Below, piece after piece: positions 1-39,164 of a stretch of DNA of 39,164 nucleotides. The stretch comes from a virus. The translations under genes were made by a program, and so were the position numbers. The stretch spans positions 1 to 39,164 of the IMG/VR virus record IMGVR_UViG_3300032560_000052; one strand, given 5' to 3'. The notes under the pieces are model-generated. The model searched no databases, was not told the DNA's origin, and was given only the letters and a program-made list of their open reading frames with translations. Within the stretch, counting starts at the first letter, position 1. Each line of letters starts with the position of its first letter.

Positions 1-113
1 TTGAGTTGGTGGACCGGGATAGGTATGAAGCGCTAAGCCTGCACCTTCAGGCCAAAGCCCAAATACGAATGATGGATGAAATAGAAGCAATCGAGCGCGA
101 AATAACAAAGCAG
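1..113. repeat. Terminal direct repeat, left copy (circular closure)
   Basis: Bases 1-113 are identical to 39052-39164, and an open reading frame runs through the junction. The simplest reading is that a circular or circularly permuted phage genome was assembled and cut with a 113-base overlap. A genuine packaged terminal repeat is less likely because the repeat lies inside the repressor gene. Confidence 0.95.
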
Positions 114-191
114 CGTGATTTATTCACCGCTGAGGTGCTTTGTTTCCAAAGCTACAGAGATAGCCGGGTTTTGGTGCGTTGGAATAATTAA
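1..191 (+). CDS. CI-like repressor, C-terminal part (continues from 38766..39164)
   Basis: This is the 3' end of the repressor gene that runs off the right edge. The reading frame is continuous through the 113-bp overlap: base 1 equals base 39052. The part seen here encodes a charged, probably helical segment (WPFELVDRDRYEAL is split over the junction, then MMDEIEAIEREITKQ) and ends in VRWNN and a TAA at 189-191. No S24/LexA-type peptidase domain follows, so the whole protein is only about 156-158 residues. The lower GC content of the last 60 bases blends into the AT-rich cargo genes that follow. The TTG at base 6 is not the start; it lies inside the gene. Confidence 0.85.
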   Translation, partial: ELVDRDRYEALSLHLQAKAQIRMMDEIEAIEREITKQRDLFTAEVLCFQSYRDSRVLVRWNN

Positions 192-206
192 AAAAAGGGG
201 GTTACA

Positions 207-605
207 TTGAAAATAAGACTTATTATTGCAATATTCGCAACTGCCGCACTATCCGCGCATGCAGAAGACGGGTGGATATACGTCACGTCAAACGATGAAA
301 TACAAACAGAGTTCCAGTCGGGTTCTTTTGTTGTCCAAAATAATCGCGGCGGGAAAGAGATAGCCGTAGCTACCGTAAGAACAATTATAAAAAAGACTTC
401 GTATGCAGACTTGGGAAAGACTTATGTATCAACGGCAGACTGCAATAATAAGCAAGGGAAGATCATTAGAGTTGGAGTTGATAACGAATACAAATATGAG
501 AATGATTTTATTTTTAACGGAGGAACAATGGCATCAATAATGGCAGAGTTTCTATGTCAGGCATATTATTACCAGTTAAAGCAAATTTCAGACAAAGGAC
601 TATAG
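207..605 (+). CDS. Secreted cargo protein, possibly surface-adhesin E-like
   Basis: A 132-residue exported protein. The first 19 residues form a signal peptide (KIR, a hydrophobic core, then a signal peptidase I site AHA before EDGW). The mature part has two cysteines, in TADCNN and EFLCQ, that could form a disulfide. The opening WIYVTSND, the DC pair and the FNGGT...LC ending recall the small surface-adhesin E family, but this is a judgement from pattern only. The start is TTG at 207, chosen because AGGGGG lies about 7 bases upstream and the signal peptide begins there. The gene is clearly AT-richer than the phage core genes. It follows the repressor on the same strand, so it is probably expressed from the prophage as lysogenic-conversion cargo. 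Confidence 0.7.
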   Translation: MKIRLIIAIFATAALSAHAEDGWIYVTSNDEIQTEFQSGSFVVQNNRGGKEIAVATVRTIIKKTSYADLGKTYVSTADCNNKQGKIIRVGVDNEYKYENDFIFNGGTMASIMAEFLCQAYYYQLKQISDKGL

Positions 606-609
606 AGAC

Positions 610-688
610 AACCACCTGCAACTAACCAGGCAGGCTAGAGGCGTTCCGTTCTCTTGCAATCGAATGCAAATAACCACCTGCAACTAAC
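610..688. repeat. 17-bp direct repeat in the cargo block
   Basis: The 17-mer AACCACCTGCAACTAAC occurs at 610-626 and again at 672-688, 62 bases apart. A related AACCAACTAACCAC follows at about 707-720. The copies fill the gap between two cargo genes. They may mark past insertion of cargo or bind a protein; nothing in the sequence decides between these. Confidence 0.7.
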
Positions 689-726
689 GTCGGAGTTTCG
701 AAATTAACCAACTAACCACAATCGCC

Positions 727-1044
727 GTGACCGCCGTCACCAGCGTTATAGTCAAGGAAGTTTGCATTTGGCTTTGGGATACCACCAAGAAATTTGCCAC
801 CGCGGAAACAGTGAGGGCAAAAATCAAAGTTATGTTCAGCAAGGAAAACTTGCAGGTTGCATTCCATTTATTGATCATTTCCTTTTATTCCTACTTGCTG
901 ATTTACACGGGCTGGACAGATGGATCATTAAGCGGAAAGGATGTATTACTCATAATTGGAGAATCATTGGCGCTTCTGTTAATTGTTATTAGCATTATCA
1001 TTAAGCTTGCCAAGATGCACATTAATACACGCAAACGCGAATAA
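727..1044 (+). CDS. Small membrane protein of the cargo block
   Basis: A 105-residue protein with a charged N-terminal half (KFATAETVRAKIKVMFSKENLQ) and two hydrophobic segments at about residues 45-62 and 73-92, followed by a basic tail (KMHINTRKRE). This predicts an inner-membrane protein with both ends in the cytoplasm. The start is uncertain: GTG at 727 is the first usable codon after an upstream stop, and no clear ribosome site precedes it. A shorter reading frame on the other strand (684-878) also encodes hydrophobic segments. The forward frame is preferred because it lies in line with its neighbours. I do not recognise the family; a role in superinfection exclusion is a guess from position. 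Confidence 0.5.
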   Translation: MTAVTSVIVKEVCIWLWDTTKKFATAETVRAKIKVMFSKENLQVAFHLLIISFYSYLLIYTGWTDGSLSGKDVLLIIGESLALLLIVISIIIKLAKMHINTRKRE

Positions 1045-1084
1045 CCGCCCCACGCGGATCGTGGGATTTTCAGGGAGTAAACCA

Positions 1085-1393
1085 ATGAGCGATAAAATTA
1101 ACTGGCTTGATGCCGAGTTCACCATCGGCGATCTAAATACAAAATGGAAAGACATTCCAGGCATTTATATTTTTTGCAGCATCAACGCGCAGAATCAATG
1201 GACGCCAATCTACGTGGGGCAGGCGTCCTCACTGCATGATCGCATCAGCTCTCACGATAGGTTGGATGAGGCGCGCAGGCTTGGATGCAAGAGTATTCAC
1301 GCGAAAGTGGTGGAGAATCAGGCGCAACGGGATCTTCTTGAGAAGCGCCTGATTCAGGCATTCCAACCACCTCTGAACACCCAATTGAAGTAG
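1085..1393 (+). CDS. GIY-YIG family nuclease, single domain
   Basis: A 102-residue protein that is essentially one GIY-YIG nuclease domain. The hallmark elements appear in order: GIY at residues 26-28, YVG at 43-45, Arg53 in HDRISSH, Glu86 in LLEKRLI and Asn98 in PPLNTQ. These correspond to the catalytic and metal-binding positions of the family, so it should be an active endonuclease. ATG 1085 is chosen because AGGGAG lies 8 bases upstream; an upstream in-frame start would add a non-conserved leader. It is the last rightward gene of the repressor-linked cargo block and its last 149 bases overlap the convergent gene at 1245-1859. A role against other incoming phages is inference. Confidence 0.8.
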   Translation: MSDKINWLDAEFTIGDLNTKWKDIPGIYIFCSINAQNQWTPIYVGQASSLHDRISSHDRLDEARRLGCKSIHAKVVENQAQRDLLEKRLIQAFQPPLNTQLK

Positions 1394-1859
1394 CTTCTCC
1401 AATTGCCTCGGACTGAATTTTAGGCTGAGGATCGCCTTCGTTACAGCTGACGCAGGAACCTGTGCCTGGCGAATTTAAGCTTGCCGCCCAGTCGTGCAAC
1501 TTTTGCTTGAGTGCGTAGCCCATCAGCGGCCAGATTTTCTGTTTGGCGTTTTCGAATGCTATCTTGCGACCGATCTCGGGGTCGAAGTTTTCAGGACTGG
1601 CGCAAGCAGATTCTCCGGTGACGGTGAAGCCGTTGTTCAGGACGATGACGCAGAAGGTCAACAGGTTCAGAGCAGGGTCCAGCGGAGCAAAGTCGCGTTT
1701 TGGCTCATTGCCGGCCACCACGTCACGGAAGGCATGGCGCGCGCCCTGGTCAGCGGTGAAGAAGTAAACGCCTTTGATGTTGGCGTTTAAATCAGCAGGC
1801 GTCACTCTGGGCGCGGTCAGGCCTTTGGCCTGGATTTCTTGTTCAATCTGATCTTCCAT
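1245..1859 (-). CDS. N4 gp49 / Sf6 gp66 family protein with C-terminal extension
   Basis: The core contains the signature of the N4 gp49/Sf6 gp66 phage family: NLLTFCVIVLNNGFTVTG, then ESACASPENFDPEIGRK, then ENAKQKIWPLMGYALKQ. Function of the family is unknown. ATG 1859 follows a good ribosome site (AAAGGTGAAA). The family core ends near residue 130. The remaining 70 or so residues are low-complexity (Ser/Pro/Glu) and from about residue 156 are encoded opposite the GIY-YIG gene, so the tail looks like read-through into the neighbour. The gene is read leftward toward the repressor cargo, opposite to pL, and a possible extended -10 promoter lies at 1924-1932. Confidence 0.75.
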   Translation of the reverse strand: MEDQIEQEIQAKGLTAPRVTPADLNANIKGVYFFTADQGARHAFRDVVAGNEPKRDFAPLDPALNLLTFCVIVLNNGFTVTGESACASPENFDPEIGRKIAFENAKQKIWPLMGYALKQKLHDWAASLNSPGTGSCVSCNEGDPQPKIQSEAIGEATSIGCSEVVGMPESGASQEDPVAPDSPPLSREYSCIQACAPHPTYRES

Positions 1860-1873
1860 TTTTCACCTTTCGT

Positions 1874-1897
1874 GCCCGCTGCTCGCGGGCTTTTTTT
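1874..1897 (+). terminator. Rho-independent terminator closing the repressor/cargo operon
   Basis: GCCCGC (1874-1879), a 5-base loop, GCGGGC (1885-1890) and a run of seven T. It acts on rightward transcripts. It lies 480 bases past the last cargo gene, so the rightward transcript would run antisense through the gp49-family gene before ending, just short of the pL promoter. Confidence 0.85.
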
Positions 1898-1923
1898 CGC
1901 CCTCAAACCGGGCAGGTGAAAAT

Positions 1924-1932
1924 ATTTTACCA
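1924..1932 (-). promoter_or_regulatory. Possible extended -10 promoter for the gp49-family gene
   Basis: On the minus strand TGG is directly followed by TAAAAT, an extended -10 element matching TATAAT in five of six bases, about 65 bases ahead of ATG 1859. No good -35 is present. It lies next to the operator at 1939-1951 and could be regulated with pL. Confidence 0.35.
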
Positions 1933-1938
1933 AAATTA

Positions 1939-1979
1939 CTAGCACAACTGTTGACAATGACAAACAGCGGGGCTAGTAT
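1939..1979 (+). promoter_or_regulatory. pL-like early promoter with two operators
   Basis: TTGACA at 1951-1956, a 17-base spacer, and TAGTAT at 1974-1979, giving a transcript start near 1986 and a short leader before ATG 2015. Two 13-bp operator-like sites overlap it: CTAGCACAACTGT at 1939-1951, ending on the first base of the -35, and 1964-1976 (CTAGCCCCGCTGT on the minus strand), covering the -10. Their starts are 25 bp apart. Both hexamers, the spacer length and the operator phase are the same as at the Cro promoter, so one repressor should control both. Confidence 0.8.
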
Positions 1980-2014
1980 TCATCCCATCGTATCCAACAA
2001 CGAAGGGAGTGCAA

Positions 2015-2311
2015 ATGTTCTACACCGCGAGTCCAACCGCTGACGCAGAGCGCCATGAGGACGCTTTGGAGGCAGCAGAGGGGCATGCTAGTGCCGCTCT
2101 TAAAGAGCTGACTTCTAACCCATGCTGGCAACTCCTGGCAGACGGCCTGGACTACGGCAACGGCCCCAAAACCCGCGAAGTGCTCGACCTGCTCATTGAT
2201 GCAGCTCAGGGCAGGGATGTGTGCGCCCGCGCCAAAACGCTGATGGGCCGCATTCTGGAAAAGTGGCTCGATCAAAACCCGGAATACATGGAAGAGGTGC
2301 GCCATGCGTGA
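2015..2311 (+). CDS. First gene of the rightward early operon, unknown function
   Basis: A 98-residue acidic, helix-rich protein (many Ala, Glu, Leu; no cysteine cluster, no membrane segment). It is the first gene after the pL-like promoter, with ATG 2015 placed 5 bases after AAGGGAG. The position matches that of lambda N, but the protein lacks the arginine-rich motif of N-type antiterminators. I do not recognise a family. Its stop codon overlaps the start of the next small gene, so the two are probably translated together. Confidence 0.75.
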   Translation: MFYTASPTADAERHEDALEAAEGHASAALKELTSNPCWQLLADGLDYGNGPKTREVLDLLIDAAQGRDVCARAKTLMGRILEKWLDQNPEYMEEVRHA

Positions 2312-2402
2312 CACCTTCTGGACTCCGGTAAAGGTGGCTTTCTGCGTCACCTACTTCGCCGCGCTGTGCATTTTCATGGCCATCGTAGGGGGTGTGCTGT
2401 GA
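2304..2402 (+). CDS. 32-residue single-span membrane peptide
   Basis: ATG 2304 overlaps the end of the previous gene, and the product is MRDTFWTPVK followed by a hydrophobic stretch of about 20 residues (VAFCVTYFAALCIFMAIVGG). This predicts one membrane span with the N-terminus in the cytoplasm. The tight packing with both neighbours is the main evidence that it is a real gene. Function unknown. Confidence 0.5.
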   Translation: MRDTFWTPVKVAFCVTYFAALCIFMAIVGGVL

Positions 2403-2497
2403 CCTTCCTGCGCCTTTATTCCCTGTACCGAGGCCTTGGCTTCAACGTCCTGCGCTCGATCGCACGGGCCCGCTACATGTCCCGTTTTTCTAAGTGA
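2399..2497 (+). CDS. 32-residue basic peptide
   Basis: GTG 2399 overlaps the stop of the previous gene (GTGA). The product is a short arginine-rich peptide (MTFLRLYSLYRGLGF, then RSIARARYMSRFSK) with no acidic residues. It fills the space up to the ribosome site of the next gene. The arginine content could suit RNA or DNA binding, but that is speculation; the evidence for the gene is its coupling and lack of spare sequence. Confidence 0.45.
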   Translation: MTFLRLYSLYRGLGFNVLRSIARARYMSRFSK

Positions 2498-2508
2498 GGT
2501 ATCCCAAA

Positions 2509-3651
2509 ATGAACATTGAACTGATTGAACCGGCGCAGGAAACCACTGCGCTTACCGTGCAGCACCGCGCCGCGCTGGCGCTCAACAGCACCAAGACCGA
2601 AGCCGACTTGAAGGCTATGGCCACCAAGCACACAAGCATCGTGCTGGTGATCGACAAAGCAGGCCGTGCCCAAGCCCACGGAGCCGCAATGGAGCTGCGC
2701 ACTGCGCGCACCGACATTGAAAAGGTGTCCAAGGCATCACGCGACGACGCCACCAAGTTCTCGAAGGCCGTGATCCAGGAAGAGAACCGCCTGATCGCCA
2801 TCATTGAGCCGGAAGAAAAACGCCTGATCGGCCTGCGCGACTCGTGGGATGCTGAGCAGGAGCGCATTGCCAAGGAAAAAGAGGCTCTGGAACGGGCCCG
2901 CGTCCTGGCCATTACCGAGCGCATCACCGCCATTCGAGGCTATACCGGACTGGCAGCGCAGTGCCGCACCGCCGCGCGCATCAATGAGCTGCTGGACAAG
3001 CTGGCGCGCGTCAGCCTGGACGACTTTGCAGAGTTCGCGGACGAAGCGGTGTCGGTGCACGCCAGCGCAATGAAGCAGGTGGAGGCGCTCCTGGTTGCCA
3101 AGCACCAGGAAGAGCAGGAAGCGGCCCGCGTGAAGGCTGAACAGGAGGCGGAGTCCAAGCGCCTGGCCGAAGAGCGCGCCGCATTGGAGAAGGAAAAGGC
3201 CGAGCTAGCAGCGCAGCGGGCTGCTGTTGATGCTGCGAAAAGGGCTGAATTCTTTGCGTCCCAAAAACACCCTGACGGATCGCCAATGTATAGCTCCACC
3301 ACATTCAAGGACAACGGGGACCCTATTCAACTGACTCCGGACGGAAAGCGAAGTGTTTTCTGCGATCTGCTTGACGGTCCGGACGGTGAAAGCCCATACA
3401 CCGCCGACGACTTCGACGCACAGGTGCAGCAGTTCGCACAGGCCGTGGCGCCCGCTGCATCCAACCCGCTGCCGGCTGCAAAGCCCGCAAGCATCGCCGC
3501 GCCAGCGCCAAAGGCCATCCGCCCTACCGACATGCAAATCGTCGAGGCGCTGTCCCTGCACTTCCGCGTGCACGAATCCAAGGTCCTGGAGTGGCTGCTG
3601 GCCATGGATCTGAACGAAGTCACCGAAGCCATCAGCGCCGAATTCATGTAA
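2509..3651 (+). CDS. Coiled-coil protein upstream of RecT
   Basis: A 380-residue soluble protein. Residues about 90-250 are a long charged helix rich in Glu, Lys, Arg and Ala (EEQEAARVKAEQEAESKR and similar), predicted coiled coil. A Pro/Ala-rich linker follows, then a C-terminal segment of about 45 residues (RPTDMQIVEALSLHFRVHES). ATG 2509 is chosen because GAGG lies upstream and the following residues begin the folded part. It directly precedes recT and the YqaJ exonuclease, so it probably serves the recombination module. The C-terminal segment could be an interaction domain. No enzymatic motif is visible. Confidence 0.75.
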   Translation: MNIELIEPAQETTALTVQHRAALALNSTKTEADLKAMATKHTSIVLVIDKAGRAQAHGAAMELRTARTDIEKVSKASRDDATKFSKAVIQEENRLIAIIEPEEKRLIGLRDSWDAEQERIAKEKEALERARVLAITERITAIRGYTGLAAQCRTAARINELLDKLARVSLDDFAEFADEAVSVHASAMKQVEALLVAKHQEEQEAARVKAEQEAESKRLAEERAALEKEKAELAAQRAAVDAAKRAEFFASQKHPDGSPMYSSTTFKDNGDPIQLTPDGKRSVFCDLLDGPDGESPYTADDFDAQVQQFAQAVAPAASNPLPAAKPASIAAPAPKAIRPTDMQIVEALSLHFRVHESKVLEWLLAMDLNEVTEAISAEFM

Positions 3652-3675
3652 CCACTTTCCAACCACAGAACCGCC

Positions 3676-4692
3676 ATGAACACCACTACTCACCTCGAAT
3701 CGAATGCTTTGCAGGTCGCAGGCAATACCGCGATGACCGAATCCAGCCGCATGCAGGCCAGCTCAATGATGCTGGATTCAACAACTATGGAAATGGCGAT
3801 GCGCGTAGCCGACCTTATGGCCTCAGGCAAGAGCACCGTTCCTGTGCACCTGCAGAAAAATCCGTCCGATTGCCTGGCCGTCGTTATGCAATCAATGCAG
3901 TGGGGTATGAACCCCTTCGCTGTGGCGCAGAAAACGCACCTGGTCAATGGAACGCTGGGATATGAGGCCCAGCTCGTCAATGCAGTGGTGCAGCAGTCCA
4001 ACTCCATCCAGGGACGCTTCCACTACGAATACAAGGGTGACAGCCCGAGCCTGCAGTGCCGAGTCGGCGCGGTTATTCGCGGTGAAACTGAGATCACCTG
4101 GGGAAATTGGCTCAGCGAGGCCAAAGTGACCACCAAGAATTCACCGCTGTGGAAGGTTAACCCATCGCAGCAGCTGGGATACCTGCAGGTCAAGAACTGG
4201 GCACGCCTGTTCTGCCCTGGCGCGATTCTGGGCGTCTACACCCCGGAAGAGTTGGTCGACGTTCCAAAGACCCGCTACATGGGCGCCGCGGATGAAGTGG
4301 TCGAGACTATTGACGTTCGCCCCTACCTGCTGGGCGCACGCGAAACGACCACCGACCAGGCCGCCGCAGCTTACTGGAAGGAGCACAACGGCAAGTTTTC
4401 CAAGCAGCCTGACGATCACCAGTCGTTCAAAGATGCGGTCATTGCGCACCGCAAGGCACTAAAGGCCAAGACCGTGGTGGACCAAGACACCGGTGAAATA
4501 AAGGGCGCTCAGAATGCGCAGCCCCCTGTATCCAAGACCTTTGACGAGGTGATGGCTGGGCTGTGCTCCGCCAAAGACATTGATGCGCTGTATATCTGGG
4601 GTGAATGGATTGAAACCGTCGATGACGGAAGGGATGTGCTGGCCGCGAAGTTCGACGAGATGAAGGTCAAGCTCGAAGGCGGTGCAGCATGA
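3676..4692 (+). CDS. recT: RecT-family single-strand annealing recombinase
   Basis: A 338-residue protein of the RecT annealing family, which pairs complementary single strands during phage recombination. The conserved core is visible at about residues 55-200: LQKNPSDCLAVVMQSMQWGM and NPFAVAQKTHLVNGTLGYEA, then WKVNPSQQLGYLQVKNWARL and CPGAILGVYTPEEL. The acidic C-terminal part (about 225-338) is less conserved. It overlaps the start of the exonuclease gene by four bases (ATGA), the usual recE/recT-like pairing in which the exonuclease makes the single strands that RecT anneals. Confidence 0.92.
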   Translation: MNTTTHLESNALQVAGNTAMTESSRMQASSMMLDSTTMEMAMRVADLMASGKSTVPVHLQKNPSDCLAVVMQSMQWGMNPFAVAQKTHLVNGTLGYEAQLVNAVVQQSNSIQGRFHYEYKGDSPSLQCRVGAVIRGETEITWGNWLSEAKVTTKNSPLWKVNPSQQLGYLQVKNWARLFCPGAILGVYTPEELVDVPKTRYMGAADEVVETIDVRPYLLGARETTTDQAAAAYWKEHNGKFSKQPDDHQSFKDAVIAHRKALKAKTVVDQDTGEIKGAQNAQPPVSKTFDEVMAGLCSAKDIDALYIWGEWIETVDDGRDVLAAKFDEMKVKLEGGAA

Positions 4693-5372
4693 AGTTCATC
4701 GAATGCGATCAAGGCACGCCAGAGTGGTTGGACGCCCGCGCCGGCGCTATCACCGCCAGCACTTTTGCGGATGCAATCAGCCTTCTCAAGCGCAACAGCG
4801 GAGAGAAAAAAGTAGGCGATCCGACAGATGCGTCCGACCGCCTTGCGAGTGACATTGCAATCGAGCGCATCAGCGGCAAGCCCTATGGAGAGCCACCCAA
4901 GACCTGGCTGCTGCAGCGTGGTCACGACATGGAAACGGTTGCGCGCCGTCGCTGGGAATCGCGCACTGGCCTGCTGGCTGAAGAGGCTGGCGTGTGCAAG
5001 ACCGATGACGACTGGTTTGGCTATTCCACTGACGGTCTGGTTGACGATGACGGCCTGATCGAAATTAAGTGCCCCATCGACACCAACAAGATCGCAACGA
5101 TGTTCAAAACCGGGGACGTGTCTGAGTACATCCATCAGATGCAGGGCGGACTGTGGATCACCGGGCGCCAGTGGTGCGATTTCATCATGTATGTGCCCGA
5201 TCTGGAGCAGGTTGGCAACGACCTGTACGTGAAACGAATCCACCGCGATGACGACTTCATTGACGAAATGGTGCGGCAGCTGCTGCGCTTCCGATCCAAC
5301 GTGATGCTGCGCGAATCCATGTTCCGCCTGCCCTTTTCTTCCAACGCTGATCTGTACAAGGTCGCCGCCTGA
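4689..5372 (+). CDS. YqaJ-family recombination exonuclease
   Basis: A 227-residue exonuclease of the YqaJ/lambda-exonuclease fold. The N-terminal QGTPEWLDARAGAITAS is the typical opening, and the catalytic acidic block is STDGLVDD followed by LIEIKCP (D...ExK) near residues 117-131, then the helix YIHQMQGGLWITG carrying the conserved glutamine. It should digest one strand of double-stranded DNA to feed RecT. Start ATG 4689 overlaps the recT stop, so translation is coupled. Length is normal for phage members. Confidence 0.92.
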   Translation: MKFIECDQGTPEWLDARAGAITASTFADAISLLKRNSGEKKVGDPTDASDRLASDIAIERISGKPYGEPPKTWLLQRGHDMETVARRRWESRTGLLAEEAGVCKTDDDWFGYSTDGLVDDDGLIEIKCPIDTNKIATMFKTGDVSEYIHQMQGGLWITGRQWCDFIMYVPDLEQVGNDLYVKRIHRDDDFIDEMVRQLLRFRSNVMLRESMFRLPFSSNADLYKVAA

Positions 5373-5399
5373 ATTCAATTTTTACTCCGAAAGCACCCA

Positions 5400-6017
5400 A
5401 TGAATCTCGCCATTTTTTACGACACAGAAACGACAGGATTGCCCCTGTTCAATGAGCCCAGCGAACACCCGGCCCAGCCGCACATCGTGCAGATCGCGGC
5501 CTGCCTGGCGGACATGGACACCCGCAACACCATCGCCAGCATGGACGTGATCGTGCAGCCCGACGGCTGGACCATCCCTGACGAGGTGGCCGCGATCCAC
5601 GGAATCACCACCGAGCATGCTCTGGCTGTCGGCGTGCCCGCCAAGCTGGCGATGCAGATGTTCCTGGAGTTGGCCATGGGCCGCACTCGCATCGGCCACA
5701 ACGAGCAGTTCGACGCCCGCATGGTGCGCATTGCGCTTCTGCGCCATTTCAATGTAGAGATGGCCGACGAATGGAAGGCCGGAGATTCCGAGTGCACTCA
5801 GCGCCTGGCGACACCCGTCCTGAAACTGCCTCCCACCGCAAAGATGCGTGCCGCAGGCCGCAACCACTTTAAGAGCGCCAACCTGCGCGAGGCATACCAG
5901 CACTTCACCGGTAAGCCGCTGGAGAACGCCCACAGCGCAATGGCTGACGTGCAGGGTTGCATGGCGGTCTATTTCGCCATGCAAGACCTCCTGCAGCCGC
6001 AGATGCAGGCTGCCTGA
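5400..6017 (+). CDS. DnaQ-like DEDDh 3'-5' exonuclease
   Basis: A 205-residue exonuclease with all DEDDh motifs: Exo I FYDTETTGLP (Asp8, Glu10), Exo II GHNEQFDARM, and Exo III AHSAMADVQG with the histidine and aspartate in place. The length fits a stand-alone proofreading-type or recombination exonuclease. It lies 27 bases after the YqaJ gene and belongs to the same operon, so a role in DNA recombination or repair during early infection is likely. No polymerase gene is present in the genome. Confidence 0.88.
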   Translation: MNLAIFYDTETTGLPLFNEPSEHPAQPHIVQIAACLADMDTRNTIASMDVIVQPDGWTIPDEVAAIHGITTEHALAVGVPAKLAMQMFLELAMGRTRIGHNEQFDARMVRIALLRHFNVEMADEWKAGDSECTQRLATPVLKLPPTAKMRAAGRNHFKSANLREAYQHFTGKPLENAHSAMADVQGCMAVYFAMQDLLQPQMQAA

Positions 6018-6047
6018 CCCATCCCCCAACCCTGAAAGAAAACTGAA

Positions 6048-6551
6048 ATGAAACGCTATATCGGAACCAAGATCATCACCGCAGCGCCCATGAACCGCGC
6101 GGATTACAACACCTATCGCGGCTGGGAATTGCCGGCCAACGAGAACGGCGCAGACGAGGGCTACCTGGTCGAATACACCGATGGCGGCAAGGCCAATGAC
6201 TCGCGCCATGCAGGCTACATCAGCTGGTCGCCAAAAGAGCAGTTCGAGGGCGCCTACCGCGAAACTGCCGGCCTGTCGTTCGGACTGGCTATTGAAGCGC
6301 TCAAGCTGGGTCAGAAGGTGGCTCGCGCTGGCTGGAACGGCAAGGGCATGTGGCTGGTCCTGGTGCCCGGTAGCCCGAACGTGACAACAACTGCCGGAAG
6401 CCCGTACCACAACGCTGGAGTGCTGACGACTGAAATCCTGCCGCACATAGATATGTGGACCACAAACGCGCACGGACGCCGAGCCATGCTGCCGGGCTGG
6501 CTCGCATCCCAGACCGACATGCTGGCCGAGGACTGGTCCATCGTCGATTGA
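6048..6551 (+). CDS. Two-domain protein with C-terminal DUF2829 (Tad2, anti-Thoeris)
   Basis: Residues about 76-167 form a complete DUF2829 domain: FGLAIEALKLGQKVARAGWN, GKGMWLVLVPG, a central PHIDMW, and the ending PGWLASQTDMLAEDWSIVD. DUF2829 is the fold of Tad2, a phage protein that sequesters the cyclic nucleotide signal of the Thoeris defence; other members bind CBASS signals. Residues 1-72 are a separate small domain (KRYIGTKIITAAPMNRADYN, GYLVEYTDGG, GYISWSPKEQFE) that I know from many phages without a function. Tad2 proteins are often single-domain, so the joined layout is notable. ATG 6048 lies just after a GAAAGAAAA stretch. Confidence 0.85.
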   Translation: MKRYIGTKIITAAPMNRADYNTYRGWELPANENGADEGYLVEYTDGGKANDSRHAGYISWSPKEQFEGAYRETAGLSFGLAIEALKLGQKVARAGWNGKGMWLVLVPGSPNVTTTAGSPYHNAGVLTTEILPHIDMWTTNAHGRRAMLPGWLASQTDMLAEDWSIVD

Positions 6552-6649
6552 TTTTCGGGGTGAATGCGCCAGCCCTTGCGCCATGAATGCCGGAGATAAG
6601 TAGGGCACCGGCCACCCCACCACCAACATTCAAACCCAAATAAATCAAC

Positions 6650-7186
6650 ATGTTCGAACTCGAAAATTTTACAAAAGCCAAGCTGACCGAGGTCGCCGTA
6701 CTTTCCCAGAAGAACCGTGAGCCGGACGCAAACCCCGGCTGCGCACTGTCATTCAGCATGGAGCTGAGCAACCACTTCCTTGCGCACTTTGACGGCTCGC
6801 TCAAGCACTTCCTGTATGCGAAATCCGCAGCCACCACCACACCGAAGCAAAAGGGCCTGGAGGGAGTCGATGAAATCTCCGATACGCCCAACCTCACCGT
6901 TGCCGGGTCGCGCATCGGAAAGTTCCATTGGGACCATGACCTGATGGGCTACGAACTTGCCATCGATCACGGGCTTGGCGGCGCGTCCAACTTGACTATC
7001 GGTGACGTGCAGTTGTCGTCGTTTCGTATCGACCCCAAGGAGGGTGGAACGATTGTCCTGACGTTCTTGGCGGAAAGCAACGATGTTCCCGAAGGCGTTT
7101 TCGGGAAGCTGGCCACGCTCAAGAACCGCGAAGTATCGATCCAGTTGGCACCGGCTGAAGCTGCGCAGAGCGACTTGGACAAATAA
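6650..7186 (+). CDS. Conserved phage protein of unknown function
   Basis: A 178-residue soluble protein starting MFELENFTKAKLTEVAV. It looks like a beta-rich domain with GYELAIDHGLGGASNL and IDPKEGGTIVLTF segments and a short acidic tail. I recall similar proteins in phages of proteobacteria, always near recombination or early genes and always without a function. No catalytic motif or membrane segment is visible. A 98-base spacer precedes it; the ribosome site is weak. Its position beside the Tad2-like gene makes another anti-defence function possible, but nothing in the sequence shows that. Confidence 0.75.
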   Translation: MFELENFTKAKLTEVAVLSQKNREPDANPGCALSFSMELSNHFLAHFDGSLKHFLYAKSAATTTPKQKGLEGVDEISDTPNLTVAGSRIGKFHWDHDLMGYELAIDHGLGGASNLTIGDVQLSSFRIDPKEGGTIVLTFLAESNDVPEGVFGKLATLKNREVSIQLAPAEAAQSDLDK

Positions 7187-7319
7187 CTATTTCGGGGGGA
7201 AAGCGGATGCTGTGCAGCACTACCCAGCGGGAAACTGCGGATGGACGCTAACAAGTCTGGATGCGCCGCTCAGACGCAGCGAGTACCCCACCAATTCACC
7301 CACCACCACTGAAAACATC

Positions 7320-7715
7320 ATGAACGCAAAAACCATCATCGCAAGCATTTCCCTCGCCGCCCTGCCCGCTGTCGGCACTGACCTGGAGGGCGGCACCTTC
7401 GCCGGCGTGACCACGCGCCCGGACGGCACGCACTGCGCCGTTGTCCTGCTGCCTGGAACTGCTGAAGACCTGACCTGGGAGGCTGCCAAGGCCTGGGCAC
7501 TGGAGCAAGGCGGAGAGCTGCCGACACGCCCCGTTGCTGCCATTCTGTTCGCCAACGTCAAGCCCGCGCTGTCGCCCGAATGGCACTGGACCGCCGATGA
7601 ATACAGCGCTTCTATTGCCTGGGGTTGCGACTTCTACTACGGCTGCCAGGACTTCATCAACAAGGACGACGAGTTGTCTGCCGTTGCTGTCCGCATGATT
7701 CCCCTCACCGCTTAA
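7320..7715 (+). CDS. DUF1566-like protein, copy 1, with a variable C-terminal segment
   Basis: A 131-residue protein of the DUF1566/C-type-lectin-like kind: GGTFAGVTTRPDG, LLPGTAEDLTWEAAKAWALE, GGELPTRPVAAILFANV, WHWTADE, and the ending SIAW...DELSAVAVRM. It is paralogous to the next gene. The segment at residues 102-117, between SIAW and DELSAVAVR, differs from its partner only at codon positions 1 and 2 (see the repeat entries). DUF1566 and related lectin-like folds are known targets of diversity-generating retroelements. ATG 7320 lacks a strong ribosome site; the first 18 residues are hydrophobic and could be a signal peptide or the first strand. The place in an early operon is odd for a receptor-binding protein. 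Confidence 0.8.
   Translation: MNAKTIIASISLAALPAVGTDLEGGTFAGVTTRPDGTHCAVVLLPGTAEDLTWEAAKAWALEQGGELPTRPVAAILFANVKPALSPEWHWTADEYSASIAWGCDFYYGCQDFINKDDELSAVAVRMIPLTA
7607..7690 (+). repeat. Variable-region-like segment 1 (VR1)
   Basis: This segment aligns without gaps to 8107-8190 (offset exactly 500). The outer blocks are identical: 16 bp at the 5' side (ending in the TGG codon at 7620-7622) and 22 bp at the 3' side (from ACGAGTTGTC). Between them 15 of 46 positions differ, nine at codon position 1, six at position 2 and none at position 3. In 11 of the 15 one copy has A. Similarity drops sharply outside. Confidence 0.85.
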
Positions 7716-7747
7716 TCCTTCAATCCTTTTTTTCTGGAGCACCAGCA

Positions 7748-8203
7748 ATGTCCGTAACCATTGAAGCCATCCGGGCGCGCCAAACTGAACTGGCGGCCAT
7801 GATTCAAGCCTTCGCAGAACAGGCGACAGCCGTCACCCACATCGAAATCGAAGGAACCACCATCGAGCTGCAGCCGGGCGAACACTACGCCGGGGCTGTG
7901 CTGGATCAAGACGGCGACCATCTGCATCACCTTGTGCTGATGGCCGAGCGCCCCACCGACACCCTGAATTGGCAGGCCGCCATGGATTGGGCGCAGCGCA
8001 TTGGCGGATCGATTCCGAGCCGTCAGGAACAAGCCCTGCTTTTCGCCAATTGCAATCCGCATCTGGAAGATGGATACCACTGGTCCAGCGAAACGCACGC
8101 GAATAACGCTTCTATTGCCTGGATTTGCAGCTTCGACTTCGGCGGCCAGGGCAGCGGCGACGAGGACAACGAGTTGTCTGCCGTTGCTGTGCGTCGCGTG
8201 TAA
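7748..8203 (+). CDS. DUF1566-like protein, copy 2, with a variable C-terminal segment
   Basis: A 151-residue paralogue of the preceding gene. It has an extra N-terminal helix (about residues 1-30, RARQTELAAMIQAFAEQ) that may oligomerise, then the same fold: LQPGEHYAGAVLDQDG, LNWQAAMDWAQRIGGSIPSR, QALLFANCN, YHWSSETHA, and SIAW...NELSAVAVRRV. The variable block is residues 126-141. ATG 7748 follows TCTGGAG. It lies 32 bases after copy 1 and 18 bases before an HNH endonuclease gene. Function is unknown; it may display variable residues on a lectin-like surface. Confidence 0.82.
   Translation: MSVTIEAIRARQTELAAMIQAFAEQATAVTHIEIEGTTIELQPGEHYAGAVLDQDGDHLHHLVLMAERPTDTLNWQAAMDWAQRIGGSIPSRQEQALLFANCNPHLEDGYHWSSETHANNASIAWICSFDFGGQGSGDEDNELSAVAVRRV
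8107..8190 (+). repeat. Variable-region-like segment 2 (VR2)
   Basis: Partner of 7607-7690. Its variable block contains no third-position change relative to VR1 across 16 codons, while the shared flanks are exact. A template repeat with A at each variable position would explain both copies. I did not see a third copy when reading the window. Confidence 0.85.
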
Positions 8204-8221
8204 ATGGCTTCGGAGTAAATC

Positions 8222-8713
8222 ATGATCGAATGGCGTGATGTGGTTGGATTTCCAGGTTACAAGGTGAGTAACGCTGGCGACGTAAAAGGCCCGCTGAAGG
8301 TGCTGAATCAGCGCGCAGACCGCAAGGGCTATTTGTCGGTGAGCATGCGCCGCGATGGGGTGCTGCACAAGCGCACAGTCGCCCGCCTGGTCGCTGAAGC
8401 ATTCCTGGGTCCACGCCCGGATGGTCAGCAGGTGCGCCACAAAAGCGGCATCAAGACGGATAACCGCTTTTCCAATCTGGAATACGGAACCCAGGCGGAC
8501 AACGAGCATGACAAGCGACGTCACGGCACTGCACCAATTGGTGAAAACCACCCAGCAGCCAAGCTGACGGGGCAGCAGGTAATTGACATTCGCGCGCGTT
8601 GCATCCGATATGACCGCACGCATGGTGAGTCAGCCATTGCGCGCGAATATGGACTATCCCAATACACCATCGGGAAGATCGTGAGCCGCCAGCTCTGGAG
8701 TCACATCGCATGA
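8222..8713 (+). CDS. HNH homing-type endonuclease (NUMOD4 plus HNH)
   Basis: A 163-residue free-standing homing-type endonuclease. The N-terminal EWRDVVGFPGYKVSNAGDVK is a NUMOD4 DNA-binding motif. The HNH core follows: HKRTVARLVAEAFLG, VRHKSGIKTDNRFSNLEYGT with the N-x-x-x-N-L-E pattern. A C-terminal helix-turn-helix-like part (GENHPAAKLTGQQVIDIRAR, AREYGLSQYTIGKI) resembles NUMOD/IENR1 DNA-reading repeats. No intron is evident around it. It sits directly after the second DUF1566 gene. Confidence 0.88.
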   Translation: MIEWRDVVGFPGYKVSNAGDVKGPLKVLNQRADRKGYLSVSMRRDGVLHKRTVARLVAEAFLGPRPDGQQVRHKSGIKTDNRFSNLEYGTQADNEHDKRRHGTAPIGENHPAAKLTGQQVIDIRARCIRYDRTHGESAIAREYGLSQYTIGKIVSRQLWSHIA

Positions 8714-8895
8714 TCCACCTCACATTCGCCCAATACGAAGCCCTCAAGATCAAGGCGGGTCAGCGCTACGACTTATTGAAAGCCCTTTCCCGCATTGCAA
8801 CTGACCCAAAAAAGCCGGGCGATCTGCGCGGGGCTCCAGCCATGCGCCAGTACGCCAGGGATGTTGTCGAACTTGCTAAGTCGGAGGTAGCTTGA
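8710..8895 (+). CDS. Small protein of unknown function
   Basis: A 61-residue, helix-rich, mildly basic protein (MIHLTFAQYEALKIKAGQRY and on). ATG 8710 overlaps the stop of the HNH gene by four bases, and its own stop overlaps the next start. Coupled translation is the main support. No family recognised. Confidence 0.6.
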   Translation: MIHLTFAQYEALKIKAGQRYDLLKALSRIATDPKKPGDLRGAPAMRQYARDVVELAKSEVA

Positions 8896-9053
8896 AAGCC
8901 GCAGACCTTCACCAGTCTGGAAATTCGTACTTTGGCCTGCTGCGCCAGGCCAGCCACAGCCATGCCGATCGCGCCCTGGTGGCGAACCTGCTGCGCAAGC
9001 GCGGGCACGTCATCAGTGGCGACTTAACAAAAACATTCAGGAAGACCAAATGA
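8892..9053 (+). CDS. 53-residue basic protein with TTG start
   Basis: TTG 8892 overlaps the previous stop (TTGA) and follows a near-perfect ribosome site, GGAGGT at 8883-8888. The product begins MKAADLHQSGNSYFGLLRQA and is rich in His, Arg and Lys, ending TKTFRKTK. The stop overlaps the methyltransferase start (ATGA). The strong ribosome site and double overlap argue for a real gene. Function unknown. Confidence 0.6.
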   Translation: MKAADLHQSGNSYFGLLRQASHSHADRALVANLLRKRGHVISGDLTKTFRKTK

Positions 9054-9958
9054 AAGCAATCGACCTATTCTCAGGCGCTGGCGGCTTCAGTACCGGAGCC
9101 ACCATGGCCGGCGTGCAAGTCGTCTGGGCTGCAAACCACTGGCCGGCCGCAGTCCAGGTGCATGCCAATAACCATCCCGCCACCCAGCATGTGTGTCAAG
9201 ACCTGCAGCAGGCCGACTGGACGCAAGTCCCGGCTCACGGCCTGCTGCTGGCTTCACCAGCATGCCAAGGCCACAGCCGTGCACGCGGCAAGGAACGCGC
9301 GCACCACGATACCCAGCGCGCCACGGCGTGGGCAGTTGTAAGTGCAGCAGAGTGCCACCGGCCCGACGCCGTGCTGGTCGAGAATGTTCCGGAGTTTGCC
9401 CGCTGGACGCTGTACCCTGCATGGTGCACGGCAATGCACGCCCTGGGTTACGCGCTGGCGCCAATGATTCTGGACGCAGCAGACCATGGCGTGCCGCAGC
9501 ACCGCAGACGGCTGTTCATCGTCGGCACACGCAGCAAGCACCCGGTCCAGCTGGATCTGCCGCGCCGCCAGCACGTCGGATCGGTGTCGTTCGTGGACTT
9601 CAATGCCGGACGGTGGTCTGCAGTGGACAAGCCGGGCCGCAGCCGGGCCACTGCCGGGCGTGTTGCAGCAGGACGCAAGGCGCACGGCGACCGCTTCCTG
9701 ACTGCGTATTACGGCAGCGAAACGGGAGGCCGCAGTCTGGACCGGCCAGTGGGCACGATCACGACGCGCGACCGCTGGGCTGTCATTGACGGCGACCGCA
9801 TGCGCATGCTGTCCGTGGATGAGTGCCGCAAGGCCATGGGCTTCCCGGACAGCTACCAGCTCCCGAGGCGCGCCAAGGACGCCATGCACATGCTAGGTAA
9901 TGCCGTGGTGCCCATGGTGGCCTGCGACGTTATCAACGCACTGAGGGCTGCGGCATGA
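9050..9958 (+). CDS. DNA cytosine-5 methyltransferase
   Basis: A 302-residue C5-cytosine methyltransferase. Motif I is DLFSGAGGFSTG (residues 5-16), motif IV SPACQGHS with catalytic Cys72, motif VI VENV, motif VIII QHRRRLFIVG and motif X near the end LGNAVVPMVA. Motif IV reads PACQ rather than the commoner PPCQ. The target-recognition part (about 180-245) is short. No restriction partner is present, so the likely role is to protect phage DNA from host restriction. It overlaps both neighbours by four bases and forms a pair with the adenine/cytosine-N4 enzyme that follows. Confidence 0.92.
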   Translation: MKAIDLFSGAGGFSTGATMAGVQVVWAANHWPAAVQVHANNHPATQHVCQDLQQADWTQVPAHGLLLASPACQGHSRARGKERAHHDTQRATAWAVVSAAECHRPDAVLVENVPEFARWTLYPAWCTAMHALGYALAPMILDAADHGVPQHRRRLFIVGTRSKHPVQLDLPRRQHVGSVSFVDFNAGRWSAVDKPGRSRATAGRVAAGRKAHGDRFLTAYYGSETGGRSLDRPVGTITTRDRWAVIDGDRMRMLSVDECRKAMGFPDSYQLPRRAKDAMHMLGNAVVPMVACDVINALRAAA

Positions 9959-10668
9959 AGGCTCACGCCATCGGCACCGTGACCATGTTTGAAGGCGACT
10001 GTATGGATTTCATGCGCGACCTTCCAGACGATAGTTACGAATTGGCCATCGTAGACCCGCCCTATTTCGTCGGGCCGAACAAGTCCGGCTATTACGGCAA
10101 GGGCTTCAGCAGCCTTGGCGTCCAGCGCGCAAAACATTACGATACCCTGCCAGTCTGGGAAGTCCCCGGTACCGAGTACTTTTCGGAGCTTCGGCGCGTC
10201 TCCAAAAACCAGATCATTTGGGGCGCCAATCACTTCGCCAATCGATACGATTTCAGCGGCCCGGGCTGGATTGTTTGGGACAAGCTGAACGGCAAAAGCA
10301 GCTTTGCGGATGCCGAGCTCGCGTGGTCCTCCTTCGACAAAGCCTGCCGGGTATTCCGGTACGTCTGGAATGGCATGCACCAGGGCCAGCATGGCGGCAA
10401 CAAAGCATTAAACGAGGTGCGAATCCACCCGACCCAGAAGCCGGTGGCGCTCTACGAATGGCTGCTGGCCAAGTACGCAAAGCCAGGCGACTGCATCCTG
10501 GATACCCACTTGGGCAGCGCAAGCAGCGCCGTGGCGGCCTTGAATATGGGTTTCGCCCTGGATGGCATGGAGCTGGACCCCGGCATGTACGCCGCAGCCT
10601 TAGAGCGCGTGGAAGCACACCACCAAGCTATGCGAGCAAACCCAAGCTTGCTGGGGGATGCAGCATGA
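9955..10668 (+). CDS. DNA N6-adenine or N4-cytosine methyltransferase
   Basis: A 237-residue amino-methyltransferase. The catalytic motif DPPY is at residues 34-37 and the SAM-binding part lies at the C-terminus (PGDCILDTHLGSASSAVAA then ALDGMELDP), preceded by HPTQKPVALYEWLL. DPPY first and the SAM motif last is the beta-class order, most often N6-adenine. Its start overlaps the stop of the cytosine methyltransferase. Orphan methyltransferases like this usually serve anti-restriction. The target base cannot be told from the sequence alone. Confidence 0.9.
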   Translation: MKAHAIGTVTMFEGDCMDFMRDLPDDSYELAIVDPPYFVGPNKSGYYGKGFSSLGVQRAKHYDTLPVWEVPGTEYFSELRRVSKNQIIWGANHFANRYDFSGPGWIVWDKLNGKSSFADAELAWSSFDKACRVFRYVWNGMHQGQHGGNKALNEVRIHPTQKPVALYEWLLAKYAKPGDCILDTHLGSASSAVAALNMGFALDGMELDPGMYAAALERVEAHHQAMRANPSLLGDAA

Positions 10669-11123
10669 ACACCACCCACCGCACAGCATCCCGCGCCAAG
10701 CGCCACGACTTGCCAAAATTCTGGCTGCCAAAGATCGACGCAGCGCAGCAGCTCGATTGCAAGCTGACGCACTGGAACCTGTTCGACCTGATACGCACAG
10801 GATCGGCTGATTCCGACACCCTTTGGGACTGGATCGAGACCGGCTTCACCTACAGCCAAATGATTCGATTGTTTGCTGAAGACGGGACTGATTTCACCGA
10901 CGAAGCAGTGAGTGCTCTTGCCGAGCAGATTGCGAGTTACCCGGACGTGATTGCCCGGTACCGGAACACTGGCCGCGTCGGATTCAATGGACAGCAGCTC
11001 AACATCGCCCGCGCCGCTGCGCACGTGATGGATGGCCTGATCGAAATGGACCGGCATGGCATAGCGGTCAAGGCTGCGCAATGGAGCGTCGATCAGATGG
11101 CTCGGATTCGGAGGTCGATGTGA
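10665..11123 (+). CDS. Protein of unknown function between methyltransferase and integrase genes
   Basis: A 152-residue, mostly helical protein (MNTTHRTASRAKRHDLPKFW; later DTLWDWIETGFTYSQMIRLF and NIARAAAHVMDGLIEMDRHG). ATG 10665 overlaps the previous stop and follows GGGGGAT. The composition, with a His/Arg-rich start and several amphipathic helices, fits a small DNA- or protein-binding factor, but I do not recognise a family. Confidence 0.7.
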   Translation: MNTTHRTASRAKRHDLPKFWLPKIDAAQQLDCKLTHWNLFDLIRTGSADSDTLWDWIETGFTYSQMIRLFAEDGTDFTDEAVSALAEQIASYPDVIARYRNTGRVGFNGQQLNIARAAAHVMDGLIEMDRHGIAVKAAQWSVDQMARIRRSM

Positions 11124-11383
11124 CCCCCTGGTACTCGGACGCAGAGATTGACGACCTTTGCGAAGGCCTGCAGAACAATGCGGCCAAGGTTCGCCACCTG
11201 CGCAGCCTGGGCCTGACCGTTACCCAGAAGCCCAACGGGAAACCCATCGTCATGCGCGAGCATGCCACGGCGGTGCTTGCCGGGCTAAAGGAGGTCCTGT
11301 CGGTGGACACCCATGTGCCGGCAGCCGTCACCAATCGCGCAGCGCTGATCGCTGCTTTTGGGCGCCCAAGAGCGGCGGCGTAA
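11120..11383 (+). CDS. DUF4224-like protein next to the integrase
   Basis: An 87-residue protein resembling DUF4224: WYSDAEIDDLCEGLQNNAAK, VRHLRSLGLTVTQKPNGKP, IVMREHATAVL. Such small proteins often sit just upstream of phage integrases and may act as excisionase-like or regulatory DNA-binding factors; that role is not proven. GTG 11120 is chosen because it overlaps the previous stop (GTGA) and GGAGGT lies 5 bases upstream. Confidence 0.7.
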   Translation: MTPWYSDAEIDDLCEGLQNNAAKVRHLRSLGLTVTQKPNGKPIVMREHATAVLAGLKEVLSVDTHVPAAVTNRAALIAAFGRPRAAA

Positions 11384-11393
11384 TATGGAAACC

Positions 11394-12506
11394 ATGGGAC
11401 GCAAACGGAAAAATGCAGAATTGGACCTCCAGCCTCGGGTGTATGCCAAGCATGGAGCGTTCTACTACGTGCACCGCACTGGCAAATGGGAACGACTCGG
11501 TACCGACAAGGCCGAGGCGAACCAGCGCGCCCGCCTGTTCAATGATCCGGATGGCCAGTTTGGAACCCTGGTCTATTGGCTGGACATGTTCCTGGCGCAT
11601 TGCAAGACCCGCGTGGATTCCGGCACGCTGGCCCAGCGCACCTATGACGACTATGAGGTGGCCATCACTGGCACCAAGGGCAAGAATCCCAGACCCGGGG
11701 CGCTGCGCCTATTCTTCGCGCCGCCCATGACTCCCACCCAGCTGACGCCCGATTCTGTCAACGATTTCCTGGTGACCAATGCCGAGCTTGGCCGCCCAGT
11801 CCCCGCGAACAGGGAAAAGGCAGCGCTGAGCAGCTGCATCAGCTGGCTGATCCGCACCGGCAAGGTGCCTGGCCTGAAGGTGAACCCCTGCCTGCGCGCC
11901 AGCGGCATCAAGCGCAACACCGAGACACGCCGGGACCGGTATGTCACCCACGACGAATACAGCGATGTCTGGGCCTTAGCGCACAATTCTGTTCGCCTGA
12001 TGATGGAGCTCACCTACCGCACCCTGCAGCGCCCGGAGAGCGACATCATCAACTGGACGACCGAGGTCCTGCTGACGGAAGAAAATCAGCGCAAGCTGCA
12101 CTTCCAACAGGGAAAAACCAAACGCTGGATGAAAATCGCTATTGCGCCCGAGCTGGATAGCCTGGTGCGGGCCAGCCTTGGGGATGTGCCCAAGCTTCGC
12201 CAGCCCCTGATCCGCACCGGTGACGGCACGGTCTACACCTATGACGGCCTGAGTTCCATGCTCAAACGCACAATCACCAAGGCAAACAAGGCGCGTATTG
12301 AAAAGGGTGTGCTGCCCATGCCACCCTTCGGCTTTCGGGATCTCAAAGGCAAGGGGGCTACGGACATGTGGCGCTCAGGCGTGGCAATCGAATTGATTCA
12401 GCACTTGTGCGGCCATGCCGACAAGGCAACCACAGAGATTTACGTCAAACAGCGCTGGAGCGAGACCGCAATTGCGAACGCTGTGGTGCTGTCCAAAATA
12501 CAGTAG
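11394..12506 (+). CDS. int: Tyrosine-recombinase integrase
   Basis: A 370-residue integrase that would recombine attP with the host tRNA-Asn gene. The N-terminal arm-binding part starts MGRKRK, followed by the KHGAFYYVH strand region, a core-binding domain, and the catalytic domain from about residue 185. Catalytic residues: Arg213 (LQRPESD), Lys in GKTKRW, the FRDLKGKGAT box (residues 314-323), His341 (LCGHADKATT) and the nucleophile Tyr350 (EIYVK). The second box has Lys318 where many integrases have Arg. ATG 11394 fits the family start; ATG 11385 is possible. The last 19 bases of the gene are one copy of a direct repeat that flanks attP. Confidence 0.92.
   Translation: MGRKRKNAELDLQPRVYAKHGAFYYVHRTGKWERLGTDKAEANQRARLFNDPDGQFGTLVYWLDMFLAHCKTRVDSGTLAQRTYDDYEVAITGTKGKNPRPGALRLFFAPPMTPTQLTPDSVNDFLVTNAELGRPVPANREKAALSSCISWLIRTGKVPGLKVNPCLRASGIKRNTETRRDRYVTHDEYSDVWALAHNSVRLMMELTYRTLQRPESDIINWTTEVLLTEENQRKLHFQQGKTKRWMKIAIAPELDSLVRASLGDVPKLRQPLIRTGDGTVYTYDGLSSMLKRTITKANKARIEKGVLPMPPFGFRDLKGKGATDMWRSGVAIELIQHLCGHADKATTEIYVKQRWSETAIANAVVLSKIQ
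12488..12506. repeat. 19-bp attP-flanking direct repeat, left copy
   Basis: GCTGTCCAAAATACAGTAG, identical to 12753-12771 and in the same orientation. This copy includes the integrase stop codon. Exact repeats on both sides of the tRNA segment are expected of integrase arm-type sites; binding is inferred. Confidence 0.75.
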
Positions 12507-12628
12507 TCGCAGAGCTGCAGCCCACATGAATGCGTGGTCAGATTTTCATCCGTACGGGGAAAATATTAGACAGTCCGCATGCAGAAATTGAGGATTTACG
12601 CGGCGTTCCCAGTGGTTTTGGGTGCCGT

Positions 12629-12673
12629 CTGTTAATCCGTAGGTCCCTGGTTCGAGCCCAGGTCGAGGAGCCA
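12629..12673 (+). other. attP: attP core: 3' half of a tRNA-Asn gene
   Basis: The 45 bases run from the anticodon loop CTGTTAA (anticodon GTT at 12631-12633), through the T arm (CCTGG TTCGAGC CCAGG) and the acceptor strand TCGAGGAG, to CCA at 12671-12673. The 5' half is missing: the bases before 12629 cannot form the anticodon stem. A phage attP carries exactly this part so that integration restores the host tRNA gene. No complete tRNA gene is present in the window. Confidence 0.9.
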
Positions 12674-12698
12674 ATACAACCCGCAAGGGTGCTTGGAA

Positions 12699-12728
12699 GC
12701 CTGCTACTTAATCAGTAGCAGGCTTTTT
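12699..12728 (+). terminator. Rho-independent terminator after int/attP
   Basis: A perfect 10-bp stem (GCCTGCTACT at 12699-12708, AGTAGCAGGC at 12714-12723) with a 5-base loop and five T. It ends rightward transcription after the integrase gene and attP core. Confidence 0.93.
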
Positions 12729-12752
12729 CGTTTATTGGACGAATTGTTAGAC

Positions 12753-12771
12753 GCTGTCCAAAATACAGTAG
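12753..12771. repeat. 19-bp attP-flanking direct repeat, right copy
   Basis: Second copy of the repeat at 12488-12506, 265 bases away, beyond the terminator. A partial related element (TTAGACxGTCC) occurs near 12569-12578. Confidence 0.75.
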
Positions 12772-12782
12772 TTTCCCGATGT

Positions 12783-12814
12783 AAAAAAGCCCTCACTCCC
12801 GAAGGAATGAGGGC
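12783..12814 (-). terminator. Terminator of the late operon
   Basis: On the minus strand an 11-bp stem (12804-12814 with 12789-12799, one G-U pair), UUCG loop, then six U. It ends the leftward late transcript after Rz/Rz1. With 12699-12728 it separates the converging operons. Confidence 0.9.
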
Positions 12815-12856
12815 AAGGCCTGACCGTCGCTAAATCAGGCAGGAGACAACTGGAAT

Positions 12857-13366
12857 TCAGGGCGCCCGGTCCGCCAGGATCACTGCCTGGCAGGCTCCGA
12901 GCTGCTGGACGATGGCGTCTGCTCGGTCGGCTTCGCTGAGAAGAAATTCAGCAGCTGGTCCCGAAAGTCCGGGTTCTGCTGCACCATCACGTCCGCTGGC
13001 GCTGGCGGCATCTTGGCCGGCTGAACCTCCACAGGATTGCTGGGCGCTGGCACCTGGGTCGCGCAAGCGCAAAGCACCAGAGCGAGCAGCGGCAATATCC
13101 TTTTGACGTTGAGTTTGAGCATCTTGCAGTTTCCTTTCGTAGTCAGTTGAAATGTCGGATTGGGTCTGGGCGTGCGCCTGTTCGCTGGCGCGCGCATCGG
13201 TCTCCATCTGGAGAATCTTGGCGTTGGCAGCCGCAAGCTCGACGTTGTCCTTGGCCTGCCATGCCACTCGCTCTGCGGAGTGCCCGGCACCGTTCTGCCA
13301 GTAGCCGACGCCTGCCAGACTGGCGATCCAGATGACCAGGGCGACGATGATTGCGTAGGGGTTCAT
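12857..13366 (-). CDS. Rz: Rz-like inner-membrane spanin subunit
   Basis: A 169-residue i-spanin: an N-terminal membrane anchor (residues about 4-23, YAIIVALVIWIASLAGVGYW), then a long periplasmic helix rich in Ala, Gln and Glu (about 35-100) and a C-terminal region. Together with Rz1 it disrupts the outer membrane after endolysin action. ATG 13366 overlaps the preceding stop by four bases. The whole Rz1 gene lies inside it in another frame. It is the last gene of the late operon. Confidence 0.88.
   Translation of the reverse strand: MNPYAIIVALVIWIASLAGVGYWQNGAGHSAERVAWQAKDNVELAAANAKILQMETDARASEQAHAQTQSDISTDYERKLQDAQTQRQKDIAAARSGALRLRDPGASAQQSCGGSAGQDAASASGRDGAAEPGLSGPAAEFLLSEADRADAIVQQLGACQAVILADRAP
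12880..13122 (-). CDS. Rz1: Rz1-like outer-membrane lipoprotein spanin, nested in Rz
   Basis: An 80-residue lipoprotein fully embedded in Rz in another frame. The signal MLKLNVKRILPLLALVLCAC ends in a lipobox (LCAC, acylated Cys20, or LVLC with Cys18). The mature part is proline-rich (VPAPSNPVEVQPAKMPPAPA), as in other Rz1 proteins. ATG 13122 has its own ribosome site, AAAGGAAA, about 8 bases upstream. Confidence 0.85.
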   Translation of the reverse strand: MLKLNVKRILPLLALVLCACATQVPAPSNPVEVQPAKMPPAPADVMVQQNPDFRDQLLNFFSAKPTEQTPSSSSSEPARQ

Positions 13367-13620
13367 GGTGATGGTTCCTTTGGTGGTGGATTGCGGTTGT
13401 CAAAATAGAACTTGGTACACGCGGCTTGGAGCAAGCTGTAGGGCCCCGTTACCGCGGCGATCACCAGCCCCACATCGGACCCCGTTTTGTCCGGATGGGC
13501 TGCTGCGTATGCCATAGCCCATTCAGTGACGCGCACAGTCCCCCAGAAAACACCGATGCTGAGAAGGTGCTTGTCGATCTCGCGGGAGTCGATCCAGTCC
13601 CAGAATCGGGTAAATTTCAT
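13363..13620 (-). CDS. Small membrane protein of the lysis cassette, holin candidate
   Basis: An 85-residue protein with a charged N-terminus (KFTRFWDWIDSREIDKH) and two moderately hydrophobic segments at about residues 18-40 and 50-68, then a proline-rich hydrophilic tail. Size, topology and place between endolysin and Rz suggest a two-span holin or pinholin-like protein. The XhlA-like protein upstream is the other candidate. Both ends overlap neighbours by four bases. Confidence 0.6.
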   Translation of the reverse strand: MKFTRFWDWIDSREIDKHLLSIGVFWGTVRVTEWAMAYAAAHPDKTGSDVGLVIAAVTGPYSLLQAACTKFYFDNRNPPPKEPSP

Positions 13621-14144
13621 GCCAGCACTGCCTTGGCCTGCTCGTAGAGCGCCAGCCGGTCCGCCTCGCCATTCAATCCGCCATTGATGCGCCGGGTGAT
13701 GGTCTCAAACTCACGGGCATCGGCCAGTTCGTTGAGTCCGTGCGACTGCCAGAACCACATGGCGCTGCGTACCGCGTATTCCGGCTGGGCCAATTGATCA
13801 GGGTCTCCCACAAAGTCGGTGGCCAGCGCATCGCTAACCTTCTGGTAATTTGCCCGGCCGGTGATCTGTATCAGGCCCCGGCCTCGGTACCGGAATCCGT
13901 CACCTTCTTCGGTATTGCCAAGGTCGGCCCTCCCCTCGTAGCCATCCTGTGCGGCGTCCGGCCCCCACAGCTCGGTGAGCCAGTGCATGCCACCAGACTC
14001 ATGGCCGACTTGCGCCAGGAACGCGGCCAGTCGGTCCGGCGTGTTGATGTCAAAGTCGGCGGAAGCGCACTCAATGATTGGCAGGAATTCGGTCGCGCGC
14101 GCCACTGTGGCGCCGGTTGCTTGGGCTAGTTGTTCGGGCGTCAT
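13617..14144 (-). CDS. GH19-type endolysin (chitinase-like lysozyme)
   Basis: A 175-residue glycoside hydrolase of family 19, the type often used by phages of Gram-negative bacteria to cut peptidoglycan. The catalytic region is visible as FLAQVGHESGGMHWLTE (Glu49 and Glu58), followed by YRGRGLIQITGRANYQ and the end of the fold around RSAMWFWQSHGLNELAD. No signal peptide, so release needs a holin. ATG 14144 (not an upstream start) is chosen because it follows GGAGCACAAAA and overlaps the previous stop. Confidence 0.9.
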   Translation of the reverse strand: MTPEQLAQATGATVARATEFLPIIECASADFDINTPDRLAAFLAQVGHESGGMHWLTELWGPDAAQDGYEGRADLGNTEEGDGFRYRGRGLIQITGRANYQKVSDALATDFVGDPDQLAQPEYAVRSAMWFWQSHGLNELADAREFETITRRINGGLNGEADRLALYEQAKAVLA

Positions 14145-14461
14145 TTTTGTGCTCCATGAGTTATCAGGTACCAGATGCTGGCGATTGATGTGGTCACGCC
14201 AGCTAGCCACGCAATGCCCTTGCCAAGCCAGTTGGACACTTTGAAAAAATTCTTACCCATGCGGACGATTTCCAGCACTTCATTTGTTGCCCTGTTGTTG
14301 TTGTCCAGGTCTTTGCGCAGGCCGTTCATTTCGGTAGAGCCTTCGGACAGACGCTTTTCAATGAGCTGGAAGCGGCCAATGGCATGCGCTTCAAATGGCG
14401 TGTTGGCATCCGGCGGCGTGCGGCGCTCCTGGCCGGCATAGGCTGAACTTGTATCGGTCAT
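14141..14461 (-). CDS. XhlA-like protein with coiled coil and C-terminal membrane span
   Basis: A 106-residue protein: polar N-terminus, an amphipathic helix (RFQLIEKRLSEGSTEMNGLR and on to EVLEIV, about residues 30-66), then one C-terminal membrane span (about 78-100, GIAWLAGVTTSIASIWYLI). The layout resembles hemolysin XhlA-type proteins that work with holins. It overlaps the endolysin start by four bases. Likely part of the holin system; the exact role is open. Confidence 0.6.
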   Translation of the reverse strand: MTDTSSAYAGQERRTPPDANTPFEAHAIGRFQLIEKRLSEGSTEMNGLRKDLDNNNRATNEVLEIVRMGKNFFKVSNWLGKGIAWLAGVTTSIASIWYLITHGAQK

Positions 14462-14754
14462 GCTTTACCTGTAAGTAGTTGAATTGCTGCCTGCGCCCTG
14501 GCAATGTCATTGGCGATGGCATCCTCGCAATGGGTCGCGCTGCACATAACGAAGTTGACCACCTTGGCTGGCCAGGTGGTGCCGGAGCGCGCCGCCAATC
14601 CAGCACGGCTGGAGATCGTCACGCCTATGGTGTCCTGGTAGAAAATGTCCTGGCACATGGCGTCGAAGCCGATGGCCAGGCTGTACAGGATGCCGGTCTG
14701 GACGATTGCGCCCAGGACGATCAGGGCGAGGAAGATCAGGACAAAGAGCTTCAT
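14458..14754 (-). CDS. Exported or membrane-anchored lysis-region protein
   Basis: A 98-residue protein with a strong N-terminal hydrophobic helix (residues 2-28, KLFVLIFLALIVLGAIVQTG) and a periplasmic part with three cysteines (AMCQD, VMCSA, HCEDA). It may be a signal anchor. Function unknown; its place at the head of the lysis genes could mean an antiholin or lysis regulator, without direct evidence. Both ends overlap neighbours by four bases. Confidence 0.6.
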   Translation of the reverse strand: MKLFVLIFLALIVLGAIVQTGILYSLAIGFDAMCQDIFYQDTIGVTISSRAGLAARSGTTWPAKVVNFVMCSATHCEDAIANDIARAQAAIQLLTGKA

Positions 14755-15110
14755 GGTGCGAGGGTTCCTGCGAGTTGGAAAAGAGCGTGGACTTGATCTG
14801 TCGTTTGGCCCAGCGTGGTCGCCATGCTGACGATCAGCGGGTCAGTCTCGGTAAATATCAGCGCCTCGGACCAAGCCAACTGCGTCAGCAAGGGGCCAGC
14901 GTTCACGGCAGCGAGCGCCTGTGTGTATAGGTTTTGCTGCACCAGCGCGGCTTTGAACTGGTAGGGGGTGACGGACAGAGGTGCCGTTACCACTGCCGGA
15001 GCTTGCACCGCACAAGGCGTCATGGGCGCCGCCCATGCAGGCACAGAGCCATCAGGGGATTCGTACTGGTAATAGCCGCCGCCAGCGTCGGTGAATGCAA
15101 GTGTGGTCAT
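14751..15110 (-). CDS. Tail-fibre-assembly-like protein
   Basis: A 119-residue protein directly downstream of the fibre gene (ATGA overlap; ribosome site GAGGATCAG). It starts with a beta-like part (FTDAGGGYYQYESPDGSVPA) and ends in helices (VTPYQFKAALVQQNLYTQAL; PLIVSMATTLGQTTDQVHAL), the two-part look of small proteins that follow phage fibres and act as assembly factors or fibre caps. Assignment rests on position and pattern. Confidence 0.6.
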   Translation of the reverse strand: MTTLAFTDAGGGYYQYESPDGSVPAWAAPMTPCAVQAPAVVTAPLSVTPYQFKAALVQQNLYTQALAAVNAGPLLTQLAWSEALIFTETDPLIVSMATTLGQTTDQVHALFQLAGTLAP

Positions 15111-16861
15111 CTGATCCTCGTCATCTGGAATTGAACAAAGTTGTTTGTATTGAGCGCCTGCGCGTCCGTATGGACTCGGATAACGTCGCCGGCATTCAGC
15201 GGCATAACTTGTGATGCTGTAGCTTGGTAGTTCACCAATGGCACAGATGCTGTGGCAACGGCTTCCAATGCATTTGTCAGAGCAAAAATATCAACGGTTG
15301 GCTGCGTTGTGTTGCGCGAAATCCCCAAGTGCATGCCAGCGGGGCCGGATGCAAATAACGTCATCGAATAGATGCCTGGGTTATTCACCGTGAAAGAACC
15401 GCCAAGCGTTGCGCTATCGGCATAGGTAATGTCGGGGCCCTGCGCATTTGCAACACTTGAAAAACGCGCAATCTTGGTGTTTGTAGACCCGTATCCGTTG
15501 GGAAAATACACCCGCACAATCGATGCCGTTGGAATGGATTGTGCGGCGTTCCCGCCGATGCCTTGCACCTGCGTCGGTGCAGTCGCCCATATTCCGGCTG
15601 TTGCCTGAGTGGAATTGATCAGACCAACCACGCGATACGGCAAGCTCGTCCGTGCAGTGTTCGAATAGAAGACGTTGTTCGCAGTCGCGCTGGAACTGAT
15701 CGCCGTGGTGCTAATCAGGCCAGTTTCCGACAAATCATTGCCGCCAGCCAGATTCACCACGGCATATTCGATCGTGCCGCCATTGTTCATGGCAACGACA
15801 GCAATGCTCGATTGCTGCCCGCTCACTGATCCCAGCGTTGCGCCCGAAGGTATCGTCAGCGCAGCCGGAGCCCCGGTGATGGTGGTTGAGCCGCCAGCGC
15901 CCAGCGTGGCGCTGCGGAATGCAAGGTTGTATGTCGCGCTCGGAATCGTCAGCGCGTTGGACGCCAGTGTGGGCGTAGGCAGTGGTTGAATTTGAGCGCT
16001 GGAAACAAGGGCCCCTCCGCTCGCCAAGTCATAAGCCCTGCAAATCCAGTTCCCGCCGCCCAGCGATTCAAACTCCGCGCAGTCATTGGCCGCCGTGGTG
16101 ATGTTTGCGCTGCCCGGCAAAATCATCGACGTCGCGTTGTAGGTCAGCGTCAGCGCTCCTGCAAAGCGCACATGGCGCACGACGCCGGCAGCAACTGTGT
16201 CGAAAGCCGTGATTGCAGTCGTGCCGGTGATCAGGATGTTCGCTGATGCCGCGCCGCCGATTGCAGTGGTGGCGGCAGAGGCCACGCTGATTTCTGCTGT
16301 CTGATTCAGGTCGCCCAAGGCAACTCCATTGGCGCGCGTGTATGAGACGACATTCCATCCGCTAAGTGCTTGGTTGGGGTACGCAATGCAGGTGTCACCC
16401 ACCGCAGTCGTGATACTCGCGCCAGTTGGCAGATTAAGCGCAGCACTCTGCGTGAGAACCGTGATGCCGGTGAATCGCAGGAAACGCGGACCGTTGTAGT
16501 TGGTGCCAAAGGACGTGATTGCCGTGGTGCCGCTTATCTCCACCGCAACGCTTGTCTGACTGCCAATGTCTACCAGAGCGGCAGAGGCCATAGTAGTGGG
16601 CTCGCCTTGGCTGAAAAGTTGCAGAAAGGTAAGTGCGTCCCCTGCGGTGGCTGCATTCGCCATGCTCTGCATCTTCCAGCCGTTCATACTCAGATTTGCC
16701 AGTGGCTTGCCCTGACCGTCACGCGTCAGGCAGTTATTGAGCGCACTAGCAATGTCATTCGAATCGGTATCCATCCGAGATGGCGATATATCGAGGTTGT
16801 TTCCGGCGTCCGTCACCCAGCTGTATAGCCGACTAAAGACGCCACTTCCGTTCCATGGCAT
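15107..16861 (-). CDS. Tail fibre / receptor-binding protein
   Basis: A 584-residue fibre. The N-terminal 80 residues (MPWNGSGVFSRLYSWVTDAG; MDTDSNDIASALNNCL; LSMNGWKMQSMANA) are the virion-attachment domain found in many podovirus fibres. Two related beta modules follow, about residues 93-178 and 194-283, each with ITGTTAIT-type and FLRFTG/HVRFAG strands and an ITTA segment, evidence of internal duplication. The rest is Ser/Thr/Gly-rich beta sequence ending in a compact C-terminal domain (about 460-584). It is the only clear fibre, so it likely sets host range. A terminator hairpin lies directly upstream. Confidence 0.82.
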   Translation of the reverse strand: MPWNGSGVFSRLYSWVTDAGNNLDISPSRMDTDSNDIASALNNCLTRDGQGKPLANLSMNGWKMQSMANAATAGDALTFLQLFSQGEPTTMASAALVDIGSQTSVAVEISGTTAITSFGTNYNGPRFLRFTGITVLTQSAALNLPTGASITTAVGDTCIAYPNQALSGWNVVSYTRANGVALGDLNQTAEISVASAATTAIGGAASANILITGTTAITAFDTVAAGVVRHVRFAGALTLTYNATSMILPGSANITTAANDCAEFESLGGGNWICRAYDLASGGALVSSAQIQPLPTPTLASNALTIPSATYNLAFRSATLGAGGSTTITGAPAALTIPSGATLGSVSGQQSSIAVVAMNNGGTIEYAVVNLAGGNDLSETGLISTTAISSSATANNVFYSNTARTSLPYRVVGLINSTQATAGIWATAPTQVQGIGGNAAQSIPTASIVRVYFPNGYGSTNTKIARFSSVANAQGPDITYADSATLGGSFTVNNPGIYSMTLFASGPAGMHLGISRNTTQPTVDIFALTNALEAVATASVPLVNYQATASQVMPLNAGDVIRVHTDAQALNTNNFVQFQMTRIR

Positions 16862-16875
16862 TGACTTGCTCCTTA

Positions 16876-16900
16876 AATAAAAAAGCCACCCGAAGGTGGC
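16876..16900 (-). terminator. Intrinsic terminator directly upstream of the fibre gene
   Basis: On the minus strand GCCACC UUCG GGUGGC followed by six U and UAUUU (stem bases 16885-16890 and 16895-16900). It is inside the late operon, after the ejection protein gene and 15 bases before the fibre start. It should stop or reduce leftward transcription unless RNA polymerase is antiterminated. Confidence 0.85.
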
Positions 16901-16920
16901 AATGTGTGAGTTGGTGGAAA

Positions 16921-19074
16921 CTAAGGTTCGGCGCCAAAAACCGGCAGAGAGCGAAGGTAATTGGCGAGCGCGGAGGCGGGTGGATCGCTCAGCTTTGAGA
17001 GGTGGTCAGCGAGCGCGTCAGGATTTGTCAGCATGTCGATGTACCCCTGCTGCAGCCTGGCTCCCCCCAAATGTGATCCAGCAACGGTTGCACCGAGCAG
17101 CCCCCCTGCTCCTGCGGTTTCTGCACCCGGGAGGCCGGTAAGACTGCCTGCGACACCGCCCGCGCCAGTCAGTCCATACTTGACAAGCGGATTTTCAAAA
17201 AGACCGATGCGGCCGTTGATCGCATCTCCCACTTGGTTCGACAGATTTCCGTAATAGGCAGTCGGTGAGCCAGCGGACCCCATGCGCGAATTCGAAACGC
17301 TGACGTTTTGCAAGTCCTGATGCACATTGCCAAGCGCCTGGCGGAATTCCGGTGAAACCCCGTAATCCATTCCATCAATGGAGTTGATGGCTGATGTAAT
17401 TTTTGGCAGCGTTAATTGTGCGTCCCCGCCAACAGTGCCGGAACCCGCCACAAGTTTGCCAGTATCGCCAGAAAGCAAGCTGTTAGCAGCCTCTGCAGTA
17501 TTGATCGGTATGGAATTTTTGGCATATTGGGTAAGATAATCCCCATAGCCAGGATTCGAGGCTTCGATTGAACCAGTAATCGTATTCGCCAAAGGCGATA
17601 GACCCGCTGTCTGCTTGCTGCTGACGATTCCGCCGTTTGCATTTTGTCTAATGGTGCCGTTTAGATTCTGCCGAATTCCGTCCATTATGTCGGGATTCAC
17701 AAGCCCTGTATCTGGGTCTGCGGCCTGCAAAATGTGCGACTTAACGTCCGCCAGAGAACTCTTTATTACCTTATCCGTTCCAAATGATCCGTTTGACAGG
17801 TTGTCAATATGCGCCAGAACGAGCGAAGGGTCAACAGGATTTGAGAATTGGCCTGGTGTATAGCGGCCCAATTCGTCGGTGGTGCCCATTGCCTGCTGCG
17901 CTGCAGTCCGGCGCGCATCGATGAGTGCTTGCAATTCCTGCGGTGTTTTGGTGAAGTTCTGCAGGTAATCCAGCCGCGCTGCGTTGTTTGATGCATCCAG
18001 TTGAGAGAATGTATTTGCACCACCAGCAGAATTACGGAACGCCTGATTGAGTTGCACCATTGGCGCATTGGCGCCCTTCAGCACTGGAGCAAGCGCCTGA
18101 TCTGCCGTGTATTGAACCCCAGGAACCGGACTGGTTGCGCCGAGACGCAGCCCTGCTGCAAGCCTTTGCGGCCCGGACATATTTTTCAGCGCATCGGAGA
18201 CTGCTGATGAAATTGCATCCGGGTCAGCATTGACGAAGTTCTGCGATGGTTGCCCAGTGATCGTTGCCAGGTCTGCAGGCTTTGCCTCCAGCGCGGCAGC
18301 AAGCAAAGACGCATAGGAAGGTGTGGTAGTTGCTGCCAGTTTTCCAACCGCATCTCCCGCAGCACCTGTCGGGTTAATTAGCGCATTGGCATACCGGGCG
18401 GCATTCGCAGCGCCGCCCGCCAATCTGCTTACGACAGGAGGCAAAACAACAGACGCGGCAGCACCTATTCCGGCATCGCTAGCGTCACCGGCAGAATTTC
18501 CACCGCCAATAATTGCGCCCTCCGTGCCACGCTTGATAGCGGTATTGACGGCGCCTTGAAATGGCAAATACTTGGTCATCGGGGCAGCCAAATCCGCCAC
18601 CTTGCCGCCCAGGGCCGGTAGATTTGTTGGCAAAAGCCAAGGCACGATCTCACCGGCCACTGCACCAGCACCGGCAGAAACAGGACTATTTGCCACACGG
18701 GACTGGTAGTCCTTTTCGTTCTGAGTGAGCTGAGCCTGATCACTTGCCAGATCAGAATGGATTTTTTGATTTATTGGATTTTGCCGCTGTGGGTCAAAAT
18801 AATCCCCGACTGCACCCAACCCCCTCTGAACTGCCAGCGCGGAACCGTCGAAAAACTTCGTCGCATGGTGAGCCAGCGCATCAGTAAACGGTGATGCACG
18901 CGTCAGGTCGTCGGCACCTTGATACAGGCTTTGCAAGAAGCCGCCCCCAGGGTGTGGCGCGCTTTGAGTGGCGGTCGACGCCGCAGGCGCACCTCCGTCC
19001 CGTGCGATGAGCGCATCCAGTGCCGAACCGCCGCCCCCTAGGTCCTTTGCAATAAGCTGATCGAGCGCGCTCAT
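16921..19074 (-). CDS. Large virion protein, probable DNA-ejection protein
   Basis: A 717-residue Ala/Gly/Ser-rich protein starting MSALDQLIAKDLGGGGSALD. It has an imperfect N-terminal repeat (LDQLIAKD, LDALIARD), glycine-rich hydrophobic segments near 135-165 and 640-680 that could insert into membranes, and helical stretches between. This composition and the place downstream of the gp10-like gene fit the internal ejection proteins of P22-like phages. ATG 19074 overlaps the previous stop. Confidence 0.7.
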   Translation of the reverse strand: MSALDQLIAKDLGGGGSALDALIARDGGAPAASTATQSAPHPGGGFLQSLYQGADDLTRASPFTDALAHHATKFFDGSALAVQRGLGAVGDYFDPQRQNPINQKIHSDLASDQAQLTQNEKDYQSRVANSPVSAGAGAVAGEIVPWLLPTNLPALGGKVADLAAPMTKYLPFQGAVNTAIKRGTEGAIIGGGNSAGDASDAGIGAAASVVLPPVVSRLAGGAANAARYANALINPTGAAGDAVGKLAATTTPSYASLLAAALEAKPADLATITGQPSQNFVNADPDAISSAVSDALKNMSGPQRLAAGLRLGATSPVPGVQYTADQALAPVLKGANAPMVQLNQAFRNSAGGANTFSQLDASNNAARLDYLQNFTKTPQELQALIDARRTAAQQAMGTTDELGRYTPGQFSNPVDPSLVLAHIDNLSNGSFGTDKVIKSSLADVKSHILQAADPDTGLVNPDIMDGIRQNLNGTIRQNANGGIVSSKQTAGLSPLANTITGSIEASNPGYGDYLTQYAKNSIPINTAEAANSLLSGDTGKLVAGSGTVGGDAQLTLPKITSAINSIDGMDYGVSPEFRQALGNVHQDLQNVSVSNSRMGSAGSPTAYYGNLSNQVGDAINGRIGLFENPLVKYGLTGAGGVAGSLTGLPGAETAGAGGLLGATVAGSHLGGARLQQGYIDMLTNPDALADHLSKLSDPPASALANYLRSLPVFGAEP

Positions 19075-20942
19075 TTCAGCAACCCATTCTGTGCTGCCCA
19101 CTCAAGCCGAGTGCGCATTTGTTGGTCTTTCGCCATGTTTGAAAGCATGGCGGCGCGCTGCGGCCCGGGCTGGGCGGTCAGTGCCGGGTACATTGCGGGC
19201 GTTACGTTTTGGTCAAACTGGTTGCTGGCGTTGGTGAATCCTGCTACATCCCCGCTGGCCACGTGTGGCGTCAGGATGTTTGCTTTCAATGCCTTGATGC
19301 CGATCTGGTTGGACAAATTCTGTAGTCCTGCGAGTTTCGCCGCTTGTGGGGCGTCATAGCCCGGGATGGCGCCATACACCATGGATCGTGCGGCGTCGGT
19401 ACTCATGCCGCCCTGCGACGCAAGTTGCGCCACCACAAAATCGCGGCCTTTCTCGTACTCTGCTGCATCGCTGCTGAACAGTTTTGCAACTGCGGTGCCG
19501 TAAGGACCAGTGGCGATCGTAGGGTTTTGCCCAATCTGCTGCATACGAGCCAGCTCCTGCTGCATGGCCGGGGCCGCTTGACGCGCAGACGCCAGGTCGG
19601 AATAGGTTGACTTCATATAATCGGCCGCCGCAGTCTGCCCCTGTACTGCGCGCTCTACGGTGCCTGGAGCGGGGCCCGTCGACACGTTGCCAGGCTGCTG
19701 CGTTGGAGATTGGCTTCCGTTCATCTGCGGCTGACGGTTGAAATTCAGAACAGGGTTCTGAATTCCATTGCGCGCTGCGTCCCGTTGAATGATCTGCAAT
19801 TGCGCCGGCGTTGGCTGCGATGTGCCAACGTTGAGCATTCCATTGCCGAAAGGCACTGCTTGTGGCCAAAGATCGGCCACGCGTCCTTGAGACGTGGTTC
19901 CATCTGGGTTAACGCGAGTCGCAATGGATTCGCCGGTGGTCGCCGCACTGTTTGCGCGGGCGATGCTGGAAGCTGCTGAAGAGTAGCCCGGAATTGGAGA
20001 GGCGCTTGTCGGGACCAAGCCGCCATTTGGATTTTCTCCGTATGCCACACCAATACCGTCTGACGTTTTCGGCACAGAGATAATTGGCTTGCCCGTGATG
20101 GGGTTCAGGAGCGTTTCGCCCTGCCCGGCCTTATTCGGAGCGATGAAATTGGACTTCGCAATGGCATCCTGAATGGCTGGCAGACGGGGATCGCCGGGCG
20201 GCAGGGATTGGGCCATGGTAATCAGGCGCGCCACGTCAGGCATGTTCTGGGTTTGCAAGTTGGAAATCGTGGCCGGCCCAATAAGCGGATCGCGCGAATT
20301 CTTCTGAGCGTCGGTTGGCGTCTTAGCGGCCAGCGCGGCCTTGAGGTATGCTTCCGGATCAAGCATATAGACCATGGCGCTGACACTTGGATCCATACCC
20401 GGGATAGACAGTCCACCACCTGCAACCGCGGGAGCTCCGGTCGTCTGACCACCCTGTGGTTGCAACATGGCGGCCATGCGTGCCGCATTTGCATTGGTCG
20501 GGCCGACGCCACCTTGATTGATCATTTGTCCATCTGCACCTGGAGCAGAAGGCTGTTGCATAGCCCCCTGCGCCATGGCTGCAGATGGTGCAATTCCTGC
20601 TGGATCGGCGCCATTTGCACCAGATCCACCACCAAACATTGTTTGCAACGCCTGCATGGTATTTTGGTTGCCCTGCGCTTGCAGTCCCGCCATGTTCCGA
20701 TTCGCAGACTGTGCAGTCGTTGCGCCCAAGTAGCTTTGCAGCATCTTTGCCAGGCCCTGATAAGGAGAAATGGCGCCCTTGGTGTCGTACTGAATAGGCG
20801 AAGCGCCCTCTTGGGTGAGCATCTGCGCCATCTGCTGCTGGCGTTGCGCCTGCATGATGGAATAGATGTAATTCGGGTCTTGGCCATTGATGATGCCGCC
20901 GACGCCAGCTAGTCCGGCACCTTGAGTGGATGGGTTCGCCAT
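19071..20942 (-). CDS. Virion-associated protein, probable DNA-ejection protein
   Basis: A 623-residue protein with a Gln/Ala/Asn-rich N-terminal third (MQAQRQQQMAQMLTQEGA; LQAQGNQNTMQALQTM), a polar middle, and a helical C-terminal part (about 440-623) ending in RTRLEWAAQNGLLK. A ribosome site (GGAGAAAGAGC) precedes ATG 20942. Position and composition fit an ejection or internal virion protein. No lytic transglycosylase motif is evident. Confidence 0.7.
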   Translation of the reverse strand: MANPSTQGAGLAGVGGIINGQDPNYIYSIMQAQRQQQMAQMLTQEGASPIQYDTKGAISPYQGLAKMLQSYLGATTAQSANRNMAGLQAQGNQNTMQALQTMFGGGSGANGADPAGIAPSAAMAQGAMQQPSAPGADGQMINQGGVGPTNANAARMAAMLQPQGGQTTGAPAVAGGGLSIPGMDPSVSAMVYMLDPEAYLKAALAAKTPTDAQKNSRDPLIGPATISNLQTQNMPDVARLITMAQSLPPGDPRLPAIQDAIAKSNFIAPNKAGQGETLLNPITGKPIISVPKTSDGIGVAYGENPNGGLVPTSASPIPGYSSAASSIARANSAATTGESIATRVNPDGTTSQGRVADLWPQAVPFGNGMLNVGTSQPTPAQLQIIQRDAARNGIQNPVLNFNRQPQMNGSQSPTQQPGNVSTGPAPGTVERAVQGQTAAADYMKSTYSDLASARQAAPAMQQELARMQQIGQNPTIATGPYGTAVAKLFSSDAAEYEKGRDFVVAQLASQGGMSTDAARSMVYGAIPGYDAPQAAKLAGLQNLSNQIGIKALKANILTPHVASGDVAGFTNASNQFDQNVTPAMYPALTAQPGPQRAAMLSNMAKDQQMRTRLEWAAQNGLLK

Positions 20943-20953
20943 GCTCTTTCTCC

Positions 20954-21307
20954 TTATTGATTCTGGTTGAGAAAAAACAACCCGCTACCCAGTGGGTTCT
21001 GTTGAGATTGGACCTGCGACATAGACGGTGCGGGCTGCATTGAATTCATTAATGCGGCGTTTGCGTTTGTTGGGCCGTTGTTGCCTTGGAGAGCGCCTTG
21101 CGCCAGGGCCACCGTTGCAGGATTGGTCAAATCTGGCTGGTTGTTCTGGTTCTGCTGGCTCATCAACAGACCCGCCATGTACGAGTTGGCCAGTGTCGAC
21201 AATCCCTGTGCAGGCGACTGCGATCCAGACTGGGACGATCCTTGTTGCGGCGCCAACAACTGCTGCATCATCAATTGCTGCATCTGGGGTGAGAATTGGT
21301 TGTTCAT
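20954..21307 (-). CDS. Gln/Asn-rich small virion protein
   Basis: A 117-residue low-complexity protein (SPQMQQLMMQQLLAPQQG; MSQQNQNNQPD). It shares the segment GPTNANAA with the larger protein at 19071-20942, which suggests that the two are related by partial duplication. Likely a minor virion or ejection component. Confidence 0.65.
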   Translation of the reverse strand: MNNQFSPQMQQLMMQQLLAPQQGSSQSGSQSPAQGLSTLANSYMAGLLMSQQNQNNQPDLTNPATVALAQGALQGNNGPTNANAALMNSMQPAPSMSQVQSQQNPLGSGLFFLNQNQ

Positions 21308-21314
21308 AGTGTGA

Positions 21315-22163
21315 CTAAGCCATTGCGTAGGCCATCATTGCCGCGCCACCCAGGCCAAAAAGGCCACTGGTAGTGTTGTTCGCGCTGGCCAGCTGCGACT
21401 GGTATGCGCTTTGGGCTGCGGCAGAAGTATTCGCCGCAGACTGCCCCGGGATGGTTGGCGTTGCTGCATTGGAGCCTCCCAATCCATAGATCCCCTGCGC
21501 CATTGAAATCGGCGCGCTGGCCATATTGAACATGTTGGTCATGCCCTGCGCGTTCGAAGCATTGTTCAGGGTCGTGTTTTCCGCTCCCTGGTTGAATAGC
21601 TGGTTTGCTCCGGCCAGCCCGCTTGCATACGAGCTGTTGAACGCGTTCTGATTGTTGTAATCCTGATTGTTATTGTTCAGGGTCATGGCGTTCGCGTACG
21701 CAGTTGGGTTGCTTTCCTGAGTAATTCCCTGCTGCGCCAGCGAGTCCTGCAGCTGCCCGGTCTGTTGCTGCTCCTGTGGCTGCAGATAGTTCATCTGCTC
21801 CTGGTAAGCAGCGCCCTGCTGCTGATTGAACGCATTGCTTAGGTCAGCAGTGCTCACGCCTGCGTTGTTCTGCAGGGGCGTGATGCCAGATGTATTCAGC
21901 CCGCTCGCGGCGTTTCCCTGGATCTGGCTCATGTACGAATCAAGACCAGATTGCAGGGGTGCGGCTAGGCTCTGATTCTGCGAGTAAATGGGAGACCCAT
22001 CGGCGTTGTAGCCGGTGATCTGGTAAGAAGTAGACCCAGTGGGCCCGTTCTTATTGATCGCATTCGCCTCCAAATTGGAGGTGTTGGTCTGGATGTTTGC
22101 CTGATTCTGCTGCGCAGCAAGTGCTGACGGATCGGGCGCGGATGGAGCGGAGCCTTTTCCCAT
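21315..22163 (-). CDS. Gln/Asn-rich virion protein
   Basis: A 282-residue protein starting MGKGSAPSAPDPSALAAQQN, then long Gln/Asn-rich helical sequence and a hydrophobic C-terminus (TTSGLFGLGGAAMMAYAMA). This layout is common for podovirus internal proteins encoded after the tail-hub gene. ATG 22163 follows AAAGGATAGCC, and the previous gene ends two bases before it. Role in DNA ejection is inferred. Confidence 0.7.
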   Translation of the reverse strand: MGKGSAPSAPDPSALAAQQNQANIQTNTSNLEANAINKNGPTGSTSYQITGYNADGSPIYSQNQSLAAPLQSGLDSYMSQIQGNAASGLNTSGITPLQNNAGVSTADLSNAFNQQQGAAYQEQMNYLQPQEQQQTGQLQDSLAQQGITQESNPTAYANAMTLNNNNQDYNNQNAFNSSYASGLAGANQLFNQGAENTTLNNASNAQGMTNMFNMASAPISMAQGIYGLGGSNAATPTIPGQSAANTSAAAQSAYQSQLASANNTTSGLFGLGGAAMMAYAMA

Positions 22164-22165
22164 GG

Positions 22166-22579
22166 CTATCCTTTCAGGAACCGGCACTGGGCGCGGCTCA
22201 TTGTGTAAATCAGAAGGTCGCCTTTCTCGGATGCGCCCGCAATGGACGCCTCCAAGACAAAGCCTAGGTGTTCAACAAATCGCCGGGACTTGCTGTTTTC
22301 CGAATCAACCGGGGCGATGACCTTGGCCACTCCCAGCTGATAAAACGGGTATCCGAAGAAAGCCCGCAGCGCGCGCGCCGTGAGCCAGTTACATGCACTT
22401 GATGCCACGTGCATGGAGATCGAGCGATGCCGGTAGTTGTCATAGACCACGCCCGCCACCAGCTGTCCATCGCTTTCAATGCCAATGGCGGTAGCGCTTT
22501 CCTTGTCGAAGGTGCACCCCAGGCGCGCGCAGACCCAGGCGCCGACAACTTGCGGCGCGTCCAGGACCACATGTTTCAA
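22166..22579 (-). CDS. GNAT-family N-acetyltransferase in the virion module
   Basis: A 137-residue GNAT-like protein: CTFDKESATAIGIESDGQLV, AGVVYDNYRHRSISMHVASS, then FFGYPFYQLGVAKVIAPVDS with the usual acetyl-CoA-site region, and SENSKSRRFVEHLGFVLEAS (the N-x-x-S-x-R-x-x-x-x-x-G-F signature) toward the end. It likely acetylates an unknown target. TTG 22579 is chosen because it overlaps the stop of the gp10-like gene (TTGA) and no ATG lies at the right place. A cytoplasmic modifying enzyme among virion genes is unusual but seen in some podoviruses. Confidence 0.8.
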   Translation of the reverse strand: MKHVVLDAPQVVGAWVCARLGCTFDKESATAIGIESDGQLVAGVVYDNYRHRSISMHVASSACNWLTARALRAFFGYPFYQLGVAKVIAPVDSENSKSRRFVEHLGFVLEASIAGASEKGDLLIYTMSRAQCRFLKG

Positions 22580-24102
22580 AGCGCACCGCCCGGAATAAAC
22601 GCCACGTCGGTGGCTTGCCAAGTCACGGTCGCGCCATTGATCGCAATGGCGATTGCAGGAGAGCCTGCATAGCCGACGCCGCTCACAGACTGCCAGTTCT
22701 TATAGGTTTGCGAAATCGGTGACCAGGGCGAGCCCCAGGGCGAACCCCAAGGTGTGAATGCTCCCACTGAATATGCGACGGGTGCGCCTGGAGGTGTGAT
22801 GCTGTAATCAACATTCACCTGGAATGATGGCTTTATCGGACCGTTTGCGGTCATGATCGGGCGCGCCATCGTGAACTGCTTGTTGGTGTGCGAGCCGAAG
22901 TAGCTTGCAGCCTGTACGCACACCGCATTGATGTTAGAGCCTGCATCGTTCTGGCCAGAATCGCACAAATAGACGCCAGTGCTTGACCCGTAGAACAACT
23001 GGTCGCCCATCAGTTCAAAGCAGGTCGCATTCCAGCCAGTGAATCGGCACCACGCGGTTGTGACTGTGTTTTGCACGTACTGGTACGATCCGATGGAGTT
23101 GGGAACGTTTATCAAAATCTTGTTCCCGATCGGATGCAGGATGCACTGCCAGCCTAGATTGGACGCATAGGTCTGCACATCGTTGTTGATCAGGTTCTGA
23201 ATCTTGTCGCTGATCGCAATCGCATTTTCCTTGCGGTTCGTGAGTATTGCCCGAGATAGCGGAACAACGCCATCAGCAGTGATGATTGCAACATCTGACC
23301 CGATGCGCACCGATGGGCGCCATCCAATGGGACGCCCAATGCGAAATGTGCCCATCTGGTACCAGCTGCTGGCATAGGTCGGATCGTTGCCCTGATAGAC
23401 GATTACCTCACCCTCGGAGGTGACGAAGCATGCCATCTCGGTCATGCCGGATGTGGTCTCAATGGTCCATGTGCACATTGCCACCAGGTAGCCGCCCAGT
23501 ATCGACTGGCTGCTCAGGTCCAGGATATTGGCTGCGCCACCAACAGAGAGCAGCGGAAGATAGACCACCTGCATACTGTTTTTCAGGATGAAGTACAGGC
23601 GCCCCTGAAAATTATTCACGCTTGTGAAGTTGGCCGGCGTGGTGCCAGTGATTGCAATCGGCGTGCTGGTGGTGGTGACCGCCTGCCAGGTCGTGCCGTT
23701 GTAAATCTGCGGGCTGTCTTGACCGTTGACCATGAACAGGTACTGGCCGCCACCAGCGCCAAAATTGGTATACCTCCACCAATTGGAGGTCAAGCCGGTT
23801 ACGGCGGCGGCACCCAGCGATCCGGAGGCGGTGACATCGTAGATATTGCCGCCTGCTGCGGCGAAAAGATGGCGCGCACCGGTTACCTGACTGAAGCAGG
23901 CCAGCGTGGAAACGGACAAGCCGGTGACCCATGCACTGGAGCCATTGCGCACGCCGACATAGCTGGGTGTCGGGAAGAAATTGTCCATTACCAGCGCATC
24001 GGTAGGCGGCATTTCCGCATAGGCATCCCGCGCGTTGAGACCGCCAATCGGAGCTGGGATGCTCTGTACAGTAGCAACCTGCTGGCGTGTTGGTTTTGCC
24101 AT
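22576..24102 (-). CDS. P22 gp10-like tail hub / DNA-stabilisation protein
   Basis: A 508-residue beta-rich protein starting MAKPTRQQVATVQSIPAPIG. The sequence GGLNARDAYAEMPPTDALVM and DNFFPTPSYVGVRNG is typical of podovirus proteins annotated as packaged-DNA stabilisation or tail-hub components. Repeated beta blades follow, and the C-terminal part has a WGSPWGSPW repeat. Its ATG shares one base with the stop of the gp4-like gene (TAATG). In P22 the gp4 and gp10 proteins close the portal after packaging. Confidence 0.75.
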   Translation of the reverse strand: MAKPTRQQVATVQSIPAPIGGLNARDAYAEMPPTDALVMDNFFPTPSYVGVRNGSSAWVTGLSVSTLACFSQVTGARHLFAAAGGNIYDVTASGSLGAAAVTGLTSNWWRYTNFGAGGGQYLFMVNGQDSPQIYNGTTWQAVTTTSTPIAITGTTPANFTSVNNFQGRLYFILKNSMQVVYLPLLSVGGAANILDLSSQSILGGYLVAMCTWTIETTSGMTEMACFVTSEGEVIVYQGNDPTYASSWYQMGTFRIGRPIGWRPSVRIGSDVAIITADGVVPLSRAILTNRKENAIAISDKIQNLINNDVQTYASNLGWQCILHPIGNKILINVPNSIGSYQYVQNTVTTAWCRFTGWNATCFELMGDQLFYGSSTGVYLCDSGQNDAGSNINAVCVQAASYFGSHTNKQFTMARPIMTANGPIKPSFQVNVDYSITPPGAPVAYSVGAFTPWGSPWGSPWSPISQTYKNWQSVSGVGYAGSPAIAIAINGATVTWQATDVAFIPGGAL

Positions 24103-25058
24103 TACGTAGTTCCGAACCCGGTATCTGGAATCTGGCTGGAGGACAACAACTGCACATCAGGAGTGGAAATATCCAGGCGCAGCGCGCGCGCGCCGCCGTC
24201 GCGGCCGAGTTCGCGCTGCAGCGCTCGGGTATAGGTGTCGAATTCCTGTGTGTAGTCCAAGCCTTTGGCGCGCTTGTAGCGCCACTGCAAGCCCAAAATC
24301 ATCAGATCATCTGGAAGCACATAGGTGTCTGTGTCGCCCGAGAATGCGTTTGTGGGGCTTGTGCTGGAACCGGCCGTAAGCGCAAAGCTGGTCGAGTAGT
24401 ACTCATACACCAGCAGGTTTGAGTCGTACGGCACCGGATCCAGGTAGAACATGCCAGCCATGAGCCGGAAGCGCCGACGCGGACCGGTGGGAGACAAGCC
24501 GGACTTGAGCACCTGCCATTCCTGCGGGGTGAGTGGCCCGAATATTTGCCAGCGGTATCCGCGGTCCCACTGGGTGCCAGAAATCATGAAGTCGTAGTCA
24601 GCTGGCAGTGAGTACGCCTGTTGCCCAAACGCCAGATTGGTGTTGGTTGATGTGGCAGTTGCTGCGTTGCTGACCGTGATCAGGCTTCCTGATACTCCAG
24701 TGATGACGGTATTGTTCGCAAAACCAGTGGCGTTGCTGCCGCCACCAGTGCAGATCACCCAGCCCACCTGCGGTGCCTGCGTGGGAGGTGTGCCGATGGT
24801 GATTACATTGCTACCGCTGGTGTAGCTGCAATTCGGAATGATGCCGGTGGACTGCACGTTAAACGTGTATTCCTGGCGCAGCTCCTGCCAGCCGCCAAAT
24901 GCATTGTTCGAGCGCGCGCACTCGCGGCCCTCACGATTTGCCAGTGCCAGCAACTGGATCGCATTCATATCGGATGCGCTCGCTACAGTGGACGGCGCAG
25001 CAATGCCGATTTCACCGCATGCCTGCGTCACCATCTGCAGGAGCGTCATCTTTGCCAT
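24102..25058 (-). CDS. P22 gp4-like head-completion adaptor
   Basis: A 318-residue protein. The helical N-terminus (MAKMTLLQMVTQACGEIGIA then AIQLLALANREGRECAR) and the later QQAYSLPADYDFMISGTQWD and YVLPDDLMILGLQWRYKRAK segments match podovirus adaptor proteins of the P22 gp4 kind, which attach below the portal. A beta insert (about 75-140) is Gly/Thr/Val-rich. ATG 25058 is preceded by GGGGATT. Confidence 0.75.
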   Translation of the reverse strand: MAKMTLLQMVTQACGEIGIAAPSTVASASDMNAIQLLALANREGRECARSNNAFGGWQELRQEYTFNVQSTGIIPNCSYTSGSNVITIGTPPTQAPQVGWVICTGGGSNATGFANNTVITGVSGSLITVSNAATATSTNTNLAFGQQAYSLPADYDFMISGTQWDRGYRWQIFGPLTPQEWQVLKSGLSPTGPRRRFRLMAGMFYLDPVPYDSNLLVYEYYSTSFALTAGSSTSPTNAFSGDTDTYVLPDDLMILGLQWRYKRAKGLDYTQEFDTYTRALQRELGRDGGARALRLDISTPDVQLLSSSQIPDTGFGTT

Positions 25059-25070
25059 GGTGCAATCCCC

Positions 25071-25448
25071 TTACGCGGCAGCCGGTGCGTAGAACTGATT
25101 GGCTCCGACAGAGCGGAAATTGGTCTGCTTGCCAGCGGCAATGCTGAACCCGACATTGGCACCTAAAGCGTTGATCTGTCCTCCCACCGGTGGGTATACC
25201 GTCAACGCGTTGGCGCCCTGGTTGGTCATGAACACGTCATCACCGGCAGCAAAGCTGGCGTTGGTCGACAGAATCACGCCCGCACCGGCAGCGCAACTGG
25301 TTACCACCACGTTGTCGCCGTAGACGGCAGCGGCAGTGCTCTGCGTGGTGCCAGCAGCGGTTACTCCGGTCTGCAAGTCGCCGGCAATCATTGATGCGGT
25401 CATTGCAGAAAGCCCAGCATTGACCATCTTGGAGAGACGATTACTCAT
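25071..25448 (-). CDS. Small structural protein, unknown
   Basis: A 125-residue Ala/Gly/Val-rich protein starting MSNRLSKMVNAGLSAMTASM, then a beta-rich part that looks like a small virion decoration or plug domain (NQGANALTVYPPVGGQINAL). Similar small beta proteins are found beside podovirus connector genes. ATG 25448 follows AAAGGAAATTTCAA and overlaps the previous gene by eight bases. Confidence 0.65.
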   Translation of the reverse strand: MSNRLSKMVNAGLSAMTASMIAGDLQTGVTAAGTTQSTAAAVYGDNVVVTSCAAGAGVILSTNASFAAGDDVFMTNQGANALTVYPPVGGQINALGANVGFSIAAGKQTNFRSVGANQFYAPAAA

Positions 25449-26079
25449 TTGAAATTTCCTTTGCGCCAGCACGGAAGCCAGCTTTTGCGGGTTTGTTGGA
25501 TGCGGCTTGCGCGGCCATCAATTCCGACATTTGCGCTTTAAGCGACTCCACATCGGTCTTGAGGTTTTCGTTTTCGCGTTGCAGTCGCAGCACTTCGGAG
25601 CCGTCGCCAGCATTGCGCAGCCAGGCCTGGGCCTTCTGTTGCATTTCACGGGCGCCCAGCCAGGTAAGGGCGTGGTCCGGCACGCTGGCCAGGGCTTCCA
25701 CGGTGTGAATCTGCCGCTCTTTGAGCGACATTGCCTGCGACTTCGTGAGAGGTGGCCATTCGGTAATCGGAATGCCCGACTGCACCTGTTCAGATTGCGA
25801 CTGGAACGCGGCCCAGGCTTGCGGCCAGCGCTGTGGATCGCTTGGGGTTTGATCGTCGCCCTTAATCTTCGCGGGCCGACGCACCTGCGTGGTGGAGTTG
25901 CCCGGAAACATGATGTGGATGTAGGGCACATCCTCAAACACCGGGTGGCCAGCTTCTTCCGATTTGAACGGGACCTCGACGGCCTCGTTGTAAAACTTCA
26001 CGAAAAGGCCACGATCATCGCCGTGACTCACATGGAGCGAATTTCCGCTTTTATGAATCGTAGGGGTTGCGAGTTCCAT
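25441..26079 (-). CDS. Conserved structural-region protein with C-terminal coiled coil
   Basis: A 212-residue protein. The N-terminal part (LFVKFYNEAVEVPFKSEEAG; PYIHIMFPGNSTTQVRRPAK) is a small beta domain seen in many podoviruses next to connector genes. The C-terminal part is a coiled coil (VLRLQRENENLKTDVESLKA) with a basic tail. Function unknown. Confidence 0.65.
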   Translation of the reverse strand: MELATPTIHKSGNSLHVSHGDDRGLFVKFYNEAVEVPFKSEEAGHPVFEDVPYIHIMFPGNSTTQVRRPAKIKGDDQTPSDPQRWPQAWAAFQSQSEQVQSGIPITEWPPLTKSQAMSLKERQIHTVEALASVPDHALTWLGAREMQQKAQAWLRNAGDGSEVLRLQRENENLKTDVESLKAQMSELMAAQAASNKPAKAGFRAGAKEISNE

Positions 26080-26110
26080 TGTCTTCTTTCAGGTGGTTGA
26101 GGGATTCGGA

Positions 26111-26329
26111 TCAGGTGCCAGTGGCAGGCGTGGCGGCGGGCGCTGCTTCTGCGGCAACCGGCGCAGCAACCGGCGTTTGTGGTGCTGAGCTGGTTGCAGC
26201 TTCGACCACAGGTTCAGCGGGCGCTTCAAAGTGCTCGGCCACTTCCTTAGCCCATACGTCTGGTTCAGGGTGGCGCATTGCTTTGGCAAATGCCAGCGCA
26301 ATGGCTTCAATGTGTGCAAGTAATGTCAT
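26111..26329 (-). CDS. 72-residue Ala/Pro-rich protein
   Basis: ATG 26329 follows GGAGAAACC. The first 35 residues are helical (MTLLAHIEAIALAFAKAMRH) and the rest is an Ala/Pro/Val-rich tail ending ATPATGT. It fills the gap between two structural genes. Function unknown. Confidence 0.55.
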   Translation of the reverse strand: MTLLAHIEAIALAFAKAMRHPEPDVWAKEVAEHFEAPAEPVVEAATSSAPQTPVAAPVAAEAAPAATPATGT

Positions 26330-26355
26330 GGTGGTTTCTCCGTTGGAAATGAAGA

Positions 26356-26373
26356 GCGGGGCCGAAGCCCCGC
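26356..26373 (-). terminator. UUCG-capped hairpin between structural genes
   Basis: Seven-bp GC-rich stem with a UUCG loop on the minus strand, followed only by a weak U-rich stretch (UCUUCAUUUCC). It may be a weak terminator or an RNA-stabilising 3' end. Confidence 0.45.
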
Positions 26374-26394
26374 GAGAAGGAAGCGGTTTCCCGC

Positions 26395-27339
26395 TTACGT
26401 GATTGCTCCCTGTGCCAGGGGGTAAGTGCCCCAGATCACAGCCATGTTGGCCGGCAGAGTGATTAGGCCATTGGTTCCAGAGCCGAAAGACGCTCCGGCC
26501 GCCGATGCGTACTGGGTACCGGTGCACTGTTTGGATGCCACTGCAGTCGGCTGTACGCCGCCGCCGGCTCCAGAGGTGCCCATGGCAGAAAAATACGTCT
26601 GATTGCCGATGGCGGGCGCACCGTTGGTGTAGGCGACCATTGCGCCAGCCACTTGGAACCATCCGTACTGACCGCCAAACGGGTTGGCAGGGTTGCTGAT
26701 AGTGGTTTCTGCCAGCGGGTTGCTCAGCGCAACTCCCAGCGACAAGCCGCTGTTGGATGTGCCGGTCCACGGTGAAGCTTGCAAGATCAGATTGCCGAAC
26801 GTGTCCTTGGCGTGCACGAACTGCACCACCTGGCCTGCGCCGATGCCGGGCACATAAGTGCCTTGCACGGTGCTGGAAGTGGTCGGAACATTGGGATTGG
26901 CAACGAGGTTGTTGGCCACGTTGGGATTGTTCGGGTTCCACCGCTGGTCCACGTATTTCAGCAGAGACACAGTGAAGGTGGTAGTGCTGGGCACGCTGGC
27001 CACTGTCCAGATGCCGTTGTAGCCGCTGGGAGTGAACCCCTGCATATCCACTACAGCACCAACCGACAGACCGTGTGCAGCACCGGTGGTGACGGTCGCC
27101 ACGCCAGACGAAACAGACACGCTGGAGACGGACTGGGCCGCCATCGGAGCGACTTGGGCGAATGTGAAACCACCACCGCCGAACACAGGATCAACTGCGT
27201 CCACGAACACGGACGGGTAGCCATAGCGCCCCATCTTGCCTGCCATTGACCCAGCCAGCGCGAAGGGACCACCGCCAACGTTATCCACGGTGTAAAGATC
27301 AACGGCGCCAACGACGCCGTCTTGAATTGCATAAGCCAT
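26395..27339 (-). CDS. Structural protein downstream of coat, beta-rich
   Basis: A 314-residue protein starting MAYAIQDGVVGAVDLYTVDN. Residues about 68-130 form a small beta domain (VSSGVATVTTGAAHGLSVGA; YNGIWTVASVPSTTTFTV) that recurs in phage virion proteins. The rest is Gly/Ala/Asn-rich. Position right after the coat gene suggests a head decoration or other abundant virion protein. ATG 27339 has a strong ribosome site, AGGAGAAATC. Confidence 0.68.
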   Translation of the reverse strand: MAYAIQDGVVGAVDLYTVDNVGGGPFALAGSMAGKMGRYGYPSVFVDAVDPVFGGGGFTFAQVAPMAAQSVSSVSVSSGVATVTTGAAHGLSVGAVVDMQGFTPSGYNGIWTVASVPSTTTFTVSLLKYVDQRWNPNNPNVANNLVANPNVPTTSSTVQGTYVPGIGAGQVVQFVHAKDTFGNLILQASPWTGTSNSGLSLGVALSNPLAETTISNPANPFGGQYGWFQVAGAMVAYTNGAPAIGNQTYFSAMGTSGAGGGVQPTAVASKQCTGTQYASAAGASFGSGTNGLITLPANMAVIWGTYPLAQGAIT

Positions 27340-27363
27340 TTTGATTTCTCCTGAAATGAACAA

Positions 27364-27381
27364 GGGCCACCGAAGTGACCC
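27364..27381 (-). terminator. UUCG-capped hairpin after the coat gene
   Basis: On the minus strand GGGUCAC UUCG GUGGCCC, with one U-G pair, followed by UUGUUCAUUU. A partial terminator here would let the coat gene be expressed more than genes downstream. Confidence 0.5.
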
Positions 27382-27407
27382 ATAGGGGTTTGAAGCGTGA
27401 CCGCTGT

Positions 27408-28391
27408 TTAGGCCGTCAGCACGCCTTGCAAGAAGGCGTTGGACATGGTCAAGTTGCCTGCGAAGCCGATCAGCTTCACCATGGCATCCTGGTTCACGGC
27501 GAAGCGGTCATCTCCGATTGGGACGAAGTTGCGCGAGGCGGCCGGGCGGAAGTAGATGAAATCCGTGTTCAGGAAATACATGCTGGAAGTGGGCGCGCCG
27601 CCGCCATATCCCCCGTCAAGCACCACATCGGCCGACATGTATTTCAGTGCATCGAATCCGGCCATGGCCTTGTCGTCGCTCGCAATACGCTGGATAGCTT
27701 GCAGGCTTTCCAGGTAATAGCGATAGAAATTGTTGTCGGCCACGATCAGGTCGGGGCGATCAGCACCACGGACCATCTGAACCCACAGACGGTTCATGTA
27801 CGACTGGATGTTGGCCGAGCTGACAGCGGCGCCGCCGTTATTCAGACCCGAGAACATCTGGTTGCGCCAGAACGACCAGGCCGAACGGTCAATGCCGCCG
27901 ATCACGCCAGAGGTCGGGGCGCTGGATACCAGCAGCTGCAAACCGCCGATCTGACGGCCACCGTCTGCGGTACCGTCCGAATAGCAGTCCAGGGCGATGT
28001 TGTTCACCAGGGTGCGTTCGGCGTTACCGATGCGGCTTTCAAGCAGATCGATGATGCGTTCTTCGCCGGCGTTCTGGATTTGCTCCAGGCCACTGATGGA
28101 GATTGCGACGGCTGCTTGGGCGTAGTTGAACTCAGCCGCGGTGAAAACATCACTCGGCGTGATGTTGAGCATTTCGTAGCCGCTGTACCGCTTGAACGTG
28201 CCGTTCTCAGCGTATTCCATTTCTTGCACGATGGTGCGCCCGCCAGAGATGGGCTTGACCTTGCCTTTGCCCTTGAGGCGGCGCAGTAAGGCGTTGTTCT
28301 TCGAAACGTTGTCGGCAAGTTTGCCGGTTCGGTTGCGCAGCGTGGTGGTGACGATTTCCGTCATCGCTGCACTGGGGTTTACCAGGGGCAT
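27408..28391 (-). CDS. Major capsid (coat) protein
   Basis: A 327-residue coat protein. The N-terminal TTTLRNRTGKLADNVSKNNA and LLRRLKGKGKVKPISGG, the central LDCYSDGTADGGRQIGGLQL and the C-terminal MVKLIGFAGNLTMSNAFLQG match podovirus coat proteins of the HK97-fold group. It lies directly after the scaffold gene, the normal order, and has a good ribosome site (AAGGAAATAAATC). No protease gene is present, so maturation without cleavage is likely. Confidence 0.85.
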   Translation of the reverse strand: MPLVNPSAAMTEIVTTTLRNRTGKLADNVSKNNALLRRLKGKGKVKPISGGRTIVQEMEYAENGTFKRYSGYEMLNITPSDVFTAAEFNYAQAAVAISISGLEQIQNAGEERIIDLLESRIGNAERTLVNNIALDCYSDGTADGGRQIGGLQLLVSSAPTSGVIGGIDRSAWSFWRNQMFSGLNNGGAAVSSANIQSYMNRLWVQMVRGADRPDLIVADNNFYRYYLESLQAIQRIASDDKAMAGFDALKYMSADVVLDGGYGGGAPTSSMYFLNTDFIYFRPAASRNFVPIGDDRFAVNQDAMVKLIGFAGNLTMSNAFLQGVLTA

Positions 28392-28423
28392 GATTTATTT
28401 CCTTTGAAATTGGGGTGTGGTGC

Positions 28424-29581
28424 TCACTCGCGCGACATGACTTCGCGGAAATTCGCCGCCAGCTCGGATCGCAGGTCGCGGTCTGCTGGGGCGATGGAGG
28501 CGGCAGACACAGCACCAGTCGGTGAACCGGTGAGCGTCGAGCCAGCCGCGCGGGCTCTTTGTGTTCGGGTCTGGGTGTCCGTGCGCCGCTGCAGATCGAC
28601 TTGCTGCTGCAACAGCGGACGAATGTCCGGACGTGCCCAACACGCCATTTCGTAGGCTTCCTCAAACGTCTTTGCACGTCCATTGCCAAGGAGAGCAGCC
28701 ATATCTGGCTTCACGTTGGCAAAGTAAATGTGCTTGGGGTCAGAGGCGAAGCGCTCATAGGCCGCTTGAACTTGGGCTGCTTGTGCCTGCTCGGACTGCT
28801 GGTCCCCTTGAGTAAACCGCTGCTGGAGTTGCGCCAATTGCTGCTGCAACTGGGCTACTTGCGGGTCAACTTGCTGGGCTTGCTGCGCACCTTGCAGGCT
28901 TTGAAAAACTCCGTTTGGATCGATGCCGAATTGACGAATCAAATCGGCCGTCGCCTGTACTTTTTGCTGCTGCGTCCCAGCGCGCAGCAGATATGCGGTC
29001 TGGAACAGTGACTGCGCCGCCTTCACCGGGTCGCTGCCTTCGGCACGAATCATCGGCAGATAGGGCGTCATTGCCTGTTCGAAAGTCTTGCCCAGGTTGC
29101 GGTGCTCGTCCTGCTTGGTAAATCCCTTGTGCACTTCGGACTCACGCCTGGCGATCTCGGCCTGAATCTCGGGGTCGAGCGCTGCGAACTTGGACTTGGC
29201 AACCGGTGACCATGAATCAGGCGGCTTGATGGCTGTAGCTGCTTGCGCGGCCTGGGCTGCGGCCCGTTGTTCTGGCGTCAGTGCAGTGGCAGCAGCGGCC
29301 TGAGCTGCTGCATCACCGGGCTTGTCAGTGGTGAGCGGGTTGGCGGCCTGGGCTGAGGCCGCGCCTGTCTCTGCTTGAGCGCTGGGGGCAGCTGTTGCTG
29401 GCATGGATGCCTGCGCAGCAGCGGCCTGTTGCTCTGATGCGGCAAAGCGCCCCTGCTCGTCGCGCGCACGCTCGGACACTTCTGCGAATGCGGAAGCAAG
29501 CGTGCTGCGCAGGTCATCGCTGGAGGTGTCGAGCGCGAGCTCGTCATCACTCTCGATTGCTGCGGGGTCAAGGACGGTCAT
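28424..29581 (-). CDS. Scaffold protein
   Basis: A 385-residue helical protein: acidic start (ESDDELALDTSSDD), Ala/Gln-rich middle with PPDSWSPVAKSKFAALDPEI and QAEIARRESEVHKGFTKQDE, a Gln-rich coiled coil (about 235-270), and a C-terminal basic part. The sequence DSWSP...KF..LDPE...I.RRE is a recurrent signature of podovirus scaffolds. It lies just before the coat gene. It would guide procapsid assembly and leave before packaging. Confidence 0.8.
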   Translation of the reverse strand: MTVLDPAAIESDDELALDTSSDDLRSTLASAFAEVSERARDEQGRFAASEQQAAAAQASMPATAAPSAQAETGAASAQAANPLTTDKPGDAAAQAAAATALTPEQRAAAQAAQAATAIKPPDSWSPVAKSKFAALDPEIQAEIARRESEVHKGFTKQDEHRNLGKTFEQAMTPYLPMIRAEGSDPVKAAQSLFQTAYLLRAGTQQQKVQATADLIRQFGIDPNGVFQSLQGAQQAQQVDPQVAQLQQQLAQLQQRFTQGDQQSEQAQAAQVQAAYERFASDPKHIYFANVKPDMAALLGNGRAKTFEEAYEMACWARPDIRPLLQQQVDLQRRTDTQTRTQRARAAGSTLTGSPTGAVSAASIAPADRDLRSELAANFREVMSRE

Positions 29582-29605
29582 TTATTGAAGCTCCAGAAAT
29601 GCGAA

Positions 29606-29626
29606 AGGGCCTCACATGGAGGCCCT
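29606..29626 (-). other. Hairpin between zinc-ribbon and scaffold genes
   Basis: An 8-bp stem (AGGGCCTC with GAGGCCCT) in the short gap ahead of the scaffold gene. It lacks a clean U run, so termination is uncertain. Confidence 0.4.
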
Positions 29627-29649
29627 AACGGGTTGAAAAAATGGGGGAG

Positions 29650-30012
29650 TTAGACGGTGTACTTCGGCAGCACCTGCTTAGCGACCTCTGCCAAGTCGCC
29701 GCGCACATTGAAATCACCTTCTATCTTTCGCTTTGCAAGGCTTGGCATTTCGTTTCCCACCTCGACGAAGTTGTTGCGCCGCAAATAATCGCGGTGCTCA
29801 CTACGGCTGGTAATGACTGGAGCCTTGCCGGTGGCCACATCCACACCCATGGCCTGGTACGGCGCGATGTCGGCCATGACGGCCGGTGCACACAGCTTGC
29901 GGCGCATGGTCATTGCGCAGCAGCTGGGTAGCTCGTGGTCGATCAGGGCGATGCTGCGGTAAATCTCCTTCTCGGAGCCGCAGCAGTCGCAGGTCATTAC
30001 ATAGAGTGGCAT
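29650..30012 (-). CDS. Small zinc-ribbon-like virion-region protein
   Basis: A 120-residue protein whose N-terminus carries Cys pairs (MTCDCCGSEKE and LPSCCAMTMRRKLCAP) that could bind zinc in an FmdB-like ribbon. The rest is polar and ends KYTV. ATG 30012 shares one base with the portal stop (TGATG). It is conserved in place between portal and scaffold in related phages as far as I recall; function unknown. Confidence 0.68.
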   Translation of the reverse strand: MPLYVMTCDCCGSEKEIYRSIALIDHELPSCCAMTMRRKLCAPAVMADIAPYQAMGVDVATGKAPVITSRSEHRDYLRRNNFVEVGNEMPSLAKRKIEGDFNVRGDLAEVAKQVLPKYTV

Positions 30013-32537
30013 CAATCGCTCCCTTGGTCGGCTGATCTGGCTGCACTGATCTGGGCGGCGTCCAGTGTTGTTTGCGCTGCAATCTCGGCCACTTCAACCT
30101 TTGCCGCATTGTTCAAGTGGGCAATCAGCACGGCGATCTGTTGGTCCACCTGTTTGGCGTGCGCCTCGAACGCCATGCGCATCTGGTCGCTGTGGGCCTG
30201 CAGTCGCGCATCCTGGTCTGCGCGCTGCGCCTCGATCTGGTTTTGCTGGTTGGTCTGCTGGGCCTGTGCATGCTGCTTGAACTGCTCAATTTCCATGGTC
30301 TTTTGCGCCTTGAAACTCTCCAGCTGCATGGCGTTCTGCAGCTTGTGTCCGTCGGCTGCAATGTCTGCCTGCACTCGCTGCTGATTGACTTGAATATCAG
30401 CCTGGGCCTTTGCCTGCACCGCCTGCATTGCGCCCTGAGTCTTGACCTGTTCCGGATCCGGCTTGGGCGGCTGGCCGGCCTGCTTGGCGGCCTTTGCAAC
30501 CAGCTTGTCCATGGCCTCTTGGAATGCGCTCTCAGTGGGTCGGCCAACTTTGTAGCTGCGCAGCACGAACATAAATGTTTCAGCAACCGCTGGCGCCATT
30601 TCTGGCACGCTCTGCATGGCCTGCTCTGCAGACTGCAGCAACTGACTCACGACCGTTGCGAACTCGCGCCGGGATTCCTGCTCTGCGCGCTCGTCCTGGG
30701 CGATGGTGGAATCGGTTTCAATGTCGATGCGGAAATTGCGCGCTGGCTTGTCCCGAAGTAGCCCGATTACATCTTCCCAGCTTGGTTGAGGAAGCAGCTT
30801 CATGGCTTCCGGGTCTGGTGGCTGCGGCGCAGGTCCCAACACCGTTGCAGGATTGAAAGGGGGCACCTGGGGTGCTGGTGGCTGCGGTGGCTGACCCGGT
30901 TGCTGTTGTTGCTGGGCCTGCTGGTGAGCCTGCATCTGGACAACAGCTTGCTGGTGCTGCTGCGTGAGCATCTGAGCGTGCTGCTGGTACTGCTGAATAG
31001 CCTGCATCTGCATGTGCAACTGCGCCTTTTCAGCATTGGTCAGCAGCTTGACGCCGGACAGCTGCTGGATCGTTTCCATAGAGAACTGACCACAGATGAT
31101 CTCGGCTGCAATCTTGATGGCGTCACGCGCAAACACCTGCACTTCGCGCTGCATGTCCTTTAGGCGCACGCTGGCATAACTGGCCTTGATCTTCTGTGCG
31201 GCTGCGGTCTCCTCCGGGTCGCTTGCGCCGCGCAGCAGGTCGGACATGCCGCTGATTTCGTAAATGTCAGCCTTGACCTTGTCACGCGCTTCGTACAGCT
31301 TGAGCAGAATTTCTGCGACTGCGGACACGTCCAGCAGCTCTACAGCGCCCTTCAAGCCGCCCTTCTCTGCAAACGCAGCAAAAGAATCGACCGCCACCAG
31401 TTGGTTCTCCGAGCCGCCACTGAGCAGCTGGGCCAGGGCCGGTACCGAGCTGTCATAGACCCCCACCACCTTAAGCGCGCGGGTGAGCATCGCAATGCGG
31501 TGGCTCAGCCGGTCTAGCTCTTTGGCCTGGTCTTGCCACAGGATGTAATCAGCGGTAGGAATGATCGAACGGCTGCTGGTGGTGGCCTGCAGTGGTCTTG
31601 GGATCGGCCAGAATTTGTCAAGTCCGAGCGGATCGTCTTGCACCTCCAGCACCGTGGGGTGCGCCTTGTGCAGCCGAATCACACGCTTGGTGCGCTTGTC
31701 CCAGATTTCATAGACCTTGGCTTTGTTGAGCATGTCCTGGCCATCTGAGTCCTTGTCCAAGCCATCAGGCTTCTGGTCGAACGGCAGAGCGGCTGCGATC
31801 TCGGGCGTGAAGCGCTTTTTTACTTCCTCACGATCGAGATAGGCAATGCGCCAGATTCCGTCGCACTCTTCCCAAGTGCGCGCAATGCAATGACCAAAAT
31901 CAGTCCACGGAACAAAATCAAACTTGACCTCTTCATACTCGACCTCTTCAATGTCCTCGGGCGCATCGCTGGAAATCTCGGTTTCCTGTCCTGCCGGGTC
32001 TTGCACGCGCGTTACTTGCGCCGGAGTTTGAATCTGCGCGCCGGCATCGTCGGATGCGGGGTCCTGGCCAGGCACCTTGCGAAAGTGAGGCAGGTAGCGC
32101 ACCCACATGACGCCGCGTCCAGGCAAGAGCCGATCCAGAATGGATTGGCGTACCGTCTCTCCGAAGTCCTGCATTGCGAGCACATTGGTGCAGGCGCGTT
32201 CCAGCACGTCAGATGCAACGCGCCCGACTGGGTCAGCATCCTTAAATCGACGCTCCACCTCGGGGGTGGGGTCCTTGGAATACAGCGCTGGCTTGAGTGT
32301 CTGGATATTGGACCAAAAAATGTTGAATGTGGTGGTCTTTGCCTGCTCATCCTTCTTCTCTGCGGTGAAGCGCTGGATGATCAGCTTGCCGCGCTTATCG
32401 AATTGCTGCGCCTTGCGCTCGTAGCGATCAATTTCCAACACCCAGCGACGTTGCAGCGCAGCGTTGTCTAGGCGCGTCTGCGGCTGGTCGTCGCTGACCG
32501 CGCCCGGCTCCGGAATTGCGTCAAGTGCGTCGGTCAT
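30012..32537 (-). CDS. Portal protein
   Basis: An 841-residue portal, the ring through which DNA is packaged. The N-terminal part (RYERKAQQFDKRGKLIIQRF; WSNIQTLKPALYSKDPTPEV) and the middle (AYLDREEVKKRFTPEIAAAL; ISGMSDLLRGASDPEETAAA) match large podovirus portals. A Gln-rich segment near residues 520-580 precedes a long C-terminal helical barrel (about 690-830). ATG 32537 is chosen over an upstream start because it overlaps the stop of the small gene before it (ATGA). It follows TerL and the small gene in the normal order. Confidence 0.88.
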   Translation of the reverse strand: MTDALDAIPEPGAVSDDQPQTRLDNAALQRRWVLEIDRYERKAQQFDKRGKLIIQRFTAEKKDEQAKTTTFNIFWSNIQTLKPALYSKDPTPEVERRFKDADPVGRVASDVLERACTNVLAMQDFGETVRQSILDRLLPGRGVMWVRYLPHFRKVPGQDPASDDAGAQIQTPAQVTRVQDPAGQETEISSDAPEDIEEVEYEEVKFDFVPWTDFGHCIARTWEECDGIWRIAYLDREEVKKRFTPEIAAALPFDQKPDGLDKDSDGQDMLNKAKVYEIWDKRTKRVIRLHKAHPTVLEVQDDPLGLDKFWPIPRPLQATTSSRSIIPTADYILWQDQAKELDRLSHRIAMLTRALKVVGVYDSSVPALAQLLSGGSENQLVAVDSFAAFAEKGGLKGAVELLDVSAVAEILLKLYEARDKVKADIYEISGMSDLLRGASDPEETAAAQKIKASYASVRLKDMQREVQVFARDAIKIAAEIICGQFSMETIQQLSGVKLLTNAEKAQLHMQMQAIQQYQQHAQMLTQQHQQAVVQMQAHQQAQQQQQPGQPPQPPAPQVPPFNPATVLGPAPQPPDPEAMKLLPQPSWEDVIGLLRDKPARNFRIDIETDSTIAQDERAEQESRREFATVVSQLLQSAEQAMQSVPEMAPAVAETFMFVLRSYKVGRPTESAFQEAMDKLVAKAAKQAGQPPKPDPEQVKTQGAMQAVQAKAQADIQVNQQRVQADIAADGHKLQNAMQLESFKAQKTMEIEQFKQHAQAQQTNQQNQIEAQRADQDARLQAHSDQMRMAFEAHAKQVDQQIAVLIAHLNNAAKVEVAEIAAQTTLDAAQISAARSADQGSD

Positions 32538-32800
32538 ACCCAAACTGCGGTTCCCGCAGCGGTCGTCAGAACGATGGTGCAACCATTGGCGAATGCAACC
32601 GGAATATTGTTCCAGCCCGCGGCAATGGGCAGCGCCGTGACAATGACGGGTGCAGATGCGGTGGTGTTGTCGTAGATCGTGGCTGAACCGGCCGCTGATG
32701 CCAGGAAGCCAAGCAGGGCGCCCTCGCTGGACTTGACCGTGGCCGTGCTACCGGCCGTCATGGCCGTGTAGCTGCCGGTCTGAAGGTTTCCGATTGACAT
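32534..32800 (-). CDS. Small protein between terminase and portal
   Basis: An 88-residue Ala/Thr/Gly-rich beta protein (MSIGNLQTGSYTAMTAGSTA; LLGFLASAAGSATIYDN; GWNNIPVAFANGCTIVLTTA). It looks like a small virion decoration or interface domain. ATG 32800 follows the TerL stop by one base; an ATG at 32812 would add four residues. Its stop overlaps the portal start. Function unknown. Confidence 0.62.
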   Translation of the reverse strand: MSIGNLQTGSYTAMTAGSTATVKSSEGALLGFLASAAGSATIYDNTTASAPVIVTALPIAAGWNNIPVAFANGCTIVLTTAAGTAVWV

Positions 32801-32801
32801 G

Positions 32802-34193
32802 TTAGAACCCATCGCTTTCTTGTATTGCCGGGGAGTTATTCCACGGCAGGTCGTTGAACCGCATTTCGTGCAAGAAGCGCGGCTTCGGTTTGTCTTCGAT
32901 GGCAGGCTTTGCCATTTCCATCATCTGGCAGCCATAGCTGAACGCATCGCCGGGATGGCTTGCCCATTCATGCACTGGCTCACGGCTCATGGTCCGCGTG
33001 TCGGGGTCGTACTCGTAGCGCCAGCTCGACAGCGCGCTCATGCCGTCACCGCAGGCGGCCTCATCAAAAACACATTTTTCGATCACGCGCCGCGCAGCAT
33101 TGATGCGGTCCACGATCTTGGTCTGAGGCACCATGCGCACGTGCTGCGTACCGAATCCAGACAAAAACCGCTCCAGTGGCGAATGCTTGGTGGCAAAGGT
33201 CTTGTTCTTCGCGTCATGGGGCAGCCACACCTGGCCCAACGTCATGCCACGCTCCGTCATGTATTCGGTGAGCTTTTCAATCCACTCGTCAGCATCCAGC
33301 CCCGACTGGCCCAAGTACCCCACCAAGCTGAATCCGTCTTTGTGCGGCTGCCAGAACCACCAACTGGCGGTATCACGAAACCCCAAGTCGGAACTGATGC
33401 AGACCGCAGCCCCGTTCGGATCGAATAGACCTTCCTCAATCACCCGTCCATCAGCGCGCGCCCGGCCCATCCATCGACCCAGCACCGCGCCCAGAATCGC
33501 AGCATCAAAGCTGCATCCGTATTCCTGGTCAAACATCGCCTGCCCCATATCGGGGCCATAAATGTCGATGTATTCCTTGAGCAGCGCCACCAGTGCGCTG
33601 GCTTCGAAAATCCCCGTGTCATTGGCGCTGAGCACCTGGGCAAAGCTGCCCTCTGTCTTGCGCGCCACCTCCAGCGACTTGTACGCGTGGTTCTTGCCGC
33701 GCGGCGTCGTGATGAACATCTGCCAACCGCCGTTTTCCGCAAGGATTGGCCGCAAATACCCGCGTGCTGCCGGATTCGACAGCGCCCACTCCGAGTAAAC
33801 GATCCCGGCCGGTGTCGATCCCACCAGGCTGTTGAAGTTGTCCGATCCAACGACCTGCCACGTGCTCCCGTTAAGGAATTCGATTTGCATTTCGTTGTTG
33901 CGCGTGGACTTGCGCAGACCCAGCGGAAATGCCTCATCAATCCGCTTTTTGCCCGTGTGCGGGTTAACCGCATCCCAAATTGCCTTTCGCGCCTGACTGG
34001 CCTGCGGCAGCATGTGCCAGTACCCTGCGACACGCTGCATGGCCTTGCAAGCGGTCATGTGCAGGGCGATTTCGTCCTTGCCTGACCGGCGGTGCCAGAC
34101 AAGCTCAGCATGTCGTCCACCAGCCTGCATGTACCTCCATGCAGGCAGTTGGTATCCCCGGGGCACCCAGCCGTTGGGGAGGTCAATCTCCAT
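32802..34193 (-). CDS. terL: Terminase large subunit
   Basis: A 463-residue packaging ATPase-nuclease. The Walker A region is LVWHRRSGKDEIAL (residues 31-44), a variant P-loop common in this group. Walker B is GIVYSEW with catalytic Glu135, and ITTPRGKNH is the coupling motif. The nuclease acidic residues are Asp269 and Asp274 (SSDLGFRDTASWW), Asp327 (WLPHDAKNK) and Asp416 (HPGDAFSY). ATG 34193 is chosen because it starts the conserved region four bases after the TerS stop; longer versions read through TerS sequence. Confidence 0.93.
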   Translation of the reverse strand: MEIDLPNGWVPRGYQLPAWRYMQAGGRHAELVWHRRSGKDEIALHMTACKAMQRVAGYWHMLPQASQARKAIWDAVNPHTGKKRIDEAFPLGLRKSTRNNEMQIEFLNGSTWQVVGSDNFNSLVGSTPAGIVYSEWALSNPAARGYLRPILAENGGWQMFITTPRGKNHAYKSLEVARKTEGSFAQVLSANDTGIFEASALVALLKEYIDIYGPDMGQAMFDQEYGCSFDAAILGAVLGRWMGRARADGRVIEEGLFDPNGAAVCISSDLGFRDTASWWFWQPHKDGFSLVGYLGQSGLDADEWIEKLTEYMTERGMTLGQVWLPHDAKNKTFATKHSPLERFLSGFGTQHVRMVPQTKIVDRINAARRVIEKCVFDEAACGDGMSALSSWRYEYDPDTRTMSREPVHEWASHPGDAFSYGCQMMEMAKPAIEDKPKPRFLHEMRFNDLPWNNSPAIQESDGF

Positions 34194-34197
34194 CAGA

Positions 34198-34479
34198 TCA
34201 GAACTGCTTGATGTTGACGGTGATGCCACCCTTGTGCTCCATCTCGGCCTTGACCTCAAGCGGCAACACTTTGCCCAGTAGCGCCATGAACGCGGCTGGG
34301 TTGCGCCGCTTGGCCTGCTTGACCAAGTAGGCAACGCCGCCTGCATCACTGAGCGCTTCCAAGACCATTTTCTTGAGCTCAACGGTGGTTTTGTTGCGGC
34401 AGCCCTTGGGCCGCCCCGGTCCTGGCTTGAGTGCGGCGCCGGCGAGTTTTGGTTTCGGTTTTTGAGGTGTTGTAGCCAT
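34198..34479 (-). CDS. terS: Terminase small subunit
   Basis: A 93-residue DNA-recognition subunit. It has a basic, proline-rich N-terminus (TPQKPKPKLAGAALKPGPGR then PKGCRNKTTVELKKMVLEAL) and a helical body (KQAKRRNPAAFMALLGKVLP). The GRPKG...NKTT...nPaaFmaLLgkvLP pattern is typical of the small protein directly before this type of TerL. ATG 34479 follows GGGAAG by 6 bases. It probably binds the packaging start site, for which the CCGGC repeats just upstream are a candidate. Confidence 0.8.
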   Translation of the reverse strand: MATTPQKPKPKLAGAALKPGPGRPKGCRNKTTVELKKMVLEALSDAGGVAYLVKQAKRRNPAAFMALLGKVLPLEVKAEMEHKGGITVNIKQF

Positions 34480-34590
34480 GGTGACTTCCCAAAGGGTGGA
34501 GTCGAAGGGTCCAACGCCCAGGCCAGGGCGCACGGTGCAATGCGCCCGGACCTGGGTTTGTCGCTGGAACTATCCGGTTTTGAATCCCGA

Positions 34591-34638
34591 GCCGGCACAG
34601 CCTGACCGGCACGTCAGAAACCGGCATGAAGGACCGGC
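34591..34638. repeat. CCGGC repeats upstream of the small terminase gene
   Basis: Four copies of CCGGC(A/G) at 34592, 34606, 34621 and 34634, spaced 13-15 bases, in a noncoding stretch (34480-34797) ahead of TerS. They could be TerS-binding repeats or part of a packaging site. The rest of this gap holds the late promoter and terminator listed separately; from 34498 to 34572 I see no other signal. Confidence 0.45.
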
Positions 34639-34677
34639 GACGAGCACGACTGGTCAGGATTTAAGGGAACAGAAATG

Positions 34678-34708
34678 CAAAAACCCGCAGAGCGGGTCAT
34701 GCGGGTTT
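34678..34708 (-). terminator. tR'-like terminator with alternative pairing
   Basis: On the minus strand ACCCGC UCU GCGGGU then four U and GCAUUU forms a terminator (bases 34697-34683). The downstream arm GCGGGU(UU) can instead pair with AAACCCGC at 34708-34701, which uses up part of the U run. The site lies about 60 bases after the predicted late-promoter start. Confidence 0.75.
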
Positions 34709-34764
34709 AGTGGGTAGTGCTTGCTTTCACGTTTCGTACGGGCGCGCGAAAACAACCGGGGCCG

Positions 34765-34794
34765 ATTTTGCATCAACTTGGAATTGCGTGTCAA
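34765..34794 (-). promoter_or_regulatory. pR'-like late promoter
   Basis: On the minus strand TTGACA (34794-34789), an 18-base spacer and CAAAAT (34770-34765), predicted start near 34758. It begins three bases after the stop of the Q-position gene and is followed by a terminator before TerS, the lambda pR'-tR' layout. Confidence 0.65.
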
Positions 34795-34797
34795 CAA

Positions 34798-35205
34798 TCA
34801 CGAAATCACACCAGCGTCCATCAATCGGCGCGCGAGCATGTTCCTCGCCTCCAGCAGCAGCAGTGCCAGTTCGTCCTTGTCGCGCGGCAGACTGGGTGAA
34901 AACCACACTGAACGCCCCGTATAGAGGTTGCGGGCATGGAACTGCAGGCACGTGTTCCAGGGCATTGGGGTGTTCGGAATGCGATCGACCGAGCGCTCCA
35001 CCGCCTTCATGATCGAGTCTTCGGCGCGCTCATCGACTACGCCATTCTCGCGGTCCCAAAGGCCACTGCTGACGGCTTGGCGGCATGTTGCATCGGTGTT
35101 TGCGTGGCCTTTTACCAGGCTGTAGGCTGAGCGCCAAAGGTGCCAACGGCACAGCAAATCGTCCAGCGTGGCATCCAGCTTGACTTGGTTCGTCAGCATC
35201 ATCAC
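34798..35205 (-). CDS. Q-position protein, putative late antiterminator
   Basis: A 135-residue protein with mostly helical sequence: LDDLLCRWHLWRSAYSLVKG, ERAEDSIMKAVERSVDRIPN, and a C-terminal helix LALLLLEARNMLARRLMDAG. It is the last gene of the leftward early operon, directly before the pR'-like promoter and terminator, the place of lambda Q. Short helical Q-like or RinA-like regulators vary strongly in sequence, so the call rests mainly on context. GTG 35205 overlaps the previous stop and has GGAG 10 bases upstream; ATG codons at 35202 and 35199 are alternatives. Confidence 0.6.
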   Translation of the reverse strand: MMMLTNQVKLDATLDDLLCRWHLWRSAYSLVKGHANTDATCRQAVSSGLWDRENGVVDERAEDSIMKAVERSVDRIPNTPMPWNTCLQFHARNLYTGRSVWFSPSLPRDKDELALLLLEARNMLARRLMDAGVIS

Positions 35206-35408
35206 TTCGGGGTTTCTCCATGAAAATACGCCATCGGCTCAGGGCTGAGCCATGACGCCTTGACGGTGATCGGCAGGCCGAGCGGGTATGGTTCATCGGG
35301 ATGGATCGGGCGCACCTGCACGACAAGGCCGGACTGGATGGCGATCACGCTGCGGTCACCCAGGCGGTAGCGGTGGCCCTGCTGGGCGTGGTGGGCGTGC
35401 TCGCTCAA
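35202..35408 (-). CDS. Small protein with TTG start, unknown
   Basis: A 68-residue protein (SEHAHHAQQGHRYRLGDRSV; VVQVRPIHPDEPYPLGLPIT). TTG 35408 overlaps the stop of the 49-residue gene before it (TTGA) and has GCGGGG upstream. Beta-rich look, histidine-rich N-terminus, no known family. Confidence 0.55.
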   Translation of the reverse strand: MSEHAHHAQQGHRYRLGDRSVIAIQSGLVVQVRPIHPDEPYPLGLPITVKASWLSPEPMAYFHGETPK

Positions 35409-35554
35409 GGTCGAACCCCGCAAATCCGGAATACGACCCCGCCGATGGTGATGGTCTGGCCCACCGCCACCAGTAGCGGCAGCTGGTGTGCGCCCTCGAT
35501 GTGCAGCGTGCTGGTGCGCCAGTTCCCTCGGCCTTTGGGCTTGAGCGTCAGCAT
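35405..35554 (-). CDS. 49-residue protein downstream of rusA
   Basis: ATG 35554 shares one base with the rusA stop (TGATG) and its stop overlaps the next TTG. The product MLTLKPKGRGNWRTSTLHIE continues to GQTITIGGVVFRICGVRP. The tight overlaps on both sides support it as a real gene. Function unknown. Confidence 0.6.
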   Translation of the reverse strand: MLTLKPKGRGNWRTSTLHIEGAHQLPLLVAVGQTITIGGVVFRICGVRP

Positions 35555-36006
35555 CACGCGGCCTCCAACAGACTGGCCTGCGGCTGTTCCACCGACAGCG
35601 CTGTGATCGTCACCACCATGCGTGCCTTGTGCTCATCGGGCTCCATGCGCTCGGACGTGATCCGGCGAACCCACTTGTCGTCATCGATCACGACGCCCTT
35701 GATCGCATCCAGCAGCACCTTGTGGCAGTTGTCCAGGTCAAGGCACTGCACGGTGTCATCCCAGCTCGGTCCGAACTTGCGCATGCGGGTGGCGTAGTCC
35801 AGCGGACGGTTCGGGTACAGCTTCACGTCGATGTGCACGCGCCCAGCAATCGGCCCGCGCACTCCAGCAGCCTTGGCCATCCATCCGACTTCGGCCTTGA
35901 ATTCCTTGGCCTCCTTCGTCGGAACCATCATCATGCGTTGGCCGAGCTGAATTGGGCGCCAGTAGCGGTTTGCGGAAATCGGGTACGGGAGGATGAGCGT
36001 GATCAT
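35554..36006 (-). CDS. rusA: RusA-type Holliday-junction resolvase
   Basis: A 150-residue resolvase. It starts with the RusA pattern (ITLILPYPISANRYWRP) and carries the catalytic set CLDLDNCHKVLLDAIKG and VVIDDDKWV (Asp90, Asp92, Lys96, Asp100 and Asp108-110). It would cut branched replication and recombination intermediates before packaging. Its start overlaps the previous stop (ATGA). Confidence 0.92.
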   Translation of the reverse strand: MITLILPYPISANRYWRPIQLGQRMMMVPTKEAKEFKAEVGWMAKAAGVRGPIAGRVHIDVKLYPNRPLDYATRMRKFGPSWDDTVQCLDLDNCHKVLLDAIKGVVIDDDKWVRRITSERMEPDEHKARMVVTITALSVEQPQASLLEAA

Positions 36007-36227
36007 GCGTGCTGCTCCGAAAAATTGAAAACTTGGATGGGTTGCAAGCCGATGCGCACTGGGTTTGTGCCCGGCTCCGCTTGCCGGTCGAGCGACACCA
36101 CGAACGCATGGGCGCGCGCCGCGGGGCCGTTTGGAATGGTCCCCTCACGGATGCCGCACAGCACCTCGCAGGGGCTTAGCGCGGTCTCATCGGGATCCGG
36201 ACGGCGCAGGTCGTAGGTGTGGCTCAT
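36003..36227 (-). CDS. 74-residue protein upstream of rusA
   Basis: ATG 36227 and the stop both overlap neighbours by four bases. The product (SHTYDLRRPDPDETALSPCE; PAARAHAFVVSLDRQAEPGT) is small and soluble with two cysteines (PCEVLC). No family recognised. The coupling supports the gene. Confidence 0.65.
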   Translation of the reverse strand: MSHTYDLRRPDPDETALSPCEVLCGIREGTIPNGPAARAHAFVVSLDRQAEPGTNPVRIGLQPIQVFNFSEQHA

Positions 36228-36697
36228 GCTGCTTTTCTCCCGAGCTGACCACGGATGGACTCGACGACACGGGCGCCGATGAAGCACTCCAGGCGCAGTG
36301 CCCAGGTGCTGTACGTGTCCATGCGCCCTCCCCGGCCCGGCTGAGGTTTCAGGTCTGCTGCCCAGTGCAGCGCAAGCGGCTCCAACCTGCGCCATGCTGC
36401 GGCAAACAGCGCATCGAGCGCGGACGGGCTGCTCGCGGTGCGCGAGTTGGTGAGCGCCTGGCGCGCGCCGTTGATTTCGTCGGTGACGCACTGCCAGTCG
36501 GTGAGCGTGTGCGTGATGCGCGGCCAGTCTTCAGGGTTGGTGCCGTAGTGGTACGCGCAGATGCCACCACCGGAGCCGGAGAAGATCGCGCCGCACATCG
36601 GGCAGCCGTTGACCAGGCACGGATAGCGCTTGGTAGGCACGTGCGCAAGTGCATCCGCAATCGATTCATTTTTTTCTGGTTTTTTAAAGCCGGTCAC
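36224..36697 (-). CDS. Zinc-finger-containing protein of the replication operon
   Basis: A 157-residue protein with a Cys/His cluster near residues 27-50 (CLVNGCPMCGAIFSGSG then ICAYHYG) that could bind zinc, followed by helices (DWQCVTDEINGARQALTNSR; LDALFAAAWRRLEPLALHWA). GTG 36697 overlaps the stop of the replication gene (GTGA). It takes the place of a lambda P-like loader but shows no ATPase motif; role in replication is a guess. Confidence 0.65.
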   Translation of the reverse strand: MTGFKKPEKNESIADALAHVPTKRYPCLVNGCPMCGAIFSGSGGGICAYHYGTNPEDWPRITHTLTDWQCVTDEINGARQALTNSRTASSPSALDALFAAAWRRLEPLALHWAADLKPQPGRGGRMDTYSTWALRLECFIGARVVESIRGQLGRKAA

Positions 36698-37602
36698 GAT
36701 TCGTACTTCCCGTCAATGATTTTTTGGAAATTTGCCGCGTTACAGACCCACTCCAGGTCTGGTTTCCAGGTGCGCCCGTTGGACTCAAAACCGGCTGAAA
36801 GCCGTGTGTCATTGGCGATGTAGGCGAAGAAGCTGGCCCACCACGCGATGCCATCGGCTTCGGTCGTGTAGCCCTTGGGGCTGTAGTCGCTGGGCTTGGC
36901 TGCCTGCGCCCACCGCGCTCGCATCGACTGCCTTCGGCTGCCCTCCCATGCCCTGGGCTGCGTGAGGTGCGGCAGGTGCTCACGCCAAAGCGACAGCAGC
37001 TTGGCGTAAGGGCAGTCCGGAAGTCCGGGCTTCAGGGGTTCAGACCCGGAATCGGGACTGAGGTCGAATCCGGCGTCAGCCGATTCCGACACCGTAGCGA
37101 CAGCTACGGAAGGTATTTCTTCAGGATTCAGGTATCCGGAATCAGGTATCGGAGAATCAGGATTCAGAGAATCAGGATTCAGGGGGTTGCGACCCCCTCT
37201 TAATGAAGCATCTTTCCTGGAGTCCTCTTGGAGTCCTCTTGGAATCTCGTGATCATCATCGCCGCAATACTCTTGGAAATTTGGTGGCTTGATGACACTG
37301 GGCTTCTCGGAATAGTGCGGCGTCTGATGATCCGAAAACTTGGAAATCTGGATGAAAGAACCGTCTTGATTGCGGTATCTTTCTATGAATCCAAATCTCT
37401 CAAGCTCTGCCAGAAGTGGCTCAACCTCGACCGAGTCGTAGGCGAAAAGCTCACCTTTGATGCGCTTTGGACGGTCTTCTAGGCGCCCTTCCCGGTCCGC
37501 CAGCGTCCACAGTCCAGCAAAGCACAGGCGTGCCCATGGTGAGCATTCGGCCAAGTCTTCGTTCTTAAAGAAGCCGGGTTTTATGTTGCGTGCGCGAGCC
37601 AT
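36694..37602 (-). CDS. Replication initiator, lambda O-like position
   Basis: A 302-residue protein. The N-terminal 110 residues form a winged-helix domain known from phage replication proteins (MARARNIKPGFFKNEDLAEC; LWTLADREGRLEDRPKRIKG; LLAELERFGFIERYRNQDGS). A repetitive linker follows (about 137-160, NPDSLNPDSPIPDSGYLNP) that is encoded by iteron-like DNA repeats. The C-terminal domain (about 190-302) has YAKLLSLWREHLPHLTQPRA and WWASFFAYIANDTRLSAG. Like lambda O it may bind repeats inside its own gene. The start shares one base with the previous stop (TAATG). Confidence 0.82.
   Translation of the reverse strand: MARARNIKPGFFKNEDLAECSPWARLCFAGLWTLADREGRLEDRPKRIKGELFAYDSVEVEPLLAELERFGFIERYRNQDGSFIQISKFSDHQTPHYSEKPSVIKPPNFQEYCGDDDHEIPRGLQEDSRKDASLRGGRNPLNPDSLNPDSPIPDSGYLNPEEIPSVAVATVSESADAGFDLSPDSGSEPLKPGLPDCPYAKLLSLWREHLPHLTQPRAWEGSRRQSMRARWAQAAKPSDYSPKGYTTEADGIAWWASFFAYIANDTRLSAGFESNGRTWKPDLEWVCNAANFQKIIDGKYES
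37092..37240. other. Candidate replication origin (iterons and hairpins inside the initiator gene)
   Basis: The stretch holds an inverted repeat CCGTAG/CTACGG (37092-37109), a TCAGGATTCAG at 37121-37131, two tandem 15-mers AGAATCAGGATTCAG (37153-37167 and 37168-37182), a GGGGGT/ACCCCC hairpin (37182-37197) and two tandem 11-mers GGAGTCCTCTT (37219-37240). Iterons inside the initiator gene are the lambda ori arrangement. Confidence 0.6.
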
Positions 37603-37814
37603 TATTTTGACTCCAGGTCGTATGCGACAAAGGCTGCCGCGTGGACAGCAGCTTTGATGACGTCAATGTCAGGCTCGGATGCAGTCAGCTGATAGGAGCC
37701 GTCGTTGATGAACGGCATGCACGCAGCAAGCGCCATGAGAAGCCCATAAACAGATTCATGCTGGGCAGCTGCTTGTCGCAGGCCCTCAATAGTTTTGATG
37801 TGGTCTTGGGTCAT
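37602..37814 (-). CDS. 70-residue protein of the leftward early operon
   Basis: A small helical protein (MTQDHIKTIEGLRQAAAQHE; VIKAAVHAAAFVAYDLES). ATG 37814 overlaps the previous stop and its stop shares a base with the initiator start. Function unknown. Confidence 0.65.
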   Translation of the reverse strand: MTQDHIKTIEGLRQAAAQHESVYGLLMALAACMPFINDGSYQLTASEPDIDVIKAAVHAAAFVAYDLESK

Positions 37815-38029
37815 GATTCATCCCGGCTGTTGTCCGGGTGTGTCGGATTGCGTCCGGCAACGCGACAGATGAAAGTCGCTTCATGCAACTTCGCATCGCT
37901 CCATGCACGCAGCACATCGCGCAAGACCTGGGTTCTGGTCTTGCCGGTGGCCTGGACGTACCCGTCCAGCACGGAGCATTCGTGCGCAGGGAGCTCAATC
38001 CGGATTTCGGTGGTGCGTTCGGTGGCCAT
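37811..38029 (-). CDS. Ribbon-helix-helix DNA-binding protein
   Basis: A 72-residue protein with a ribbon-helix-helix layout: the strand TTEIRIELPAHE, helix 1 CSVLDGYVQATG, the turn KTRT and helix 2 QVLRDVLRAWSDAK, then a short tail. Such proteins are small dimeric DNA-binding regulators. It is the first gene of the tightly coupled part of the leftward early operon, after Cro, where a CII-type regulator might stand. ATG 38029 follows AGGTGG. Confidence 0.72.
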   Translation of the reverse strand: MATERTTEIRIELPAHECSVLDGYVQATGKTRTQVLRDVLRAWSDAKLHEATFICRVAGRNPTHPDNSRDES

Positions 38030-38114
38030 CTACGCCACCTCGCTTGTGTTGGTGGCGGGAATCCCTCCCGAATTACGATGGAGGTCCATACAACCATCCA
38101 CGAAAGGGATTCCC

Positions 38115-38324
38115 ATGAACAAGTGCCCGCATTGCGAAGCAAATTTGACGGCAGTAAACATAGGCGTGATCAACGGCAACGTGAGGGGCCACCAACCGTA
38201 TCGGTGCATCTCGTACACCTGCCCTCACTGCTCACGTGTGCTATCGGTGCAAATGGACCCGATTGCCCTGAAAACAGACATCCTGGATGGCGTGGAATCA
38301 CTTCTGAAGAAGCATCTGAAGTAG
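38115..38324 (+). CDS. Zinc-finger protein read against the early operon
   Basis: A 69-residue protein with CPHC at residues 4-7 and TCPHC at 35-39, plus Cys31, a likely zinc-binding fold, and a C-terminal stretch LSVQMDPIALKTDILDGVES. I recall similar small proteins in many proteobacterial phages. ATG 38115 has a strong ribosome site (GAAAGGGA). It is rightward, while Cro and the replication genes on either side are leftward, so it lies antisense inside the pR-type transcript. Own promoter not identified. Confidence 0.78.
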   Translation: MNKCPHCEANLTAVNIGVINGNVRGHQPYRCISYTCPHCSRVLSVQMDPIALKTDILDGVESLLKKHLK

Positions 38325-38443
38325 CCAAGGGCTCGGAAGAATCCTTAGATCCGCAGAGTCCTCCCGCCGAATACGCACGGAGTCTCCACAGCTGCGCCAT
38401 CTTTGCCGCTGCAGCGGGCTTGGGGTCTTGCCAGCGGTACATC

Positions 38444-38689
38444 TCAATCCCCCCGCTGGTCGGTGGGGAGGGAGTTATGCGCTGCGTCCGGAAGGTCGCC
38501 ATAGATGGAATCGAAGGTGATCGTGTGACCGAGCGAGGCAGCGTACTCAATCAGGCGTTTGGCAGCGTCAGGGGGCACTGTCTGCCCTTTTTCGTAGTGC
38601 CCGACATTGCCCTGTGTGCAGCCCATGCCAGCCGCCATCACAGCCTGAGTCACGCCAAGACGCTCTCGAATGGATTTGATGTTGTTCAT
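38444..38689 (-). CDS. cro: Cro-like repressor
   Basis: An 81-residue DNA-binding protein with a helix-turn-helix: NIKSIRERLGVTQAVMAAGM, GCTQGNVGHYEKGQTVPPDA, AKRLIEYAASLG. The VTQ...GCTQGNVGHYE pattern is the classic Cro/XRE recognition unit. It is divergent to the repressor. Its promoter (38696-38724) places the transcript start on or next to the A of ATG 38689, so the mRNA may be leaderless; no ribosome site precedes the ATG. Confidence 0.88.
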   Translation of the reverse strand: MNNIKSIRERLGVTQAVMAAGMGCTQGNVGHYEKGQTVPPDAAKRLIEYAASLGHTITFDSIYGDLPDAAHNSLPTDQRGD

Positions 38690-38736
38690 AGCGCAATACT
38701 AGCGGCACTAGGATTCAATGTCAATAGCGCAGGTAG
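38688..38736 (-). promoter_or_regulatory. pR-like promoter with operators OR1 and OR2
   Basis: On the minus strand TTGACA (38724-38719), a 17-base spacer and TAGTAT (38701-38696). Operator-like 13-mers lie at 38699-38711 (CTAGCGGCACTAG, over the -10) and 38724-38736 (ATAGCGCAGGTAG, touching the -35), 25 bp apart. A further related half (ATAGCGCAATACT) overlaps the Cro start at 38688-38700. Confidence 0.82.
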
Positions 38737-38764
38737 TTGCAATCATGCATAGCGCCGCTATTGT
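38737..38764 (+). promoter_or_regulatory. pRM-like repressor promoter with operator OR3
   Basis: TTGCAA (38737-38742), a 16-base spacer and TATTGT (38759-38764), a weak promoter directed at the repressor gene. A perfect palindrome ATAGCGcCGCTAT at 38749-38761 overlaps its -10 and lies exactly 25 bp from OR2. Repressor bound at OR2 could stimulate and binding at OR3 block this promoter. Confidence 0.6.
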
Positions 38765-38765
38765 C

Positions 38766-39164
38766 ATGCCTATGGCAAAAGACGATCCAAAACGCGGGAA
38801 AGTGACGCCAGAGAACCGGGCCGAATCGGCAAAGTTGCGCGCTCTCTGGGATGCTCACAAGGCCAAGACTCGAATTTCCCAAGGCGCGTTTGGCGCGGAA
38901 TACGACATCGGTGGTCAGTCCGCCGTTGGAAACATGCTCAACGCGGAGGCGGCAATCAGCCTCAAGGCGGCGCGCGGCTTCGCCAAAGGCCTGGGCTGCA
39001 AAATTGCTGACTTCAGCGAACGCCTGGCGGCGTTAGATACGGCGTGGCCATTTGAGTTGGTGGACCGGGATAGGTATGAAGCGCTAAGCCTGCACCTTCA
39101 GGCCAAAGCCCAAATACGAATGATGGATGAAATAGAAGCAATCGAGCGCGAAATAACAAAGCAG
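38766..39164 (+). CDS. CI-like phage repressor, N-terminal part (continues at 114..191)
   Basis: Likely the prophage repressor, binding the operators at 38688-38761 and 1939-1976. The N-terminal half has a lambda-repressor-like helix-turn-helix layout: KLRALWDAHKAKTRISQGAF, then a segment rich in small residues around NMLNAEAAISLKAA, then GLGCKIADFSERLA, the usual end of such domains. It lies divergent to the Cro-like gene. Three in-frame ATGs exist (38745, 38766, 38772) and none has a Shine-Dalgarno sequence. A weak promoter (38737-38764) would place the transcript start at about 38771-38772, so a leaderless mRNA starting at ATG 38772 is plausible. The gene crosses the sequence ends and totals about 156-158 residues, without the peptidase domain of RecA-inducible repressors. 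Confidence 0.85.
   Translation, partial: MPMAKDDPKRGKVTPENRAESAKLRALWDAHKAKTRISQGAFGAEYDIGGQSAVGNMLNAEAAISLKAARGFAKGLGCKIADFSERLAALDTAWPFELVDRDRYEALSLHLQAKAQIRMMDEIEAIEREITKQ
39052..39164. repeat. Terminal direct repeat, right copy
   Basis: Exact copy of bases 1-113. Joining the two copies gives a circle of 39,051 bp and restores a complete repressor gene. Confidence 0.95.

Follow-up and report, generated by a model that had tools for sequence, protein, structure and literature searches.

The phage genome analysed here very probably carries a recently decapitated diversity-generating retroelement (DGR), the relic of a cassette that its relatives still have. The window, by which we mean the whole stretch of 39,164 nucleotides of IMG/VR record IMGVR_UViG_3300032560_000052, contains two target genes with a DGR-type pattern in their variable regions (VRs), a remnant of a reverse transcriptase (RT) that follows them in the ancestral gene order, and none of the other core parts. 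Of the components of an intact DGR, the VR pattern and a lectin target are present, and the template repeat (TR), the RT as a whole and Avd are absent; the marks of a remnant, namely targets of DGR lineage, a partial core and relatives with the core at the same place, were all found. The window is an unusually clear case of a known kind, the DGR remnant, and not an intact DGR.

The first-pass annotation had regarded the genome as complete, and a 113-bp direct terminal repeat bears this out. As a RecT-like annealing protein, exonucleases, a portal, a terminase and an integrase are encoded, the phage is most likely a temperate tailed phage. No near-identical genome was found in the phage collection by megablast of window positions 6001-20000. 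An exact 20-bp direct repeat, GCTGTCCAAAATACAGTAGT, is located at 12488-12507 and 12753-12772, at the end of the integrase gene and just behind it, and is possibly linked to attachment or excision. The features of the region under study are the following, L049 being the closest relative:

7320-7715, plus strand: target gene A (131 aa), an open reading frame paralogous to target gene B, with a C-terminal variable region; 82% identity to target A of L049
7607-7690, plus strand: VR1, with the variable core at 7623-7668 and an invariant 3' flank at 7669-7690, the position of an IMH-like element
7748-8203, plus strand: target gene B (151 aa), Lcl_C/DUF1566-like, with a predicted C-type-lectin fold (Pfam, AlphaFold, PDB fold matches)
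8107-8190, plus strand: VR2, with the variable core at 8123-8168 and an invariant 3' flank at 8169-8190
8222-8713, plus strand: HNH endonuclease gene (NUMOD4 and HNH_3, Pfam), at the place of avd in the relatives
8710-8895, plus strand: small ORF (61 aa) overlapping the HNH stop codon, which would have come with or beside the HNH gene
8898-9053, plus strand: DGR RT remnant, the last ~50 codons, open to a stop at the native end (L049 RT residues 299-350)
9050-9958, plus strand: C-5 cytosine DNA methylase, the gene next downstream of the RT in the ancestral order

VR1 and VR2, of 84 bp each, align without gaps; among the direct repeats of the window only the terminal one is stronger. The layout reported in the first-pass annotation was reproduced exactly, with identical flanks of 16 and 22 bp around 46 bp with 15 differences, and so was the distribution of these differences over the codons when read in the frames of genes 7320-7715 and 7748-8203, with nine at position 1, six at position 2 and none at position 3. 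One copy was said to have A at 11 of the 15 sites, which our recount corrects to 10. Divergence of the two paralogues at third positions outside the segment had also been noted and was confirmed, with 53 differences in 95 aligned codons outside the repeat against 0 in 28 inside it (Fisher p = 8e-9). The consensus TR of the relatives has A at 13 of the 15 variable sites, and the L049 TR has A at one of the remaining two.

When IMG/VR was scanned with the in-frame repeat core, leaving the variable codons free, 48 stretches were recovered. Many of them have three copies of the repeat with a spacing of about 500 and ~675 bp, two being VRs in tandem target genes and the third, rich in AAC, the TR. 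In L049, most of whose neighbouring proteins are 59-88% identical to those of the window, the gene order is target A, target B, avd, TR and RT, and the ancestral-type order seen in relatives is targetA-targetB-avd-TR-RT-methylase, with the methylase directly behind the RT in L036, L050 and L023. The Avd of L049 was recognised by Pfam (PF22296) and PHROGs (phrog_3206), and by NCBIfam below the cut-off, whereas its RT matched Pfam RVT_1 and phrog_1423 (E 6e-109) and has the motifs YVDD and IGNLSSQ. A DGR origin of the repeats, as first proposed, is therefore well founded, since in relatives these targets are accompanied by avd, a template and an RT. The early-operon position had been considered unusual, but it is where the cassette sits in the syntenic relatives of the clade. 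Hosts with the same cassette include the Burkholderiales Limnohabitans, Hydrogenophaga, Acidovorax, Curvibacter and Methylibium.

In the locus records with a template, to which a few phages contribute two loci each, the VRs depart from their own TR at 475 of the 1124 A sites and at 18 of the 2740 non-A sites. Judged from these alignments, such an adenine-restricted difference is the signature of a DGR. The tabulation of homologous segments by template base that the first-pass annotation had suggested thus gave changes almost only at template adenines; its other suggestion, a search for an RT with a nearby template, was successful in related phages and prophages, although none of the templates matched the flanks of the window. 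Some relatives showed further peculiarities. A second, distant RT-like ORF was detected at L163:8884-9621 (G004) and G009:21320-22090, with 35-47% identity to the DGR RT and open frames of 351-378 aa. The RT of L045 (G036:2634-3344) matches residues 1-238 only, though its frame is about as long as those of other relatives, and its C-terminal third may be recombinant.

The lesion lies between target B and the methylase gene. Nucleotide homology of the window to L049 ends at the end of target B and restarts at about RT codon 299. L049 RT residues 299-350 match positions 8889-9044 with 87% identity (E 3.6e-26; 92% over 49 aa), the sole RT match in the window; the stop codon of the remnant is overlapped by the start codon of the methylase. 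A GGAGG at 8883-8887 followed by an in-frame TTG at 8892 is a possible start for the remnant; a peptide of ~53 aa could result, its translation coupled to the start of the methylase. In both the window and L004, the retained RT end contains what is probably the ribosome-binding site of the following gene; retention of the RT end to hold this site was considered and rejected, because only ~20 nt would be needed for that.

At the place of avd, the HNH gene encodes a protein with scores above the Pfam gathering cut-offs for both HNH_3 (43 bits, cut-off 24.8) and NUMOD4 (24.3 bits, cut-off 23.4). No close homologue of this gene was present in 45 related phage records, where a distant one was found in G033 only, and a search of IMG/VR with back-translated patterns gave no relative; its best phage homologues, at ~42%, are in Pseudomonas phages Aurca01 and Medea1. 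The 61-aa ORF at 8710-8895 had no match in Pfam, NCBIfam, PHROGs, phage genomes or the related loci.

The rest of the core was sought in the window with negative results. The RVT_1 profile had no match, and no RT fragment was found beyond 8898-9053. There is no third copy of the repeat that could be a template, the next best match having 26 non-A mismatches in 58 positions. The L049 Avd gave no match by tblastn and the PF22296 profile was also negative, although this profile was silent in control genomes too, so the absence of avd rests mainly on the tblastn search. The earlier statement that the genome has neither RT nor template therefore holds for an intact RT and for the template, but it had overlooked the fragment at 8898-9053. 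Because this RT tail abuts the methylase as in the relatives, without avd, TR or other parts of the RT, the cassette was once present and its core has been replaced.

The timing of the loss can be approached from the VRs themselves. Both share the 3' flank GAGTTGTCTGCCGTTGCTGT, which differs from every known template, and since these shared bases are absent from the TRs of relatives we infer that both VRs were last copied from a template of the window's own lineage, after its split from L049. The 0 of 28 third positions places the pairwise divergence of the VRs since their last writing below about 0.10 (95% bound), and dS between the window and L049 in nearby coding sequence is 0.42-0.86. For the RT remnant, dN is 0.053 and dS 0.58 (dN/dS about 0.1), as if it were under constraint still or until lately. 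Given the lack of third-position drift between the VRs and a remnant that is still open, the loss of the core looks recent on the scale of the divergence from L049.

A near full-length RT was found in 28 of the 46 phage records searched; as some records without RT are short contigs, no loss rate is given. Several relatives have lost core parts in other ways. In L004 avd is kept and the pre-template leader is joined to RT residue ~312; L022 and L033 keep RT residues 1-107, followed by a methylase; L057 and L058 keep residues 1-77, L058 stopping at the contig end; in L008 and L051 avd is cut after about 45 residues and the RT is absent; in the Burkholderiales genome G048 avd is kept and followed by a ParB-like gene, the RT being absent; and G017, G026, G027 and G028 have a single target and no avd or RT within the contig examined. 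From these arrangements, core loss is a recurrent event in the clade, with at least five breakpoints besides that of the window, and in the cases read the targets are kept as open reading frames. The second VR of the RT-less L008 (10918-10996) has gained one in-frame codon, unexpected from DGR writing and perhaps a sign of decay after core loss.

The first-pass annotation had left it between a relic and a system working in trans, in which a co-resident prophage or the host would supply RT and template for the continued diversification of the VRs. Within the clade such cross-service is conceivable, and may occur between its phages, since templates of other phages fit all non-adenine positions in the RT-less L029, L019 and L047 and in VR1 of L008. 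When 25 distinct templates were compared with the VRs of the window, however, none could have written them, with at least 10 non-A mismatches in each case compared to 0-2 in nearly all pairs of a VR with its own TR, and until recently an RT was encoded in cis in the window itself. An exact search of IMG/VR for the 20-nt 3' flank of its VRs was negative, as was a search allowing up to one mismatch in 401 genomes from a single host family, which may not be that of the true host, and a scan with the upstream flank for a trans template gave nothing either. Trans action is very unlikely, as none of the searches, whether of the window, of IMG/VR or of the 401 genomes, yielded a matching template. 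Of the two options the relic is thus strongly favoured, because the RT C-terminus is still in place beside the targets and no template able to write the VRs was found.

A metagenomic mis-assembly, in which a segment with the HNH gene was joined into a phage with an intact DGR, would agree with the lack of a close homologue of this gene in related phages, and repeats of the VR/TR type can break assemblies. We regard it as highly improbable, as the junctions are at the stop codon of target B and within the RT, outside the VR/TR repeat, the genome is closed by its terminal repeat, and comparable core losses occur at the same locus in other relatives. Finally, recent gene conversion between ordinary paralogues followed by positive selection on the lectin loop, without any retroelement, has a negligible probability despite being raised at first: nonsynonymous changes can be overrepresented in surface loops under diversifying selection, but conversion would have wiped out the differences at adenine sites too and so is no alternative, the differences fall on template-adenine positions with no third-position change in genes that elsewhere differ at over half of these, and a complete DGR at the same locus in relatives and an RT fragment in the window are left unexplained.

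Regarding the targets, the match of target B to Pfam Lcl_C (E 1.6e-4) is under the gathering threshold, and its AlphaFold model (pLDDT 84) is closest among PDB folds to the C-terminal domain of Bd2740 (Z 12.0) and the C-domain of Legionella Lcl (Z 10.6), followed by many C-type lectins. Its variable residues (about 126-141) are in a lower-confidence segment near the C-terminus of the model. Target B is, as modelled, a C-type-lectin fold with a variable C-terminus, as found in DGR targets. By likeness to other DGR targets, the lectins of the window would bind something outside the phage, with binding of variable ligands. A third target gene with the same variable repeat was detected 2-6 kb from the other two in some relatives (L049:3963-4337, L016:3338-3763 and L076:3727-4113).

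The recently decapitated DGR that we propose would have arisen as follows. An ancestral phage would have carried targetA-targetB-avd-TR-RT-methylase, and error-prone reverse transcription of its AAC-rich TR, with random bases at template adenines, followed by retrohoming into the 3' ends of both lectin targets, would have produced VR1 and VR2. One or more recombination events would then have removed the stretch from the stop of target B to about RT codon 298, that is avd, the TR and about 85% of the RT, leaving a free-standing HNH gene and the small ORF in place of the core; the HNH gene probably arrived in the same event as the deletion. Both targets remain as intact ORFs that carry the variants written last; these are presumably frozen, so that the VRs would no longer change. 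A broader reading, in which core loss by replacement is a regular and possibly adaptive fixing of a useful lectin variant, aided by mobile endonucleases homing into the avd-RT region, and in which RT-less phages are occasionally rewritten in trans by co-resident prophages with templates sharing conserved flanks, is speculative and seems to us unlikely.

DUF1566/lectin targets and DGRs with multiple targets are well known (PMC6642488). Compared to phage DGR cassettes with two or more DUF1566/C-type-lectin targets (BPP-1-like organisation, here the L049 Burkholderiales clade), the window is alike in its targets, gene order, length and spacing of the repeats, adenine-specific variation, lectin fold and RT C-terminus, but is devoid of Avd, template and 85% of the RT, with the HNH gene and the small ORF instead. 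Target genes without RT and TR have been described in Treponema denticola isolates (PMC4891356). Cyanobacteria are known to have degraded cassettes, such as all3226 of a model species and, in Anabaena sp. 90, a remnant that consists of the RT only (PMC7517822). In these remnants too the targets or the RT outlast the rest of the cassette, whereas in the window the lesion is readable in a phage, with a positional RT fragment and a named replacement gene, and close relatives display the prior state and several parallel losses. The HNH gene shares its domains, size and insertion between early genes with the free-standing phage NUMOD4/HNH homing endonucleases (phrog_59, phrog_959), but it is tied to the loss of a retroelement core, and homing is only putative here. 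Replacement of a phage DGR by an HNH endonuclease did not come up in our searches of the open-access literature.

The lesion that produced a DGR remnant can seldom still be read, and here a single clade offers intact cassettes together with at least six different core losses at one locus. Searches for DGRs that are centred on the RT miss orphan target genes, which are not rare in this clade. The clade lets one ask whether the finding of a good variant is followed by loss of the hypermutation system, how fast VRs decay after the loss, and whether orphan repeats are served in trans.
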